Assembly (NCBI RefSeq): GCF_004340785.1
Contig: NZ_SLXS01000003.1
Coordinates: 529,689-593,688 of the forward strand
DNA from: Tumebacillus sp. BK434
GTDB taxonomy: Bacteria; Bacillota; Bacilli; Tumebacillales; Tumebacillaceae
DNA: 64,000 nucleotides
Direction of reading: 5' to 3'
Shown in pieces: positions 1 through 64,000 of this stretch; the first letter of the stretch is position 1, and the number at the start of each line of letters is the position of its first letter. The position numbers and the translations under genes were made by a program. The notes under the pieces were generated by a model. That model saw nothing but the letters and a program-made list of their open reading frames with translations. It made no database searches and had not been told where the DNA came from.

Positions 1-126
1 CATGACATTCGCGACTGCGCAACATTCGCTGCCAAGCTTGGCATCTTGCATCTCGAAGACGCGGAGCATGTGAGTGACTACCTCGAAGATGTGATGCCGA
101 TGATCTATACCCCCACTCAATACTGA
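1..126 (+). CDS. C-terminal fragment of an unrecognised protein
   Basis: Frame 1 is open from the window edge to a TGA at 124-126 and encodes the last 41 residues of a protein, ending MPMIYTPTQY. The 5' part lies outside the window. The fragment is acidic (LEDAEHVSDYLEDV) and shows no domain I can name. The string MIYTPT resembles a motif of malic enzymes, but there it is near the N terminus, so I do not use it. The call as coding rests on the open frame, the position of the stop just before a strong terminator hairpin, and the absence of another gene here. Function unknown. Confidence 0.55.
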   Translation, partial: HDIRDCATFAAKLGILHLEDAEHVSDYLEDVMPMIYTPTQY

Positions 127-150
127 GCACGATACCCTGCCAAACGCACA

Positions 151-180
151 AGAAGAGGAGAGCCTCTCCTCTTCTTTTTC
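151..180. terminator. Bidirectional rho-independent terminator
   Basis: A perfect 12-bp inverted repeat (AGAAGAGGAGAG at 151-162 and its complement at 164-175) is followed by a T-rich tail. It lies between two convergent genes, the plus-strand fragment ending at 126 and the minus-strand STAS gene ending at 195, and can serve both. Confidence 0.85.
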
Positions 181-194
181 TCGTTGGGATGCAG

Positions 195-1061
195 TTACCA
201 AGCCGTCCGGCCGGCCGCTTCTTCCTGTCTTCTGTGCTCTTCTATCCGGCGCAGGGCTTGACGAAGGCTGGCCATCGTCTCCACCTTGCCGATCATCGAC
301 ACACCGAGCTGGACGATCGTCTGCGCCACTTCCGGCTGGATGCCGGTGATGATCGAATTCGTTCCCATCAGGCGCAACGCTTTGACGATGTCGAACAGGT
401 GATGCGCCACCATCGTGTCGATCACCATCACGCCGGAGACGTCGAGCACCATGTACTTGGCGCGCAGCTCGGTGATGCGCGCCAAGGCGCCTTCCATGAT
501 CTGCTTGGCGCGGTGCGTGTCGATCGCGCCGATCAGCGGCAGGATGCAGGTGTCGTCGGTGACCGGGATCACCGGCACGGCCAGTTCGCCGATCAGATGC
601 TGCTGGGACTGGATCACGACGTCTTTATACGAGATGTAGTGATAGGAAAACCGCTCTTGAAACTGATCGAGCAGGTCGAAAAAGCGCTCTTCCATGCTGT
701 CAAATTCTTCGTAGTCGAGCGTGGCAACGTGCGTTTTGAAATAGGCCGTAAAATAGCGCCGCGCCGTTTTGCGGAAGATGGTAAAGCTCTCCAAAAACGC
801 GTCGATCGACATGTTCGCCTTGGCGCGCTGCGTTCCGTTCGTCTGCGCCCAGTTTTCGATCTCAGAGCTCACGTCTTCCGTCATGCCGCGAATCAGCATT
901 CTCACCAATAACGTGCAGCGCTCCAGCGTTGCGGCCCGCTCCACCAGATCTGCCACCGGATGTGTATACCCCGCCCGCTTGTTCAGATTGGACAAAAACT
1001 CTTCCGCGATCCGATCCGTCTGCTGTGTCAAATACTCGATAAATTTCCGTCGCCATGCCAT
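195..1061 (-). CDS. RsbR-type STAS-domain protein (stressosome co-antagonist family)
   Basis: The 288-residue product has an all-helical N-terminal half (about residues 1-160), the typical globin-like sensor region of RsbR paralogues, and a C-terminal STAS domain from about 165 to 275 (CILPLIGAIDTHRA, then VLDVSGVMVIDTMVAHHL). The Thr residues in IDTHRA and IDTMVA sit where RsbR proteins are phosphorylated by RsbT; that is family knowledge. I chose the ATG at 1061, which has GAGGGG about 10 nt upstream, over a TTG at 1085 without a proper site. No rsbS, rsbT or sigma-B genes are nearby, so it is an orphan that may join a stressosome encoded elsewhere. It could instead be a free-standing anti-anti-sigma-like sensor. 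Confidence 0.8.
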   Translation of the reverse strand: MAWRRKFIEYLTQQTDRIAEEFLSNLNKRAGYTHPVADLVERAATLERCTLLVRMLIRGMTEDVSSEIENWAQTNGTQRAKANMSIDAFLESFTIFRKTARRYFTAYFKTHVATLDYEEFDSMEERFFDLLDQFQERFSYHYISYKDVVIQSQQHLIGELAVPVIPVTDDTCILPLIGAIDTHRAKQIMEGALARITELRAKYMVLDVSGVMVIDTMVAHHLFDIVKALRLMGTNSIITGIQPEVAQTIVQLGVSMIGKVETMASLRQALRRIEEHRRQEEAAGRTAW

Positions 1062-1176
1062 CAAGGATCGTCCCCTCTCTGCCAAATTATCATCATCTAT
1101 ATGAAAGACTGCCGTTCTTCATGCAGAGGAATACTTCTCGATCCTGCCGTGATTTTCCTATCGCTTTCATCAGCTT

Positions 1177-1206
1177 GAAAAAGGGAGGCCCCGTCGCGGG
1201 CCTCCC
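1177..1206 (-). terminator. Terminator of the his operon
   Basis: On the minus strand an 8-bp stem (GGGAGGCC and its complement, 1183-1206) is followed by a short T run. It begins directly at the hisIE stop codon (1207-1209) and ends the his transcript before the STAS gene. Confidence 0.8.
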
Positions 1207-1869
1207 TCATTTGTTCTGGATGTCCTGTTGCGCATGCCTTGCTTCCAGCAGTTTCAGCACGTCATCGAAAGACAGCTTTTGTTCCTGCAACAGCACGAAC
1301 AGGTGGTAGATCAGGTCGCCCGCTTCGGCGGTCAGCTCGGTGCGGTCGCCTTTCATGGCGGCGATGACCACTTCGGCGGACTCTTCGCCGATTTTTTTCA
1401 AGATCTTCTCTCGCCCTTTTTCGAACAGGTAGGTGGTGTACGCTCCCTCTGGGCGCTCGGCCTCGCGGTCGGCGATGGTGGCGAGCAGTTCGTCGAGGAT
1501 CGCATAGCGGTGTCCTGCACTGCGTTCGGCGGCAGCAACGCCCAGCGCGGTTGCGAAGAAGCAGCTGTAGGAGCCGGTGTGGCAGGCCGGACCGTGCTGC
1601 TGCACTTCACAGAGCAGCGTGTCGCGGTCGCAGTCATAGCACAAGCGCACGACCTGCTGCACATGTCCGGACGTCGCCCCTTTGTGCCACAGCTCCTGCC
1701 GCGAGCGCGACCAGAACCAGGTCTGCCCCGTCGCGACCGTCTTTGCGATCGACTCGCGGTTCATGTAGGCGAGCATCAGCACTTCCCGGCTCTGCACGTC
1801 CTGCACGATGCAGGGGATCAGCCCGGTCGCTTCGTCATATTTCAAATCGTCGATCCACGCCGCACTCAT
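1207..1869 (-). CDS. hisI: Bifunctional phosphoribosyl-AMP cyclohydrolase / phosphoribosyl-ATP pyrophosphatase (HisIE)
   Basis: This 220-residue cytoplasmic enzyme catalyses steps 2 and 3 of histidine biosynthesis. Residues 1-110 form the cyclohydrolase (HisI) with the metal-binding pattern [24 protein letters not shown]. Residues about 120-215 form the all-helical pyrophosphatase (HisE) with the acidic helix [13 protein letters not shown]. The fusion is common in Firmicutes. It is the last gene of the operon: its ATG overlaps the hisF stop by 4 nt (ATGA) with GGGAGGT upstream, and a terminator follows at once. No oddities. Confidence 0.97.
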
Positions 1870-2627
1870 CTCACGCTTACCTCCCGCTCTTTCAGATAGT
1901 CCTTCACATCTTCCACCGTCAGCTCCTGGAAGTGGAAAATTGACGCGGCCAGCGCCGCATCCGCTTTGCCGTCGGTGAACACTTCATAAAAGTGGGCCAG
2001 TTCGCCCGCCCCGCCCGAGGCGATCACCGGGATGCGCACCGCTTCCGACACGCGGCGGGTGAATTCGAGGTCAAAGCCGCTTTTCTGCCCGTCCTGATCG
2101 AACGAGGTCAGCAGGATCTCCCCCGCCCCGCGCCGTTCCATCTCTTTCGCCCAAAGGATCGCCGACAGCCCGGTCGCCTTTTTCCCGGCGTGGATCATCA
2201 CTTCCCAGTCCTGCTTGTCCGGGTCCCATCTGCCGTCGATGGAGACGACGATGCACTGCGCGCCAAACCTTTTCGCCGCTTCGGTCACGAATTGCGGATT
2301 CTTCACGGCGGCGGTGTTGATGCCGACTTTGTCCGCGCCTGCCTTGAGCAGTTCGCGAATGTCCTCCACAGTCGAGACCCCGCCGCCGACGGTGAACGGG
2401 ATGAACACCCCATCGGCGGTGCGGCGCACGATGTCGAGCATCGTGGCGCGGCCTTCGTTCGTCGCCGTGATGTCGAGCAGCACCAGCTCATCGGCGCCCT
2501 GCTCCTCATAGATCTTGGCCAGCTCCACCGGGTCGCCGGCGTCGCGCTCGTTGGTCAGGAAGGAGACGTTTTTCACGACCCGCCCGTTTTTGATGTCAAA
2601 ACAAGGGATGATGCGTTTGGTCAGCAT
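1866..2627 (-). CDS. hisF: Imidazole glycerol phosphate synthase cyclase subunit HisF
   Basis: The 253-residue product is a TIM barrel that, with HisH, converts PRFAR and ammonia to imidazole glycerol phosphate and AICAR. The N terminus [19 protein letters not shown] is diagnostic and carries the first catalytic Asp (CFDI). The second half-barrel shows the phosphate-binding VIASGGAGE near residue 200. Length is normal for the family. The gene overlaps hisA upstream by 7 nt and hisIE downstream by 4 nt, which indicates translational coupling; GAGGTGG precedes the ATG. Confidence 0.97.
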
Positions 2628-3361
2628 GAGGCGTCCACCTCGCGAATCGCTTCGGTCAGCTCAATGTTGCCGTTGTAGAGCGCTTTGCCGATGATCGAGC
2701 CGATCACGCCGCGACCCCGGTATTTCGCCAGCTCCAGCAGGTCGTTCGTCTCTTTGATCCCGCCCGATGCGATCACGCCAAGACCGGTCTGTTCCGCCAT
2801 CTCGACGATCGCCGGGAGGTTCGGTCCGGTCAGCGTGCCGTCGCGGGCGATGTCGGTGAAGATCACGCGCGAGGCTCCCGCTGCCTTCAGCTCGCGCCCG
2901 AGCTCCACCGCCGTCACATCGGACGTCTCCAGCCAGCCGTTCACGGCGACCCGCCCGTCCTTCGCGTCGATGCCGATCATGATCCGCTCCCCGTACTCCT
3001 GCAGCGCCGCCCGGACAAAATCGGGCTGGTTCACCGCCGCCGTGCCGAGGATCGCCCGCACCACGCCGAGCGAAAACAGAGCTTCCAGCGTCTCGCCCGT
3101 GCGGATGCCGCCGCCGACCTGCACCGGCCGGCCAAATGCGCTGACGATCTCCGCAATCACCGGGTGGTTCTTGGGTGACCCTTCCTTGGCCCCGTCCAGA
3201 TCGACGACGTGCAGGAACTGCGCGCCCGCCGCACGGAAACGGCCGGCCACCGCCGCCGGATCGTCATCATAGACGGTCATCTGCTCATAATCCCCTTTGT
3301 AGAGGCGCACCGCCTGGCCGCCGCGCAGGTCGATCGCCGGGTATAACATAAATTCGCTCAT
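2621..3361 (-). CDS. hisA: Phosphoribosylformimino-5-aminoimidazole carboxamide ribotide isomerase HisA
   Basis: A 246-residue TIM-barrel isomerase of histidine biosynthesis (ProFAR to PRFAR), paralogous to HisF. The N-terminal motif [16 protein letters not shown] holds the catalytic Asp, and [16 protein letters not shown] holds the second one. VIASGGI is the C-terminal phosphate-binding loop. The start MSEF at 3361 has AAGGAG about 8 nt upstream; an internal ATG four codons later is the start used in some relatives. It overlaps hisH by 4 nt and hisF by 7 nt in the operon. Confidence 0.97.
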
Positions 3362-3978
3362 GCTGTTGCTCCTTCACGCACCAGTTTGACAAAATTGCTC
3401 AAGAGCTGCAGCCCGACCCGGCTCGATTTTTCCGGGTGGAACTGGATGCCCCAGACGTTGCCCCGGCCGACGATGCCGGGCACTTCTCCGTAGTAGCCGG
3501 TCGTGGCCAGCACGACGCTGCGGTCGGCAGGCTCCACGAACAGCGAGTGCACCCAATACACGTAGTCGCCGTTCTCCACCCCTTGGAGCAGCAGACTTTC
3601 CCTGTGCAAGGTCAGATCATTCCACCCGATGTGCGGAATCTTGAAATCGCCTTGAAACTGCTTCACCTGCCCGGGGATCAGATTCAGCCCCTGGTGCAGC
3701 CCGTGTTCCTCGCTGCTCGAAAACAGCAGCTGCATGCCGAGACAGATGCCCAACAGCGGCGTTCCGGCCGCCGCCACATCCCGAATCGCCGCGTCCAGAC
3801 CCAGTTGTTGCAGATGGTCCATCGCGTCGCCGAACGCCCCCACGCCCGGCAGCACGACGCCGGCCGCCCGTTTGACCAGCTCCGGGTCTCCGCTGACGAC
3901 AACCTCCGCGCCAAGCGTTGCCAATGCTTTTTCCACCGAGCGCAAGTTGCCCATCCCGTAGTCGATCACCGCGATCAT
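3358..3978 (-). CDS. hisH: Imidazole glycerol phosphate synthase glutamine amidotransferase subunit HisH
   Basis: A 206-residue class I glutamine amidotransferase that feeds ammonia to HisF. The nucleophile Cys lies in PLLGICLGMQLL (near residue 80) and the His-Glu pair in GIQFHPEKSS (near residue 185). The N terminus MIAVIDYGMGNLRSVEKAL is typical. It starts one base after the hisB stop and overlaps hisA by 4 nt, so the stoichiometric HisH-HisF partners are made from the same transcript with HisA between them. Confidence 0.97.
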   Translation of the reverse strand: MIAVIDYGMGNLRSVEKALATLGAEVVVSGDPELVKRAAGVVLPGVGAFGDAMDHLQQLGLDAAIRDVAAAGTPLLGICLGMQLLFSSSEEHGLHQGLNLIPGQVKQFQGDFKIPHIGWNDLTLHRESLLLQGVENGDYVYWVHSLFVEPADRSVVLATTGYYGEVPGIVGRGNVWGIQFHPEKSSRVGLQLLSNFVKLVREGATA

Positions 3979-4569
3979 CTACAGCACCCCCTTGGTCGAA
4001 GGAATCCCCTTCAGCTTCGGGTCGAGCGACACCGCTTCCGCCAGCGCGCCGCCAAACGCTTTGAAGATCGCTTCGATCATGTGATGCGTGTTCGTACCGT
4101 AGGGCACGTTGATGTGCAAGGTCACGCCCGCATTGCCCGCAAAGGCGCGGAAGAACTCTTCGACCAGCTCGGTGTTGAACGTGCCGACATACTCTTTCGG
4201 GAATGCGGCGTGAAAGACGAGGAAGGAGCGGCCGGAGATGTCGAGCGTCACTTGCGCCAACGCTTCATCCATCGGCGCGAAGCGGTTGCCGTAGCGGCGA
4301 ATGCCCTGTTTGTCGCCGATCGCCTCGCGAAACGCCAGTCCCAGCGCGATCCCGATGTCCTCGACGGTGTGGTGGTCGTCGATGTCGGTGTCGCCGCGGG
4401 CGGCGACGTTCAGGTCAAAGCCGCCATGCTTCGCGAACAGGTCGAGCATATGCCGCAGAAACGGCACCGGGATCTCCAGCTCGCGGTCGCCCGCCCCGTC
4501 GAGGTGCAGCGAGAGTTGAATCTGCGTTTCGGTCGTGTCTCGTTTGATCGTTGCAACACGTTCTGCCAT
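3979..4569 (-). CDS. hisB: Imidazoleglycerol-phosphate dehydratase HisB
   Basis: The product, about 196 residues, is the monofunctional dehydratase of step 6 of histidine biosynthesis (no HisN phosphatase domain). Metal-binding repeats typical of the family are visible: [31 protein letters not shown], and near the end [15 protein letters not shown] set the start at ATG 4569 because GGGAGG lies 8-9 nt upstream; an in-frame upstream ATG at 4614 lies inside hisD and has no site. It begins 1 nt after hisD ends. Confidence 0.95.
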
Positions 4570-4570
4570 C

Positions 4571-5854
4571 TTAGCGTTCCTCCCGTTCTTTCTCCAAGCG
4601 CACCCGAATCGCATTGGCGTGCGCCGTCAAGCCTTCCGCTTCGGCGAGCGCGATCACGTGGTGCCCGTTTTTCAGCAGCGCGTCCTTGCCGTAGCAGATC
4701 AGGGATGATTTTTTGATAAAATCATCGACGCTGAGCGGCGAGGAAAAGCGGGCCGTCCCGCTCGTCGGCAAGGTGTGGTTGGGCCCGGCAAAATAGTCGC
4801 CGACCGGCTCCGGCGAGTAGGGCCCGACAAAGATCGCTCCGGCGTTTTCGATCCGCCCGACCAGACGCAGCGGATCTTCTGTCAGCAGCTCTAAGTGCTC
4901 CGGCGCGATGCGGTTGGACAGTTCGAGCGCCTCATCGAGCGTCTCGGTGATGACGATCGCGCCGTACCCCCGGATCGACGCTTCGGCGATCTCGCGGCGC
5001 GGCAACCGCTCCAGCTGCTCGACGAGCGCCTGGGCCACCCGCGCAGCCAGCCCGGCGCTCGGCGTGACGCAGATCGCCGCCGCCAGCGGATCGTGCTCCG
5101 CCTGGGACAGCATGTCGGCCGCCACGTAGTCCGGGTCGGCGCTGTCGTCGGCGATGACCAGCACTTCCGACGGCCCGGCGATCATGTCGATCGCCACCTG
5201 GCCAAATACCGCCTGCTTGGCCAAGGCGACGTAGATATTGCCAGGCCCGGTGATCTTGTCGACCGGGCGGATCGTCTCCGTGCCGTACGCCAGCGCCCCG
5301 ACCGCCTGCGCGCCGCCGATGCGGTACGCTTCGGTGATGCCGAGCTCGCGGATCGTCACCAGCACGTTCGGGTCGATCTGCCCGTCCGCAGCGGGCGGTG
5401 TGACCAGCACGATCTCCGAGACGCCCGCGACTTGCGCCGGAATCACGTTCATCAGCACCGACGACGGATAGGCGGCGCGCCCGCCCGGCACATAGACGCC
5501 GACCCGCCGCAAGGGGCGGATGATCTGCCCGAGCAGGCTGCCGTCCGCGTCGGGCAAGAGCAGCGAGGTGCGCTTCTGCGCTTCATGGTAGCGGCGGATG
5601 TTGACGATCGCCGCCCGCAGTGCGGTGAGGAACTCCGGCGCGACCTGCCCGTACGCCGCATCGTACGCGCCGGGCGGAATGCGCAGGTCGTCGAGCACAG
5701 CCCCGTCAAACGTTGCCGTGTACGCTTTGACCGCTTCGTCGCCGCGCGCTTTGACGTCGGCCAGGATCGCAAGCACCGCGTCCCGCTGCTCGGCATACAC
5801 ATCTTCCGCCTCGCGCTGCAGCACATAGTCGGCAGCCGGCACCACTTTGATCAT
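4571..5854 (-). CDS. hisD: Histidinol dehydrogenase HisD
   Basis: This 427-residue zinc enzyme performs the last two oxidations, histidinol to histidine, with NAD+. Visible family signatures are [35 protein letters not shown], the metal-site segment [13 protein letters not shown], and the C-terminal [19 protein letters not shown]. Length is normal. Translation likely starts at [11 protein letters not shown] with GGGGGAG about 7 nt upstream. It overlaps hisG by 4 nt and is followed by hisB at once. Confidence 0.97.
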
Positions 5855-6501
5855 CGCAACACTCCCCCTTTCTCCACCACCGCGCGCAGGCGGCGCACAA
5901 ATTCGTCGATCGCGGCGCTTTTCAGCCGGAAACTCATCCGGTTCGCCACGACGCGCGTCGAGATGTCCATGATGTCCTCCTGCACGACCAGCCCGTTTTC
6001 ACGAAGCGTCCGCCCCGTCTCCACCACGTCGACGATGCGCTCCGCCAGGCCGATCAGCGGCGCCAGCTCCACCGAACCGTTCAGGAAGATCACTTCCACC
6101 TGCTGCCCGCGACTGCGGAAGTAATCGGCCGCGATGCGCGGATATTTGGACGCCACGCGCGGCATCGCCTGATGCGGCTGTTGCTCGGGGAGTCCGGCGA
6201 CCGACATTTTGCAGCGTCCGATGCCGAGGTCGAGCAGCTCATACAGATCGCGTCCCGCCTCGGTCAGCACGTCTTTCCCGGCGATGCCGACATCGGCCGC
6301 CCCGTACTCGACATAGGTCGGTACATCGACCGGCTTGGCCAGAATAAAATCGACCTCCCCGCCTGGACTGCGCAGGATCAGCTTGCGCGAATGAAGCTCC
6401 TCCGGCAGCGGCATCCCCGCAGCCGCCATCAGCTTCAGCGTTTCGTCCATGATCCGCCCTTTGGACAGAGCCACCGTCAACCCTTGAATCGTCATCTCCA
6501 C
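5851..6501 (-). CDS. hisG: ATP phosphoribosyltransferase catalytic subunit, short form (HisG)
   Basis: The 216-residue product is the short (HisGS) form of the first, committed enzyme of the pathway; it lacks the C-terminal ACT-like regulatory domain of the long form and needs HisZ. Motifs: LTVALSKGRIMDETL at the N terminus, VDVPTYVEYGAADVGIAGKDVL, and the PRPP loop region VDVVETGRTLRENGL. Two starts are possible, GTG at 6501 and ATG at 6495; AGAGGAG lies 10 nt before the ATG, which I slightly prefer. hisZ directly upstream provides the partner subunit. Confidence 0.96.
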   Translation of the reverse strand: MEMTIQGLTVALSKGRIMDETLKLMAAAGMPLPEELHSRKLILRSPGGEVDFILAKPVDVPTYVEYGAADVGIAGKDVLTEAGRDLYELLDLGIGRCKMSVAGLPEQQPHQAMPRVASKYPRIAADYFRSRGQQVEVIFLNGSVELAPLIGLAERIVDVVETGRTLRENGLVVQEDIMDISTRVVANRMSFRLKSAAIDEFVRRLRAVVEKGGVLR

Positions 6502-6524
6502 TCCGCTCCTCTATCCAGAAACAC

Positions 6525-7766
6525 TTATTGCGAAAACATGTGGCAAAAATCGGTATACATCGCCTGCAGCAGCTTGTTCGACTCCAGCAGTCTGCCGCCT
6601 TTAAAGGGAATCAGCGTGACATGTTCGGGCGTGACCGTCCGCATCGCTTCCTCCACATCGTGTACGCGCTGGGCGGTGATGATGAACCGCTTCGAGCGCA
6701 AAAACGTCGCAAACCCGATCACCGGATAGCGGTCCGCCTCCTCATAGAGGATCAAAAAGCGCTCTTTCGGATCTTTCGGGAACGTCTTCTCCAGCACTTC
6801 GAGCACGCGCTCGATCCCGATCATAAAGCCGGTCGCCGGCATCGGCCGCCCGAACTTGCCGAGCAGGTCGTCATAGCGCCCGCCCGAGCAGACCGGGAAG
6901 CCGACGTTCGGCGCATACCCTTCGAAGATCGCGCCTGTGTAGTAATGCCGGGACAACAGCAGCCCGAGATCGAGCTGCGCGTACTCCTCCACGTTGTACA
7001 GGACGAGGATCTGCCAGATCGTGCGCAGGTTCTCCAGCGCTTCCTGCGCCTGCGCCGAGGAGCTGAGCTGCGCCGCTTCTTCCAGCACGTCGATCCCGCC
7101 GCGCAGACGAGGCACGCGCAGCAGCACGTCGCGCGACGCTTCCGCTGCGACTTCCTGTTGCAGCAAGCGCTCATAACTGACGAAATCCTTGTCGGCCAGC
7201 GCCGCCGACAGCCGTTCCCGCACGCTCGCCTCTGCGACATGCTCCGCAAACAGCGCTTGCAAAAACTGCACCTGGCCGACGGCGATCCGAAACCCGCGCA
7301 CCCCGGCCGCTTCCAGCGCCGTCGCCGCCAGCGCGATCACGCCGGCGTCCGCATCGGGCGACGGATCGCCCATCAGCTCCACGCCCGCTTGCGTAAACTC
7401 CGCGTCGCGCCCGGCGACAGGGCCCTGCTGGCGGAAAATGCTCGCGTTGTAGGACAGGCGGATCGGCAGCGGGCGCTCTTTCATTAAGGAAGAGACCACC
7501 CGGGCGATCGGCGCCGTCATGTCCGGGCGCAGCACGACGGTGCGCCCCGAGCTTTCGATGAATTTGAACAGGTTGTCCTCATCATCACGGAATGCGCCGT
7601 TTAAAAACGTATCTGCATATTCGAACGTCGGTGTGACGATCTCTTCATAACCCCAATTGCGAAATACGGTCGCTATCTTTTTCTCAATCTCGCGCTTCCG
7701 AGCAGCCAGCGGCGGCAAGACATCGCGCACCCCGCGCGGCTTCTCGAACAGAATCGGTTTCTCCAC
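6525..7766 (-). CDS. hisZ: ATP phosphoribosyltransferase regulatory subunit HisZ
   Basis: This 413-residue protein is related to histidyl-tRNA synthetase and forms the octameric regulatory partner of short HisG, conveying histidine feedback. Class II synthetase-like motif 1 (FEKPRGVRDVLPP), motif 2 (LRPDMTAPIARVVSS with RLSYNASIFRQQ) and motif 3 (FMIGIERVLEVL) are visible. It is not a tRNA synthetase by context: it heads the his operon next to short HisG and lacks an anticodon-binding domain. A GTG at 7766 with GAGGTG 8 nt upstream is a better start than the GTG at 7775, which overlaps the ribosome site. Confidence 0.93.
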   Translation of the reverse strand: MEKPILFEKPRGVRDVLPPLAARKREIEKKIATVFRNWGYEEIVTPTFEYADTFLNGAFRDDEDNLFKFIESSGRTVVLRPDMTAPIARVVSSLMKERPLPIRLSYNASIFRQQGPVAGRDAEFTQAGVELMGDPSPDADAGVIALAATALEAAGVRGFRIAVGQVQFLQALFAEHVAEASVRERLSAALADKDFVSYERLLQQEVAAEASRDVLLRVPRLRGGIDVLEEAAQLSSSAQAQEALENLRTIWQILVLYNVEEYAQLDLGLLLSRHYYTGAIFEGYAPNVGFPVCSGGRYDDLLGKFGRPMPATGFMIGIERVLEVLEKTFPKDPKERFLILYEEADRYPVIGFATFLRSKRFIITAQRVHDVEEAMRTVTPEHVTLIPFKGGRLLESNKLLQAMYTDFCHMFSQ

Positions 7767-7784
7767 GTTTTCCACACCTCGATG

Positions 7785-7808
7785 CTTTAGTCTGCTAATG
7801 TACTAAAG
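7785..7808 (-). promoter_or_regulatory. Dyad in the his leader, candidate operator
   Basis: An inverted repeat CTTTAGT - 10 nt - ACTAAAG lies just downstream of the predicted his transcription start and 19 nt upstream of the hisZ GTG. It is too short for a convincing terminator and its position fits a repressor site. In Firmicutes a TrpR-family protein (YerC/HisR) is known to control his genes; assigning this site to it is inference. Confidence 0.45.
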
Positions 7809-7821
7809 AATTGCTATGGCT

Positions 7822-7850
7822 ATCCTAACATGACCGCGTACAGGTGTCAA
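7822..7850 (-). promoter_or_regulatory. Promoter of the his operon
   Basis: A consensus -35 TTGACA (7850-7845) is separated by exactly 17 nt from -10 TAGGAT (7827-7822), reading on the minus strand toward hisZ. The -35 overlaps the last codons of the small membrane gene ending at 7847. Confidence 0.8.
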
Positions 7851-7993
7851 CGCAGGACGCGCCAAGTCGTCAAAACGCCGGCCAGCATCACGTTCGCCGC
7901 GACCAACAGATGAATCCACAGCGGCAGCGTGTTCCACATCTTCACATCCCACAGCACGACGAGCGCCGTAAAGATGTAAAATGGCTTGATCAT
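7847..7993 (-). CDS. Small two-helix membrane protein, unknown function
   Basis: A 48-residue product beginning MIKPFYIFTALVVLWDVK with two hydrophobic stretches (about residues 4-15 and 22-40, IHLLVAANVMLAGVLTTW), so probably a membrane hairpin. The ATG at 7993 has a strong GGGAGGTG 8 nt upstream, which excludes the longer frame that opens at 8065. It lies directly upstream of the his promoter on the same strand and divergent from the radical SAM gene at 8142. I do not recognise a family; the good ribosome site and amphipathic pattern support a real gene. Confidence 0.6.
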   Translation of the reverse strand: MIKPFYIFTALVVLWDVKMWNTLPLWIHLLVAANVMLAGVLTTWRVLR

Positions 7994-8141
7994 GCTTCCA
8001 ACACCTCCCTGCAGCTTATCATCCCCCAAAACCCGATGGAAATTTAAAGAGTTACAAATTAACAAAATAACAGTGGCAATTGGGCTTACAATCAGTTAAT
8101 ATAGTTGTATTCGTAAAAACAAAAGGGAGGCGCATCAAGCA

Positions 8142-9290
8142 ATGTCCACGATTTCGAATGAAACGAACAGCAAAAAGAAGTTATCCGAACGTGAACGCCA
8201 GATGCAGCAGGAAGTACTGAAACGCTTTCGCTCCAAAGTCAGCCCGTCCTTGGGCAAGTTGGTTAAAGAATCTGACGCTGTAGCTAAACAGTTCATCCCG
8301 AGCCCTTATGAAGCGCTTGAATTCGGAACGGAAAAGCCGTTCGAAGAAGGCAAAAACAACCATGGCATCTACGGTCTGGAGCGCATCTACGAAGACCGCG
8401 CCGTGCTCACTCCGTATTTTGAATGTTCTGCATATTGCCGCTATTGCTTCAAAAAGACCCGCACCCTGGGTGGCGAAGCGAAGCGCATGACCGACGAAAA
8501 CATCGATGCGGCGATCGCCTACATCGGCTCTGACGCCCGCATCAAAACAGTTCTGATCACCGGCGGCGACCCGTTCATCGACGCGGAACTGCTCGAGCAG
8601 GTGCTGGTGAAAGTGGCGGAGATCCCGCACGTGCGCAACATCCGCGTCGGCACCCGCAACATCCTGTTCCAGCCGGAAGCGATCACCGACGAGCTGGCCG
8701 AAATGATCGCCCGCTTCAACCACATCGATTATGAGAATCCGAAAAACTCGCGCAACATCTCGGTCGGCCTGTCGATCAACCATCCGGACGAACTGACGCC
8801 GGACGTCATCCGCGCGGCGCAACGCTTCATCTCCCGCGGGATCATCATCCGCGGCCAGACCGTGCTGATGAAAGGCATCAACGACAATCCGGAGACGATC
8901 CTCGAGCTGATCTCGATGTTCCTCGCCGTCGGCATCGTGCCGTACTACCTGTTCCACTGCATGCCGGTCGTCGGCGCGAAGCACTTCCGCACCTCGGTGC
9001 AAAAAGGGATCGACATCCTCAACGCGATCTCCCGCTTCTCCGGCTCGACCGCGCCGCACTACGTCTACGTCACCCCGATCGGCAAACACCGCGTCGGCCC
9101 GGGCCACCAGCTCGAGTACGTGGAAATTGACGGCCTGACCTACATCAAGGCGACCACGCCGTACAAAGCGACCGACTTCCTCGAGTTCTCCGACAACGAG
9201 AACCTGCCGCCGCTGCATGAGATCAACGAAGAAGGCTATGTCGTCTCCTACTATTTGGATGGAGATGACAACGAACTGGAGGTTCTGTAA
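8142..9290 (+). CDS. KamA-type radical SAM aminomutase, probably not lysine-specific
   Basis: The 382-residue product belongs to the lysine 2,3-aminomutase family: the 4Fe-4S/SAM motif CxxxCxxC appears as CSAYCRYC near residue 97, followed by the SAM-binding TGGDP. The PLP-binding lysine of the family (PGGGGK in clostridial LAM) is matched by YVTPIGKHRVG near residue 315. The two aspartates that hold the lysine side-chain amine in LAM align with Met (HCMPVV) and Thr (VYVTP), so the substrate is probably another amino acid. GGGAGG precedes the ATG by about 11 nt. Two bases separate it from the ATP-grasp gene, then an MFS gene follows: an operon that could make and ligate a beta-amino acid. An activity outside aminomutation is possible. 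Confidence 0.85.
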   Translation: MSTISNETNSKKKLSERERQMQQEVLKRFRSKVSPSLGKLVKESDAVAKQFIPSPYEALEFGTEKPFEEGKNNHGIYGLERIYEDRAVLTPYFECSAYCRYCFKKTRTLGGEAKRMTDENIDAAIAYIGSDARIKTVLITGGDPFIDAELLEQVLVKVAEIPHVRNIRVGTRNILFQPEAITDELAEMIARFNHIDYENPKNSRNISVGLSINHPDELTPDVIRAAQRFISRGIIIRGQTVLMKGINDNPETILELISMFLAVGIVPYYLFHCMPVVGAKHFRTSVQKGIDILNAISRFSGSTAPHYVYVTPIGKHRVGPGHQLEYVEIDGLTYIKATTPYKATDFLEFSDNENLPPLHEINEEGYVVSYYLDGDDNELEVL

Positions 9291-9292
9291 GC

Positions 9293-10687
9293 ATGACGCA
9301 GAAAGCTTACGTTTTTATCGAAAACATGTACCCGCTCGTTCTGGCTCGCCGTGCCGTCATGGCGAAAGAGAAAGGGTACCACACCGTGCTGATCTCTCCT
9401 GCTCTTTCCGAGCAGGAGAAAAAGGCCATCCATGATTTTGAAACGCAGAAGAACAACAACGTTGCCATCTGGGACCAGTATTTCACCACCGACGATTTCG
9501 ACCTCGACACGCTGCGCGGCTTCCTGGCCCAGTTCGAAGAAGAAACGCCGGCCGCCGCCTTCATGACATCGATCGGCATGTTCCACAGAGGCGAGCTGGT
9601 CGGCTCGAACGTGGCGCTCCTCTGCGAAGAGCGCGGCCTGCCGTCTCCAAATTCGGATGCGGTGTTCCGCTGCAACAACAAATTCCTGATGCGCGACGCG
9701 CTCCGCGATCAAGGCGTGCCGACTGTCGACTTCGGTTTGGCGACCGATGAAGTGACGGCGGTGGAACACGCCAACCGCATCGGCTACCCGGTCATTTTGA
9801 AGCCGCTCAACGGCGCCGCTTCGCACATGATCGTCAAATGCACGAGTGACGAAGATCTGGTGAACAAGTTCCGCGACGCGATGGTGCGCCTGCCGAACTC
9901 GACCAACCTTCAAGCGTACAAGTCGGCGCACAGCTACCCGACGCGCGACGGCGTCGTGATCGACTTCGACCCGCTGCGCTCGATGCTGATCGAGCAGTAC
10001 ATCCCGGGCCGCGAAGCGAGCGTGGAACTGCTGATCACCGAGGATCAGATCTTCCCGCTGCTCGTGCACGACAAAGTGACGATGTCCGAAAAGGAACGCT
10101 GCTTCTACGAGCATCTGCTCGTCGTGCCGCCGCAGCGCTTCACCGACGAAGAAGTGCAAGAGATGAAAGACTACGCCGTCGCCGTCGCCAAAGCGGTCGG
10201 CTTGAAAAACACCTTCTCCCACGTCGAACTCCGCTACGGCGAGAACGGCATGGGGCCGCAGCTGCTGGAGATCAACCCGCGCATCGGCGGCATGTACGTG
10301 CAGGACAGCATCAAAGCGATGGTCGGAATCGACTCGATGTCCACCTGTGTCGAACTTGGCGAAGGCACGTTCCAAGCGGAAGCGGAGTACAAGTCGAGCG
10401 AAGAGATCCACGCGATGTTCACGATCTATCCGCCGCACTCCGGTCTGCTGGAGCAAGTTGACGGCTTGGAAGAGCTGGAGAAGCTGCCGGGGATGCTCAT
10501 GAGCAAGCAGACGATGCCAAACGGCGTGGTCATCCACGCCGAAGACGAAGAGTGCTTCGCCGTCATGTGCTTCCTCAAAGCAGAATCGTACGAGAAGGTC
10601 TATGAAATCTATGACCAGGCCTTGGAGATCGTGAAGTTCACCGTCAACCCGAACATCACCTCCAAGGAGGAAGCGGCGAACGTATGA
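9293..10687 (+). CDS. ATP-grasp carboxylate-amine ligase (first copy)
   Basis: A 464-residue ATP-grasp protein of the BacD / carnosine-synthase-like group, which joins a carboxylate to an amine via an acyl phosphate. Visible: an N-terminal Rossmann-like lobe (AYVFIENMYPLVLARRAVMA), ATP-binding lysines in NNKFLMRDAL and GYPVILKPLNGAAS, the adenine-binding region EQYIPGREASVELLI, and the metal-binding LEINPRIGG near residue 325. It follows the radical SAM gene after 2 nt and overlaps the MFS gene by 4 nt. The order aminomutase-ligase-exporter recalls the bacilysin-type arrangement of ligase plus MFS. Its substrates cannot be read from sequence. It is clearly paralogous to the ligase at 12219. 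Confidence 0.88.
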   Translation: MTQKAYVFIENMYPLVLARRAVMAKEKGYHTVLISPALSEQEKKAIHDFETQKNNNVAIWDQYFTTDDFDLDTLRGFLAQFEEETPAAAFMTSIGMFHRGELVGSNVALLCEERGLPSPNSDAVFRCNNKFLMRDALRDQGVPTVDFGLATDEVTAVEHANRIGYPVILKPLNGAASHMIVKCTSDEDLVNKFRDAMVRLPNSTNLQAYKSAHSYPTRDGVVIDFDPLRSMLIEQYIPGREASVELLITEDQIFPLLVHDKVTMSEKERCFYEHLLVVPPQRFTDEEVQEMKDYAVAVAKAVGLKNTFSHVELRYGENGMGPQLLEINPRIGGMYVQDSIKAMVGIDSMSTCVELGEGTFQAEAEYKSSEEIHAMFTIYPPHSGLLEQVDGLEELEKLPGMLMSKQTMPNGVVIHAEDEECFAVMCFLKAESYEKVYEIYDQALEIVKFTVNPNITSKEEAANV

Positions 10688-11961
10688 CGACAGCCGTCCA
10701 AACGCCGGATCACAAAAAAGTCTTCCGGCATCTGTACCAGCTGACAGCAGGCAAGACGATTTCCGACATTGGCAACAACTTTGACATGGTTGCGCTCAAC
10801 ATGTTCGTCTACCTGCTGACAGACAGCGCCGTCTACATGGGCTTGTTTATGGCGGTGCGCCTGGCCGGCGCGTTTGTCGCCGGTTTTTACGCCGGCATTC
10901 TCGCCGACCGAATGAATCGCAAACACCTGATGATCCTCTCCGACTTCGGACGGTCGGCCGCCTTGCTGGCGATCGTCCTGACGCCGACCGATTATCAGTT
11001 CTACGTGCTCATCCCGCTCACGTTTATCATGGGCTGCCTCTCCACGCTGTTTGGCGTGTGTCTGCAGTCCAGCATCCCTGCCATCGTCGGCAAAGAGAAC
11101 ATCGTCAAGGCCAACGCAGTGTTGACCGCCTGGGGTTCGGTGGCGATGGTGATCGGTCTGTTCGGCGCCGGGATGCTGCTCGGCAAGGTGTCGTATGAGA
11201 CGGTGTTTCTGATCGACGCCTGCACGTACGTCCTGTCGGCGCTGAACTTGCTGTCGATCCCGCTGCGCACGAATGAAGAGCGCGCAGTGGGCGCGACGAA
11301 GGAGAAGAACATGTCGTTCTTCGCCGAGTTCAAGCTGATCTATGTCTACCTGCGCACCGTTCCGATCCTCTTGTCCTTGATGGCGATCCGCCTGATCGAC
11401 ACGTTCGGCTCGGCGGCGCACAACGTCGGCATGCCGATCTTCTCGTCGCAGCTCAGGCCGGACCAGCCCTCGTTCTACATGGGGATCATCTGGGGCGTCT
11501 GGGGCATCGGCAACCTGATCGGCTCGCGGATCATGGCCAAGAAGTTCACCGGCAATGACACTTCGATCAACGAGCGGGCCTTCGGGATCGCGACGTTCTT
11601 CATGTCGCTGTTCTTCATCCTGCTGTTCTTCGAGAGCCCGATCTACATCATCTTGCTCTTCGCAGCGCTGGCCGGGATTGCAGACGGCGTGTCGGCGATC
11701 GTGTACGCCACCCGCCTGCAGCAGACGCCGGATGAGAAGCGCGGCCGCATGTTCGGTGTTTCCACGACGCTGCAGACGGTCGGTTTCGCCGTCGGGATGG
11801 TCATCTGCTCGCCGCTGTTTGAAATTTTCAAACCCGTAGCGGTCGTCGGCATGCTGCACGGACTGCCGATGATCATGGCGCTGCTGTTCACCTTGTATTA
11901 TTTCGGGAAGTGGAAGCTAAACCGCACGGTCAAGACAGAAAACAGCCACGATGTCGCTTAG
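10684..11961 (+). CDS. MFS transporter, probable product exporter
   Basis: A 425-residue major facilitator with about 12 hydrophobic segments. The loop 2-3 signature appears as GILADRMNRKHLMI near residue 77, and the second half repeats it as a degenerate form around MAKKFTGNDTS. It resembles the EntS-like MFS_3 drug/siderophore efflux branch more than nutrient uptake carriers. It overlaps the ATP-grasp gene by 4 nt, so ligase and transporter are coupled; self-resistance or export of the ligase product is the likely role. Its last codons and stop are built into a terminator hairpin. Confidence 0.88.
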   Translation: MTTAVQTPDHKKVFRHLYQLTAGKTISDIGNNFDMVALNMFVYLLTDSAVYMGLFMAVRLAGAFVAGFYAGILADRMNRKHLMILSDFGRSAALLAIVLTPTDYQFYVLIPLTFIMGCLSTLFGVCLQSSIPAIVGKENIVKANAVLTAWGSVAMVIGLFGAGMLLGKVSYETVFLIDACTYVLSALNLLSIPLRTNEERAVGATKEKNMSFFAEFKLIYVYLRTVPILLSLMAIRLIDTFGSAAHNVGMPIFSSQLRPDQPSFYMGIIWGVWGIGNLIGSRIMAKKFTGNDTSINERAFGIATFFMSLFFILLFFESPIYIILLFAALAGIADGVSAIVYATRLQQTPDEKRGRMFGVSTTLQTVGFAVGMVICSPLFEIFKPVAVVGMLHGLPMIMALLFTLYYFGKWKLNRTVKTENSHDVA

Positions 11962-11979
11962 ACATCGTGGCTGTTTCTC
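11941..11979 (+). terminator. Terminator overlapping the MFS stop codon
   Basis: A perfect 15-bp stem (11941-11955 with 11961-11975) has a 5-nt loop that contains most of the TAG stop codon (11959-11961) and is followed by TTTCTCGTT. It ends the radical SAM-ligase-MFS transcript, so the second ligase at 12219 needs its own promoter. Confidence 0.85.
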
Positions 11980-11992
11980 GTTAGGAACACGA

Positions 11993-12063
11993 AGACGCCG
12001 CTCTGCTGTTTCCTCTTCTGTCGATTCTGCGAAGCAGGCCCCCCGGCCGAACAGCGGGCGTCT
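11993..12063 (+). other. Possible structured RNA element in the 257-nt gap before the second ligase
   Basis: Two nested complementary pairs, AGACGCC/GGCGTCT (11993-11999 with 12057-12063) and GCTGTT/AACAGC (12005-12010 with 12050-12055), could fold into a long stem; a short CTGC-GAA-GCAG hairpin lies inside. No known RNA family was recognised. Confidence 0.25.
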
Positions 12064-12165
12064 CCTGCCCGTAATTTTCTACACCTGCTACTTTATTCCT
12101 GCCATCGACTTGGTAAAATTGTCCTACCAGGCAGGTTTGCACTGGTGATTTGATAAAGTAGTATG

Positions 12166-12171
12166 TATAAT
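12166..12171 (+). promoter_or_regulatory. -10 box upstream of the second ATP-grasp gene
   Basis: A perfect TATAAT lies about 48 nt before the ATG at 12219. The best -35 at 17-nt spacing (TGGTGA, 12143-12148) is weak, so the promoter call depends mainly on the -10 box and on the terminator upstream that forces independent transcription. Confidence 0.5.
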
Positions 12172-12218
12172 ATGATTAATAATCACTTCATCACTTTATA
12201 CTTATTGGAGGTCAATCG

Positions 12219-13604
12219 ATGAGCCGCCCGAAAGCTGTCGTCTTTATTGACAATAACATGCCGCTGACACTTACGCTCCGCGCCGCCTATGCCCAAGACC
12301 AAGGTTATCTCACCTTCCTCGTGTCGCCCGAATTTGAAGAGCACGTGCTCGCCCTCATTGACAATTTTGTCGTCAACAAGCGCGAAGGCATTCCGCTCTA
12401 CACACGCCGTTACGCCACGCAGGACTTCGACCGGACGACCCTGCAGAACATCCTCGCCGAAATCGAGCAGGAAGCCGACATCGCCGGTATGATCACCGGC
12501 AACGGGCCGTTCTGCAAAGACGGTCTGGTCTGTGCCCACGTTGCCGCGCTGGCTGCGGAGCGCGGCCTGCCTTCTCAAGGCGAAGCAGCGCTGTATCTCG
12601 CCAACAACAAGTACCTGATGCGCGACAAGTTCCGCGCGACCGGGGTCAACACGATCGATTTCGGACTCGCCCTCGATGAAGCGTCGGCGGCGGCCGAAGC
12701 CAACCGCATCGGCTACCCCGTGCTGATGAAGCCGATCAACGGCGTCGCGTCGCATCTGATCATGAAATGCAACAGCGCAGAAGAAGTGGTCGCCAACTTC
12801 CGCCATGCGATGGAGAAGCTGCCCGGCTCCACTTTCCAATCCTTCTATGAAGGGGCACACTCCTTCCCGAACGCCCAAGGTGAGCTGGTGCATTTCGATC
12901 CGATGCGCTGCCTGCTCCTCGAGCAATACATCCCGGGCCGTGAAGTGGCGGTGGAAGTCCTGATCACCGAAGACCGCTACATCCCGCTCGTGGTGCAGGA
13001 CAAGGCGGTGCTGACCGAGGACGGGCGCAGCGTATACGAAGACCTGCTGATCACCCCGCCGGTGCGCTTCACAGAAGAGGAGTGCCGCGAACTGGAAGCT
13101 TGTGCCGTCGCAGCGGCGCAGGCGATCGGACTGAAAAATTCGATCGCGCACATCGAGCTGCGCTACGGCGAAAACGGCCTCGGGCCGCAAGTGCTCGAGA
13201 TCAACTCGCGGATTGGCGGCGGCTTTACGCATGAAGTCTTGCGCTCGATCGTCGACGTGGATTATGTCAGCACGTACGTCGAGCTGATGACCGGCACCTA
13301 CCAGGCGAAAGCGCACTACGAGCGCAAAAACGATCCGCACGGCTTCTTCATCCTGTTCGCCCCGCACGCCGGTTTCTACGAATCGATCGAAGGGCTCGAC
13401 GAATTGAAAGCGATGCCGGGCGTGATCAGCACGATGCAGCCGTTCCCGGTCGGCTCGCAGATCTCCGGCGACGAAGAAGAGGTGTTTCTGCTGATGGCGT
13501 GGATGAAAGTCGACAACTACGAGCATCTGCTGTCCACCTATCAGAAAGCGAAAGAGATCATCAAATTCAAGATTACGCCGAACGAGACCTCCGTGCAGGC
13601 CTAA
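12219..13604 (+). CDS. ATP-grasp carboxylate-amine ligase (second copy)
   Basis: A 461-residue paralogue of the ligase at 9293, alike along its whole length: VVFIDNNMPLTLTLRAAYA, ANNKYLMRDKFRATGV, GYPVLMKPINGVASHLI, EQYIPGREVAVEVLI. The metal-binding motif reads LEINSRIGG (Ser where the first copy has Pro). TTGGAGG stands 8 nt before the ATG. It lies 257 nt after the MFS gene with its own terminator on both sides, so it is a separate unit on the same strand. A role in adding another residue to the product of the first ligase is inference; it might also act on a different amine. A shared origin by tandem duplication, with the MFS gene between, is likely. Confidence 0.87.
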   Translation: MSRPKAVVFIDNNMPLTLTLRAAYAQDQGYLTFLVSPEFEEHVLALIDNFVVNKREGIPLYTRRYATQDFDRTTLQNILAEIEQEADIAGMITGNGPFCKDGLVCAHVAALAAERGLPSQGEAALYLANNKYLMRDKFRATGVNTIDFGLALDEASAAAEANRIGYPVLMKPINGVASHLIMKCNSAEEVVANFRHAMEKLPGSTFQSFYEGAHSFPNAQGELVHFDPMRCLLLEQYIPGREVAVEVLITEDRYIPLVVQDKAVLTEDGRSVYEDLLITPPVRFTEEECRELEACAVAAAQAIGLKNSIAHIELRYGENGLGPQVLEINSRIGGGFTHEVLRSIVDVDYVSTYVELMTGTYQAKAHYERKNDPHGFFILFAPHAGFYESIEGLDELKAMPGVISTMQPFPVGSQISGDEEEVFLLMAWMKVDNYEHLLSTYQKAKEIIKFKITPNETSVQA

Positions 13605-13607
13605 ACA

Positions 13608-13639
13608 AAAACCCTCTCCGTGTTTGCGGAGAGGGTTTT
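13608..13639. terminator. Bidirectional terminator
   Basis: A 13-bp perfect stem (AAAACCCTCTCCG with its complement, 6-nt loop) provides T runs on both strands. It lies between the convergent second ligase (stop 13604) and the acyltransferase gene (stop 13646). Confidence 0.9.
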
Positions 13640-13645
13640 GCGAGC

Positions 13646-14215
13646 TTAATGCAAGATCGTGCTGGTATCATCTTCCGGCGCTTCTGCCGCCTCGTCCGCT
13701 TCGACCAGTCGGCCGCGCGGCGGGGTCATGTCGACGCCTTCGCGGATCACGCGGATCGGGTTGCCGCCGACAAAGGCGCCTGGCGCCACATCGCGGTTGA
13801 CGACGGAGCCGGCAGCGATCACCGCACCGTCGCCGATCGTGATGCCGGGGAGCAGGGTCGAGTTGGCCCCGATCATCACGTTGTCGCCGATGATGACACG
13901 GCCGAGGCGGTATTCGTCGGTCAGGTATTCATGAGCGAGGATCGTCGTGTTGTAGCCGATGATCGTGTTGCGGCCCACAGAGATCAGCTCCGGGAACATC
14001 ACATCCATCATCACCATCAAAGCGACCGCCGTATCCTCGCCGACCTCCATGCCCAAAAAGGTGCGGTAGAGCCAATTTTTCAGCTTCAAAAACGGCGTGT
14101 AGCGGGAGATCTGAATCACCGCAAAGTTCTTCACGACCTTCCAAAAGCTGACCGTCTTATAAATCTGCCACAGGGCGTTCGACCCTTCGACAGGATAACG
14201 AACCGTATTGCGCAT
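13646..14215 (-). CDS. yvoF: Left-handed beta-helix acyltransferase, YvoF-like
   Basis: The 189-residue product has the hexapeptide repeats of the LbH acetyltransferase superfamily (residues about 75-155: ISVGRNTIIGYNTTILAHEY, VIIGDNVMIGANSTLLPGITIGDGAVIAAGSVVNRDV) and the usual tail PIRVIRE. ATG 14215 lies 5 nt after the ppaX stop; the longer frame upstream overlaps ppaX and is not used. In B. subtilis yvoF sits between ppaX and hisZ, and here it also follows ppaX, but the radical SAM cassette separates it from hisZ. The acyl acceptor is unknown. Last gene of the yvoD-ppaX-yvoF unit. Confidence 0.85.
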   Translation of the reverse strand: MRNTVRYPVEGSNALWQIYKTVSFWKVVKNFAVIQISRYTPFLKLKNWLYRTFLGMEVGEDTAVALMVMMDVMFPELISVGRNTIIGYNTTILAHEYLTDEYRLGRVIIGDNVMIGANSTLLPGITIGDGAVIAAGSVVNRDVAPGAFVGGNPIRVIREGVDMTPPRGRLVEADEAAEAPEDDTSTILH

Positions 14216-14219
14216 GAGG

Positions 14220-14864
14220 TCACCTCGTTCCGAGAATCGTCGCTTCCAACTCCTGCATGGTGTGGACCAGATAGTCCGGCCGATGCGGCAACAGCCCCTC
14301 TGCTCCGCGCAGGCTCCACGCGACCGCAGCCGTCTTGACGCCGGCCGCCTGGCCGCCGAGGATGTCATACGGCGAATCTCCGACCATCAGCGTGGCGGCC
14401 GGGTCGGCGCCCAGCAGGTTCATCGCCAGCAGCAGCGGATCGGGATGCGGCTTGTGCTTCTCGGTGTCGTCCGCCGTGACAAACGCGTCAAAATACGGCC
14501 CGATGCCGACCAGATCCCACCCCATTTTGGCGGTCAGGCGCATCTTCGAGGTGACGATCGCCAGCTTCACCCCGGCTTGGTGCAGGCGCTGGAGCACCGC
14601 TTTGACCTCCGGGAACTCGGTGACGAGCTCATCATGCTGCGCGATGTTAAACTTGCGGTACGTCTCGACCAGTTCCTTGGAGCGGCCCGGCACGAAGCGC
14701 TCCATCTGGTCGACCAGCGCTTCGCCCATATGCGGCATCACGTCGGCGCGGGTATATTGCCCCGGCACGTGCAAGTCGAGGGCGTGTTCAAAAGAGCGCA
14801 GGATCAGTTCATTCGTATCGAGCAGCGTTCCGTCCAAATCAAACAGGACATAGCGGTAGTTCAT
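14220..14864 (-). CDS. ppaX: Pyrophosphatase PpaX (HAD family)
   Basis: A 214-residue HAD hydrolase. Motif I is FDLDGTLLDTN at residues 8-18, motif II is IVTSK near 102, and motifs III/IV appear as KPHPDPLLLA and MVGDSPYDILGG. PpaX hydrolyses the pyrophosphate released when HprK/P dephosphorylates Ser46-P-HPr by phosphorolysis; that role is family knowledge and fits the hprK gene nearby. Length and synteny with B. subtilis (hprK-lgt-yvoD-ppaX-yvoF) support the name over a generic phosphoglycolate phosphatase. GGGAGGT lies 8 nt upstream of the ATG. Confidence 0.92.
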   Translation of the reverse strand: MNYRYVLFDLDGTLLDTNELILRSFEHALDLHVPGQYTRADVMPHMGEALVDQMERFVPGRSKELVETYRKFNIAQHDELVTEFPEVKAVLQRLHQAGVKLAIVTSKMRLTAKMGWDLVGIGPYFDAFVTADDTEKHKPHPDPLLLAMNLLGADPAATLMVGDSPYDILGGQAAGVKTAAVAWSLRGAEGLLPHRPDYLVHTMQELEATILGTR

Positions 14865-14914
14865 CTCACGTACCTCCCTTGCTGTGTATTAGCTGTGTAT
14901 TGGCTCTGTCATCG

Positions 14915-15865
14915 CTACGAGACGGCGCTCTTGCTTTCGGCCACGAGAGCTGGCTGCTTTTTCGCGCGCCAGATGCGGGCGAGCAGGAACGTCACGACCA
15001 GCGCTGCCAGCAGGCGGATCGCCAGCAGGTACCAGCCGTTGACGCCGAGCGGCAGGAAAATCAGCGTATCCTCGACCACGGCGTGGCAGAGCACGAGGAA
15101 GACCATCAGCAGGTACAGCTCGCGTTTTTGCATCGGCTTCTCCCGCGATGCTTCCAAGATCACGCCCGCGCCGTACGCGAGGCCAAACCAGATGCCGGCC
15201 AGAAAGGGGATTGCCGCATGTTCCGACAGGCCGAGCACCCGCATCAGCGGGGTCATCTTCAGCGCCAGGCGGTCGAGCGTCTTGCGCTCCTTGAGCACTT
15301 GGATGATCATCATCAGCGGGATGACGATCAGCGCCAGTTGCCCGACCGCTTTCCCCATCGTCCACCCGATCTCCCCAAGCAAGGTCAGCACCGGCATCTC
15401 CCAGAGGTAGGCGAGGTGCGTATACGACCCGGCCACCGTGCCCACCGCGTTGCCAAGCGCCAGATGCAGCGCCGCGCCGCCGAGAAATGCCATGGCGATC
15501 CGCACGCCGACGACGATCAATGCGTTCAGGCCGAGCCGCTTGGCCACCGCCGTCTCCACGAATAAGTTGTGGCAAAACGACAGCATCACGCACAGAATCA
15601 GTATCTCCGGCGACGTCAGCGCCAGCGAAAACATCGCGCCGATCGCCGCATATAAATTCAAAATAAAGCCGAGTGCCAACACGATCGCCGCTTCGCCCGG
15701 CAGACCGACCAGCCCCATCAAAGGCGCAAACAAATGCACGATCCATTCGATGACGGGCGTATGCTTGAGCAGCGACACGATCAGCGTGATCGGCACGATC
15801 ACTTTCCCCAGCACCCATGTGGTCCGCAGACCGGACTGCCAGCCACGGTACAAAACGCCTTGCAA
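14915..15865 (-). CDS. yvoD: Multi-spanning membrane protein with two nucleoside-recognition (Gate) domains, YvoD-like
   Basis: About 316 residues with some 8 hydrophobic helices in two similar halves, each with the pattern of nucleoside-recognition/Gate domains: GLRTTWVLGKVIVPITLIVS and GKAVGQLALIVIPLMMIIQV, then FLAGIWFGLAYGAGVI. It sits upstream of ppaX, the position of yvoD in B. subtilis. I place the start at TTG 15865, with GGAGGTG 6-8 nt upstream, rather than at TTG 15898, which lies before that site. A TATAAT just upstream (around 15900) suggests the operon begins here. The transported or sensed molecule is unknown. Confidence 0.8.
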   Translation of the reverse strand: MQGVLYRGWQSGLRTTWVLGKVIVPITLIVSLLKHTPVIEWIVHLFAPLMGLVGLPGEAAIVLALGFILNLYAAIGAMFSLALTSPEILILCVMLSFCHNLFVETAVAKRLGLNALIVVGVRIAMAFLGGAALHLALGNAVGTVAGSYTHLAYLWEMPVLTLLGEIGWTMGKAVGQLALIVIPLMMIIQVLKERKTLDRLALKMTPLMRVLGLSEHAAIPFLAGIWFGLAYGAGVILEASREKPMQKRELYLLMVFLVLCHAVVEDTLIFLPLGVNGWYLLAIRLLAALVVTFLLARIWRAKKQPALVAESKSAVS

Positions 15866-15909
15866 CACCCTCACCTCCAGGAAAAACTCATTGCTCAATT
15901 ATAGCATAA

Positions 15910-15936
15910 AGAGGCCCGTATCTTACACGGACCTCT
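15910..15936 (-). terminator. Weak terminator after the M23 peptidase gene
   Basis: A 10-bp stem with one mismatch (15910-15919 with 15927-15936) is followed on the minus strand by TTTA. The tail is poor, so some read-through into yvoD is possible. Confidence 0.45.
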
Positions 15937-15950
15937 CCAAACACATTCGT

Positions 15951-17423
15951 TTACATATACGGAGCCGGGTTGACCTGTACACCGCCGATGCGCACTTCAT
16001 AATGCAAGTGTGAGCCTGTCGACCAGCCGGTGGAACCGACGCCGCCGATGTATTGGCCTTTGCCGACCGCCTGGCCCGGCGAGACGGACATCGAGCTCAG
16101 ATGCCCATACAGCGTCTCCACGCCATTGCCATGCGAGATGCGGATGCAGTAGCCGTAACCGTCGCCCGCATCGCCGACCCAGATGACCGTGCCGGAGTTC
16201 GAAGCGTAGACCGGCGTGCCCGTGCCCGCCGCGATGTCGATCGCGAGGTGCGGACGGCCGCCGCGGTTCTCGCCATAGTAGGACGAGATATAACCGCCGC
16301 CGACCGGATACGCCCAACCGCCGCCGCCGACAGCGGTCGCCGGACCGCTGTACGCGCCGTAGGTCGGCTTTTCCTTGGTGCCCTTGGCGATAATTTCCTT
16401 CACCGGTTTGGAAACCACTTCTTCCTGCAATACGTCTTCCTTGATGACGATCCCGTTTTTCCTGGTGACTTTCACGACTTGCTTCACCTTGCCGGTCGCG
16501 CCTTCCTGGATGACTTCTTCTTCGCCTTCGTACATCGAGTTGTCCTCTTTGTACTCGACTTCGTAGTTCTTGGTCAGTTCGCGCTTGACTTCGGTCACCG
16601 TCTGTACGGAGATCAGCGGCTCTTTCGCCACGAGGTTGATCTCCTGACCTTCGCCGATCGCGTCGATGTTGGCGATGTTCGGGTTCGCATCACTCAGCTG
16701 CTCCACCGTCATCTTGTTTTTCAGCGCGATGTCCCAGAGGGAATCGCCGCGCGATACCACGTACTTGCGCTGCTCGTTGACGCCTTCGGCGATCAGCTTG
16801 AACGCCGCATCAAACGGGGTGACTCGCTGCACTTCTGTTTTGACCTTGATGAAATCGACTTGCTCCGCAAGCGAGACGTCCGCCTGCTCGCCCGGCTTGA
16901 CGTATTGCGCCTTCAGCTGGTCGATCAGCTTCTTGGCGGTCTCTTCGTCCTGCACGGTGACGATGTCGCGGCCGTTGACGCGCACAGCGACCAGCTCCGC
17001 ATACTCCTTCGTCGATTCGACGATCGCTTCGGCGATGTAGATCTCGTCGGTCGACTGGACATGCTGGTTGACCGGCTGGAACTTGACGCTCGCCTTCATT
17101 TCGCTGCCGAGCGATTCGATCGTCGTTTCGATCGCCGCTTTATCCTCGACCACACCGTAATACTGACCGTCTATGTACACGCGATAAACATGTTCTGTAG
17201 CGGCTACTTTTTCCGAAAATGTATATACACCGACCGAAGTCAGCAACAATACTGCCAGAGCTGCCATCGAATTGCGAAGATGGAACGTGCCTTTTACCTC
17301 CGCAATGCAATCTGCCTTTACCTGATCCCAATTGATGTTTTTGATATAGTTTCTTACTCCTGTAATGCTGCCAGCCACAACTGTACGACCGCGGTCGTTG
17401 ATTCTCTCTGTCAGCTTACCCAT
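15951..17423 (-). CDS. LysM-G5-M23 peptidoglycan endopeptidase with N-terminal membrane anchor
   Basis: A 490-residue envelope protein. An uncleaved helix lies near residues 52-70 (NSMAALAVLLLTSVGVYTF). A LysM domain follows around 220-265 (YVVSRGDSLWDIALKNKMTV), then a G5 domain (about 275-350, EVKRELTKNYEVEYKED to GTKEK) and a C-terminal M23 metallopeptidase with zinc ligands in RPHLAIDIAAG and HLHYEVR plus the middle LYGHLSS His. The start is ATG 17423 with GGGAGGG about 7 nt upstream; the longer frame begins with a GTG/ATG region lacking a site. A perfect LexA-type box lies 44-57 nt upstream, suggesting damage-induced expression. It likely remodels the septal or side wall. Confidence 0.9.
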   Translation of the reverse strand: MGKLTERINDRGRTVVAGSITGVRNYIKNINWDQVKADCIAEVKGTFHLRNSMAALAVLLLTSVGVYTFSEKVAATEHVYRVYIDGQYYGVVEDKAAIETTIESLGSEMKASVKFQPVNQHVQSTDEIYIAEAIVESTKEYAELVAVRVNGRDIVTVQDEETAKKLIDQLKAQYVKPGEQADVSLAEQVDFIKVKTEVQRVTPFDAAFKLIAEGVNEQRKYVVSRGDSLWDIALKNKMTVEQLSDANPNIANIDAIGEGQEINLVAKEPLISVQTVTEVKRELTKNYEVEYKEDNSMYEGEEEVIQEGATGKVKQVVKVTRKNGIVIKEDVLQEEVVSKPVKEIIAKGTKEKPTYGAYSGPATAVGGGGWAYPVGGGYISSYYGENRGGRPHLAIDIAAGTGTPVYASNSGTVIWVGDAGDGYGYCIRISHGNGVETLYGHLSSMSVSPGQAVGKGQYIGGVGSTGWSTGSHLHYEVRIGGVQVNPAPYM

Positions 17424-17466
17424 GATATCCCTCCCTAACAACGCCCCATCACACTCACCCAAAATG

Positions 17467-17480
17467 CGAACTTTAGTTCG
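17467..17480 (-). promoter_or_regulatory. LexA (DinR) SOS box upstream of the LysM-G5-M23 gene
   Basis: CGAACTTTAGTTCG matches the Bacillus LexA consensus CGAAC-N4-GTTCG at all ten fixed positions and is part of a 7-bp arm dyad (17466-17481). It lies 44 nt upstream of the ATG at 17423. A possible promoter (TTGTCG - 17 nt - TTTATA) is further upstream. Confidence 0.7.
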
Positions 17481-17603
17481 CAATTACCCATGGTTTTAGA
17501 CGGACATTAACAGTTATAAAATCCGATAGTTTGTATTCGACAAATTACTACACGTTCCTTCCAAAATCACGAAAAAAGTAAAATTTGTGACCTGCTCATA
17601 AAT

Positions 17604-17634
17604 AAAAAAAGAGTCTCCTCAGTCGAGGAAACTC
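17604..17634 (-). terminator. Terminator of the epimerase-hprK operon
   Basis: A 10-bp stem (17611-17620 with 17625-17634, one G-U pair) followed on the minus strand by seven T. It overlaps the hprK stop codon. Confidence 0.88.
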
Positions 17635-18560
17635 TCCGGGTTCATCGTCTTCAACATCTTCTCTGACAAGTCTCGCGCCGCATTGTAGCCCATCCGTTTC
17701 AGCCGCTGATTCATCGCTGCCACTTCGAGAATCACCGCCAAGTTACGACCTGGTCTTACGGGCAGGGTCAACAGCGGAACGTCGACATCGAGGATTTTGA
17801 TCGTCTCTTCATCGAGCCCGAGGCGGTCGTACGCGACATTGTCTTCCCACATCGTCAGCTTGATCACCAATTCGAGGTCTTTGTGCGTGCGAATCGCACC
17901 GGCGCCAAACAAAGTCATCACGTTCAGCACGCCGAGGCCCCGGATTTCGATCAGGTGGCGCAGCATCTCCGGCGAGGTGCCTTCGAGCTGCGTGTCGGCG
18001 ATGTTGCGAATCTCCACCGCGTCGTCCGCGACGAGGCGATGGCCGCGCTTGACCAGTTCCAGAGCCGTTTCGCTCTTCCCGATGCCGCTCGCGCCGGTGA
18101 TCAGGATGCCGATGCCGTAGACATCGACCAGCACGCCATGCAGGAGCGTCTCCTTGGCCAGCTTTTTGTCGAGGTAGGACTGCAGGCGGCCGGTCAGTTT
18201 GGTCGTCGACAGCTCGGTGCGCAGGATCGGCACGCGGTATTTGACGGCCGCGTCGAGAAGCGACGGGGACACTTCCATGCCGCGGGCGAGGATCAGGCAC
18301 GGCGTCTGCTCATACGAGCAGAGCTGTTCGGCGCGCTCCCGCTGCTGCGCCTCGCCCATCCCTTCAAAAAAGGTCATCTCGGTGCGCCCCATCACCTGCA
18401 CGCGCTCCGCCGGGTGATAGGTGAAAAATCCGGCCAGGGCCAGCCCCGGACGGTTGATGTCCGACACGGCGGTCAGACGGCTCATGTCGGCCGTTTCATT
18501 GATCAGCTCCAGCTCAAAGTCGCGACGCAGCTCCGCGGTGGAGATGGTCTTCGGCATCAT
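17619..18560 (-). CDS. hprK: HPr kinase/phosphorylase
   Basis: The 313-residue bifunctional enzyme phosphorylates and dephosphorylates HPr/Crh at Ser46 to control carbon catabolite repression. Walker A is GASGIGKSETALELV near residues 154-168, preceded by GIGILIT; the family signature EIRGLGVLNVMTLFG is near 205. Length is normal. It starts ATGATG, with the first ATG overlapping the epimerase stop (ATGA), so its translation is coupled to that gene. In B. subtilis lgt follows hprK; here a terminator follows and lgt is absent from the window. ppaX, its functional partner, is 2.8 kb downstream in a different unit. Confidence 0.95.
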   Translation of the reverse strand: MMPKTISTAELRRDFELELINETADMSRLTAVSDINRPGLALAGFFTYHPAERVQVMGRTEMTFFEGMGEAQQRERAEQLCSYEQTPCLILARGMEVSPSLLDAAVKYRVPILRTELSTTKLTGRLQSYLDKKLAKETLLHGVLVDVYGIGILITGASGIGKSETALELVKRGHRLVADDAVEIRNIADTQLEGTSPEMLRHLIEIRGLGVLNVMTLFGAGAIRTHKDLELVIKLTMWEDNVAYDRLGLDEETIKILDVDVPLLTLPVRPGRNLAVILEVAAMNQRLKRMGYNAARDLSEKMLKTMNPESFLD

Positions 18561-19483
18561 TTTGCGTCACCGTAGACGGTGCGGCCCCACGCGATCGTTT
18601 TCGCCAAGCCGTCGCGCAAGCTGGTCTCCGGCTTCCAGCCGAGCTCGGCAGCGGCCAGCTGATTGCTCATCGTGCTGTGGTAGATGTCGCCGACCCGCGC
18701 CGGACCGTGCGTCGCTTCGAGCGGGTACCCGGTCAGCTCTTTCATCGTCACGTACAGCTCGCTTACCGACACCCGGGTCGCCGTCGAGATGTTGACGGTG
18801 AGCTTTTTCTCCGAGGTCAGCGCGATCAGATTGGCCTGTGCCACATCGCCGATATAGATATAGTCGCGGGTCGCGCCGCCGTCGCCTTCGATGTTGACCG
18901 GCTGGCCCTTGATCATCTGTTCCAGGAAGATCGAGACCACGCCGCCTTCGCCGAAGCGGCCTTGGCGCGGGCCGTAGATGTTGGCGTAGCGGAGGATCGT
19001 ATAGTTGACGCCGTACAGTTCCCCGTACATGCGGATGTAGTCTTCGTTCACTTTTTTGCTCAAGCCATAGAACGACATCGGGTTGAGCGGATGCTGTTCA
19101 TCGAGCGGCAGGTATTCGGGCGTGCCGTATTCGGCAGCCGAGGCGGCGAAGACGATCTTCAAGCCGAACTTGCGCGCCGCTTCGAGGACGTGGATCGTGC
19201 CCATGATGTTGATCTCTGCGTCGAGGCCCGGGTCTTTGATCGACAAGGGCACTTTGATCTGCGCCGCCTGGTGGGAGATGGCTTCGATGCCTTCCCGCTC
19301 GATCAGGTCATGCAGTGCGGGATCATTGATGTCCATTTCATAAAACTTGGCTTGGGGGTTGAGGTTGGCTTTCGACCCGGTGAACAGGTTGTCCACCACC
19401 ACGACCTCATGTCCGGCCGCAATCAGTGTGTCGACGATGTGCGATCCGGCAAAACCGGCCCCGCCCGTCACGAGAATCTTCAT
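18557..19483 (-). CDS. NAD-dependent epimerase, GalE-like extended SDR
   Basis: A 308-residue extended short-chain dehydrogenase/reductase. The NAD motif is MKILVTGGAGFAGSHIVDTL, the catalytic triad is Ser in AASAAEYG and YxxxK in FYGLSK, and RYANIYGPRQ with the C-terminal GDIYHSTMSN are typical of UDP-glucose/GlcNAc 4-epimerases and dTDP-glucose relatives. ATG 19483 has GGAGGG about 10 nt upstream. It is the first gene of a two-gene operon with hprK (4-nt overlap), which is unusual. Sugar nucleotide specificity is not determined. Confidence 0.88.
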   Translation of the reverse strand: MKILVTGGAGFAGSHIVDTLIAAGHEVVVVDNLFTGSKANLNPQAKFYEMDINDPALHDLIEREGIEAISHQAAQIKVPLSIKDPGLDAEINIMGTIHVLEAARKFGLKIVFAASAAEYGTPEYLPLDEQHPLNPMSFYGLSKKVNEDYIRMYGELYGVNYTILRYANIYGPRQGRFGEGGVVSIFLEQMIKGQPVNIEGDGGATRDYIYIGDVAQANLIALTSEKKLTVNISTATRVSVSELYVTMKELTGYPLEATHGPARVGDIYHSTMSNQLAAAELGWKPETSLRDGLAKTIAWGRTVYGDAK

Positions 19484-19560
19484 CGTATGTAGTCCCTCCA
19501 TCGTCCCTGTGGACATGCTTTTTCTTTTACAGGTATCATATCTTGTTTTGTCCAAAAACA

Positions 19561-19590
19561 AAAGGAGCGGAAAGATCCGCTCCTTTTTCT
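19561..19590. terminator. Bidirectional terminator
   Basis: An 11-bp perfect stem (AAAGGAGCGGA with its complement, 4-nt loop) with a T run on the plus side and TTTTGTTTTT on the minus side. It follows the hypothetical gene ending at 19641 and precedes the epimerase gene. Confidence 0.82.
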
Positions 19591-19640
19591 TGCAACCTGT
19601 CATCTCTGGTCTGCAAGAGTCATAGACATAGGACAAATGC

Positions 19641-20294
19641 TTAGTGCTCCTTGCCTTTCGCATTCGCATTGCCCATCGTGCGTTCGGTGGCTGAGTCGAT
19701 CAGCTTTTGTGTGCGCTCGGCAAACTCGGTGAGCGTTTCCGGGGCGAGCGAGTCATAGTCTTTGACTTGCTCGAGCGCGCCGAGCATCAGGTTGATCAGG
19801 CGCACCATCGATTCTGTATCATCTTCAAGGACGAGCGGAGTGTCGTCGTTGCGCAGCACTTTCATGTTCAGATAAGGGCCGCCGAATTCCGGCTTGGTCA
19901 CGGCAAACGAGCACTTGTGCCAGCCGAGCGGATAGTGCACGCGGCGGCGGAACGCTTTAAAGACCGGACCGAAGCGGGCGACCAGATAGCGCAGATACTG
20001 CACGGCCTGCTCGTCGTAGCCGGCTTCCTGCAGCTCTTCGATCTCCTCGTGCGTCTCGAGCAGGCGCAGCGAAGCGACAATCGCCTCCGCGATGTGCGGG
20101 CCGGTCAAAATCGAAAGCCCTTGCTCGATGTCGTGCGCCTCCATCTGAGAGCGGGACAGCTGTTCCTGGATCACCGATTCGATCTGCGAACGAAGCGCGG
20201 GCTCTACGCGAAGCCGCGTCGAAAGCTCGACCACGCCTTGATCAATATAGCGCACAAACTCTTGCGATAAACGCTCATGCTTCCAATTTCCCAT
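19641..20294 (-). CDS. Conserved-looking hypothetical protein
   Basis: The 217-residue product starts at MGNWKHERLSQEFVRYID (ATG 20294, AAGGAG 8 nt upstream; the longer frame has no site). It is soluble and mostly helical, with an acidic central part (ETHEEIEELQEAGYDEQAV), a basic segment FRRRVHYPLGWHKC and a hydrophilic tail. No signal peptide or membrane segment is visible. I do not recognise the family. It is monocistronic, with its own terminator, and divergent from the membrane gene at 20424. Confidence 0.75.
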   Translation of the reverse strand: MGNWKHERLSQEFVRYIDQGVVELSTRLRVEPALRSQIESVIQEQLSRSQMEAHDIEQGLSILTGPHIAEAIVASLRLLETHEEIEELQEAGYDEQAVQYLRYLVARFGPVFKAFRRRVHYPLGWHKCSFAVTKPEFGGPYLNMKVLRNDDTPLVLEDDTESMVRLINLMLGALEQVKDYDSLAPETLTEFAERTQKLIDSATERTMGNANAKGKEH

Positions 20295-20423
20295 CGACAA
20301 ACTCCTTATCTTCCGATCGTACGTTTCTTCACAACATCCTACTAAAGCAGAAGGCAAAACGCAAGCTCCAGTTCATTTTACATCATTAATACTACTTTCT
20401 GAATAATGAGGTGTCAACGGAAC

Positions 20424-20954
20424 ATGGCTGAGAAACTTTTCCTCCTGCTGCTTTTGACAGGCGCGTCGCTTTTGATCGGCGCGGTGCTGTACAGTTTGGC
20501 CCGACACGGCCGCAACCTGCGGCGGTTCCGGGAGCGTCAGGTGTTCTACACCGACCTGCACCGCTTCGCCGTCCTGATCGTCACCGCCTTCGCGCTCTAC
20601 CTGTTCGAGACCCGCATCCCGCTCTGGAGCACGCTGTCCGGCGTCCCCGACGCCATCCCGCTCTTCGCGTCCACCGCCCTGCCTGCGCTCCTGTTGTGCC
20701 TGCTCGCCGGCCGCTGGTACCTCGGCTTCCCGGCCGCCCTGCTCGTCGAGTGGTGCGTGCTTCAGTCGGGCGGACAGACGCAGTACTTCCTGCAAAATGC
20801 GACGCTGTCACTGGCCGGATTGCTCCTGTATCTGCTGTACACCATGTCGCTTCGGGCTGAGCAGAAGCGCAGCACCGAACATCGCGCCTTAACACGTTTC
20901 CTCGCAGGAAAAAAAGAGCATGGAGAGGAACCGAACAAGACGGCGGCGAGCTGA
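20424..20954 (+). CDS. Small multi-pass membrane protein, unknown function
   Basis: A 176-residue product with about five hydrophobic helices: LFLLLLLTGASLLIGAVLY at the start, FAVLIVTAFALYLF, LPALLLCLLAGRWYL, FPAALLVEWCVL and LSLAGLLLYLLYTM, followed by a charged tail KEHGEEPNKTAAS. ATG 20424 has GAGGTG 10 nt upstream and is preferred to ATG 20406. It is a single plus-strand gene among minus-strand genes, convergent with uvrA across a terminator. No family recognised. Confidence 0.7.
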   Translation: MAEKLFLLLLLTGASLLIGAVLYSLARHGRNLRRFRERQVFYTDLHRFAVLIVTAFALYLFETRIPLWSTLSGVPDAIPLFASTALPALLLCLLAGRWYLGFPAALLVEWCVLQSGGQTQYFLQNATLSLAGLLLYLLYTMSLRAEQKRSTEHRALTRFLAGKKEHGEEPNKTAAS

Positions 20955-21019
20955 TCCTGCGGTTGATCCTGCTGGCAGACATGCGCTGTTGCAGCAAGCA
21001 TTGCGGCCTTCTGAAACCA

Positions 21020-21053
21020 AAGAGCAGGCTTCCTAAAAAGCCTGCTCTTTTTG
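21020..21053. terminator. Bidirectional terminator between the membrane gene and uvrA
   Basis: A 12-bp perfect stem (AAGAGCAGGCTT, 21020-21031, with 21038-21049) followed by T runs on the plus strand; the minus strand also gives a T-rich end. It lies 5 nt beyond the uvrA stop. Confidence 0.88.
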
Positions 21054-21057
21054 TTGC

Positions 21058-23928
21058 TTACGACTCCACCGCCACTTTCGTTTGCTGCTTGGCGCGGGCT
21101 TTATCGCGTTCGAGGATCGGGCCGAGGAACTTGCCGGTCCACGACTCGGCGATCTTGGCGATCTGCTCCGGGGTGCCGGTGCCGACAACGGTGCCGCCTT
21201 TGTCGCCGCCTTCCGGACCGAGGTCGACCAGATAGTCGGCCGTCTTGATCACATCAAGGTTATGCTCGATGACGATAACCGATTCCCCGCTTTCCACCAA
21301 ACGCTGCAAAACGGTCAGCAAACGGTCGATATCGGCCGTGTGCAAACCGGTCGTCGGTTCATCCAAAATGTACACGGTGCGCCCGGTGCTGCGGCGATGT
21401 AATTCAGAAGCCAGTTTCACCCGCTGCGCTTCCCCGCCGGACAATGTGGTCGCCGGCTGTCCCAGACGGACATACCCGAGCCCCACATCATGCAAGGTCT
21501 GCATCTTGCGCGCGATCTTCGGCACGTTTTTGAAAAATTCAACGGCGTCTTCCACCGTCAGATCCAACACGTCGGCAATGCTTTTGCCTTTGTATTTGAC
21601 TTCCAGAGTTTCACGATTGTATCGCTTGCCTTTGCAGATCTCGCAAGGCACGTACACGTCGGGCAGGAAATGCATCTCGATCTTGATGATCCCGTCGCCT
21701 TTGCACGCTTCGCAGCGCCCGCCTTTGACGTTAAACGAGAACCGGCCTTTTTTGTACCCGCGCATCTTCGCTTCGTTCGTCGTCGCGAACACGTCGCGAA
21801 TGTCGTCAAAAACGCCCGTATACGTCGCTGGGTTCGAACGCGGCGTGCGCCCGATCGGCGACTGGTCGATGTCGATGATCTTGTCGAGCTGATCCAGCCC
21901 TTCGATCGTCTTGTGCGCGCCCGGCTTGGTCTTCGCCCCGTTCAGGTGCATCGCCAGCGATTTTTTCAAGATTTCGTTGACCAGCGTCGACTTGCCGGAG
22001 CCGGACACGCCCGTTACGCAAGTGAACAAGCCGACCGGGAACTTCACGGAGATGTTCTTCAGGTTGTTCTCCTTCGCGCCGACCACCTTGATCCACTTGT
22101 CGCCCGGCTTGCGGCGCTCTTCCGGCACGGGGATGAACTTGCGCCCGCTCAGGTACGCCCCGGTCATCGAGTTCTCATCGGCCATCACCTCGGCCGGCGT
22201 CCCTTGCGAGACGATCGTCCCGCCGTGCACACCGGCTCCAGGTCCGATGTCGATGATGTAATCGCAGGCCAGCATCGTGTCTTCATCGTGCTCGACGACG
22301 ATCAGCGTGTTCCCGAGGTTGCGCATGTGCACCAGCGTGTTGATCAGCCGCTCGTTGTCGCGCTGATGCAGTCCGATCGACGGCTCGTCGAGGATGTACA
22401 GCACGCCCATCAGGGACGACCCGATCTGCGTCGCCAGGCGAATCCGCTGCGCCTCGCCGCCGGACAGCGTGCCGGCCGAGCGGGACAGGTTGAGGTAATC
22501 GAGCCCGACGTCGCGCAGGAAGCCGAGGCGCGCCTCGATCTCTTTCAAGATCAGGCGGGCGATCGTCATCTCCTTCTCCGATAAGGACAGGCCGCTGAAG
22601 TAGTGGAGCGCGTCGATGACCGACAGCCCGGTGACAAACGAGATGTTCTCCCCGCCGATCGTCACGGCGAGGCTCTCCGGGCGCAGGCGCTTGCCTTTGC
22701 AGGCCGGGCACGGCTTGGCGCTCATGTAGGCTTCGATAAACTCGCGCACATAGTCGGAGACCGTCTCTTTGTAGCGGCGTTCGAGGTTCGGAATGACCCC
22801 TTCGTACTCCAACTCGGCGATCTTCGACTGCCCGAAATCATTTTCATATTTGAACTTGATCTTGTCGCCTTGGCTGCCGTACAGCAACATCTTCAGCTTC
22901 TCGTCCGGCACATCGCGCAGCGGCATCTTCGTGTCGACCTCATAATACTTCGCCGCGGCATCGAGCAGTTGCGGGTAGTAGTTGGAGGTGCGTCCCTGCC
23001 ACGGCTCGATCGCGTCTTCGGCGAGCGACTTCGACCAGTCCGGAACCACGAGGTCCGGGTCGATCTCCATGTTCGTGCCGAGGCCGGCGCAGGTCTCGCA
23101 GGCGCCAAACGGCGAGTTGAACGAGAACATCCGCGGGGCCAGCTCGGGCACCGAGAAGCCGCATTCCGGGCAGGACAGATTAGAGGAGAACAGCATCTCT
23201 TCCCCGTCGACGATGCCGACGATCACCGTGCCTTCGGCGAGCTTGAGCGCCGTTTCCAGCGAGTCGGCGAGGCGGGTCTGGATGTCCTCCTTGACGACGA
23301 TGCGGTCGACGACGACCTCGATCGTATGCTTCTTGTTCTTCTCCAGCTTGATCTCTTCCGACAGCTCGCGCAGCTCGCCGTCGACGCGGACGCGGACGAA
23401 GCCCTGCTTGGAAATATCTTCGAAGACCTTGGCGTGCTCGCCTTTGCGCCCTTTGATCATCGGGGCGTAAATCTGAATCCGCGTGCGTTCCGGCAGCTCC
23501 AGGATCCGGTCGACCATCTGCTCCACCGTCTGGGATGTGATCTCGATGTTGGGGTGGTTGGGGCAGTGCGGACGCCCGATGCGGGCGAACAGCAGGCGGA
23601 GGTAGTCGTAGATCTCAGTGACGGTGCCGACCGTGGAGCGCGGGTTGCGCGACGTGGTCTTCTGGTCGATCGAAATCGCCGGGGACAGACCGTCGATCGA
23701 GTCGACATCCGGCTTGTCCATCTGCCCTAAAAATTGGCGTGCATAGGCGGACAGCGACTCCACATAGCGGCGCTGCCCTTCCGCATAGATCGTATCAAAA
23801 GCCAGCGACGATTTCCCCGACCCGGACAGACCGGTCAAGACCACAAACTTGTCGCGTGGTATCGTCACATCAACATTCTTCAGATTGTGCGCGCGTGCGC
23901 CTTTGACGACAATGTGTTCCTGTGCCAT
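21058..23928 (-). CDS. uvrA: Excinuclease ABC subunit A (UvrA)
   Basis: The 956-residue damage sensor of nucleotide excision repair, a tandem ABC ATPase. Walker A motifs are [14 protein letters not shown] near residue 32 and [13 protein letters not shown] near 640; ABC signatures are [16 protein letters not shown] and [15 protein letters not shown]. Zinc clusters are [23 protein letters not shown] and [16 protein letters not shown]. The C terminus ([14 protein letters not shown]) is normal. Start [15 protein letters not shown] is ATG 23928 with AAGGGG upstream. In B. subtilis uvrB and uvrA are adjacent; here a 13-codon gene and a terminator intervene. A partial LexA box lies 27 nt upstream. 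Confidence 0.97.
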
Positions 23929-23954
23929 TTCCTTCCCCTTTTCCGCTCTGAATA

Positions 23955-23968
23955 CGAACAAACATTCT
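23955..23968 (-). promoter_or_regulatory. Candidate degenerate LexA box upstream of uvrA
   Basis: CGAACAAACATTCT keeps one perfect half (CGAAC) and three of five positions in the other half of the CGAAC-N4-GTTCG consensus, 27 nt before the uvrA ATG. uvr genes are commonly in the SOS regulon of Bacilli. Two mismatches make it only a candidate. Confidence 0.4.
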
Positions 23969-24021
23969 CTAACTCCTATATTGAACCAGTTTCGTCAAAA
24001 AAGCAACGGACTACACGAAAA

Positions 24022-24054
24022 ATCAAAAACCCCGGCCGCATGAACAGGCCAGGG
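24022..24054 (-). terminator. Terminator or attenuator between the 13-codon gene and uvrA
   Basis: On the minus strand an 8-bp GC-rich stem (CCCTGGCC with GGCCGGGG, one G-T pair; 24030-24037 with 24047-24054) is followed by TTTTTGATTTTT. It begins 28 nt after the stop of the tiny gene and ends 94 nt before uvrA. Confidence 0.82.
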
Positions 24055-24082
24055 TCTTTGAATCAAGAACCTTAGGTATGAA

Positions 24083-24124
24083 CTAACCACAGAAGCTGCC
24101 GCCACGGATGATCACTTTTTTCAT
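24083..24124 (-). CDS. 13-residue peptide gene (MKKVIIRGGSFCG)
   Basis: A minus-strand frame of 13 codons plus TAG encodes MKKVIIRGGSFCG. It has a strong GAGGTGG 6 nt upstream of the ATG, a near-consensus promoter (TTGGCA-17-TATAAT) about 37 nt upstream of the ATG and a terminator right after it, so it is a complete transcription unit between uvrB and uvrA. The product has a basic start, a hydrophobic triplet, a Gly-rich middle and a C-terminal Cys-Gly. It could be a leader peptide whose translation affects the terminator and so uvrA, a signalling or modified peptide, or a non-functional reading of a small RNA. No family is known to me. Confidence 0.55.
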   Translation of the reverse strand: MKKVIIRGGSFCG

Positions 24125-24167
24125 AAAAAGCCACCTCGGTTAGCAGGGACGCCGATTTGATGTCTTA

Positions 24168-24196
24168 ATTATAGCTAACACTCCAGCTTCTGCCAA
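24168..24196 (-). promoter_or_regulatory. Promoter of the 13-codon gene
   Basis: -35 TTGGCA (24196-24191), 17-nt spacer, perfect -10 TATAAT (24173-24168) on the minus strand. Predicted start near 24161, giving a leader of about 37 nt before the ATG. This is among the strongest sigma-A-like promoters in the window. Confidence 0.8.
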
Positions 24197-24290
24197 GCAG
24201 TGTTCTTAACTATTCGAAAAACCGACAAATTACTATACATTTATCAATCATTTAAACCAAATCCTTACCTCTTCTTTACTTCGGAGCTCC

Positions 24291-26282
24291 TTACGATGCT
24301 TTCAGCTCCAAAATAATATCCCGCAGCTCGGCGGCACGTTCGAACTGCAGCGCCTTGGCCGCTTCTTTCATCTCTTGTTCCAGCTTGAGAATCAGCTGAT
24401 CTTTGTCTTTCTTCGACATCTTCTCGACGCCTTTTTCGACTTTGAGCGCTGCTTTCGGGTCGGAGGATTTGACCGCTTCGATGACGTCGCGGACTTTCTT
24501 GTTGATCGTCTGCGGGGTGATGCCGTGCTGTTCGTTGTATTCGATCTGGATCTTGCGGCGGCGCTCCGTCTCTTTGATCGCGATGTCCATCGACTTGGTG
24601 ATCTTGTCGGCGTACATCACGACCTCCCCGCCGGCATTGCGCGCGGCGCGGCCGATCGTCTGGATCAGCGAGCGCTCGGCGCGGAGGAAGCCTTCTTTGT
24701 CCGCATCGAGGATCGCCACCAAGGACACTTCCGGCAGGTCCAAGCCTTCGCGCAGCAGATTGATCCCGATCAGCACATCGAAGACCCCCATGCGCAGGTC
24801 GCGCAGGATGACCATCCGCTCCAGCGCTTTGATGTCGGAGTGCAGGTAGCGCACTTTGATCCCGAGGTCTTTAAAGTAATCGGTCAGGTCTTCCGCCATC
24901 TTCTTGGTCAGCGTCGTCACCAGCACGCGCTCATCTTTGGCGATGCGCTTGTTGATCTCGCCGACCAGGTCGTCGATCTGGCCTTTGATCGGCCGCACAT
25001 GAATCACCGGGTCCAAGAGTCCGGTCGGACGGATGATCTGCTCGACGACGCGGGTGCTGTGCTCCTGCTCGTAGACGCCCGGCGTCGCCGTGACGTACAC
25101 CGCCTGCCGGAAACTCTGCTCGAACTCGTCAAATTTCATCGGGCGGTTGTCTTTGGCCGACGGCAAGCGGAAGCCGTGGTCGACGAGGACGTTTTTACGC
25201 GCCTGGTCGCCGTTGAACATCCCGTTGATCTGCGGGATCGTCACGTGCGCCTCGTCGATGATCAGCAAGAAGTCGTCCGGGAAGTAGTCGAACAACGTGC
25301 TCGGCTTGCTGCCCCGCGGCCGGCCTTCCATGTGCAGGGAGTAGTTCTCGATCCCCGAGCAGAACCCGATCTCCGCCATCATCTCCAAGTCGTAGTTGGT
25401 GCGCTGCTCCAGACGCTGCGCTTCCAGCAGCTTGCCGTTGTCGCGCAGCTCTTTCAGGCGCTCGTCAAGCTCGGCGCGGATGCTTTGGATCGCATCCTTC
25501 ATCTTGTCGCCCGAGGTCACAAAGTGCGAAGCCGGGTAGATCGCCACATGCGAGCGGGTGCCGACGATCTCGCCGGTCACGACGTCCACTTCGGTGATGC
25601 GGTCGATCTCGTCGCCGAAGAACTCCACCCGCACCGCCTGCTCCGAGCGCTGCACCGGGAAGATCTCCACCACGTCGCCGCGCACGCGGAACGTCCCGCG
25701 GATGAAGTTGATGTCGTTGCGCTCATACTGCATGTCGATCAGGCGGCGCAGCACTTCGTCGCGGCCTTTCTCCATCCCCACGCGCAGGGACATGACGAAC
25801 TTGCTGTACTCGGTCGGCGAACCCAAGCCGTAGATCGAGGACACCGACGCCACGACGACCACGTCGCTGCGCTCGACCAGCGAGGAGGTCGCGGAGTGGC
25901 GCAGTTTTTCGATCTCGTCGTTGATCTTGGCGTCTTTCTCAATAAAGGTATCGGACGACGGAATGTACGCTTCCGGCTGGTAGTAGTCATAGTAGGAGAC
26001 AAAATACTCCACCGCGTTGTTCGGGAAAAATTCCTTAAACTCGGCCGCCAGCTGTGCAGCCAGCGTCTTGTTGTGCGCGATGATCAGGGTGGGCTTGTTC
26101 ACACTGGCGATCACGTTCGCCATCGTAAACGTCTTCCCGGAGCCGGTGACGCCCAGCAGCGTCTGATGCCGGTCGCCTTGCTCGATGCCTTCAACCAGCT
26201 TCACGATCGCCTGCGGTTGGTCGCCTTGCGGTTTATATTCAGAAACCAGTTCAAAATTGCGCTGTTCTCTTACAAACTCCAT
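24291..26282 (-). CDS. uvrB: Excinuclease ABC subunit B (UvrB)
   Basis: The 663-residue helicase-like subunit that loads onto damaged DNA from UvrA and recruits UvrC. Walker [15 protein letters not shown] is near residue 40, the beta-hairpin region [18 protein letters not shown] near 95, helicase motifs [11 protein letters not shown] and [18 protein letters not shown], motif [11 protein letters not shown], and the C-terminal UVR domain [25 protein letters not shown] 26282 ([10 protein letters not shown]) has AAGGGGTG about 9 nt upstream. A TATAAT lies upstream near 26313 without a good -35. No terminator was seen after it. Confidence 0.97.
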
Positions 26283-26328
26283 TTTGAGTACACCCCTTCC
26301 ACTCACCATTATACAACAGGTTGCAAAT

Positions 26329-26356
26329 AAAAAAGGCAAGATCTGGTGATCTTGCC
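26329..26356 (-). terminator. Terminator of the motAB operon
   Basis: An 8-bp stem GGCAAGAT/ATCTTGCC (26335-26342 with 26349-26356) followed by TTTTTT on the minus strand, directly after the motB stop. It overlaps the uvrB promoter region. Confidence 0.88.
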
Positions 26357-26364
26357 CTTACCCC

Positions 26365-27165
26365 TTATGGTTGAATCACGTTTCCTTTATCGATCGGCGA
26401 GATCGACGCCGCCTTGTGCTCGCGAAGCACGATCAGGTTGACCCGGCGGTTCGATGCCCGGTTCTGCACCGTATCGTTCGGGCTCAGCGGCTTCGTGTCT
26501 GCGTAGCCGACCGCATGCAGGCGCTTCTCCGGAACGCCTTTCGCCTCGATGTCATGCAGCACGTTGATCGCCCGTGCGGCCGACAGCTCCCAGTTCGACG
26601 GGAAGCGGGCGTTGTTGATCGGCACGTTGTCCGTATGCCCTTCCACGGCGATCTCGTTTGGCACAATCTTCAAGAACGGCACCATGCCGCCGAGGATGCG
26701 CTGCGCTTCCACTTTCAACGTCGCGCTGCCCGACTCGAACAGGGCGGCGTCGTTCAAGGTGATCTGCACGCCCTTGGCGGTGTCGATCACGTTGATCTGG
26801 CCGGCAAGGTTGTTGTCGTGAATGAACTTCTCGACCTGCTTTTTCAGCTCGTCGAGGCGCTTTTCTTCCTGCTCGGCCGACGTGCCGCCTTGCTGCTCCT
26901 GTTTGTCCTTGTTGTTCGTCTGGCCTTCTTTGGTCGTTTTCGAAATGATGCCGGTGTTGCCCATCGAGTCGATCTGCACCTTGTTGTTCGGGTTGAGCGC
27001 CTTGTTCATCGAGACGGACAAGGAGTCAAATTTCGCCTGGTCGATCGACGACATCGCGTACATGATGACGAAGAAAATCATCAGCAACGTGATCAGATCC
27101 GCATAGGTGATCAGCCAGCGCTCATGGTTCTCATGACCACCGTGCTTTTTTTTACGCCTCGACAT
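26365..27165 (-). CDS. motB: Flagellar stator protein MotB
   Basis: A 266-residue stator subunit. A basic N terminus (MSRRKKKHGGHENHERW) leads into one membrane helix with the proton-binding Asp in YADLITLLMIFFVIMYA. A Gln/Lys-rich linker follows and then an OmpA-like peptidoglycan-binding domain (about 145-255: VEGHTDNVPINNARFPSNWELSAARA, GYADTKPLSPN). Asp in the YADL context suggests proton rather than sodium drive, as inference. It overlaps motA by 14 nt. No chemotaxis or flagellar structural genes are nearby, as in B. subtilis. Confidence 0.94.
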   Translation of the reverse strand: MSRRKKKHGGHENHERWLITYADLITLLMIFFVIMYAMSSIDQAKFDSLSVSMNKALNPNNKVQIDSMGNTGIISKTTKEGQTNNKDKQEQQGGTSAEQEEKRLDELKKQVEKFIHDNNLAGQINVIDTAKGVQITLNDAALFESGSATLKVEAQRILGGMVPFLKIVPNEIAVEGHTDNVPINNARFPSNWELSAARAINVLHDIEAKGVPEKRLHAVGYADTKPLSPNDTVQNRASNRRVNLIVLREHKAASISPIDKGNVIQP

Positions 27166-27943
27166 TGGCTTCCCCTGCCTCTGCTTTCGGTACGCGCAAG
27201 TTCGGCGCCAGGAACGCCTTCAGCTTCTGACCGAGAATGTTCGGGTTCTCACCCGCTTGGATCGACAAGATGCCTTCGATCATCAATTCGCGGATCAACA
27301 CTTCCTGCTTGGTGCGGTTCTTCAGCTTGGTCGCCAGCGGCAGGTAGATGACGTTGGCCGAGGCGACGCCGTACAAGGTCGCGATAAACGCGGTCGCGAT
27401 CTGCGGCCCGAGGTTGGAGACGTCAGACAAGCTCCCGAGCACGTGCACAAGGCCCATGACCGTACCGATAATCCCCATCGTCGGCGCGAAACCGCCCGCC
27501 TGGTCGAACGGCTGCACCGCTTTTTCGTGACGGGACTCGATGAAGGCAAGCTCCGTCTCCAAAATGCTGCGCACGAGGTCCGGGTCGACGCCGTCGACGA
27601 CGAGGCGGACACCGTTTTTGAAAAATTCATCATCATACGTTTCGATGCGCTCTTCCAGCGCCAAGATCCCTTCACGGCGTGCGGTCGTCGCCAGCGAGAC
27701 CAGCTCGTCGATCGTTTCCATCGGATCTTTCGGCTTGTAGGTAAAGGCAATTTTCAAGACTTGCGGGATTTTCTTCAGCTCTTCAAGCGGGGCGCCCAGC
27801 GCCACCGCGCCAAACGTGCCGCCAAAAACGATGATGGCAGCTGTCGGGGAGAGCAGCGCCGTTAAGTGACCGCCTTCGAGGAGAAAGCCGCCTCCAAGCG
27901 CCACCAACCCAAGCACTAAACCAATGACCGTTGTGATATCCAT
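27152..27943 (-). CDS. motA: Flagellar stator protein MotA
   Basis: A 263-residue protein with four membrane helices: MDITTVIGLVLGLVALGGGFL at the N terminus, TALLSPTAAIIVFGGTFGAVAL, then after the cytoplasmic loop GFAPTMGIIGTVMGLVHVLGSL and IATAFIATLYGVASANVIYLP. The cytoplasmic loop has charged residues (EERIETYDDEF) that contact the rotor FliG in homologues. With MotB it forms the ion-conducting stator. ATG 27943 follows GGGAGGAAATGAA. First gene of the motAB pair. Confidence 0.94.
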   Translation of the reverse strand: MDITTVIGLVLGLVALGGGFLLEGGHLTALLSPTAAIIVFGGTFGAVALGAPLEELKKIPQVLKIAFTYKPKDPMETIDELVSLATTARREGILALEERIETYDDEFFKNGVRLVVDGVDPDLVRSILETELAFIESRHEKAVQPFDQAGGFAPTMGIIGTVMGLVHVLGSLSDVSNLGPQIATAFIATLYGVASANVIYLPLATKLKNRTKQEVLIRELMIEGILSIQAGENPNILGQKLKAFLAPNLRVPKAEAGEANVEA

Positions 27944-27984
27944 GTTTCATTTCCTCCCAGTACTCTTCTACATGATAAACGTCT

Positions 27985-29280
27985 TTAGTGGTATGAAGAT
28001 GGTGCCTGTTTCCCCCCGCCAACCAAGCGCCCCCACAGCCAGCGCCACGGTGAGATCGAGCCCAGCCGCACATACTGGCGAGCGTGATCGTCCGGGACGA
28101 GGATGATGCCCAGTTGGTGATGATCCCCCATATAGATCGGCGTCGAAGCGAAGCGCGGCTCCCCTTCCGGAGTGAGCACTTCGAGCTTGGCGTACGCCGG
28201 ATTCTGATTGATAGCAAAATGCAGTTCATACGGCGAGTTGACCGGCATGCCGTTGACTTTGACGATCGTCTCCCCCGAGACCAGTCCGATCTCCTCCGCC
28301 GGCGACTTCGGCAGCACGGAGAGGATCTTCAACCCTTGCAGCGGCCGCACGTACAGCGGCTGCCCGCTCTGCTCCTCGCGCACTTCCCACAGGATCAGCA
28401 GCTCATGCGCGACCGTGCAGAACAGCGCGGTCAGCCAGAGCAGCGGAGCAAAATACGAACTGCCGATCGCAAGCCCGAGCAGCAGTACGCTGTACCCGAG
28501 CAGGTAGTTCGACGTGCGCAGCGCGGTCGTGCGCGGCGTCTTGGTCAGCGCCGCTCCGGAGAATCCGAGGATCGCCGGCACCGGAACGACAGTCAGTCCC
28601 GCCCCGATCACGCCAAGCGACATCAGCGGCCACCAGTCTGGTACTGCCACCCCGGCTCCCGTTCCGGTCACGACAAACGCGCCCATCGGAATCACCCAGA
28701 ACTTCTGCAGGATGAACCCGCCGATCAAGCGTCCGCGCTTGCCTTCCACAAACACCGGCAACGGTGCCTGTGCCCCGTGAAAGCGCACGAGCAGAGCTTC
28801 GACCAGATGCAGCACGGCGACCAGCGCCATCAGCTCCGCAATGTGCAGGCTGAGCAGATCGTGATAGATGTTCATCAGCCACGCCGGGCCGCCCGCAAAG
28901 CGGGGCAAGGCCTGCAAGATCAGGCTGACCACCGAAAGCAGTCCGCCCGCATACGCAAAACAGACATAGCGCACGTTGATCACAGCCAGCACGAGCGCAA
29001 CCACCCAGACATAGATCAGATCGACCGGCGACAAAACCGCGCCGACTACGGTCAGCAACAGCGTGGCGAGCACACCTCCGCCGATGCCGAACAACAGCGA
29101 GCGCAGAAACTGCTCGAACACCGAGGTGCAGCGCACGCCGAACATCCGCCGCTCCATGCCGTTTTGCCGCAGGTATTGCATCAGCACGAGCAGTAACGCT
29201 ACATAAAAAAGAGGATGTGCCACGACTTTGGCCAGGCCGGAGAAAACAGAGGTCAAAAAGGATAGCTCAGTCACACTCAC
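27985..29280 (-). CDS. minJ: PDZ-domain membrane protein, MinJ-like topological/division factor
   Basis: A 431-residue protein with about 8-10 helices over residues 12-300, beginning AHPLFYVALLLVLMQYLRQ, and a C-terminal PDZ domain around 320-390 (LKILSVLPKSPAEEIGLVSGETIVKVNGMPVN). This layout and its place next to ctpB-ftsX-ftsE match MinJ of B. subtilis, which bridges DivIVA and MinD. GTG at 29280 and GTG at 29274 are both possible; AAGGGG is 9 nt before the second. A ribosome site and no overlap separate it from motA. A general PDZ protease-like scaffold is the alternative. Confidence 0.82.
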   Translation of the reverse strand: MSVTELSFLTSVFSGLAKVVAHPLFYVALLLVLMQYLRQNGMERRMFGVRCTSVFEQFLRSLLFGIGGGVLATLLLTVVGAVLSPVDLIYVWVVALVLAVINVRYVCFAYAGGLLSVVSLILQALPRFAGGPAWLMNIYHDLLSLHIAELMALVAVLHLVEALLVRFHGAQAPLPVFVEGKRGRLIGGFILQKFWVIPMGAFVVTGTGAGVAVPDWWPLMSLGVIGAGLTVVPVPAILGFSGAALTKTPRTTALRTSNYLLGYSVLLLGLAIGSSYFAPLLWLTALFCTVAHELLILWEVREEQSGQPLYVRPLQGLKILSVLPKSPAEEIGLVSGETIVKVNGMPVNSPYELHFAINQNPAYAKLEVLTPEGEPRFASTPIYMGDHHQLGIILVPDDHARQYVRLGSISPWRWLWGRLVGGGKQAPSSYH

Positions 29281-29320
29281 ACGCCCCTTTTTCTCATGTC
29301 AAAAAAATAATATCCAATAA

Positions 29321-29353
29321 TAAAAGACCCGAAGAGCCTTATGCTCCTCGGGT
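29321..29353 (-). terminator. Terminator of ctpB
   Basis: An 11-bp stem with one G-T pair (29327-29337 with 29343-29353) followed by CTTTTATTATT on the minus strand, between ctpB and minJ. Confidence 0.85.
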
Positions 29354-29396
29354 AAAATACTTCGACATGTTTCGCCTTCTCTCCTGCTCCGAACAA

Positions 29397-30806
29397 TTAT
29401 GGAATCATTTTACGAAGCACGCGCTCCGCCATCTCCAGCTGCAGGTCATTTTTCTTCAGCTTCTCTTTCAACTGCTCCATCAGCTTGATCGCCGTCGCGT
29501 CTTTGATCGTGCCGGTCGCGTCGAGCTGGTTCGCCGTCTGGAACGCTTTGACCGCTTCTGTCGTCTTGGCGTCATAATACCCGTCGACACGGCCCGGCTT
29601 GAAGCCGAGGGCGTCGAGCATCGTCTGCGCCGATTTGACCTCGTTGGAGAACTGCTCTTGGCGCATTTCCTTCTCCGGGTCGATCGCCGTCAGGTTCGCG
29701 TATGCCGGCAGCTCGACTTTGTAATCCGGCTCGATGCCCTTTTTGTGCACCCAGTTGCCGTCCGGGGTCAGCCATTTGGCGATCGTGTATTTGATGTCCG
29801 AGCCGTCCTTGAACGACTTGGTGGTCTGCACGGTGCCTTTGCCGAACGACTTGGTGCCGACCAGCGGCACATCGCCCGACTCTTTCAGCGCGCCGGCCAG
29901 AATCTCGGCTGCCGAGGCGGTGCCTTCGTCGATCATCACGACGATCGGCAGGTCTTCCTTCTTCGCGTCCGACTTGTAAGTGTCTTTCGAACCGTCGCGG
30001 TATTCGACCTGCAGGATCATCTTCCCTTCCGGCAGCAGCAGATCGACCATCTGCACCGTCTTGTCGAGCAGCCCGCCCGGATTTTGGCGCACGTCGATGA
30101 TCAGACCTTTCATGCCCTGCGCCTTCAGCTCGTCCAGCGCTTTGGAAAATTCGGTATAGGTCGTCTCCGATACTTTGGTGATCTGGATCTTGCCCATCTT
30201 CTCCGGCAGCATCTCCGCATAGACGGTCTCGATCGGAATCGTATCGCGCACGAGCGAGATGTTCAGCTCGCCCTGCTGGCCCGGCCGCTCGATGATCAGC
30301 TCCGCCTTGGAGCCTTTTTTGCCGCGGATGTGCAGCACCGCTTCGGAAGCGGTCATGCCGTCGAGCGTTTTGCCGTCGACCGAGCGGATGCGGTCGTTCG
30401 GCTTGATGCCCGCCTTTTCGGCCGGCGAGCCTTTGATCGGCGAAACGACGACGATCTTGCCTTCTTCTTCGCGGATCTCCGCGCCGATGCCTTCGAAGGA
30501 AGATTCGATGTTCTCGTGGAATTGCTGCGCCTGATCGGGCGCCATGTAGGTCGAATACGGATCTTCGAGCGACTTGATCATGCCCTCGATCGCTCCGTTG
30601 AGCAGTGTATCGCTTTTCGCTTCCTGGTAGTAGGACTCCTGAAGCGTTTTGTAGGTGTCCATCAGCTTTTGAAACTCCGGCGTCGCAGTCGAACTGCCCG
30701 GAAGGACGCTTGTCCCGCCGTTGCTCGTGATCAGCGCGGTCACCCCGCTGCTGAGCCCGATCGTAGCGATCAGCGCCAGTGCCAAATAGCGGCCTCGGAT
30801 GTACAT
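29397..30806 (-). CDS. ctpB: Carboxyl-terminal processing protease CtpB (S41)
   Basis: A 469-residue secreted/anchored serine protease. A signal anchor MYIRGRYLALALIATIGLSS is followed by a PDZ domain (about 85-165; VSPIKGSPAEKAGIKPNDRI), the S41 catalytic core with Ser in DEGTASAAEILAGAL and Lys in KSFGKGTVQ, and a C-terminal peptidoglycan-binding domain (LDALGFKPGRVDGYYD). CtpB of B. subtilis cleaves SpoIVFA in the sporulation sigma-K checkpoint; applying that role here is inference. I prefer ATG 30806 (AAAGGTGG upstream) to the ATG at 30857, which has a weak site and adds a polar stretch. Confidence 0.9.
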   Translation of the reverse strand: MYIRGRYLALALIATIGLSSGVTALITSNGGTSVLPGSSTATPEFQKLMDTYKTLQESYYQEAKSDTLLNGAIEGMIKSLEDPYSTYMAPDQAQQFHENIESSFEGIGAEIREEEGKIVVVSPIKGSPAEKAGIKPNDRIRSVDGKTLDGMTASEAVLHIRGKKGSKAELIIERPGQQGELNISLVRDTIPIETVYAEMLPEKMGKIQITKVSETTYTEFSKALDELKAQGMKGLIIDVRQNPGGLLDKTVQMVDLLLPEGKMILQVEYRDGSKDTYKSDAKKEDLPIVVMIDEGTASAAEILAGALKESGDVPLVGTKSFGKGTVQTTKSFKDGSDIKYTIAKWLTPDGNWVHKKGIEPDYKVELPAYANLTAIDPEKEMRQEQFSNEVKSAQTMLDALGFKPGRVDGYYDAKTTEAVKAFQTANQLDATGTIKDATAIKLMEQLKEKLKKNDLQLEMAERVLRKMIP

Positions 30807-30901
30807 CGTCTTCTGCACCACCTTTATCTCGTCTGTCTGCGAAATCGGGATTTCCATGCAAAACTTCTTTTTATTATACTCGATCTGCTCCTTGATAGTA
30901 C

Positions 30902-30929
30902 AACACCCTTCCGCAGCGGGAAGGGTGTT
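30902..30929 (-). other. Strong hairpin without T tract between the M23 gene and ctpB
   Basis: An 11-bp perfect stem (AACACCCTTCC with its complement, 6-nt loop) lies 17 nt after the M23 stop. Neither strand has a T run, so it may act as an RNA-processing or stabilising element, or a poor terminator, rather than a standard terminator. Confidence 0.5.
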
Positions 30930-30945
30930 CAAGAAATTGTAAAGT

Positions 30946-32181
30946 TTAGAGATACGTATACGGATTGATATCGATGCCGTTCTGATAGACACCAAAATGC
31001 AGGTGCGGTCCGGTCGAGCGTCCCGTGGAGCCGACTTTGCCGATGATCTGGCCCGCTCCGACTTCCTGCCCGACCGAGACCAGCACGCCGCCGTTCATCA
31101 AGTGCCCGTACAACGTCCAGAGGTCGCCGCCGTGGTCGATGATGATGCAGTTGCCGAAGCCGGAGACCCAGCCGGCCGTGATCACGATCCCGCCTTGGGC
31201 AGCCGCCACGTCGGTGCCTTGCGCCGCCGCGATGTCGAGGCCGTTGTGGCCGGCGCGCTGCCCGGTGAACGGGTCGATGCGGTTGCCCCACTCCGAGGAC
31301 ACCCAGCCGCCGCTCGGCACCGGCCAGGCGAACGGGCCGGACAGCACCGGGGCGCCATTGCCGCCGCCATTGCCATTGCCGTTGCCGCCCTGGTTCTGCG
31401 TCGCTTGGCGCTTGCGCTCTTCGCTGATCTGCTGCTGCAGGGCGTAGATGGCGTTGATCGACGACTCCTGGATCGAGCGCTGCTCCGATTCGATGCGCTC
31501 CTGCTCCGCTTTGTTCGATTCGAGCTGGACGGCGATCTCTTCCTTCTGCGCCTTCAGACCGTCGAGCTGCGTCTTTTGCTCCAGCTGGGTGGACTGCATG
31601 CCGACGAGGGTGGTCTTTTCCTCTTCCATCTGCTTTTTCTTCTGCGCGATCAGTTCGCGGTCTTCCTTGTTCTTCTTGAGGATCACCGTGTCCTGTTCGA
31701 AGATCATCTGCAGTGCGCTGAAGCGCTCCAGGAAGTCGGAGAACGAGGTGGAGCCGAGCAGCACTTCGAGGTACCGCACTTCTCCTTGTTCATACATCAG
31801 GCGCAGGCGGTCTTTGAGCAGCTTGTCCCGCTCTTTGACGCGCTGTTCCGCCTCTTCAAGCTCACGTTGGGTCCGCTCGATCTGCTGGCCTTTTTTGTAG
31901 ATCTCAGTCTGCAGCCGGGCAATCTCGCCTTCCTTTTCATCGATCTGCGCAGAGAGCTTTTCGATCTCCGTCGCGTTGACGTTGATCTGCTGCTGGTACG
32001 CTTCCTTTTTCTCTTTGGCCGCTTTTTCTTTCTCGCGGGCATCGTCGAGCCTGCCCTGTTCGTTTTGCTGCTGTTCCTGCAGATCGTTCAGATCGGCGAT
32101 TGCGACTTGCGGCACCATCAAGGCGAGCGCCAGTGCAGAAGTGATTCCCAAAGTCAGGCGTTTGTGAGACTTGAAATGCAT
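30946..32181 (-). CDS. Secreted coiled-coil M23 peptidase, EnvC/PcsB-like
   Basis: A 411-residue exported protein. A signal peptide (KRLTLGITSALALALMVPQVAIA) precedes a long coiled coil of about residues 30-255, rich in E, K and Q heptads, a Gly/Asn linker (NQGGNGNGNGGGNG) and a C-terminal M23 domain with HNGLDIAAAQG, LYGHLMNGG and HLHFGV. ATG 32181 has GGGAG 9 nt upstream. It lies directly downstream of ftsEX; in other bacteria FtsEX activates coiled-coil hydrolases of this layout (EnvC, PcsB, CwlO) through the coiled coil, so it is the likely FtsEX target here. Confidence 0.9.
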   Translation of the reverse strand: MHFKSHKRLTLGITSALALALMVPQVAIADLNDLQEQQQNEQGRLDDAREKEKAAKEKKEAYQQQINVNATEIEKLSAQIDEKEGEIARLQTEIYKKGQQIERTQRELEEAEQRVKERDKLLKDRLRLMYEQGEVRYLEVLLGSTSFSDFLERFSALQMIFEQDTVILKKNKEDRELIAQKKKQMEEEKTTLVGMQSTQLEQKTQLDGLKAQKEEIAVQLESNKAEQERIESEQRSIQESSINAIYALQQQISEERKRQATQNQGGNGNGNGGGNGAPVLSGPFAWPVPSGGWVSSEWGNRIDPFTGQRAGHNGLDIAAAQGTDVAAAQGGIVITAGWVSGFGNCIIIDHGGDLWTLYGHLMNGGVLVSVGQEVGAGQIIGKVGSTGRSTGPHLHFGVYQNGIDINPYTYL

Positions 32182-32212
32182 GTTCACGGTCTCCCTTCCC
32201 AAAGCGACAGAT

Positions 32213-32240
32213 GTTTAGCCCGCATCGGCTGCGGGCAAAC
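32213..32240 (-). other. GC-rich hairpin between ftsX and the M23 gene
   Basis: A GCCCGCA/TGCGGGC stem extended by GTTT/AAAC with one bulged T lies in the 73-nt gap. There is no T tract. It may tune read-through from ftsEX into the peptidase gene. Confidence 0.4.
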
Positions 32241-32254
32241 TTGGAAACATGAGG

Positions 32255-33139
32255 TCAAATACGCAAAAATCTGCTGATCGACATCACCGAGCCGATCATC
32301 CCGATCAACGCACCGATCCCAAGCAGAATCCCGGCGACCGAATACATCAGCGGATCGAAGTCGGCAAAGCGGAACAGCATGATGCCCGGCACGTTTTTCG
32401 TCAGGTAGTCATAGCCGATGCCAAGCGCGAGGATCGGCAGGACCGAGCCGAACACGCCGATCATCAGGCCTTCGATCAGGAACGGCCAGCGAATGAACCA
32501 GTTGGTCGCCCCGCAGAGCTTCATGATCTCGATCTCTTTGCGGCGGGCGAAGATCGTCACCTTGATCGTGTTGTTGATCAGGAACAGGGCCGTAAAGCAG
32601 AGCCCGATGACGAATACGGCGCCGGCGTTGCGGATCAAGGCGGTGACGTCAAACAGCTGGTCGATCGACTTGTCGCCGTACTCGGCCTTTTCGACGAGGT
32701 TGAGCGTGCGGATCTTCGCGGCGAGGGTGGACGTTTGCTGCGGGTCTGACGCTTTTACCCGAAAGACGTCAGGCAGCGGGTTGTCCTGTTCGAGACCGTC
32801 GAGCAGGTCGCCGTTGTCAGCAAACTTGTCCTTTAAACTCACCAAGCCGTCCTCTTTCGGCACAAAGACGATCTCGGAGACGCCGGGCAGATTTTTTAGC
32901 TGGCGTTCCAGTTCGACGATCTGTGCGCGCTCGGTGCCGTCGACGACCGAGACGCTGATCAGGACTTGCTTTTCTAACTGATAGGAAAACTGCTGCACAT
33001 TGTAGGCGAGCAGCAGGAACACACCGAGCAAGAGCAGTGTAACGGTGACGGCCGACAAGGAGGCAAACGTCATCCAGCCGTTGCGGGTCAGGTTCTTGAG
33101 CCCTTCGCGGGCGTGACGGTTGAGCGTGCTAATTTTCAT
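32255..33139 (-). CDS. ftsX: Cell division ABC transporter permease FtsX
   Basis: A 294-residue membrane protein of four helices: MTFASLSAVTVTLLLLGVFLLLAY at 23-46, then a large extracellular loop (about 47-165), AVFVIGLCFTALFLINNTIKV, IEGLMIGVFGSVLPILALGIGY and SVAGILLGIGALIGMIGSVM. The DUF-like [22 protein letters not shown] terminus is typical. With FtsE it transmits ATP hydrolysis to envelope hydrolases and, in B. subtilis, starts asymmetric division in sporulation. It overlaps ftsE by 11 nt. Confidence 0.96.
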   Translation of the reverse strand: MKISTLNRHAREGLKNLTRNGWMTFASLSAVTVTLLLLGVFLLLAYNVQQFSYQLEKQVLISVSVVDGTERAQIVELERQLKNLPGVSEIVFVPKEDGLVSLKDKFADNGDLLDGLEQDNPLPDVFRVKASDPQQTSTLAAKIRTLNLVEKAEYGDKSIDQLFDVTALIRNAGAVFVIGLCFTALFLINNTIKVTIFARRKEIEIMKLCGATNWFIRWPFLIEGLMIGVFGSVLPILALGIGYDYLTKNVPGIMLFRFADFDPLMYSVAGILLGIGALIGMIGSVMSISRFLRI

Positions 33140-33815
33140 AGCCGTACACCCCCCGTTTCTGGTCGCGGACGATCTGGCCGCCTTCGATGGCGATGACGCG
33201 GCGCTTCATCGTGTTGACGATCTCCTTGTTGTGGGTCGCCATCACGATCGTCGTGCCGCGGCGGTTGATCTCCTCGAACAGGTCCATGATCTCCCAGGAC
33301 GTTTCCGGGTCGAGGTTCCCGGTCGGCTCGTCGGCGATGATGACGGCCGGCGAGTTGATCAGCGCCCGCGCGATGGAGACGCGCTGCTGCTGGCCGCCGG
33401 ACAGTTGGTTCGGCAGGGCCTCCGCCTTTTCGGTCAGCCCGACCAGTTCCAGCACTTCCGGGACGCGGTTTTTAATTTTGCGCTTCGGCGCTTCGATCAC
33501 TTCCAGCGCAAAGGCGACGTTTTCATAGACGGTAAGGTTCGGCAGGAGCTTGAAGTCTTGGAAGACGACGCCGATCTGGCGGCGCATCAGCGGGATCTTG
33601 CGCTCTTTGAGCCGTTCGATGTTGAATCCGTTGACGAAGATCGAGCCTTTGGTCGGGCGCTCTTCGCGGTACATCAATTTAATAAACGTGGATTTCCCGG
33701 CGCCGCTCGGCCCGACCACGTAGACAAACTCGCCTTTTTCAATGCGTACGCTGACACCTTGTAACGCGACAGATCCGTTCGGATAGTTCTTCCAAACGTC
33801 GTGCATCTCGATCAT
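33129..33815 (-). CDS. ftsE: Cell division ABC transporter ATP-binding protein FtsE
   Basis: A 228-residue ABC ATPase with Walker [16 protein letters not shown]-loop [17 protein letters not shown], signature [15 protein letters not shown], Walker [15 protein letters not shown] and H-loop MATHN. The N terminus [20 protein letters not shown] is typical of FtsE. First gene of ftsE-ftsX-M23. The ribosome site (AAAGTGGTG) is weak. No obvious promoter was found in the 244-nt gap upstream. Confidence 0.96.
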
Positions 33816-33966
33816 CGTTTCACACCACTTTCTAGTCTGATTTGTCGGCTCGTGCCGCTAAGACGATGTCGAACAAAGAGACAAATGGCCATACGCCACT
33901 CTACACTATTCGACGTATGCGTGTCAGTTCCTGTAATAAAATGCTGGGTAGGCAGTAAAAAATGTG

Positions 33967-33996
33967 AAAACCTCCGGCCTGTGGCGGAGGTTTTTG
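33967..33996 (-). terminator. Terminator of the znu operon
   Basis: A 10-bp stem AAAACCTCCG with its complement (8-nt loop), with T runs on both strands. On the minus strand it follows znuB by about 64 nt. The remaining gap on either side (33816-33966 and 33997-34059) holds no recognisable gene. Confidence 0.85.
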
Positions 33997-34059
33997 TGTT
34001 TCGATCACTATTTAAACCGGAGCGAAAAGTCTGTCCGCGCAACGGGTGTTTTGGTTCTC

Positions 34060-34932
34060 TTACCGCTCTTCCACCGTCTTGCTCGCCAGCAGCCCGGCGT
34101 CTTCTTTAGATCCGAAGCGGGTCTGGAAGAAGAGCACGAGGCGCTTGAGGGCGAGGACGGCGATCAGGATGCCGATCAGGACGAGGACGATGGTGCCGCC
34201 GGGCGGGATGTCTTGGTAGAAGGACAGGGTGAGCCCGGACATGACGCCGACGAGACCGATCACGACGGCGAGGACGACCGCCAGGGTGAAGCCTTTGCTG
34301 AGCCGGAGCGCGATCGCCGCCGGCAGGACCATCAGCGAGGAGACGAGCAGGACGCCGACGATCGGCATCGAGACCGCCACGACAAGACCGGTCAACAGCG
34401 AAAAGGCAAGCGACAGCCAGCGGGTCGGGATGCCGCTCACTTCGGCGGTCTCTTCATCGAAGGTCAGCACGTACATCGGACGCCAGAGGAAGAAGAAAAA
34501 GAGCGCGCATAAGACCAGCACGCCTGCCATCACCATCAGGTCGGTCGCGTTGACGGCGATGATCGAGCCAAACAGATAGGAGGTGAAGCTGCGGCTCACC
34601 CCTTGGTTCATGCTCATCAGGACGAGCGCCGTCGCGAGGCCGCCCGACATCAGGATGGCGATCGACAGCTCGCTGTAGGAGCGGAACGATCGGCGCAGCG
34701 TATCGACCAGCATCGCCCCGAACAGCGCCGCCACCATGCCGGTCAGCATCGGGTAGTAGCCGAGCAATGCCCCGAGCGCGACACCGGCCAGCGAGACGTG
34801 GGACAGGGTCTCCGCCACCAGCGACTGGCGGCGGAGCACGATGTAGACGCCGATCACCGGGGCGATCAGCGCGATCATGCCGCCGGCGAGGAAGGCGTTT
34901 TTCAAAAAGCCGTATTGCAGCATCTCAAGCAT
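34060..34932 (-). CDS. znuB: Zinc ABC transporter permease ZnuB (AdcB)
   Basis: A 290-residue permease of the ABC-3 family with about eight to nine helices (FLKNAFLAGGMIALIAPVIG, AGVALGALLGYYPMLTGMV, IAILMSGGLATALVLM and others). The family motif around LVAETLSHVSLAGVALGALLG near residue 38 is present. The C terminus is a charged tail (RFGSKEDAGLLASKTVEER). It is 1 nt after znuC. The zinc assignment comes from the Zur boxes before the operon and the His-rich ZnuA. Confidence 0.9.
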   Translation of the reverse strand: MLEMLQYGFLKNAFLAGGMIALIAPVIGVYIVLRRQSLVAETLSHVSLAGVALGALLGYYPMLTGMVAALFGAMLVDTLRRSFRSYSELSIAILMSGGLATALVLMSMNQGVSRSFTSYLFGSIIAVNATDLMVMAGVLVLCALFFFFLWRPMYVLTFDEETAEVSGIPTRWLSLAFSLLTGLVVAVSMPIVGVLLVSSLMVLPAAIALRLSKGFTLAVVLAVVIGLVGVMSGLTLSFYQDIPPGGTIVLVLIGILIAVLALKRLVLFFQTRFGSKEDAGLLASKTVEER

Positions 34933-34933
34933 C

Positions 34934-35713
34934 TTACCTCACCCCTTCCGCCAGCTGCTGGAGCTGGGCCGGCTGCTGGTCATCATAGCAGCAGTACAAA
35001 GGCAGCGTTTCCGGACGGCGCGCCAGATCCATGCGCTCGCGGAACTGCTCCGGCGTGCCGTCGAAGCGGATCCACTTGTCGAGCACGAGCAGGCGGGTCA
35101 GGCGCGGCAAGGTCTCTTCCAGGTCGTGCGTGACCATCAGGACGGTGCGGCCGTGCGCTTCGACCTGATGCTGCAGCAGGTCGTAGAAGGAGGTGCGGGC
35201 GGTGACGTCCATGCCGGTCGTCGGTTCGTCGAGCACGAGCAGATCGGGCTCGAGGACGAGGGTGCGGGCGAGGCAGACGCGCTGCTTTTGGCCGCCGGAG
35301 AGCTCGCCGATCTTGCGTTTGCGGTGCTCCCACATCCCGACTTGGCGCAAGACTTGTTCGACGCGGGCGACTTCTTCCTTCGGCAGCAGGCCGAACCAGC
35401 GTTTGCGTGTGAACAGGCCGGAGCGCACCAGTTCGTAGACGGTGCTCGGGAAGCCGACATTAAAGGAAGCGATCGCTTGCGGCACATAGCCGATGACGAC
35501 CGGCTTGCCGTTTCCTTTCTGCTTTTCGATCGACACCGAGCCGCGTTGGGGTGCGAGCAGCCCCAGCAGCAGCTTCAAGGTCGTCGTCTTGGCCGAACCG
35601 TTCGGCCCGGTCAGCCCGATAAATTCAGACTGGCGCACCGTCAGATTCAGGCCCTCCAGCACCGGCGTGTGGCCGTAGCCGAACACCACATCGCTCATGT
35701 TTGCGAGTTCCAT
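34934..35713 (-). CDS. znuC: Zinc ABC transporter ATP-binding protein ZnuC (AdcC)
   Basis: A 259-residue ABC ATPase with Walker A GPNGSAKTTTLKLL (note Ser-Ala-Lys-Thr where most have SGKST/S), signature LSGGQKQRVCLARTL, Walker B LLVLDEPTTGMD and H-loop MVTHD. The Walker A Gly-to-Ala change (GSAKT) is uncommon but occurs in this transporter branch; I cannot say whether it lowers activity. ATG 35713 (MELANMSDVVFGYG) has GGGGG 7-8 nt upstream and is preferred to ATG 35737. Located 33 nt after znuA. Confidence 0.9.
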   Translation of the reverse strand: MELANMSDVVFGYGHTPVLEGLNLTVRQSEFIGLTGPNGSAKTTTLKLLLGLLAPQRGSVSIEKQKGNGKPVVIGYVPQAIASFNVGFPSTVYELVRSGLFTRKRWFGLLPKEEVARVEQVLRQVGMWEHRKRKIGELSGGQKQRVCLARTLVLEPDLLVLDEPTTGMDVTARTSFYDLLQHQVEAHGRTVLMVTHDLEETLPRLTRLLVLDKWIRFDGTPEQFRERMDLARRPETLPLYCCYDDQQPAQLQQLAEGVR

Positions 35714-35746
35714 CTGCAATCCCCCTTTCCTATTCATGCAAAAGTT

Positions 35747-36712
35747 TTATTGGGAAAGAGCTTTGGTCAGCTCTTCCAAGTTCTTTTTCATCACGCCGAT
35801 GTAGTCCAAGCCGCTTTTCTTCTCCTCTGCGGTGAGGCCTTCGAGCGGGTTCAAGACGGCAGTTGTGGCGCCGACTTCTTTGGCCACCGCTTCGGCGACT
35901 TTGGGCGAGACGAGCGTTTCGAAGAAGATCGTCTTCACATTGTGCGCTTTGGCGAAGGCGACGATATCTTTCATCTCCGCCGCCGTCGGCTCATTTTCCG
36001 GCGAGATGCCGGAGATCGGCACCTGTTCGAGGCCGTAGCGCTTCGCGAGGTAGGCAAACGCCGTGTGCGACGTGACGATCTCTTTGGACTTCACATGTTG
36101 CAAGCCGTCCCGGAACGCTGCATCGAGCGCTTTCAATTCGGCGATATAGGCGTCGGCGTTCTTTTGATAGTCCGCTTTGTGCGCCGGATCGGCCGTCTGC
36201 AGCGTGCTTGCGATCTGCTGCACTTCATGCTGGGCTAGCACCGGGTCGAGCCAGATGTGCGGGTCGAACGCGCCGTGCGAGTGCTCGGTCGAATGGTCGC
36301 CTTCGCTGTGGCCTTCATGATCTTCATGGCCTTCGACCAGCTCCGCGCCATGCGAAGCTTCCACGATGTTCAGCTCTTGGTTGTTCACCGTCTGCAGCAC
36401 GTCATCGACCCAAGCTTCGAACCCTGCACCATTATATACGAAAACGTCCGCTTCGGAAATGCGCGCCACGTCCTTTGCCGTCGGTTCCCAGTCATGGGGC
36501 TCCGTTCCGGCCGGGACCAGCACGGAGACGTCGGCGAGATCGCCCGCCACGCGCTTCGTAAACTCATACATCGGGTAAAACGTCGTGACCACTTGCACTT
36601 TATCAGAAGCAGACCCGTTGCCTGCGCCTTGTTTCGACGAATCGCCGCAGCCGGTGAGCACGAGCGATGCGGACAACAGCGTACCTGCCGTTAGTTTCCA
36701 CCATTTGTTCAT
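35747..36712 (-). CDS. znuA: Zinc-binding lipoprotein ZnuA (AdcA)
   Basis: A 321-residue substrate-binding lipoprotein of cluster A-I. Lipobox LVLTGC near residue 21. Canonical zinc ligands are present: His in GTEPHDWEPT, His in FDPHIWLDP, His in VTSHTAFAYLAKRYG, and the acidic ligand region FFETLVSP. A His/Asp/Glu-rich loop (about 140-165: GHEDHEGHSEGDHSTEHSH) is typical of ZnuA. Start ATG 36712 (MNKWWKLTAGTLL) has AGGAGG upstream; the longer frame covers the promoter. Two Zur boxes overlap its promoter and leader. Confidence 0.95.
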   Translation of the reverse strand: MNKWWKLTAGTLLSASLVLTGCGDSSKQGAGNGSASDKVQVVTTFYPMYEFTKRVAGDLADVSVLVPAGTEPHDWEPTAKDVARISEADVFVYNGAGFEAWVDDVLQTVNNQELNIVEASHGAELVEGHEDHEGHSEGDHSTEHSHGAFDPHIWLDPVLAQHEVQQIASTLQTADPAHKADYQKNADAYIAELKALDAAFRDGLQHVKSKEIVTSHTAFAYLAKRYGLEQVPISGISPENEPTAAEMKDIVAFAKAHNVKTIFFETLVSPKVAEAVAKEVGATTAVLNPLEGLTAEEKKSGLDYIGVMKKNLEELTKALSQ

Positions 36713-36728
36713 TCTGCAAACTCCTCCT

Positions 36729-36749
36729 AAAACGTAATGATTCCGAAAT
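36729..36749 (-). promoter_or_regulatory. Zur box 2 (downstream, in the znuA leader)
   Basis: The stretch ACGTAATGATTCCGA (core of 36732-36746) matches the Bacillus Zur consensus TCGTAAT-N-ATTACGA at most positions. It lies within the predicted 5' leader, between the -10 box and the znuA ribosome site. Confidence 0.65.
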
Positions 36750-36760
36750 ACCACGTTCTC

Positions 36761-36789
36761 ACTATACTCCTTTTGCATTCGTTTGTAAA
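36761..36789 (-). promoter_or_regulatory. Promoter of znuACB
   Basis: -35 TTTACA (36789-36784), 17-nt spacer, -10 TATAGT (36766-36761) on the minus strand. The -35 is overlapped by Zur box 1. Confidence 0.75.
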
Positions 36790-36807
36790 TCGTAATACTT
36801 ACGATTG
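36787..36807 (-). promoter_or_regulatory. Zur box 1 overlapping the znuA -35
   Basis: TCGTAATACTTACGA (36790-36804) with flanking AAA and TTG gives a near-perfect match to the Bacillus Zur operator (AAATCGTAAT-N-ATTACGATTT). It overlaps the -35 box by 3 nt, so zinc-loaded Zur would block transcription. Confidence 0.82.
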
Positions 36808-36813
36808 TTGCCG

Positions 36814-36853
36814 CAAAAAAGAACACTCAACCTCCTGTGGCGGAGATTGAGTG
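36814..36853 (-). terminator. Terminator of the second metal-binding lipoprotein gene
   Basis: A 12-bp stem with one G-T pair (36824-36835 with 36842-36853) followed by TTCTTTTTTG on the minus strand. It isolates this gene from the znu promoter 25 nt further on. Confidence 0.85.
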
Positions 36854-36860
36854 CCTTTTT

Positions 36861-37832
36861 TTATTGATTGAGCGCCGCTTCCAGTGCGGCGAGGTTTTCT
36901 TCCATCACTTTAATGTAGCCTTTGGTGGCGCTCGGGTCGGTTTTGCCTTCGTACGGGTTGAGGATGCTAGCCCGGTAGCCGATCTGGTAGAGGAATTCCT
37001 GCACGCGCGGCGCCGCTTCGCCTTCGAAGAAGATCACCGCAGCGTCATGCTTGGCAAAATCGTCTTTGACCGCCTGCATGTCGGACTCATGATCCATCGG
37101 GTAATCGTTGATCGCGATCGAAGTCGGAACGTAGTATTTCAGGCCGTAGCGCTTGGCGAGGTATTGGAACGCCGGGTACGGCGAGACGATCTCTTTGCGT
37201 TTGACTTTCGCGAGCGTGTCTGCGTATTTCTTGTCGAGTTCGTCGAGCTTGACTTTGTAGGCTTCGGCGTTCTTTTTGAATTCGTCCGCGTAGGCCGGCG
37301 CTTTTTTGGAGAGCGCGTCGGTCAGCGCGTCGACTTCATGTTTCGCGTTTTGCGGGTCGAGGTAATGCCACGGGTCGAAGCGCTTCTTCGCTTGGTCCTC
37401 TTCGGAAGCATCCGGGTTGTAATAGCGGAGCAGGTCGAGCTCCTCGATTCCCTCAGAGGCGTCGACGACGAGCAGATCCTTGTTCTTGATCTTGACGGTC
37501 GCATAAGTCTGATCCCACCAGCGGTCTTCCACGTTGTTGCCGTTCAGCACCATGATGTGCGCTTTCTCCAGATCGCGCATGTCTTTCAGCGTCGGCGCCC
37601 ACTGCCAGAAGTTCTGCCCGATCGGCATGAACGTCGACACTTCCACCTTGTCGCCGCCGATTTCCTGCACGAAATTGCCTTGGGCCTGGAACGTGGTGTA
37701 CACCACCACTTTTTCGCCTTCCTTCACCGTCTTGCCTACCGACTTCTCGCCTGCATCGGAGCATCCTGCCGCCGTCAGCGCCAAGGTCAGTGCCAGCCCC
37801 ATCGCCGCCATCTTGTTTGCCATACGTTTCAT
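36861..37832 (-). CDS. ZnuA-fold lipoprotein lacking canonical zinc ligands
   Basis: A 323-residue cluster A-I substrate-binding lipoprotein (lipobox LTAAGC near residue 24). The fold matches ZnuA along the full length (KRKEIVSPYPAFQYLAKRYGL, AAVIFFEGEAAPR, SILNPYEG), but the three zinc-binding His positions are altered: PHDWEP is FWQWAP, DPHIWLDP is DPWHYLDP, and SHTAF is SPYPAF. It has no His-rich loop. No permease or ATPase accompanies it; its terminator separates it from znuACB. It may bind another metal or complex, deliver metal to ZnuCB in another way, or act outside transport. ATG 37832 has GGGAGGT 7-8 nt upstream. Confidence 0.85.
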   Translation of the reverse strand: MKRMANKMAAMGLALTLALTAAGCSDAGEKSVGKTVKEGEKVVVYTTFQAQGNFVQEIGGDKVEVSTFMPIGQNFWQWAPTLKDMRDLEKAHIMVLNGNNVEDRWWDQTYATVKIKNKDLLVVDASEGIEELDLLRYYNPDASEEDQAKKRFDPWHYLDPQNAKHEVDALTDALSKKAPAYADEFKKNAEAYKVKLDELDKKYADTLAKVKRKEIVSPYPAFQYLAKRYGLKYYVPTSIAINDYPMDHESDMQAVKDDFAKHDAAVIFFEGEAAPRVQEFLYQIGYRASILNPYEGKTDPSATKGYIKVMEENLAALEAALNQ

Positions 37833-38066
37833 TGCCGTGACCTCCCTGATTTCTCTCTGTGTGTCTATTATTTATTCGAAAATTCGATCTCTTACAGGCA
37901 TTGTATTATAAAAGATCCCCCGAAGTCTATAAGGGTATTTTACAACACTCTGACAGAATTGTGACTTCTTGTTTTTGGTTAGCTATCGACCTATTCGTCA
38001 AGAGTGATTATCCATTTTATGGTACACTAAACTTATCAATATGTTTATGAACAGGGGATGAGGGTA

Positions 38067-38357
38067 TTGAAGAAAGCGATACTTTTGACGAGTTTGCTCT
38101 GGGTTCTCATTTTGGCCATTTATGGTGTATTTGGTCCCGCTAATCTACTTCGTGAACTGAATCCGAACGATGTGCTGAATGACCAGATACTAGCACGCGA
38201 ATTTGAAGGGCTTGAAATTGAAAAAGTGGATTACCTTGGTGACCGATCCTACCTGATCCATACATCAACAAAAAATTTCGTGGCTGTCCAAGAATATACT
38301 TCGATCATGAATTATCATTGGGAAATATTTGAATCGAAAGGGAAATTCGTGCAGTAG
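38067..38357 (+). CDS. Small signal-anchored or secreted protein, unknown function
   Basis: About 96 residues with an N-terminal hydrophobic helix (KKAILLTSLLWVLILAIYGVF) and an acidic soluble part ending HWEIFESKGKFVQ. TTG 38067 has AGGGG 9 nt upstream; ATG 38058 would lie directly on that site, so I prefer the TTG. Base composition is clearly more AT-rich than the neighbours, as is the surrounding gap (37833-38066), and codon choice differs (ttg, aat, gaa), suggesting a different origin. It lies between the znu region and the end of the synthase cluster. No family recognised. Confidence 0.6.
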   Translation: MKKAILLTSLLWVLILAIYGVFGPANLLRELNPNDVLNDQILAREFEGLEIEKVDYLGDRSYLIHTSTKNFVAVQEYTSIMNYHWEIFESKGKFVQ

Positions 38358-38421
38358 ATTTTCTCTGGAGCATATGATCCTTACCGCCTCGCCCTCTCGA
38401 ACAAAATTTGTCGTGACTACA

Positions 38422-38465
38422 AAGAGCATCTCGAGCAATGATCCATCATTACTCGAGATGCTCTT
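38422..38465. terminator. Long near-perfect palindrome, likely terminator
   Basis: A 14-bp outer stem (AAGAGCATCTCGAG, 38422-38435, with 38452-38465), one mismatch, and a 6-bp inner stem (AATGAT/ATCATT) with a 2-nt loop. T-richness after it is modest on both strands. It lies between the small plus-strand gene and the minus-strand thioesterase gene and probably ends both transcripts. Confidence 0.65.
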
Positions 38466-38562
38466 ATTGTTGTAGCCATCTATTGTTACGGCGTTTGCTT
38501 CTTCATTGTCAGCCGTTGTTGGCTGCCGTCAACATGGACTGTTGGCCCCGTCCATGGGCTCT

Positions 38563-39294
38563 TTACTTCAACACTCCTGTCGTTCGCAGCTTCTGATTGA
38601 TCAGCCCGCAGATCGTCTCCCCTGCATCGTGCAGGAAGAAGTGGCCGCCGGAGAAATCGTGACAGGTGAACGTCCCGGTCGTGTAGCGTTCCCACTCGCA
38701 GATGCCCGGCTTGGACACGAGGTCGTCTTGGTCGCTGTAGAAGAACACGAGATCGGCGGCGCTTGGCTGTACCGGGGCTTGAAACTGGTAGGTTTCGATG
38801 ATCCGGTAGTCATTGCGCAGCACCGGCAGGAAGAACTGGCGCCACTCGCGCGAAGCAAACACTTCGCGCGACATGCCGCCCATGCTCCAGATCTCTTCCA
38901 GAAACACATCGTCCGGCATCTGGTGCATGTTTTTATTTTCATAAGGGTGATGCGGCGGCCGCCGTCCCGACAGAAAGATTACGCTTGGCGCCGGCAGCCC
39001 GGCCGCGTGCAGCGCAGCCGTCAGTTCGTAGGCGATGATCGTGCCCATGCTGTGCGCATAGATCGCATAGGGACGGTCGGTGAGCTGTGCCCGCACCAGG
39101 CTCAGCATGTCCGCCACCGCCGCCTGCATCGTCGGGTAAAACGGCTCCGACATCCGCCGGCCATGTCCGGCCAGCTCCAAAGGCCGCAGTTGGATCGACG
39201 GGTCGAGGAACTGTGACCATTTGCTATAGATCGCGCCGGCCGCTCCGCCGGCATACGGGATGCAAAAGAGATCAATGCTGGTCATGTCCGGCAC
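38563..39294 (-). CDS. Type II thioesterase of the synthase cluster
   Basis: A 243-residue alpha/beta hydrolase of the GrsT/SrfAD group, which removes wrong or short acyl groups from carrier proteins. N-terminal IDLFCIPYAGGAAGAIYSKW, nucleophile Ser in YAHSMGTIIAYE (A-H-S-M-G, so Ala replaces the first Gly of GxSxG), Asp near FYSDQDDLV and catalytic His in DFSGGHFFL. It overlaps the upstream synthase gene by 23 nt, so it is the last gene of the cluster transcript. It is not the chain-releasing type I thioesterase, which is absent from the visible modules. Confidence 0.92.
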   Translation of the reverse strand: MPDMTSIDLFCIPYAGGAAGAIYSKWSQFLDPSIQLRPLELAGHGRRMSEPFYPTMQAAVADMLSLVRAQLTDRPYAIYAHSMGTIIAYELTAALHAAGLPAPSVIFLSGRRPPHHPYENKNMHQMPDDVFLEEIWSMGGMSREVFASREWRQFFLPVLRNDYRIIETYQFQAPVQPSAADLVFFYSDQDDLVSKPGICEWERYTTGTFTCHDFSGGHFFLHDAGETICGLINQKLRTTGVLK

Positions 39295-42200
39295 CTTCCG
39301 TTTCTTTCTTGGAATATGCCGCGATCAGGTGCGCCAACTCTTCTTGGAACACCGCACGCACCCGTTCGACATCCGGCTCGAATTTGCAGAGGATCAGGAA
39401 ATCGAGCTTGTCTTTCTGCCCTTTGACCAGACCGTAGAAATCGCCGTAGTCGAGCTTCGCCTGATCGTCGCCGTCCAGCTGCGACAAGCTGTACTCCCAG
39501 ATCTTGCCGTACTCCGTCTCGGCGTTGCCCGCATAATTCAGCAAAAGCGAGGTGTGCATGATGCCATGCCCTTCTTTTGTTTTCTTAAACAGCTTGCCCC
39601 AGCGCAACGCGGAGGACAGGTTGTGCACCAGATTCATGAAATTGATGCTGTGCTTCTCGATAAACTCCATCCGTTGATGCACCAGCGCCGTCATCTTCGC
39701 CGGCTGTGCCCGGTCGACCGGAATCAGCATCGGCACTCCGTCCAGCACCAAGCCGACCAGATCGGAGAAATTTTTGCTGCCATATCTGCGCTTTTGGGAG
39801 AGCAGCACGAACGGAACAGCATCGAGCCGCAGCAATCTGGAGGCGACGAGGATGTACAGCTGCAAGGCGATCTCATACGGCCCGTTCTCGTCCTCGTCGG
39901 TGAAGTGAAATGCGCTGAGATCGACTTCACAGAGCACTTTTTCGATGCGTTGATGCTGCCGCTCGGCGATGCGCGACTTCACGACGCCCAGATGGTGGCC
40001 GTACCCGGCCAGATCGAACGCTTCCGATAAGTCGTCCGCCTGCAGCCCGACCGGTCCGCGGTGCAGCTGCTCCAAATATTCTTCATAGCCGGTGGCGCGC
40101 TCCATCGCCCGTTTCACGCCGCGCTTGAGATCTTTATAGCGTTGCAGCAGCTGGGAACGAATGATCTGACCGGACGAGATATCGAAGATCGAATGGTCAA
40201 ATTGGAAGAACAGATCGTAGCGCTGCTCGTTGAACTTGATCAGTTTGACGTGGTACATCGGACTGCCGGACACTTTAAAGTCGGCGCCCCACTCTTCGTT
40301 GGTCAGCCAGTCCATAACCCGGTTTTGCGCTTCCGCAGTCAGTGCGGACAGGTCGAGCAGCGGCAGCGGAGTGTGCTGCGGCGCTGCATACTCTTTCCAG
40401 CGGAAGCCCCACAAGCGTTTCTCCAAACAGCTGCGCAAAAGTCCGTGGCTGCCGACCAGATCGCAAAAGGCGCGTTCCAGCAGGTCGATGTCCACCATTT
40501 CATAAAGTTCGATCAAGTACAGCTGCAGACGCGTCTCGCCGCGGAAGTGCATGCGTTGCGTGTTGCTCAAGCCGAACCGCTTGCTGACCGGCTGGCTCAT
40601 GATCGCTTGTTCAAAGGCGCTGCGCTGCACGGCCGTCTGCTGCGGCAACTGCTCCAGCAGCGGCGCTTCCGCCTCAGACAGGAAGCCGCTTGCTGTCAGA
40701 TCGGCCAGCTGCAGGCTGTCGGGCACGGGCTGACCGGCGTCGAGCGCCCACAGATAGTGCGGCAGCAGTTCGCCCGGCACGCCAAGGCTGCGCAGCTGTT
40801 CCCGCACCTGTTCCACGCCACGGCCCGGCACGCCCTCTGTCACGAACAGCACGTTCAACGCTTCCGACCCTTCCACGCGCCGCAGCTGACAGCGCAGACC
40901 GGTCAGCTCTTCGAGCCGCGCTTCGAGGTCTTCCGCCGTTTCCAAGCGGGCGTTCTGCTGGCTGTCCACATGCAGATAGCGGGCGAGCGAACGGATCGTC
41001 GGGTGGTTGTAGATTTCGTTCATCAGCACTTTGTAGCCGGCGCGTTCGAGATGCGAGGTCATCTGGATCATCTTGAACGAATCGCCGCCAATCTCGAAGA
41101 AATCGGCATCGGGATCGATCTCATCGCGGCCAAACAGATTGCTCCAGATCTTGCGCACGACCGTTTCCATCTCTTGAAACTCGGAGCGCTGCACAGCATC
41201 TTCGGCCGCCGCTTGACTCGGTTTGCAGGAGAAGAACGCATGGTTTCCGGCGCTGAGCACCAGCTGTTTGACGCCCGCAGCGAACATCGCCTGCAGCACC
41301 GGCGGCACGCTGTCCAGCGTCCCCGCCGCGTTCGCCGCCGGCAGATAGAGCCGCGACGTGTTCACGCGCCCGTCCAGTCTGGCGTGTGCGACCGCCCATT
41401 CGGTCAGTTGGGCATCCCACTCGCCCTGCTTCGGAAACGCGGAGAGGGTCAGCACCGGGATGCCTTGCAGCGCAGCATAGCGAACGGCCGCGCTGTGCAC
41501 GCGCTCGGCCAGTTTCACGCGGGACGGGATGCGCGGCAGCAGCGTTTCGAATCCGCGCTCGCCGCCGGACAGCCGATCCCAGATCAGCAGTTTCTCCACG
41601 CGCGGTTCGCGTTGCAGCGTGTGGAACAAGGCGGCTTCGAGCGCGCCAAGGTCGGCTGCCGTCACCACCGGCAGCACCTGCTCGCCATGGGCAGTTGCTG
41701 CGGGAACTGATGTCAGCGGCATCTGTCCGAAGATGATGCCCACGTCCAGCAGTTCACGCAGATCCGGCTGCTGCGGATACGCGGTGGTGTTATCGAGGCC
41801 GAGCGCAGTGAAGTGGCGCTCCCATTCCTCGACGGAGATCAGCGGCGACAGTTCCCGCTCGCCTTGATCGAAATGCCACCAGCCGTCCGCCAAGCCCCAG
41901 ATCAGATCGACATAGCGGCGCACGCGGGTCCGCTCCAGCACGCAGAGCAGTCCACCCGGCTTGAGCAGGCGCTGCATGTTGCGCAGGCTCTGCGCGATCG
42001 AAGCGGTGGCATGAACCGCATTGTTGGCGAAAACGAAATCGAACGTGGCGGCTTCCAGCCCCTGCTCTTCCGGCCGCTTGGTCAGGTCAAACAGGCCGAA
42101 GTGCAGGAAATCGAGCTGCTCTTCCAACGCATGCTGCTGGAAGGTCTGCAGGTAGCTGCTGCCGATGTCGGTGAAGTAGTATTCGACTTCGATGCCTTTC

Positions 42201-45200
42201 AAGAGCGGCGCCACTTTGCGCAAGACCGCTCCATAGCCGCCGCCCGCTTCCAGAATGCGGATCTTCTTCTGCTGGCGGACGATTTTCACCAGCAGCTGTG
42301 CGTAGATGTCTTTGAGGAACTCGTCCTCTTGTTCCTGCACCGAGTCCTTGTACGCTTGCAGCAGCAGATCCTCCCGGCCTGCCTCTGTCGGATACAGCAC
42401 GCCAAGCGCGGGAATCTCGCCGCGAAACGCCGGTGCAAAATGGGCAAAGCAGTGTTCCAAGAGGTCGAGCTGGCCGGTGAACAGAGCGGTCAGTCGCTCG
42501 ACGTCCGCACGGATCGCCTGCGGAGCGCGCAGTTCCAGCACGCGTGCGGTCACGCGGTACGAAGCCGCATCCTCCGCTCTTTCGACCAGACCTTCCTCTG
42601 TCAGAATCTGCAGGAAATAGTCCACATAGCGCTCCAACGCGTGGATCACGCCGAGGGCCGAGACCAGTTCTTTTCTTGTAAATTCAGCGCCCGGTTCGAG
42701 CGGCAGCGCATCGTTCAGGAAGTCACAGGTCAGACGGGCCGCGTATTCCTCGACGAGAGCATGCGCCTCCGACAAATCGGTGATCCCGTGGCGGGCCAGC
42801 GCCTGCGCTTGTTCGGAACGCAGTTCTTCCAGCAATCGCGCCACTTTGCTGCCTGGGAACGACAGCGCTTCCAGCCGATACGGCAGCACGCGCACACGCG
42901 CTCCAGACTGCCGATGCAGGCTGTCGGTCAGCGCCAGCGTCTGCGCCAACTGCCCTTCCTCCGTCATGATCAGCAGCTGTTCGCCCCCGTCCGGAGCTAC
43001 TTTTTCCAGCCCTTCCACTTCCAGCGGACGCAGTCTCGGCACGAGGCGCTGTCCGTTGACGTAGGAGACGACCGGGCGGCGGATAGCGGACGCCAGCTCC
43101 CGTTTGAGCAGCGCCGCGCACTGTGCGAACGCAGCTCGCTCCTGCAGCGGCTGCCCGGCATCGAGCAGGCGCAGGCTGAGCTGCGGATGGGCCGCCGTGA
43201 TGCCGCGCACCAGCGCGACCAGCGCCGGGTGCTCAGACAGCGGCGATACGGGGCTGAGCACCACGACATCGGGCGGGTTGTCTTTCCACTCCGCATCCAG
43301 TGCGTGCACGAGCGCCCGCAGCGCCAGAGCGGTCTGCTCGCCGTTCGTCTGCAGCAGCAATATCGTGTTCGGCAGCAGCGCCTGGCGACGCATGTCCTGC
43401 AAGAGACGCCGCACGTCGATCGCGCTCCCGTTGCGGGTGGTCGAACCGAGCGTCCCCCGGTAGTGGTACTGAGCTCCGTTTTGCGAGATCATGCCCCGCC
43501 AGCGCGGCAGTTCACGCAGCAACTGCTCGGCGCTTGCCAGTTGGTCGGTCAGGACCAGACAGGTGCGGCTTTGCTCCACAGGATGCTGCAGCGGCAGCAG
43601 GGTCGATTCCCAGAGCAATTGGCCCACCGCCGCTCGCTCGTCGGTCCCGGCCTCCGGTTCGTACATCGCGACCGCTTCGGCGGCCGCCGCCACCTGCAGC
43701 TCGGTCTCCTGCTGCAAGGCGGCAAACTGCCCGCCGCTTCCCACCGGGAAGTTCGCGCCGCCAAACGGGTACAGCGGCAGCCGGATGCGGTTGCGCGCTT
43801 GTCCTTTGTAGTACTTTTTCCAGTTGATCTTGACGCCCAAGCCCCACAATTTGCCCAGGCACTCGACGAGGAACGCATCGTCTGAAACGTCTTGCTTGGG
43901 ATGGCGAACTGAGGTGAGGATGCCAAGCGTTTGTCCGCCCTCCGTTTGCCGGGCGAACGTCGACAAGGTGCGTCCGGGCCCTACTTCGAGCAGCACCGCC
44001 CGCTCGTCGGCGAGCAGTTTTTCCACACCTTGTTTGAAATTGACACAGCCGCGCAGGTGATCGGCATAGTACGTCGGCGTGGTGGCCGCTTCGCTTGTGA
44101 TCCAGTCGCCGCTCACGTTCGAGAGGTACGGAATCTGCGGCTCTTGCAGTGACACGGTCGCCACCACGTCCAAGTACGGCTCCCGCGTCCCCGCCATCAG
44201 CGCGGAATGGAAGGCGTGCGTGGTCTGCAAGCGGCGGAACGAGATCTGGTGCTGCTCCAGCACCCCTTCCAGAGCGGCGATCCCTTCCGAGACGCCGGAG
44301 ACGGTGCATTGGCTGCTGCAGCTGACCGATGCGATCTCGACGCCGTCCGGGAGCAGCGGTCTGACCACATCCGCATCCGCATTGACGCTGAGCATCCTTC
44401 CGGGCGGCATCGTCTTCATCAGGCCGGAGCGCGCGGCGACCAGACGCACCGCTTCTTGCAGCGTGAACACGCCGGAGAGGCAGGCGGCCGTATACTCGCC
44501 CAAGCTGTGTCCGATCATGCCGGATGGGCGGATGTCCCACGAGATCAGCAGCTTGGCCAGCGCGTATTCGACCGCGAGGAGCGCGAGCTGCGAGAGGTCC
44601 GTTTCGCGGATCAGCTCTTCATCACCCTCGATCGGATGCAAGAGCAGGCGGCGGACGATCCCTTTGCCTTCCGCGTCCAGCGCTTGCAGGCAGAGGTCCA
44701 GCTCCTGTTTGTAGACCGGCTCCGTCTCGTACAGGTCTTTCGCCATCCCCGCGTACTGCGAGCCGTAGCCCGGGAAGAGGAAATACACGTTCGGCTTGGT
44801 CGTGGAGGCGGTGGAGCTTGCCCCTTTGGACTGGCCGGGATCTGCCAAGTCTTCGGCCAGACTGGCCGTGAGATCGGCAATTCCTTGATACGGCAGGGTG
44901 AAACGCTTCGGCAATTGGCGCATCCGGCCCTTTTGGCTCCACGCCAAGTCGGCCGGATGCACCGTGCGATCTTCGCGCTGCAGCAACTCCAGATAGGCTG
45001 CTTTCATCTTCTGCAGCGCTTCGTCGGTGTGCGCGGCGAGCGAGAACAGGTTCCACGCCCGCCCGTCGCCGGACGCTTCCCGCTCCGGCGCTTCTTCCAT
45101 GATCACATGCACGTTGGTCCCGCCGATGCCAAACGAACTGACGCCCGCCCGCAGCGGCAGATAGCTGTTGTCGTCCTCGTCTTCCAGCCGCTCCCAGGGC

Positions 45201-46411
45201 TTGGTCGCAGCGACCACATAAAACGGGCTGTTCTCCAGATCGAGCTCCGGATTCGGCTTCGAATAGTGAAGGCTGGCCGGCAATGTCCGGTGGTACAGCG
45301 CCAACGATGTTTTGATCACCGAAGACACGCCCGCCGCCACGTCCAAGTGACCGATGCTCGCTTTCAGCGAGCCGATGCCGCACGAGCCCGGTGCCACGCC
45401 TTGGAACGCTTTTTTCAAACCGGCGACTTCGATCGGGTCGCCCAAGTTGGTGCCGGTGCCGTGCGTTTCGATGTAGGTGATCGTCTCCGCCGGCAGTTCG
45501 GCCATCATCAGCGCGCGCTTGATCACGTCGGCCTGGCCTTCCACGCTCGGCGCCGTGTAGCCGACTTTGCGGTTGCCGTCGTTGTTGGCAGCACTCGCGC
45601 GGATCACCGCATAGATATGATCGCGGTCTTGCACAGCGTCATCCAGCAGCTTGAGCACGACCACGCCGACGCCGTTGCCTTCGACCGTGCCTTTGGCATC
45701 CTGATCGAACGGGCGGCAGTGGCCGTCCGGAGAGTTGATCATATTTTCCTGGTACAGATACCCGTTGCGGCTGGGCAGGGTCAGGCCGCTGCCGCCCGCC
45801 ACCGCCACCGAGCAGGCCCCGGTCAGAATCTGGCGGCAGGCGAAGTCGATGGCGTACAGCGAGGTCGAGCAGGCGCTGTGCATCGTGACGCTCGGCCCCT
45901 GCAGGTTCAGGCTGTAGGAGATGCGCGTCGCCGCATAGTCTTTGTCATTGAGCTGAGTCGTGGAAAAGCGGTGCCCGCCGTTTTCCAACGCAGCTTGCAG
46001 CGTTTCCAGCTCCCAGCTGAAATTGCCGGTCGCGCCGAGAAACAGCCCGATGTTGTTGCGCGTCGTGTCGGCCGAGTACCCGGCGTCTTCCAAGGCGTGG
46101 TACACCTCTTCGTGCAAGGCGCGCAGCTGCGGGTCGAGCGTGGCCGCATCGCGCGGCGTGTAGTTGAAAAACTCCGCGTCGAACCGTTCCAGATCGGGAA
46201 AAACGCCTTTCGCTTTCACAAAATTCGGCTGGGCGATCAGCTCCGGGTCGACCCCGGCCGCCAAGAGCTCTTCGTCGGTGAAAAAGGAGATCGACTCTTT
46301 TTCGCCGATCAGATTTTCCCAGAACTGCTCGACGTTGTGCGCGCCGGGGAACCGTCCGGCCATGCCGATGACGGCGATTTCCAGGCCGGAATAACTTCGT
46401 TTGATGTTCAC
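39272..46411 (-). CDS. Terminal hybrid module: KS-AT-psiKR-MT-ACP-condensation-like domain
   Basis: A 2379-residue synthase. KS at about 10-440 (active Cys181 in HSACSTSL, His317 in ETHGTGT, His355 in SIGHLD). AT at about 540-870 (GHSLGEY with Ser636; HAFH at 732-735, the malonyl type). A reductase-like region without the NADPH GxGxxG motif surrounds a C-methyltransferase at about 1350-1560 (ILEAGGGYGAV, FDFVFANNAVH). ACP at about 1740-1815 (GGDSF, Ser1778). A condensation domain at about 1930-2370 has DHSIFDI (2072-2078) instead of HHxxxDG. It should add a malonyl unit, methylate its alpha carbon and leave the keto group; the final domain may release the chain by amide or ester formation. 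It overlaps neighbours on both sides. Confidence 0.9.
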   Translation of the reverse strand: MNIKRSYSGLEIAVIGMAGRFPGAHNVEQFWENLIGEKESISFFTDEELLAAGVDPELIAQPNFVKAKGVFPDLERFDAEFFNYTPRDAATLDPQLRALHEEVYHALEDAGYSADTTRNNIGLFLGATGNFSWELETLQAALENGGHRFSTTQLNDKDYAATRISYSLNLQGPSVTMHSACSTSLYAIDFACRQILTGACSVAVAGGSGLTLPSRNGYLYQENMINSPDGHCRPFDQDAKGTVEGNGVGVVVLKLLDDAVQDRDHIYAVIRASAANNDGNRKVGYTAPSVEGQADVIKRALMMAELPAETITYIETHGTGTNLGDPIEVAGLKKAFQGVAPGSCGIGSLKASIGHLDVAAGVSSVIKTSLALYHRTLPASLHYSKPNPELDLENSPFYVVAATKPWERLEDEDDNSYLPLRAGVSSFGIGGTNVHVIMEEAPEREASGDGRAWNLFSLAAHTDEALQKMKAAYLELLQREDRTVHPADLAWSQKGRMRQLPKRFTLPYQGIADLTASLAEDLADPGQSKGASSTASTTKPNVYFLFPGYGSQYAGMAKDLYETEPVYKQELDLCLQALDAEGKGIVRRLLLHPIEGDEELIRETDLSQLALLAVEYALAKLLISWDIRPSGMIGHSLGEYTAACLSGVFTLQEAVRLVAARSGLMKTMPPGRMLSVNADADVVRPLLPDGVEIASVSCSSQCTVSGVSEGIAALEGVLEQHQISFRRLQTTHAFHSALMAGTREPYLDVVATVSLQEPQIPYLSNVSGDWITSEAATTPTYYADHLRGCVNFKQGVEKLLADERAVLLEVGPGRTLSTFARQTEGGQTLGILTSVRHPKQDVSDDAFLVECLGKLWGLGVKINWKKYYKGQARNRIRLPLYPFGGANFPVGSGGQFAALQQETELQVAAAAEAVAMYEPEAGTDERAAVGQLLWESTLLPLQHPVEQSRTCLVLTDQLASAEQLLRELPRWRGMISQNGAQYHYRGTLGSTTRNGSAIDVRRLLQDMRRQALLPNTILLLQTNGEQTALALRALVHALDAEWKDNPPDVVVLSPVSPLSEHPALVALVRGITAAHPQLSLRLLDAGQPLQERAAFAQCAALLKRELASAIRRPVVSYVNGQRLVPRLRPLEVEGLEKVAPDGGEQLLIMTEEGQLAQTLALTDSLHRQSGARVRVLPYRLEALSFPGSKVARLLEELRSEQAQALARHGITDLSEAHALVEEYAARLTCDFLNDALPLEPGAEFTRKELVSALGVIHALERYVDYFLQILTEEGLVERAEDAASYRVTARVLELRAPQAIRADVERLTALFTGQLDLLEHCFAHFAPAFRGEIPALGVLYPTEAGREDLLLQAYKDSVQEQEDEFLKDIYAQLLVKIVRQQKKIRILEAGGGYGAVLRKVAPLLKGIEVEYYFTDIGSSYLQTFQQHALEEQLDFLHFGLFDLTKRPEEQGLEAATFDFVFANNAVHATASIAQSLRNMQRLLKPGGLLCVLERTRVRRYVDLIWGLADGWWHFDQGERELSPLISVEEWERHFTALGLDNTTAYPQQPDLRELLDVGIIFGQMPLTSVPAATAHGEQVLPVVTAADLGALEAALFHTLQREPRVEKLLIWDRLSGGERGFETLLPRIPSRVKLAERVHSAAVRYAALQGIPVLTLSAFPKQGEWDAQLTEWAVAHARLDGRVNTSRLYLPAANAAGTLDSVPPVLQAMFAAGVKQLVLSAGNHAFFSCKPSQAAAEDAVQRSEFQEMETVVRKIWSNLFGRDEIDPDADFFEIGGDSFKMIQMTSHLERAGYKVLMNEIYNHPTIRSLARYLHVDSQQNARLETAEDLEARLEELTGLRCQLRRVEGSEALNVLFVTEGVPGRGVEQVREQLRSLGVPGELLPHYLWALDAGQPVPDSLQLADLTASGFLSEAEAPLLEQLPQQTAVQRSAFEQAIMSQPVSKRFGLSNTQRMHFRGETRLQLYLIELYEMVDIDLLERAFCDLVGSHGLLRSCLEKRLWGFRWKEYAAPQHTPLPLLDLSALTAEAQNRVMDWLTNEEWGADFKVSGSPMYHVKLIKFNEQRYDLFFQFDHSIFDISSGQIIRSQLLQRYKDLKRGVKRAMERATGYEEYLEQLHRGPVGLQADDLSEAFDLAGYGHHLGVVKSRIAERQHQRIEKVLCEVDLSAFHFTDEDENGPYEIALQLYILVASRLLRLDAVPFVLLSQKRRYGSKNFSDLVGLVLDGVPMLIPVDRAQPAKMTALVHQRMEFIEKHSINFMNLVHNLSSALRWGKLFKKTKEGHGIMHTSLLLNYAGNAETEYGKIWEYSLSQLDGDDQAKLDYGDFYGLVKGQKDKLDFLILCKFEPDVERVRAVFQEELAHLIAAYSKKETEGAGHDQH

Positions 46412-49400
46412 TCCTCCTCCTCCAATCTGCGCATCAGCGCTTTCGATTTGACCAAGACGCCGCGCGATTTGGAGATCTCCTGCTCTTGCTGCTTGGCAGC
46501 CTCCGCTTCCTTGGCGGCCGTGTCGTCGCTGTTCAGATAGTCGGCCAACAGCGCGACGCTGGTGTGCTCAAACATCGCCGTCAGCGGGATGTTGCGCTGC
46601 AACTCCGCTTTCAGGCGGTTGTTGATGGCGATCATGTTCAGCGAGTTGATGCCGATCTCGAAGAAATGGTCATCGAGGCCGATGCTGTCGCTTGGCACGC
46701 CCAAGACGGCCGCGCAGATGTCGGTGATTTTCTGCTCCATCTCGTTTTGCGCCCGCGACGGAGCGCGCGATTCGGATCGGAACAGCATCGGGTCGGGCAG
46801 CGCTCCCGCATCGATCTTCCCGTTCACCGTCAGCGGCATCGTCTCCAGCCGCACAAAGAAGGAAGGAATCATGTAGGGCGGCAGTTTGGCGGCGAGCAGT
46901 TTGCGCCACTCTGCGATCTCCACTTCCGCTTCGGAGGTGTAGTACGCACAGAGCTGCTTGTCTTGGCCCAGCTCTTTGATCTGGACGGTCACCTCTTTGA
47001 TCTGCGGCAGCTTCTCCAGCGCCCGCTCGATCTCCCCAAGCTCAACGCGGTAGCCGCGGATTTTCACTTGGAAGTCGGTGCGGCCGATGTAATCGACCGT
47101 CCCGTCCGGCAGCCAGCGGCCCAAGTCGCCCGTGCGGTACATCCGTCCGCCCTCGGCAAACGGGTCGGGCAGGAACTGCTTGGCCGTCTGCTCAGGCTTG
47201 TTCAGATAGCCGAGGCCGACCCCGTCGCCGCCGACGCAGATCTCGCCGATCGCGCCCGGCGGGAGCAGTTGCAGGCCCTGATCGACGATGTAGACGGTCG
47301 AATGGGCCAGCGGCTTCCCGATCGGAATCCGCTCCCGTTCCAGATCTTGCGCGGTGACGAGATGCGTTGTGGAGAAGGTCGTGTTTTCGGTCGGGCCGTA
47401 GCCGTTGACCACGCGCAGATGCGGCGCGTGCTCCTGCGCTCGGCGGATGTGGCGCACCGACAGCGCGTCGCCGCCGACGACCAGCGTTTCCAACGTGGCA
47501 AACATCGCCGGGTTCTCTTCGCAGAAACGATTGAACAAAGGCGATGTCAGCCACATCGTTCGCACCGCGTGCTTGTGCAGCGCCGCTTGCAGCCGCTCCG
47601 CTTCCAGCAGGTCTTCCTCGCCGACCAGCACCAAAGTGCCGCCGTGCAGCAAAGCGCCCCACACTTCGAACGTGGATGCGTCAAATGCGGGCGACCCGGT
47701 CTGCAGGATCACCTGCTCCGGCCCAAAGTCGACAAAATCAGGGCCGAACACCAAACGCAAGATGTTGCGGTGGGTGATCTTGCAGCCCTTTGGCTGCCCG
47801 GAGGAGCCTGAGGTGTACATCAGATACGCTTGGCGATCCGCCTGCGCAGGCAGTTCGGCCAGCTGTGTTTGCTCCGCAGCGGACGGGGGCAGTTGGTCGA
47901 CCGCCACGCTGATCTGGCCTTGGGGCAGATGTGCCGTCAGATCGGAGCGCGTGCAGACCACCCGCAGCCCGGCATCTTCGATCATGTATTGCAGCCGCTC
48001 GGCCGAGTTGGCCATGTCGAGCGGGACGAAGGAAGCGCCGATTTTCAAAATGCCGAGCATCCCGGCGACCATCTCCGGGCAGCGCGGCAGGAGCAGCCCG
48101 ACCGCATCGGACGCGCTGAGCCCCTGTTCTTGCAAGTGCAGCGCAACGCGGTCCGACCAAGCGTCCAGTTCCCGGTAGGTGTAGGTCTGGTCGTTCCACT
48201 TCAGCGCAATCTTGGCGGAGAACTTGGCGGCCACATCGCGGAACACCTCATGAACGCTCCGCTCCGGGAGCGCAGGATGTGCGGAGCCGTTCCAGTCTTC
48301 CAGCACCCGTGCACGGTCTGCCGCCGCAGCGGCCGGCAGCAAGTCGACCCGCTGCTCCGGTTCCGCCAAAGCGGCTTCCAGCACGGTGAGCAGGCTGCGC
48401 TGCAGCCCTTCCATCACATCCTGGCTGTAGCGGTTCGCGTTGTACGTAAAATTCACCACAACCTCCGCGCCCGGATTGACCACGATATGAAAATCGTAGT
48501 TGGTCTGCTCGAAGACGTGCACCGCTTCGATGCGAATGCCGCCTTCACGGCCGGTGCTCAGATCGCGCAGCTGTTCGGCCAGCGGATAGTTCTCAAACGC
48601 GACGATATGATGCAGCAAGTTGTTCTTCAACTTAGCGCTGCTTTGAATCTCATACAAGGGATAATATTCGTATGGGAAGGAGGCAAAGCTGGCTTGATGC
48701 ACCTTGGCACAAAGCGCTGCGAACGTGTCTTCCGCTGTCGAGCGGATACGCAGCGGCTGGGTGTTGATGAACAGCCCGACCATGTTTTCGATGCCGGGCA
48801 GCTCGGCCGGACGCCCCGACACGACGTTGCCAAAGACCACGTCGCGCGTGTAATTGTACTTCTGCAACACCACGCCCCAGGCGGTTTGAAAGACGGTGTT
48901 GACCGTCAGACCGCGCTCCTTGGCGAATGTGCTCAACTCCGCCGTGATGCTTGCCGGCAGTTGAAACACGTGCGTGGCGTGTGCATACGCCCCTTCCGCA
49001 CCGCTCAATGTGGGCAGCACAGCCGCTTTTTCATAGCCTTCCAGATAGTCCTGCCAGTACGCGGCCGCCCGCGCTTCGTCTTGCTGCTGCAGCCAGCGGA
49101 TGTAATCGGCATATGGCTGGGCGGGAGGGGCAGCCGTGTCCGGCGCCCCCAGCGTCCAGTTGTCGTAGTAGCCGAACAGCTCTTGGAACAAAGGTGCCAG
49201 CGACCAGCCGTCCAGCAAGATGTGATGGAAGGTGAACACGAAGCTCCACGCCCCATCGGCCAGTTGCAGCAACGCTCCGCGCACCAGCACTTCACCGCTG
49301 AGGTCAAAACCGCGCCCGCGCTGTTCCGTCTTAAAAGCTTCCACCGCCGCTTCGGCCATTTCCACCGATCCAGCGTCCCGCAAGTCGAGGACGGTAAACT

Positions 49401-49662
49401 CCGGCGGACGCGATTTCAGCACCACTTGCCGCGGCTCATCCGTCTTGCGATAGGAGAACACCGTCCGCAGGATGTCATGTCTGGCAGACAGCTTGTTCAG
49501 CGCCCACTGCATGCGCTCCGGCTCCACCTCGCCTCCGATGCGGAAGTCGAATTGTTCCGTGTAGGCGGCAGATGTCGGATCGACTGCGTGGTTGAGCAGC
49601 ATGCCCTTTTGCATCGGTGACAGGCTGTATATATCTTGGATATTCTCTTTGAGAGTCATCAT
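46408..49662 (-). CDS. Non-ribosomal peptide synthetase module C-A-PCP
   Basis: A 1084-residue single module. C domain 1-440 with intact HHILLDG (146-152). A domain about 460-960 with YMYTSGSSGQPKG (A3), NGYGPTEN (A5), YRTGDLGRW (A7) and NGKID (A10). PCP around Ser1007 (FFEIGINSL). By manual alignment to GrsA the pocket residues read D-A-F-L-V-G-G-T-F-K, close to codes for small branched aliphatic residues such as valine; low certainty. The C domain follows an epimerase-ended module, so it should accept a D-configured donor. Start at MM, GGAG 5-8 nt upstream. The acidic/coiled C terminus (EAEAAKQQEQEISKSRG) may dock onto the next protein. Confidence 0.93.
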   Translation of the reverse strand: MMTLKENIQDIYSLSPMQKGMLLNHAVDPTSAAYTEQFDFRIGGEVEPERMQWALNKLSARHDILRTVFSYRKTDEPRQVVLKSRPPEFTVLDLRDAGSVEMAEAAVEAFKTEQRGRGFDLSGEVLVRGALLQLADGAWSFVFTFHHILLDGWSLAPLFQELFGYYDNWTLGAPDTAAPPAQPYADYIRWLQQQDEARAAAYWQDYLEGYEKAAVLPTLSGAEGAYAHATHVFQLPASITAELSTFAKERGLTVNTVFQTAWGVVLQKYNYTRDVVFGNVVSGRPAELPGIENMVGLFINTQPLRIRSTAEDTFAALCAKVHQASFASFPYEYYPLYEIQSSAKLKNNLLHHIVAFENYPLAEQLRDLSTGREGGIRIEAVHVFEQTNYDFHIVVNPGAEVVVNFTYNANRYSQDVMEGLQRSLLTVLEAALAEPEQRVDLLPAAAAADRARVLEDWNGSAHPALPERSVHEVFRDVAAKFSAKIALKWNDQTYTYRELDAWSDRVALHLQEQGLSASDAVGLLLPRCPEMVAGMLGILKIGASFVPLDMANSAERLQYMIEDAGLRVVCTRSDLTAHLPQGQISVAVDQLPPSAAEQTQLAELPAQADRQAYLMYTSGSSGQPKGCKITHRNILRLVFGPDFVDFGPEQVILQTGSPAFDASTFEVWGALLHGGTLVLVGEEDLLEAERLQAALHKHAVRTMWLTSPLFNRFCEENPAMFATLETLVVGGDALSVRHIRRAQEHAPHLRVVNGYGPTENTTFSTTHLVTAQDLERERIPIGKPLAHSTVYIVDQGLQLLPPGAIGEICVGGDGVGLGYLNKPEQTAKQFLPDPFAEGGRMYRTGDLGRWLPDGTVDYIGRTDFQVKIRGYRVELGEIERALEKLPQIKEVTVQIKELGQDKQLCAYYTSEAEVEIAEWRKLLAAKLPPYMIPSFFVRLETMPLTVNGKIDAGALPDPMLFRSESRAPSRAQNEMEQKITDICAAVLGVPSDSIGLDDHFFEIGINSLNMIAINNRLKAELQRNIPLTAMFEHTSVALLADYLNSDDTAAKEAEAAKQQEQEISKSRGVLVKSKALMRRLEEEE

Positions 49663-49678
49663 CCTGCTCCTTTCCTTG

Positions 49679-52600
49679 CTACAGATCCAAATCGTCTAAG
49701 ATGCTCTCCAACTCTTCTTGCCGCAGCGGAGATACTGTAAAGTCGGACGCGGTCTTTTCACCGTTCGGACGGGCCAGGCAGAACTGCACCAGTTCGTCGG
49801 CCGCTTCGGTGATTTTTGTCAGCAGTTCGTTCATCTGTGCGCTGGCAAACTGCGACGTCGCATAGCGAATCGCGAATGTGATGCCCGCGCCCGTCTGGCT
49901 GCCCACGATGTCGAGCGCCCAAGGGAATGCGCAGTCGCCGTCCACCGTGAGATCGGCGGAGAGCGCTTCGACGGTGACGCCGTCTTGCTGCTGCGCCCCT
50001 TGCAGGCCCAGATAGTTGAAGTTGACCGCCGGTCGCATCGAGGCAAGCAGTGCCTGATCTTCCTCCGACAAGCCGGGCGTCAGCGCCTTCAGCACGCCGT
50101 AGCCGAAACCGCGGCGCGGCACGCTGCGCAACGTTTCTTTGAGCGATTTGACCGTCTCGCCCGCATCTGCTCCCGTCTGGAACAGCACCGGGTAGTTGCT
50201 GGTAAACCAGCCGACCGTGCGGGAGACATCCAGCCCGTGGGCAAATTCTTCCCGGCCGTGGCCTTCGAGATTGAGCAGCAGCGCGGACGTATCTGTCCAG
50301 TTGCACAGCGCACGGGTCAGCACGGACAGCACCAGATGCACCGTCTCGGTGTGGAACGCCCGGTTCGCCTCGCCGCCCAGCGCGTCGCCCGTCGCTCCGC
50401 CGATCGTGCAGGTCACTTCGGCCGTTTCTGCATAGCGGTAAGTCTGCAGGGAAAGGGGCGTCTGCTCCGCCTGAGCTGCGATGGCCGTCTCTCGCCAGTA
50501 AGGCAGTTCTGTGACAGCGCCACCTTGCTCCGCCCATTCATGCAAGAGGCTCGTCCAAGCGGGCAAGGAGGTCGTTTTGAAAGGCAGCGGCTGCTCGGCA
50601 TCGGCGAGCAGGCTGACCAGATCTTCGAGCAGCGTGTTCCACGAGACGACGTCGACAGCGATGTGATGGATCGCCAGCATCAGCATGCCCGCGTCGGCGC
50701 TCATCACCGCTGCGATCAACGGCCCGCGCTCCAGTTGCAGGCGGCGCTGCGCGGTCAGGAACGCGTCCCGCTGTTCCGTTTCCGCGGCGCCCGCCGGCAG
50801 TTCGGACAGATGGAACAAGTCTCCTTCCTCCAGCCCGCGCAGACGCAGGCTGCCGTCCTCATTCACCGACATGCGCAGCGCATCGTGATGCTGGCAGAGG
50901 CGTGTCAGGGCGGCTGCCAGCTTGCCGGCTTCCAGCCCGGTCACGCCTTGGATCAGCATCGCTTGCGTGTAATGACCGGGTGGGTGCACTTGCTCGGCAA
51001 ACGCTTTCTGAATCACCGTCGGCGCACAAGGACCGCTGACCACGCCTTGCTCCGCTTCTGTCGCGCGCGCCGCCTGCAGATGCGGGGCCAGCGCCGCCAC
51101 GGTCGGATGCTGGAACAGCATCGCCATCTCCAGCCCAAGTCCTGCCGCCTGCACTTTCGCCGCGACTTGGATCGCTTTGATCGAGTCGCCGCCCAGCGCG
51201 AAGAAATTGTCTTCGATGCCCGGCGTAACGCCCAGCACCTGTTCCCAGATGCCGACCAGCATCGCTTCCCGCTCATCGCGGGGCAAGGTGCCAGATTCGC
51301 GCTGCATCATGCTCGGTGCAGGCAGTTTGCTTCTGTCGATCTTCCCGTTTTTGTTCAGCGGCATGTCCGCGACCGGCAGCACAAAGCTCGGCACCATATA
51401 CTCGGGCAGCACGAGCGCGAGCGCCTGTCGCAGCGTTTCACCGTCAAACGCCTCCATGTCGAACGGCTCGACCCACAAGCACAGCGTGCCTGCGCCCGAA
51501 TCGCTGACATGCACGCCCGCGCAGACTTCGCGCACGCCCGGCACTTTGCGCGCCGCCGCGTCGACCTCTAACAACTCGATGCGGAACCCGCGCAGTTTAA
51601 CTTGCTGGTCGAGCCGTCCGAGGTAATGGAGATACCCCGCTTCGTCCCACGACACGAGATCGCCCGTGCGATACAATCGCTCGCCCGGCTGGAACGGATG
51701 GTCGACAAAACGCTCGGCGGTCAGCTCCGGCCGATTCAAATACCCGACGGCCAGCCCCTCGCCGCCGATATACAGCTCGCCCGGCACGCCGATCGGCTGC
51801 AGGCGCATCTGATCGTCCAGCACGTACAAGGTGGTGTTGCCGATCGCACGTCCGATCGGCAGACCTTCCCCTTCCCGCACCTCTTGAATCACGTGACAGA
51901 CGGCAAAGACGGTCGTTTCGGTCGGGCCGTATCCATTGATCAGGCGGTTCGGACCCAAGCGGGCGAACGCTTTTTGCACGTGATGGAACGAGAGCGCTTC
52001 GCCGCCGATCAGCACCGCCCGCATGTTGTCAAAGCAGTCCGGGCTGGCGTCGATCAGCACGTTGAACAGCGAGGTGGTGATGAAGAACACCGTGACTCCC
52101 TGCCCGTGGATAAGTGCGCGCATCGCTTGCGGATTCCCGACTTCTTCTTTATGCAACAGCACCAGTCGCGCTCCGTTCAGCAACGCCCCATAAATGTCGA
52201 ACGTGGCGCCGTCAAATGAGTAGTTGGAGATCTGCAGGAAGACGTCTTCTGACGTGATCGTCAGATAGCCCGCATCCCGCACCACGCGGATCACGCTTTT
52301 CTGGCGGATCAGCGTGCCTTTGGGCATACCGGTCGACCCGGATGTATACAAGATGTAGGCGAGGTCTTCGCCGCACGCTTCCAGCCCAAGGTTGTGGGCG
52401 GGCAGGTCGGCGTCTACCGCCTCCAAACGCAGCACCTTCACACCGGCAGTCTCGCCGTCCAGCACGCTTGCTTCCAGCCCGCGATGCGTGACCAGAAGCG
52501 GCGCGCAACCATCGGCGATCATCGCCTGGATGCGGGCCGCCGGCAAGCTCGCATCGAGCGGCAGGTAATAACAGCCTGCTTTGAGCACGCCGAGGAGCGA

Positions 52601-55600
52601 CGCGATCATGTCGAACGAGCGCTCCAGCAAGAGCGCCACAGCTGTGCCCGGCTGCACTCCGTTTTCCACAATGCTTCGGGCGATGCGATTGCTGCGGGCG
52701 TTCAGCTCCTGATAGCTCAACTGCTGCCCGTCCATGATCAGCGCGGCCGCTTCCGGCTGCCGCTCGACGATCTCTTCAAACAGGGACACGATCCCTTTCG
52801 GTCCGGGATAGTTGGTCGCCGTGTCATTCCACTCGTGCAGAAGCAGACGGCGCTCTTCTTCTGCGATCAGCTCCAACTCCAATTCGGCCAGCGTATGCTG
52901 CGGGTTGGCGAGGATCGCGGTGAGCAATCGCTGATACTGCTGCACCATGCGCTGCATCCGGCTGCCCTTAAACAGCGCTGTGGCATATTCCCATTCGATC
53001 AGCAGGCCGTCCGGCGTTTCGCGCACGGTGACCGTCATGTCAAATTTCGCGCTGCCCGATTCGAAGCGGATCTCCGTCTCCTCGGTGCCGCCAAGACCCA
53101 TGTCGATATTCTGCATGGCAAAATAGACATCAAACAGCGGATTGCGCCCCGGAATCCGTTCCGGCTGCACATCCTCGATCATCTTTTCATAGGGATAGTC
53201 TTGATGCTCGTACGCGCCGAGCACGGTCGCTTTCACGTTCTGCACCAGGTGGAGGAACGTATCGCTCTCCTGCGAACGGGTGCGCACCGGCAGCGTGTTG
53301 ACGAACATGCCGACCAACGGCTGCAGCTCCATCCGCGACCGCCCCGCCACCGGGGTGCCGATCACCACATCCCGCTCGTTGCCAAGCCGGGCGAGCAGTT
53401 GATGGAAGGCGGCCATCAAGACCATGAACAGCGTCGCGCCTGACGTTTTCGCAAGCGACTTGAGCTGCTGAGTCATCTCGCCGGGCAGCGTATGGAAGAT
53501 GCGCTCCCCTTCCGCCTCGCGCATCGCCGTTGGACGCGGCCGGTCGGCCGGCAGTTCCAGCATCGGCACGCCGTCCGCAAATTCCTGCCGCCACCAGTCG
53601 CGCTGCTTTTCGAAGCGCGCTTCCTCCTGCCGGCTGCACAGCCACTCCACCGCTTCCCGATAGCTCATCCGCAGCGGCTGCGGACGTCCGCCTGCCGCTA
53701 ATGTCATATAGTCGTGGAACAGCACGCCCATCGAACTGCCGTCCGTCACGATATGGTGAATGTCGAGCGCCAGGTAGGACTCGCCATCGGCAAACTGCAT
53801 CAGTCTCGCCCGGATCAGCGGCGCCTGGCTCAGATCGAAGGGGCGGACAAACTCCGCCAGTTCCGCCTGCACCTGCTGCTCACGGCTCTGGGTCGGATCG
53901 CCAGCGAGCACCCGATGTTCGACCGCAAACTCGACCTCAGCCTGCACCCGCTGCACCGGCGTCCCTGCTTCCAGATGGAACGAGGTGCGCAAGCTGTCAT
54001 GCCGCGCGATCAACTGCCGGAAAATCGCGTTCACTTCGGCAAGATCGACCTGGCCCTGCATCCGCTTGGCGCTGGTGACGTTGTAGCCAAGCGACTCCGG
54101 CTGCAGATGCGAGGTCAGAAAAATGCGGTTCTGCGCCGGGGACAACGGGAACGGCGTGGCCGGCTCTGCCCGGTCTGACCCGGTGGCGGAGCTGCTCGCC
54201 TGCGCCGCCGCAATCGCTTGCTCGTCGACGCCAAATTCCGTTTTCAAGCGTTGCACGAACCCGGAGAAGACCGGCGTGCCCATCAGCACCGAGATCGGCA
54301 GTTCCACGCCGAACGTCACGCTGATCCCTTGGATGATGCGCAGGCCGGTGACCGAATCGCCGCCCAGCCCGTAAAAATCATCGTGTGGCTGGATCTGCGA
54401 GTAGCCGAGCACTTCCGACCAGACCCAAGCGACAAAATGCTCGACCGGATCGGCAGTGCCGGCCGACTCGCCCAAGCGGGTCGCCGCCGTCTGCGCCTGC
54501 GCCCACAGCATGTCCGCCTGGCGTGCCGGCTCTTGCTCCGCTTCGCCGCCGCGGGCCCGAACGGCCACCTGACGCGGGGTCTCATCCCAGAACCGCCGGT
54601 TGTCGAACACACGGGTCGGCAAGGAAACGCGCCGGACCTCACGCCCTGCGAACAGGGGAGCAAAATCCAGATAAGCGCCTTGCACAAAAGCGTCAGCCAA
54701 CGCTTCCCACAACTTGCGGTTCGCGCGGGCTTCCGGCTGCGCGCACAGCTCGATCCCTTGCGCAGCGGCCGCATCGATCTGCGCACCGCCGCCGCTTGGC
54801 GCGGTGGTGACAAACAGCGAGAACGACGCTTCCTGCCGCACCAGACCCGACAGCGCATCGTCCGCTTGTCCGCGCTGCGCCAAGGCTGCGATCAACGCTT
54901 CCAGCGCGCTGCACAGCTCCGTTGCATCGCGGCCCAAGATCGCCGCGCGCACCGGCTCATGCTCGCGCCCGGTGCAGGCCGTAAAGCTGATGTCGTCTGC
55001 CCGCAAGTGGTCATTGCGACGCAAATGCTGCAGGTAACGCATCGCCGACTTCAGCAGCAGCTCCGGCGTGCGGCCGGACAGCGGCAGCAGGTTCCAGCCG
55101 TGCTCGGCCGCACTCCTCGCCTCGCGGGGCGCCTCTTCGACGACAACGTGGGCGTTCGTGCCCGACAGGCTGAACGAGCTGATCCCGGCCCGCCGCGGCG
55201 CTTCTCCGGCTGCCCAGTCGGTCAGCTCCGCCTGCAGGTACACCGGGCTGTTGCTGAAGTCGATCAAAGGATTCGGCTGGTCAAAATTGAGGCTGGGCGG
55301 CAGCTTTTCTTCGCGCAGCGCCAGCAAGACTTTGATCAGCGAAGCCATCCCGGCCGCGCCGACCGTATGGCCGATGTTCGTTTTGATCGAGCCGATCGCG
55401 CAGAACTGGCGCTTCGCCGTGTGTTTGGCAAACGCGCTGGTCAAGCCTTTGATCTCGATCGGATCGCCGAGCTTAGTGCCTGTGCCGTGCGTTTCCAGAT
55501 AGGAGATCGTCTCCGGCGGGATGCCCGCCCGCTCCCACGCCTTGGCCAGCACTTCCTGCTGGGCCCGGGCGTTGGGAGCGGTCAGCCCGTTCGACGTCCC

Positions 55601-56521
55601 GTCGTTGTTCATCGCCATGCCGCGAATCACGCCGTAGATGTGATCGCGGTCGGCGAGCGCCTTGGACAGCGGCTTGAGATAGACGGCCGCCACCCCTTCA
55701 CCCCAGACGGTGCCTTCCGCCCGGTAATCGAACGCCCGCACGACAAAATCGTCAGACTGAATGTCATCGACGCCGAAATTGCCGGGCGTGAGCAGCAAGT
55801 TCGCGCCGCCGACCAGCGCACTTTCACAATCTCCCTGCCAGATCGCTTTGACCGCGCTGTCCAATGCGACCAGCGAAGAGGAGCACGCCGTGTCGATGAC
55901 CATCGCCGGTCCGCGCAAGTTGAGCAGATAGGACAGGCGGCTGGCCAGCACCCCTGTCCACGAGCCGGTCAGCACCGTAAAGTCGGCCTCCGACAAGAAC
56001 GACAGATAGGAGTTGACCAGGCGGTGCGTGTGGTCATTGCCGATATAGATCCCGATATTGCGGCCTTTGATCTGCCCACGGTGATAGCCCGCGTCTTCAA
56101 TCGTCTCGATCAGCACCTGCAGGAGCAGGCGATGATACGGGTCCATCTTGACGGCGACGCGGGGCGGGATGTTGAAATACTCCGGATCGAACTGATCGAC
56201 ACGCTCCAAAAATCCGGCGTGCATGTAGACGGACGGGTCTTCCCCGATCCGTCGGCAATCGTCCGCCCGCGCGGAGGGAAACGAACGGATCGAGTTGCGT
56301 CCGGAGGCAAGGTTGTCCCAGAATTGATCCGGGTCGTCCGCATCGGGAAACTTGCAACCCACCCCTACGATTGCGATCGTCTCGTTCGCTTCCCGCTCCG
56401 GCATCGACTGCAGCTCTTTGATGTATTCAATGGCGACGTCGGGAGCCAGGTCTTTCTGCTTCACTTTGGCCAGCAGATAGCGCGTCAGCTCTTTTTTGAG
56501 GTCGAGTTTCTCAGTTGCCAT
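49679..56521 (-). CDS. Hybrid PKS-NRPS: KS-ACP-C-A-PCP-E
   Basis: A 2280-residue protein. KS about 45-465 (Cys213 in DTACSSSL, His345, His385) followed by a post-KS linker ending RRVSLPTRVFDNRRFW, typical of trans-AT modules, with no AT. ACP about 690-760 (GLGGDSV, Ser723). C about 785-1220 (HHIVTDG at 922-928). A about 1245-1725 (ILYTSGSTGMPKG, NGYGPTETT, NKNGKID). PCP Ser1780 (ALGGDSI). Epimerisation domain about 1830-2250 (HHIAVDVVSW, EGHGREE, VGWFTSNYPV), so the amino acid should be D. Pocket residues read D-G-F-I-L-G-G-V-F-K, a hydrophobic aliphatic type at low certainty. The first half adds an unreduced ketide; the second half adds the amino acid. It overlaps the upstream gene by 11 nt. 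Confidence 0.93.
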   Translation of the reverse strand: MATEKLDLKKELTRYLLAKVKQKDLAPDVAIEYIKELQSMPEREANETIAIVGVGCKFPDADDPDQFWDNLASGRNSIRSFPSARADDCRRIGEDPSVYMHAGFLERVDQFDPEYFNIPPRVAVKMDPYHRLLLQVLIETIEDAGYHRGQIKGRNIGIYIGNDHTHRLVNSYLSFLSEADFTVLTGSWTGVLASRLSYLLNLRGPAMVIDTACSSSLVALDSAVKAIWQGDCESALVGGANLLLTPGNFGVDDIQSDDFVVRAFDYRAEGTVWGEGVAAVYLKPLSKALADRDHIYGVIRGMAMNNDGTSNGLTAPNARAQQEVLAKAWERAGIPPETISYLETHGTGTKLGDPIEIKGLTSAFAKHTAKRQFCAIGSIKTNIGHTVGAAGMASLIKVLLALREEKLPPSLNFDQPNPLIDFSNSPVYLQAELTDWAAGEAPRRAGISSFSLSGTNAHVVVEEAPREARSAAEHGWNLLPLSGRTPELLLKSAMRYLQHLRRNDHLRADDISFTACTGREHEPVRAAILGRDATELCSALEALIAALAQRGQADDALSGLVRQEASFSLFVTTAPSGGGAQIDAAAAQGIELCAQPEARANRKLWEALADAFVQGAYLDFAPLFAGREVRRVSLPTRVFDNRRFWDETPRQVAVRARGGEAEQEPARQADMLWAQAQTAATRLGESAGTADPVEHFVAWVWSEVLGYSQIQPHDDFYGLGGDSVTGLRIIQGISVTFGVELPISVLMGTPVFSGFVQRLKTEFGVDEQAIAAAQASSSATGSDRAEPATPFPLSPAQNRIFLTSHLQPESLGYNVTSAKRMQGQVDLAEVNAIFRQLIARHDSLRTSFHLEAGTPVQRVQAEVEFAVEHRVLAGDPTQSREQQVQAELAEFVRPFDLSQAPLIRARLMQFADGESYLALDIHHIVTDGSSMGVLFHDYMTLAAGGRPQPLRMSYREAVEWLCSRQEEARFEKQRDWWRQEFADGVPMLELPADRPRPTAMREAEGERIFHTLPGEMTQQLKSLAKTSGATLFMVLMAAFHQLLARLGNERDVVIGTPVAGRSRMELQPLVGMFVNTLPVRTRSQESDTFLHLVQNVKATVLGAYEHQDYPYEKMIEDVQPERIPGRNPLFDVYFAMQNIDMGLGGTEETEIRFESGSAKFDMTVTVRETPDGLLIEWEYATALFKGSRMQRMVQQYQRLLTAILANPQHTLAELELELIAEEERRLLLHEWNDTATNYPGPKGIVSLFEEIVERQPEAAALIMDGQQLSYQELNARSNRIARSIVENGVQPGTAVALLLERSFDMIASLLGVLKAGCYYLPLDASLPAARIQAMIADGCAPLLVTHRGLEASVLDGETAGVKVLRLEAVDADLPAHNLGLEACGEDLAYILYTSGSTGMPKGTLIRQKSVIRVVRDAGYLTITSEDVFLQISNYSFDGATFDIYGALLNGARLVLLHKEEVGNPQAMRALIHGQGVTVFFITTSLFNVLIDASPDCFDNMRAVLIGGEALSFHHVQKAFARLGPNRLINGYGPTETTVFAVCHVIQEVREGEGLPIGRAIGNTTLYVLDDQMRLQPIGVPGELYIGGEGLAVGYLNRPELTAERFVDHPFQPGERLYRTGDLVSWDEAGYLHYLGRLDQQVKLRGFRIELLEVDAAARKVPGVREVCAGVHVSDSGAGTLCLWVEPFDMEAFDGETLRQALALVLPEYMVPSFVLPVADMPLNKNGKIDRSKLPAPSMMQRESGTLPRDEREAMLVGIWEQVLGVTPGIEDNFFALGGDSIKAIQVAAKVQAAGLGLEMAMLFQHPTVAALAPHLQAARATEAEQGVVSGPCAPTVIQKAFAEQVHPPGHYTQAMLIQGVTGLEAGKLAAALTRLCQHHDALRMSVNEDGSLRLRGLEEGDLFHLSELPAGAAETEQRDAFLTAQRRLQLERGPLIAAVMSADAGMLMLAIHHIAVDVVSWNTLLEDLVSLLADAEQPLPFKTTSLPAWTSLLHEWAEQGGAVTELPYWRETAIAAQAEQTPLSLQTYRYAETAEVTCTIGGATGDALGGEANRAFHTETVHLVLSVLTRALCNWTDTSALLLNLEGHGREEFAHGLDVSRTVGWFTSNYPVLFQTGADAGETVKSLKETLRSVPRRGFGYGVLKALTPGLSEEDQALLASMRPAVNFNYLGLQGAQQQDGVTVEALSADLTVDGDCAFPWALDIVGSQTGAGITFAIRYATSQFASAQMNELLTKITEAADELVQFCLARPNGEKTASDFTVSPLRQEELESILDDLDL

Positions 56522-59500
56522 CGTCTTTCCTCCCGTTGAGCTGCGCTTTGAACTCGGCCAGATACTCGGTGCCCTCCAATTCCTGTTCGATCAGGCTCAT
56601 CAGATCGGCTTCCTCTTCCGGCTCAGCCTCGGCAGCAGCAGCCGATTTTCCGCTGCGCTCGTCGATGAAATCGGCAAGCTCCTTAACAGACGGATAGGAG
56701 AACAGGTCGGAGATGTCGACCATGCCCGGGAAATGCTGATCGATCAGCTTCAAGAGCTGGGTGGTCATCAGCGAGTTGCCGCCCATGTCCTGGAAGCTGG
56801 TGTAGATGTCGATTTCGCTCATCCCTAGCAGGTTGCCAAACGCATTGCCGAGCATCACTTGCGTCTCGGTCGGATGCAGCGCGCCGCGAATGGCGACTTC
56901 CATGTGCTGCACCGATTGGCCCGCACCGCCGGCCGCCGCTTCCTGCCCGGCGCTCAAGACGCGCTGCAGCTCCGGCGCCAGTTGGAACGGCAGGCTGTCG
57001 GCCAACTGCTGGCCCAGCGCTGCGTTCAGCGAGGACGGCAGCACGCGGCGCTGCGGCGCGACGATCGAATGCTCCAGCCAGCGCATGCCGTCTGCCACAG
57101 AGATCGGGGCGAACGGACTTTCGTCGAGGAACGCAAGCGCTGCGACGACCGAGCCCACATCTGCGTCTTTGACCGGAAGCAGGGTGCTTTCCCGCTTTTG
57201 GTTCAGTCCGGCCGACATGCCGAGATCTTCCCACTCCGGCCAGTTCATCGCCGAGACGTTCCGCCCGGACTGTCTGCCCAGCTCGGACAGCGAGTCGAGG
57301 AACGCGTTGGCTGCGCTGTAGTCCCCTTGGCCTTCGCCGCCGGTGACCGCCAAGATCGAGGAGAACAGCACCATGAAGCTGTCACCGCCTGCAGGCAACA
57401 GGCGCAGCAAGTTCATCGAGCCTTCCAGCTTGGGATTGAGCACATCGTGGTACTGACGTTCCTCTTTCAGCATGAGGAAGCCGTCCCCCGCCACGCCGGC
57501 GGCGTGGAAGATCCCGTTGATCTTGCCATAGCGCGCTTGGAGCGCGGCGTGCATCGCTTGCACAGCGGCCGCATCGGTCACGTCGAGCGCGCGATAGTCC
57601 AGCGCACCGAGGCTCGACTGCAGCGCTTGCAGACGGCCGTAGCGTTCCTGCGACTTTGCGTCATCCGACGCGGCAAGCGCTGCCCACTCTGCAGTCGGTG
57701 CGATCTCGCTTCTGCCGAGCAAGAGCACGTTGACCGGCCCTTTGCCTGCCAGGAACTCGGCGATCGCCATGCCGAGGCCGCCCAAGCCGCCGGAGATCAC
57801 ATAGACGCCGTCCGTTTCCAGCGTCAGTTCTTCGGTCAGCGCCTCGCGGTGCGCACGCATCTCTTCCACGTACACGCCGGACGGACGCAGCGCCCGCCAG
57901 CCGTCGTTTTGGAAGCATTCGTGCACCACGCCGGACACCGGCACCGCACCGGCCACATCGAGAATGTCGACATTCAGATGGCGGTATTCCTGTCCGATGA
58001 CCCGCGCCAACGCGGCGGTTGCCGCCGACAGCGGCGCCATGCCCGACTCCTGCCCCTCGACGACCCACGCGTCGCGGGTCAGGACTTTCAGCAGGTTCAG
58101 CTCTTTGTTTTTGCGCTTCAGCAAGCGGCGGCTAAAACGGAACAGGGCATCCACGCCCAACTGACGGCGGGCACGGAAGACGTGATCAGAAGTCAGCAGC
58201 TGATCACGCTCTTCGTCTGTCATCGTGTAATCGCTGGCGAACAAGATTCCTTTGACACCGCGCGCCTCCGCGCTCGCCAAGATCGCATCGAATCCATCCT
58301 CATCGGGCGCATACCCGCCTTCGCCCAGATAATAGGCCGCAACGTCCGCTCCGGCCGCCGCCATCGCCCGCTCCAGTTCCACGGCGCGCGCGCCCGGCGT
58401 GGCGATCAGCGCCCACGGTCCGGTCACGTCTGCCACGCTGCGAATGGAGTCCGCGCGCGGCACCCAGGTCAGTTGCAGACACGCGCCTGCCGCCGCCCCG
58501 CTGCCCAGCGACTTGTAGTCATGCAGGCGTTTGGTGGTGTAGTTGCGGATCTGTGCCAAGACATTGCCTTTGCTGTCGAGCAGGTCGACATCGTAGGTCA
58601 GCGTTTCGCCGCTCGACTTTTCCGTCTGCAGGCGAATGTGCGTATACAACTCGCTCGTCATCGGGCCGAACAGCTGCAATTTTTTATACATGAACGGCAG
58701 GAAAGTGCCTGTGCTCTGGCTGGTCAGGTTGACCGCATTGTCGAGCACCGAAGGATGCAGCGGCAAGGCGCCCAGTTCATGCTGCAGTTCAGCATGCAGT
58801 TGCAGACGGGCCAGCGTCTCATTCCCAGCCTGCCAGACGGCGCGCGTCGTGTCCCAGTGCGGCCCGAAGGTGAAGACTTCGTTGCTGTTGTTTTCCGTAT
58901 AGGGATCGATCACTTGATCGGCCCGCTGTTTCAGCGCCTCCAGATCGGTGACAACAAGCGGCTCGCTTTCGGTCAGCGCGGCCACCTGTCCTTCGACGTG
59001 CGGAATCCACTCGCCGGTGCTCTGCTGGCTGTTCACGGCAAACGCATAGCCGCCTGCCGTCTGTGTCAGCGTCAAGCGCACCAGCGCGTCCGCCCCGTCT
59101 TCGACCACCAGCGGTGCGAGGAAAAACACATCGCGCAGCTCCAGGCGCTCTGTGCCGAGCGTGCGGGCGGCTGCGAAGCGCACCATCTCCAGATAGGTGG
59201 TGCCGGGCAGCACCGCTTTGCCGCCGATGCGGTGGTCTTTCAAGACCCATTTTTCCTCCACGCGCATCGTCGTTTCGTACCAGATCTCGCCGTTCGGTGC
59301 GGTGACCTGCTGATCGACCAGCGGGTGCAGCGCCGACGGCTGCTGCGTGCGGACTTTGCTGATCTTCGGGTTCGCCCAGTGGCGGGTGCGCTGCAGCGGA
59401 TAGACGGGAGCCGGAATGCGGCGGCGCGCTTCTCCTTGATAGAACAGCTTCCAGTCGACATCGGCGCCTTGGACGTACAGCGCCGCGAACTCGGCCAGCA

Positions 59501-61352
59501 AGGACGCATCGAGCGATTCGCCGCCAAAGTAGGCTTGCAGCTTCTGTTGTGCCGTCTTGCTCAAGTTCGCCCGCTCATGTTTGGAGATCTCTCCGGCATC
59601 GCGCTGTTCTTTCTTCTCGCTGACGATGCGGTAGAACCCGCTGTAAACGCCGGCGATCCCTTCGGCGCTGCCGCCGTTTGCCAGCAGTTGGGACAGGGCG
59701 CTTTGCAGCTCCGCCTTCGACGCGGCGACGATCAGCGTGCGATGCTCGTAATGGCCGCGGCCGATGTTGCTCGTGTAGCACAGGTCGGCCAGGTTCCACG
59801 CTGCCTCTTCGACGAACTGCGCATAACGGCGCAGGTAGTCGGCCATCACCTGCTCGTTTTTGGCGGAGATGGTCAGGCAGTAGCGGGGCTGTTTCGCTTC
59901 CAGCACGTCGGCTGTCGGCGGCTCTTCCAGCACCATGTGGCAGTTGGTGCGGGAGAAGCCGAACGAGCTCAAAGCCGCACGGCGCGGATGGCCGTCCGTC
60001 TCCCACGCTTGGAGCGCATCGTTGACATAGAGCGGGCTTTCCGGGAAGTTGATGTACGGATTCGGCGTCGCGAAGTTGATCGTCGGCGCCAATTCCTTGT
60101 GCTCGATCGACTTGATGACTTTGATCAAAGACGCCACCCCGGACGCGCCGACCAAGTGCCCGGTGTTCGTTTTTAACGACCCGACGGCACAGAACTGTTT
60201 GCGGGACGTATAGCGGCGGAACGCGCTGCTCAAGCCTTTGATTTCAATCGGGTCGCCGAGCACCGTTCCCGTGCCGTGCGCTTCAATATAAGAGATCGTC
60301 TCCGGCGCGATGCCCGCCTTGGTCCAGGCATCGACGATCACCGCTTCCTGCGTCTCCGCTTTCGGGGCGGTGATGCTGCTCGATGCGCCGTCGTTGTTGA
60401 TCGCGCTGCCTTTGATCACGGCGCGGATGTGGTCGCCGTCGGCCAGCGCCTGCTTCAGCGTCTTCAGCACGACGAGGCCGACGCCTTCGCCCCAGACGGT
60501 GCCGTCCGCGCGGGCGTCGAACGTGCGGATCTTGCTGTCGCCCGACTCCACGCCGCCCATGTTCGCGCCGCCTTCGAGGTATTTCGGCTTCATTTCGCCG
60601 TTGATCGACAGGTTCACGCCGCCTGCGATCGCGACGTCGCAATCGCCCGCTGTCAGCGCCTGCGCGGCCAGATGCACGCTGATCAGACCTGCCGAGCAAG
60701 CGGTGTCGATCAACATGCAGGGCGCTTTGAAATCGAACAGGTGCGAGATGCGGCTGGCCAGCAGGCTTTCCCACGTGCCGGTCAACAGCATCGGATGCTT
60801 CTCCGCGCTCTGGCGATAGTAGGAGTAGTTGGTGTTGTCTTTGCCGATGTAGACGCCCGTCTTGCTGCCGATCAGCGACTCGCCGCCATACCCGGCGTCT
60901 TCCATCGCTTCCCACGCCACTTCCAGCACCATGCGGTGCTGCGGGTCCATATAGGCCGCTTCGGTCGGCGGAATGCCGAAGAAGGCGGCATCGAACTTGT
61001 CGATCTCATCCAGATAGCCCGCTTTGGCGTGGATGTTGCCCACATCTTCCGGCGGAATCGCATTGCCCAAGATAAATTCGGAAAAAGAGGGATTGCTCAT
61101 AACATGTGCGCTGTCTTTCACCCGCTCCGCCGGAAACTCGCGAATGCAGTTCTCCCCGCTGCGCAGCACTTGCCAGAATGCTTCCGCGTCTGCCGCTTTC
61201 GGGAAGCGCCCCGCCATGCCGACGATGGCGATGTCTTTCTCGATGACCACTTCGGCCGCCGCCAGATCCAAGAGCAGTTGTTTTGCCTCTTCTTTCGACA
61301 GCTGCTGATTGGCGACTTGCGACAAAATGTACTTTTTTACTTGTGCTGTCAC
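56511..61352 (-). CDS. Trans-AT polyketide synthase module KS-DH-KR-ACP
   Basis: A 1613-residue module. KS about 40-480 (Cys219 in DTACSAGL, where Ala-Gly replaces the usual Ser-Ser; His359; His399; TNCH replaces TNAH). No AT. DH about 675-950 with H707 in DHRIGGKAVLP and D871 in HPSVLDNAV. KR about 960-1430 with SGGLGGLG near 1187, Ser1331-1332 and Tyr1345/Asn1349 (GDYSAANAF). ACP about 1490-1565 (DMGGNSL, Ser1526). Predicted to install a double bond. The N terminus (QVKKYILSQVANQQLSKEEA) and acidic C terminus look like docking elements. It overlaps both neighbours by 4 and 11 nt. Confidence 0.93.
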   Translation of the reverse strand: MTAQVKKYILSQVANQQLSKEEAKQLLLDLAAAEVVIEKDIAIVGMAGRFPKAADAEAFWQVLRSGENCIREFPAERVKDSAHVMSNPSFSEFILGNAIPPEDVGNIHAKAGYLDEIDKFDAAFFGIPPTEAAYMDPQHRMVLEVAWEAMEDAGYGGESLIGSKTGVYIGKDNTNYSYYRQSAEKHPMLLTGTWESLLASRISHLFDFKAPCMLIDTACSAGLISVHLAAQALTAGDCDVAIAGGVNLSINGEMKPKYLEGGANMGGVESGDSKIRTFDARADGTVWGEGVGLVVLKTLKQALADGDHIRAVIKGSAINNDGASSSITAPKAETQEAVIVDAWTKAGIAPETISYIEAHGTGTVLGDPIEIKGLSSAFRRYTSRKQFCAVGSLKTNTGHLVGASGVASLIKVIKSIEHKELAPTINFATPNPYINFPESPLYVNDALQAWETDGHPRRAALSSFGFSRTNCHMVLEEPPTADVLEAKQPRYCLTISAKNEQVMADYLRRYAQFVEEAAWNLADLCYTSNIGRGHYEHRTLIVAASKAELQSALSQLLANGGSAEGIAGVYSGFYRIVSEKKEQRDAGEISKHERANLSKTAQQKLQAYFGGESLDASLLAEFAALYVQGADVDWKLFYQGEARRRIPAPVYPLQRTRHWANPKISKVRTQQPSALHPLVDQQVTAPNGEIWYETTMRVEEKWVLKDHRIGGKAVLPGTTYLEMVRFAAARTLGTERLELRDVFFLAPLVVEDGADALVRLTLTQTAGGYAFAVNSQQSTGEWIPHVEGQVAALTESEPLVVTDLEALKQRADQVIDPYTENNSNEVFTFGPHWDTTRAVWQAGNETLARLQLHAELQHELGALPLHPSVLDNAVNLTSQSTGTFLPFMYKKLQLFGPMTSELYTHIRLQTEKSSGETLTYDVDLLDSKGNVLAQIRNYTTKRLHDYKSLGSGAAAGACLQLTWVPRADSIRSVADVTGPWALIATPGARAVELERAMAAAGADVAAYYLGEGGYAPDEDGFDAILASAEARGVKGILFASDYTMTDEERDQLLTSDHVFRARRQLGVDALFRFSRRLLKRKNKELNLLKVLTRDAWVVEGQESGMAPLSAATAALARVIGQEYRHLNVDILDVAGAVPVSGVVHECFQNDGWRALRPSGVYVEEMRAHREALTEELTLETDGVYVISGGLGGLGMAIAEFLAGKGPVNVLLLGRSEIAPTAEWAALAASDDAKSQERYGRLQALQSSLGALDYRALDVTDAAAVQAMHAALQARYGKINGIFHAAGVAGDGFLMLKEERQYHDVLNPKLEGSMNLLRLLPAGGDSFMVLFSSILAVTGGEGQGDYSAANAFLDSLSELGRQSGRNVSAMNWPEWEDLGMSAGLNQKRESTLLPVKDADVGSVVAALAFLDESPFAPISVADGMRWLEHSIVAPQRRVLPSSLNAALGQQLADSLPFQLAPELQRVLSAGQEAAAGGAGQSVQHMEVAIRGALHPTETQVMLGNAFGNLLGMSEIDIYTSFQDMGGNSLMTTQLLKLIDQHFPGMVDISDLFSYPSVKELADFIDERSGKSAAAAEAEPEEEADLMSLIEQELEGTEYLAEFKAQLNGRKDDGN

Positions 61353-64000
61353 TTGCCCCGACCCCTTTCCAACACTAATCTGTCGGCAGATTCCTCCACC
61401 GTCATTTCACCCCGCAACACAAGCTCAAGCAATTCGTCCAAATCATCTGCCGTCGCCGCTCCGGTGCTCGGAGCGGCCGCGACCGGCTCCGGTTCCACCG
61501 TCCGGGACCGCAGATAGGCTGCTTGATCGCGAATGGTCGTATAGGTAAACAGATCTGATATATGCATCACGCCCGGATATTGGGCCTCAAATTCCCGATA
61601 CAATTGCGACGCCAACAGCGAGTTGCCGCCGAGCTGTTCGAATCCTTCATCGGCGTCGACCTCGCGCATGCCAAGCGTCTTCGCCCACAGTCCGGCCACC
61701 GCCAGCTCCGTCTCATTCGGCTCGGCCACGCCCAGCAGCACCACCGCAGGAGCTCCCGCTCCAGCCGGTTCCTGACGCTTGGGCCGCCCTTGGTTCGCCT
61801 GTTGCAACCGGCGTTTCCGCCCCGGCATCAGCACGGCCGGCAACGGGGTTTCCGGCCACAGCGCCCGCTCCAGCAGCGCCAGCGCTTCGTGGCGGTCGAG
61901 CGGCGCAAACGCCTCGCTCTGCTCCACCGCCCCCATGCGGGCGGCGATGCCCGTCTCGCGCCACGCCGGCCATTGCAGGCTGACCGCAGGCAGCCCCAGC
62001 CCTTGCCGATACTCGGCAAACGCGTCGAGGAAGAGATTGGCCGCCGTATAATCGCTTTGCCCCGGATACAGTTCCAGAGCGGCAATGCTGGAAAAGAGCA
62101 CGAAGAAATCGGGCGCATCCTGCAGCGTGGCCAGATGCAGATTTACAGCTCCGTGCGCTTTCGGCGCATAGACGTGGCGGAACGTCTCCTCCCGCTTTTG
62201 CAGCAGGAAGCCGTCGCCCGCGCGGCCCGCCAGATGCAAGACCCCGCCGATGCGCCCGTGCGCGGTGCGCAATTCGGCCAGCAGTTCTTCCACCTGCTGG
62301 CGGTCCTCGATCTGCACCGGGCGCACCTCCAGCACGTCGAGCTGCTGCTCGAGCTGCTGCCAGCGTGCGACCCGCTGTTTCATCGGCAGGTCTTCCGAGG
62401 ACGCAGCCAGCTCTTGCCACACACCCCGCGGCGGCACCGCCTGCTGTCCGAGCAAGACCAGACGGCGCGCGCCGTGCCGCACCAGCAGTTCGGCCGCTTC
62501 TGCGCCCAGATCGCCCGTCCCGCCGGAGATGACGATCAGCTCGTCCGGCGAAATGGCAGCCTGCTCAGCAAGAGCGGGCAGCATCTGCTCCGCCAGCACC
62601 GGCTCATACGCCTGCGCCTCGCGGTAGACGAGGAACGCAGGGCGGTCGGCTGCCGACAGTTCGCGAAGCAAATCGTCAGCCCCGGTCGTCCCGTCATGAT
62701 CCAGACTGCGCATCCGGTCACCGGCCAGCTCCAGGCCGGCGACGCGCCACAGTCCGCTCAGCGCCGTCTGTCCCGGCTGGATCGGCCGTTCTTGCCCTTC
62801 GACCGCATACCCCCGCTCGGTCAGCACGACCAGACCCGCCTGTGCCCGCAGTTTCGCGCTCGTCCAAGCGGAGACAAAACGGAAGCCTTGCCACAGCGCA
62901 TCCTGCGCTTCTGCCTGCCAGTTGCCCGACTCCTCCCGGAGATCGGCCGGCTGCCAGTTGAAGACCGCCAGCGCCACTTCCTGCCCTTGCAGCGACGCCA
63001 ATCCCTCGCCCCAATCGCCAGCTTCGGCGGTCAGTTCGAGCACGGTGCGCCCTTCTGCCCGCCAGAGCTGGGCCAGCGCTTCCTGCACCGGGGTGCGGTT
63101 CCCGGCCAGCACCACCGCGCCGGACGGCAATTCCTGCTCCGTCGGCATCGCGGCCGGCCGGAAGCTCTGCCGGAAACCGACGTTCGCCCCGAGCTCGGCG
63201 CGCTGCAGCGCTTTCGATGCCGACTTGATGCAGTAGTTCCGGACTTCGAGGACGAGCGACCCTTCGGTGTCATACAACGCCGCGTCGAAGCTGTGCACCT
63301 TCGCTCCCGTCGTACCGCTCGTCCGCTTCAGGTGAGCGAACAGATGGGTCGGCAGGCGCTTGTGCAGCACCAGCTCGCCGTAGGACAGCGGCAGGTACAG
63401 CTCCGTCTCGTCGAGCAGATGGTTCACCGAGTTGACGCTGAGGTCCATCAAGGCGGGGTGCAGATGGTACAAGTACCCTTCGCGGCCGTATTCCTCAGGC
63501 AGCTGCAGTTCGATCAGATACTGCTCACCCGGCTCGTCCCGCCAGCCGCCGATACAAGAGCGCGCCCAGCGGTCGCCAACGATCAAACCCCGGTCCATAT
63601 TGTCGTAAGCGTTGGTGTCGACCGGCAGGCTGACCTGCGCGCGCAGTGCGGACAGATCGACTTGCGCAGTCGGCTGCAGCTCAGCTTGGCCTTTGAACCG
63701 GCCTTCCGCATGCACCATCCACTCTCCGGCTGCAGACAGCGAAGCGAAACGCAGACGCGTCTCGTCTCCTTCGTCTTCCGCCAGCAGATGGAGCTCTTTT
63801 GTCTCGCCATCCTGCACCGTAAACGGCTGCAAAAACGTGATGTCGCCAAAACGCAAACCTGCCAGTTCGCCCGCTTGCCGCGCCGCATACTCCACCATCA
63901 TCTCAACCAGCGCCGTGCCCGGCAAAAGACCGATGCCTTGCACCCGGTGCTCGTCCAGCTCCCAAGCATCCGCACAGCCAAGCGGCTGCGCAAACAACGT
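61349..64000 (-). CDS. Polyketide synthase DH-KR-ACP, N-terminal part cut by the window edge
   Basis: At least 883 C-terminal residues are visible; the reading frame is open to the edge, so a KS and possibly more modules lie beyond 64000. Residues are numbered from the first complete TTG codon at 63997. DH with His17 and Pro26 (HRVQGIGLLP) and Asp185 (HPALMDLSV). KR about 290-740 with SGGTGDLG near 491, Ser636-637 (VLFSSI) and Tyr650/Asn654 (SDYTAAN). ACP about 765-840 (LGGNSLL, Ser793). A hydrophilic tail ends in ERGRGK. The next gene starts within its stop (4-nt overlap). It should also install a double bond. Confidence 0.9.
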   Translation of the reverse strand, partial: TLFAQPLGCADAWELDEHRVQGIGLLPGTALVEMMVEYAARQAGELAGLRFGDITFLQPFTVQDGETKELHLLAEDEGDETRLRFASLSAAGEWMVHAEGRFKGQAELQPTAQVDLSALRAQVSLPVDTNAYDNMDRGLIVGDRWARSCIGGWRDEPGEQYLIELQLPEEYGREGYLYHLHPALMDLSVNSVNHLLDETELYLPLSYGELVLHKRLPTHLFAHLKRTSGTTGAKVHSFDAALYDTEGSLVLEVRNYCIKSASKALQRAELGANVGFRQSFRPAAMPTEQELPSGAVVLAGNRTPVQEALAQLWRAEGRTVLELTAEAGDWGEGLASLQGQEVALAVFNWQPADLREESGNWQAEAQDALWQGFRFVSAWTSAKLRAQAGLVVLTERGYAVEGQERPIQPGQTALSGLWRVAGLELAGDRMRSLDHDGTTGADDLLRELSAADRPAFLVYREAQAYEPVLAEQMLPALAEQAAISPDELIVISGGTGDLGAEAAELLVRHGARRLVLLGQQAVPPRGVWQELAASSEDLPMKQRVARWQQLEQQLDVLEVRPVQIEDRQQVEELLAELRTAHGRIGGVLHLAGRAGDGFLLQKREETFRHVYAPKAHGAVNLHLATLQDAPDFFVLFSSIAALELYPGQSDYTAANLFLDAFAEYRQGLGLPAVSLQWPAWRETGIAARMGAVEQSEAFAPLDRHEALALLERALWPETPLPAVLMPGRKRRLQQANQGRPKRQEPAGAGAPAVVLLGVAEPNETELAVAGLWAKTLGMREVDADEGFEQLGGNSLLASQLYREFEAQYPGVMHISDLFTYTTIRDQAAYLRSRTVEPEPVAAAPSTGAATADDLDELLELVLRGEMTVEESADRLVLERGRGK

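Follow-up and report, generated by a model that had tools for sequence, protein, structure and literature searches.

A co-inherited aminomutase, ligase and transporter operon in Tumebacillus as a candidate module for secreting β-amino-acid amides

Within the window, a stretch of 64,000 nucleotides from the soil bacterium Tumebacillus sp. BK434, the three genes spanning positions 8142-11961 are best explained as a minimal biosynthetic module that moves horizontally. They encode a KamA-like radical SAM enzyme, an ATP-grasp ligase (ligase A) and an MFS transporter, and genome comparison indicates that this triad is a real, co-inherited and self-contained biosynthetic unit recurring in unrelated bacteria. 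The best reading, and one that we consider reasonably likely, is that a neutral α-amino acid would be converted to a β-amino acid, ligated into an amide and exported. An exported, ligated β-amino acid had already been proposed in an earlier note on this DNA, and the co-inheritance of a KamA enzyme with an L-amino-acid ligase (LAL)-type ATP-grasp and an exporter-type MFS keeps that proposal in first place.

Organization of the locus

Four plus-strand genes lie in the order KamA-like, ligase A, MFS and ligase B (Table 1). Their limits and strands, the 2-nt gap between the KamA-like gene and ligase A, and the 4-nt overlap between ligase A and the MFS gene agree with the ORF coordinates just as the earlier note had given them, and its placing of the genes between minus-strand yvoF and hisZ likewise holds. 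The first three genes form one predicted operon with a strong terminator at its end, a hairpin of -29.6 kcal/mol (z -8.3) between the MFS gene and ligase B. Relative to T. avium, dN/dS is 0.07-0.22 over all four genes, so all four are under purifying selection. No promoter consensus was matched on the plus strand of the scanned region, and no Rfam family, such as a riboswitch or T-box that might name the amino acid, was matched anywhere in the window.

All four genes had been taken as a single unit in the earlier note. We reject a four-gene cassette because ligase B is a genus-specific paralogue (47% identical to ligase A and confined to Tumebacillus in our genome comparison) in its own transcription unit behind the terminator; the conserved unit comprises the first three genes only. 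Ligase A scores above the Pfam LAL_C2 cut-off and ligase B below it. A link to histidine biosynthesis, such as a carnosine-like β-alanyl-histidine, is not supported either, since near relatives carry nothing at this site (yvoF is directly upstream of hisZ in three cassette-free ones), other cassette copies lie elsewhere, and in one genome (G065) hisZ is separated from the cassette by RdgB-like and PyrD-like genes, identified by eye.

Table 1. Coordinates of the cassette, its flanks and key codons in the window
Feature	Position	Strand	Remarks
hisZ, flanking housekeeping gene outside module	6525..7775	-	ORF and relatives' gene order
KamA-like radical SAM/PLP 2,3-aminomutase (putative)	8142..9290	+	382 aa; first operon gene; Pfam Radical_SAM
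Radical SAM CxxxCxxC codons (C95, C99, C102)	8424..8447	+	invariant in all cassette copies
Met274 codon, position of LAM Asp293	8961..8963	+	alignment to 2a5h and LAM; clade-invariant
Val310 codon, position of LAM Asp330	9069..9071	+	alignment to 2a5h and LAM; clade-invariant
Lys315 codon, position of LAM PLP lysine K337	9084..9086	+	alignment to 2a5h and LAM; clade-invariant
Ligase A, L-amino-acid ligase type ATP-grasp (predicted)	9293..10687	+	464 aa; Pfam ATP-grasp_4/LAL_C2
MFS transporter, exporter type	10684..11961	+	425 aa; Pfam MFS_1; TIGR00900/EntS-like, sub-threshold
Intrinsic terminator hairpin, overlaps MFS gene 3' end	11940..11976	+	closes three-gene operon
Ligase B, paralogue of ligase A	12219..13604	+	461 aa; Pfam ATP-grasp_4
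Intrinsic terminator hairpin 3' of ligase B	13608..13639	+	z -5.3
yvoF-type hexapeptide acetyltransferase, flank outside module	13646..14215	-	NCBIfam NF058585; start inferred from relatives; ORF reaches 14368

Distribution and co-inheritance

The triad is conserved in Tumebacillus, Brevibacillus, Kroppenstedtia, Caldalkalibacillus, Archangium and one deltaproteobacterial MAG; 14 genomes (Bacilli, Myxococcota and the deltaproteobacterial MAG) share its gene order, with unrelated flanks. The earlier note had proposed a neighbourhood search in Firmicutes for KamA-like, BacD-like and MFS genes; the first three genes do recur together. Among 399 sampled Bacilli, a KamA of this type occurs in 13 genomes and a ligase of this type in 12, making the module sporadic (about 3%); all 12 ligase genomes fall within the 13 and carry the two genes side by side each time, so their pairing is above chance. 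Pairwise identities between copies correlate at r 0.95 for KamA and ligase, 0.98 for KamA and MFS, and 0.96 for ligase and MFS, and an exporter-type MFS accompanies nearly every copy. The ligase is missing from one genome (G145) that has KamA and MFS, Alicyclobacillus montanus and Pseudolabrys pair KamA with the ligase but lack an MFS of this type, and in a Diapherotrites MAG KamA occurs by itself; the three genes are therefore not obligate partners.

The Pseudolabrys copy is the only clade-level KamA among the 172 Pseudomonadota genomes sampled, and Burkholderia cenocepacia carries a triad with the same gene order but deep divergence (KamA 28%, ligase 32%, MFS 29%). As to clues to the product, the neighbours of other copies are unrelated genes in each genome; in A. 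montanus the cassette is followed downstream by genes for an M20 peptidase and an amino acid permease. Carriage by plasmids or phages was considered and rejected: there is no plasmid match at 60% identity or above, and the sole relative on a viral contig (30%) sits in another context.

The KamA-like enzyme

In our tree the cassette KamA copies group as one clade with a support of 99, which makes these proteins a separate clade of the KamA family as judged by sequence. Lysine 2,3-aminomutase (LAM; KamA/AblA, 2a5h) is both the best solved relative and the best fold (E 1e-24, with the next unrelated structure at 5e-7), and the two share the fold, the radical SAM cysteines and the PLP lysine (K337 in LAM). 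They differ in an 11-residue insertion near residue 195, in a C-terminal part without cysteines, in a glycine loop two residues shorter ahead of the PLP lysine, and in a Lys aligned with R134, the carboxylate ligand in LAM. Residues 103-108 of the KamA model are of low confidence. Profile scores fall below the bit cut-offs for glutamate 2,3-aminomutase (TIGR04368, the top NCBIfam score, 198 against 650), arginine 2,3-aminomutase (TIGR04468, BlsG, 185 against 600), lysine 2,3-aminomutase (TIGR03820, 177 against 525) and EpmB (TIGR03821, 135 against 369); for the broad KamA family (TIGR00238) the score is 177 against 199.

LAM Asp293 and Asp330, which bind the ε-ammonium group of lysine, are replaced by Met and Val, respectively, in 13 of 13 aligned copies ranging from Bacilli to an archaeal MAG. 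The diverged B. cenocepacia KamA also has Met at the former position and no acid at the latter. Invariant Met and Val at both acid positions lead us to predict a substrate with a neutral side chain, and on these two positions the substrate is probably alanine- or leucine-like, not Lys, Glu or Arg. We know of 2,3-aminomutase specificity for a neutral amino acid only from engineered enzymes.

The ligase, the transporter and a proposed pathway

An AlphaFold2 model of ligase A (pLDDT 91.9) finds its best PDB fold in 3vot (BL00235; E 2e-30, TM 0.74/0.82), followed by 4dim and BacD. Identity to BL00235 is 19%, and the likeness covers the fold and the ATP-grasp catalytic residues, which ligase A retains as E312, E326, N328 and R330. 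The predicted fold, these residues and a LAL C-terminal domain place ligase A among LAL-type ATP-grasp enzymes; against the BacD family itself (NF053745) it scores 29 where the cut-off is 850 bits. BacD Trp332 corresponds to position 334, which is Met in ligase A and Gly in ligase B, and the two ligases are predicted to take different partners. The MFS protein resembles the efflux families TIGR00900, EntS and Mef by profile score. A LAL-type ATP-grasp adjoining an MFS exporter is also found in BacD-BacE of bacilysin, but there without an aminomutase, and anticapsin is made from prephenate.

In the pathway that we propose, the KamA-like enzyme would use SAM, a [4Fe-4S] cluster and PLP to shift the amino group of an α-amino acid from C2 to C3, yielding a β-amino acid. 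Ligase A would then activate a carboxylate by way of an acyl phosphate and join the β-amino acid to a second amino acid through an amide, giving a pseudo-dipeptide, which the MFS protein would pump out, thereby also protecting the maker. In Tumebacillus, the duplicated ligase B could bring in another acceptor or a further ligation step. The product would most likely serve as an antimetabolite or a signal.

Alternative functions

Characterised 2,3-aminomutases of the family all use Lys, Glu or Arg, and the KamA-like enzyme might take one of these charged substrates bound in a different way, the module then making a β-lysine-, β-glutamate- or β-arginine-type peptide. Glutamate 2,3-aminomutase (EAM) does give the top profile score, and the FHCMPV loop of the KamA-like protein resembles the FHSKPV loop of an EAM-like protein. 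We nonetheless regard this as unlikely, given that all three substrate-specific scores lie far below their equivalog cut-offs and that both side-chain ligands are invariantly Met and Val, as against Lys and Asn in EAM. A different role is suggested by EpmB, a KamA relative that partners the ligase EpmA in the β-lysylation of EF-P, and by ATP-grasp enzymes that modify peptides, such as graspetide ligases: the enzyme pair could act on a protein or ribosomal peptide, with the MFS as a bystander. That is improbable when the MFS is so strongly co-inherited with KamA and is kept in the ligase-free G145, when ligase A has the fold of free amino acid ligases, when no recurrent small peptide or target gene adjoins the copies, and when the EpmB score is so far from its cut-off.

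The earlier note also raised an osmolyte-like product, and N-ε-acetyl-β-lysine, which is made through a KamA enzyme, and β-glutamate are indeed known osmolytes. The peptidase and permease of A. montanus would, for their part, suit a catabolic or salvage route with the MFS as importer. We find such functions the least probable of all, since the MFS present in nearly every copy is of the efflux type, the distribution is sporadic, and no AblB-type acetyltransferase, as expected of an ablAB-type operon, adjoins the KamA gene of the window or was seen where the neighbours of other copies were scanned with Pfam. Synthesis, ligation and export of a β-amino acid from a neutral precursor thus remains our preferred reading.

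Relation to known systems and significance

A literature search joining 3-aminomutase with ATP-grasp found no paper in the collection covered, and the earlier note was aware of no published pathway that combines these genes. The set is not unprecedented, however: besides the diverged B. cenocepacia triad found here, there is the Pbo cluster described in Pseudomonas syringae pv. phaseolicola, where genes for an MFS protein (pboE), a LAM-like protein (pboF) and a LAL-like protein (pboG) adjoin in one operon (Table 1 of PMC8473136), the same gene types as in Tumebacillus. The best templates of pboF and pboG (AAZ35479, AAZ36161), C. subterminale LAM and B. licheniformis L-amino acid ligase (PMC8473136), are also those of the Tumebacillus enzymes. 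The Pbo cluster lies on a mobile island of sporadic distribution, and polar mutants of pboE and pboG lose phaseolotoxin production (PMC8473136). Its order is MFS-KamA-ligase within a 16-gene NRPS/PKS cluster that includes a 2OG oxygenase (PMC8473136), whereas the Tumebacillus triad stands alone. Another partial parallel is a plasmid-borne pair in Rhizobium sp. NLR16a, where a KamA-family gene adjoins a LAL-like ATP-grasp gene as in the cassette, but this KamA belongs to the standard family (TIGR00238, 333 bits), keeps an acid at the Asp293 position with Cys at the Asp330 position, and has no MFS of the cassette type beside it.

We tentatively suggest that this KamA clade may be a natural neutral-amino-acid 2,3-aminomutase and that, with its ligase and exporter, it may constitute the smallest known system for producing and secreting a β-amino-acid pseudo-dipeptide, a mobile three-gene module of antibiotic or signal type without NRPS or PKS. 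If so, aminomutase specificity for a neutral substrate would gain a native enzyme, and the cassette would offer a practical enzyme source for forming and ligating β-amino acids. Cluster finders are also likely to miss a cassette of three genes with no NRPS, PKS or RiPP gene among them. The stand-alone module would provide a handle on what the Pbo cluster of P. syringae makes, because it is simpler to reconstitute, and would show that three genes are enough for the synthesis and secretion of a novel type of small β-peptide.

Operon structure and insertion beside hisZ

The earlier note had described four plus-strand genes, encoding a KamA-like radical SAM enzyme, an ATP-grasp ligase (ligase A), an MFS transporter and another ATP-grasp ligase (ligase B), and all four are in place, flanked by hisZ on the minus strand and a yvoF-type acetyltransferase gene. 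The coupling of the first three also holds, with a 2-nt gap between KamA and ligase A and a 4-nt overlap between ligase A and the MFS gene. There are two hairpins, one (-29.6 kcal/mol, z -8.3) overlapping the MFS gene's end and the other 3' of ligase B, and thus the proposed four-gene cassette reduces to a three-gene operon, the triad, with ligase B as a separate gene with its own hairpin. From dN/dS against Tumebacillus avium, the nearest named relative of this Tumebacillus-type genome (KamA 96% identical), all four genes are under selection (KamA 0.08, ligase A 0.15, MFS 0.07, ligase B 0.22; hisZ 0.10).

In cassette-free relatives from the family or order (G005, G007, G010), yvoF and hisZ are direct neighbours, with yvoF upstream, and the cassette at this site is an insertion. 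T. permanentifrigoris carries the triad at another genomic site, and two further genomes (G003, G006) have different genes upstream of hisZ. Together with the empty site, this makes the his neighbourhood a landing place rather than a functional clue. Among Tumebacillus-type genomes the hisZ-upstream interval varies in content, holding the cassette, 1091-aa and 376-aa secreted-type proteins, or FHA/kinase-type genes; it resembles a site of repeated insertion.

Coordinates of the loci discussed, each in the numbering of its own locus
Feature	Source	Position
KamA-like gene	window, +	8142-9290
Ligase A gene	window, +	9293-10687
MFS gene	window, +	10684-11961
Ligase B gene	window, +	12219-13604
hisZ-upstream interval	window	7775-13646
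hisZ-upstream interval	L102	2620-7035
hisZ-upstream interval	L104	1-6209
KamA-MFS	G145 (L071)	5920-8403
M20 peptidase and amino acid permease genes following KamA-ligase	Alicyclobacillus montanus (L054)	4076-6957
Diverged triad	Burkholderia cenocepacia NZ_CP091013.1 (L128)	10472-15070
ATP-grasp + KamA, listed with ATP-grasp/MATE overlap	Rhizobium sp. NLR16a plasmid p4 (L129)	7770-10374
ATP-grasp + KamA, listed with ATP-grasp/MATE overlap	R. leguminosarum (L131)	824-3408
Three ATP-grasp genes	Rhizobium sp. 007 plasmid (L130)	
KamA-like gene run	IMGVR_UViG_3300029305_001653 (L107)	2344-7460

Distribution and diverged relatives

The triad recurs in several lineages. The window's genus supplies three genomes with the same order, the window's own among them; the order is also present in T. 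permanentifrigoris, three Brevibacillus-type and two Kroppenstedtia-type genomes, G065 and Caldalkalibacillus mannanilyticus, and, beyond the Bacilli, in a pair of Archangium-type genomes and a deltaproteobacterial MAG in which the contig ends inside the MFS gene; the flanking genes are not alike from lineage to lineage. Across 399 evenly drawn Bacilli genomes, 13 encode a cassette-type KamA (E <1e-80) and 12 a cassette-type ligase (E <1e-40), and all 12 ligase-positive genomes are also KamA-positive. A wider phylum sample (398 genomes) has the cassette in the window's own genome only, and the class of Archangium in 2 of 147. Pairwise identities among copies of the triad genes correlate at 0.95 to 0.98. 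The triad is a rare module whose genes are inherited together and move horizontally, and we have very little doubt that it is real as a unit. Exceptions are G145, where the MFS gene directly follows KamA, the locus lacks the ligase and, at E 1e-40, no relative of it turns up in the genome; A. montanus and a Pseudolabrys MAG, with KamA and ligase without a cassette-type MFS; and a Diapherotrites MAG with KamA alone. In A. montanus, M20 peptidase and amino acid permease genes follow on the same strand.

Plasmid records searched with ligase A gave a single outlying match, in B. cenocepacia, where KamA (28%), ligase (32%) and MFS (29%) genes in the triad's order are a second and deeply diverged triad. 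Its KamA has Met, Pro and Glu at the D293, D330 and R134 positions of lysine 2,3-aminomutase (LAM). The record carries no annotation for these genes. Rhizobial plasmids hold a looser pair, KamA adjoining an ATP-grasp gene, with an acid at D293 in that KamA; elsewhere on them an ATP-grasp gene overlaps a MATE exporter gene. Both arrangements are putative further ligase-based small-molecule modules. The Rhizobium sp. 007 plasmid has three separate ATP-grasp genes in 9 kb with insertion sequences nearby. On a viral contig, a gene for a KamA-like radical SAM protein (30%) stands in a run with what are, by eye, one deacetylase-like, one adenylating-enzyme-like and one glycosyltransferase-like gene, a possible phage-borne biosynthetic island.

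Predicted specificity of the enzymes

LAM (2a5h) is the closest solved relative of the KamA-like protein by sequence and by fold, and the radical SAM cysteines (C95, C99, C102) and PLP lysine (K315, K337 of LAM) are invariant in cassette KamA. Scores fall far under all curated equivalog cut-offs, so naming the protein a lysine, glutamate or arginine aminomutase is unwarranted. A rapidly built tree, some of whose branches are long, separates the cassette proteins, across a branch with support 99, from lysine and glutamate 2,3-aminomutases. D293 and D330, which we take to be the two aspartate ligands of the lysine side chain in 2a5h, are replaced by Met274 and Val310 in every aligned cassette KamA, down to 43% identity. 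In glutamate 2,3-aminomutase, and in an aligned protein resembling it, these positions are Lys and Asn, and engineered LAMs active as alanine 2,3-aminomutases are changed at the D330 position. The natural reading of these two invariant positions is a substrate with a neutral side chain.

Modelled with AlphaFold2 (pLDDT 91.9), ligase A best matches the L-amino acid ligase BL00235 (3vot, E 2e-30), ahead of a group that includes BacD and RizA, and its ATP-grasp residues E312, E326, N328 and R330 are invariant. Ligase B, 47% identical to ligase A, is a local elaboration, forming a single clade confined to the window's genus (the window and T. avium have one copy each, G002 has two). Where BacD has its specificity-determining Trp332, the residue mutated in PDB entry 3wo1, ligase A has Met and ligase B has Gly, which suggests that their second substrates differ. 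The MFS protein is likest the efflux families TIGR00900 and EntS, scoring under their cut-offs.

A candidate pathway and its precedent

The earlier note knew of no described pathway with this gene set, and here it must be corrected. In the Pbo cluster of P. syringae pv. phaseolicola, pboE (MFS), pboF (a radical SAM protein resembling LAM) and pboG (an ATP-grasp protein whose best template is a B. licheniformis L-amino acid ligase) adjoin in one operon (PMC8473136; review PMC11278893). Polar mutations in pboE and in pboG abolish phaseolotoxin production, and the authors propose that the product is a secondary metabolite, possibly a signal (PMC8473136). By published description these are the same three gene kinds adjoining as in the window, and therefore the module type is already published in outline, with no function given there. 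In the literature searched, we found no description of the stand-alone three-gene form or its clade.

We consider it probable that the triad is a module for exporting a beta-amino-acid amide. Its residues and fold suggest that KamA would use a SAM/PLP radical shift to turn an alpha- into a beta-amino acid, probably starting from a neutral amino acid; the ligase, on the same kinds of evidence, would form an amide bond through acyl phosphate chemistry, and the MFS protein, by family and linkage, may export the product. That a neutral-substrate aminomutase yields a secreted pseudo-dipeptide is a more tentative proposal. Because G145 keeps KamA and MFS without the ligase, some lineages may export the beta-amino acid itself. 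Mobility, rarity and the exporter would fit a role for the amide module's product as an antimetabolite or signal. The triad offers a testable pathway with a new predicted specificity; an analogue of its gene set has already been published.
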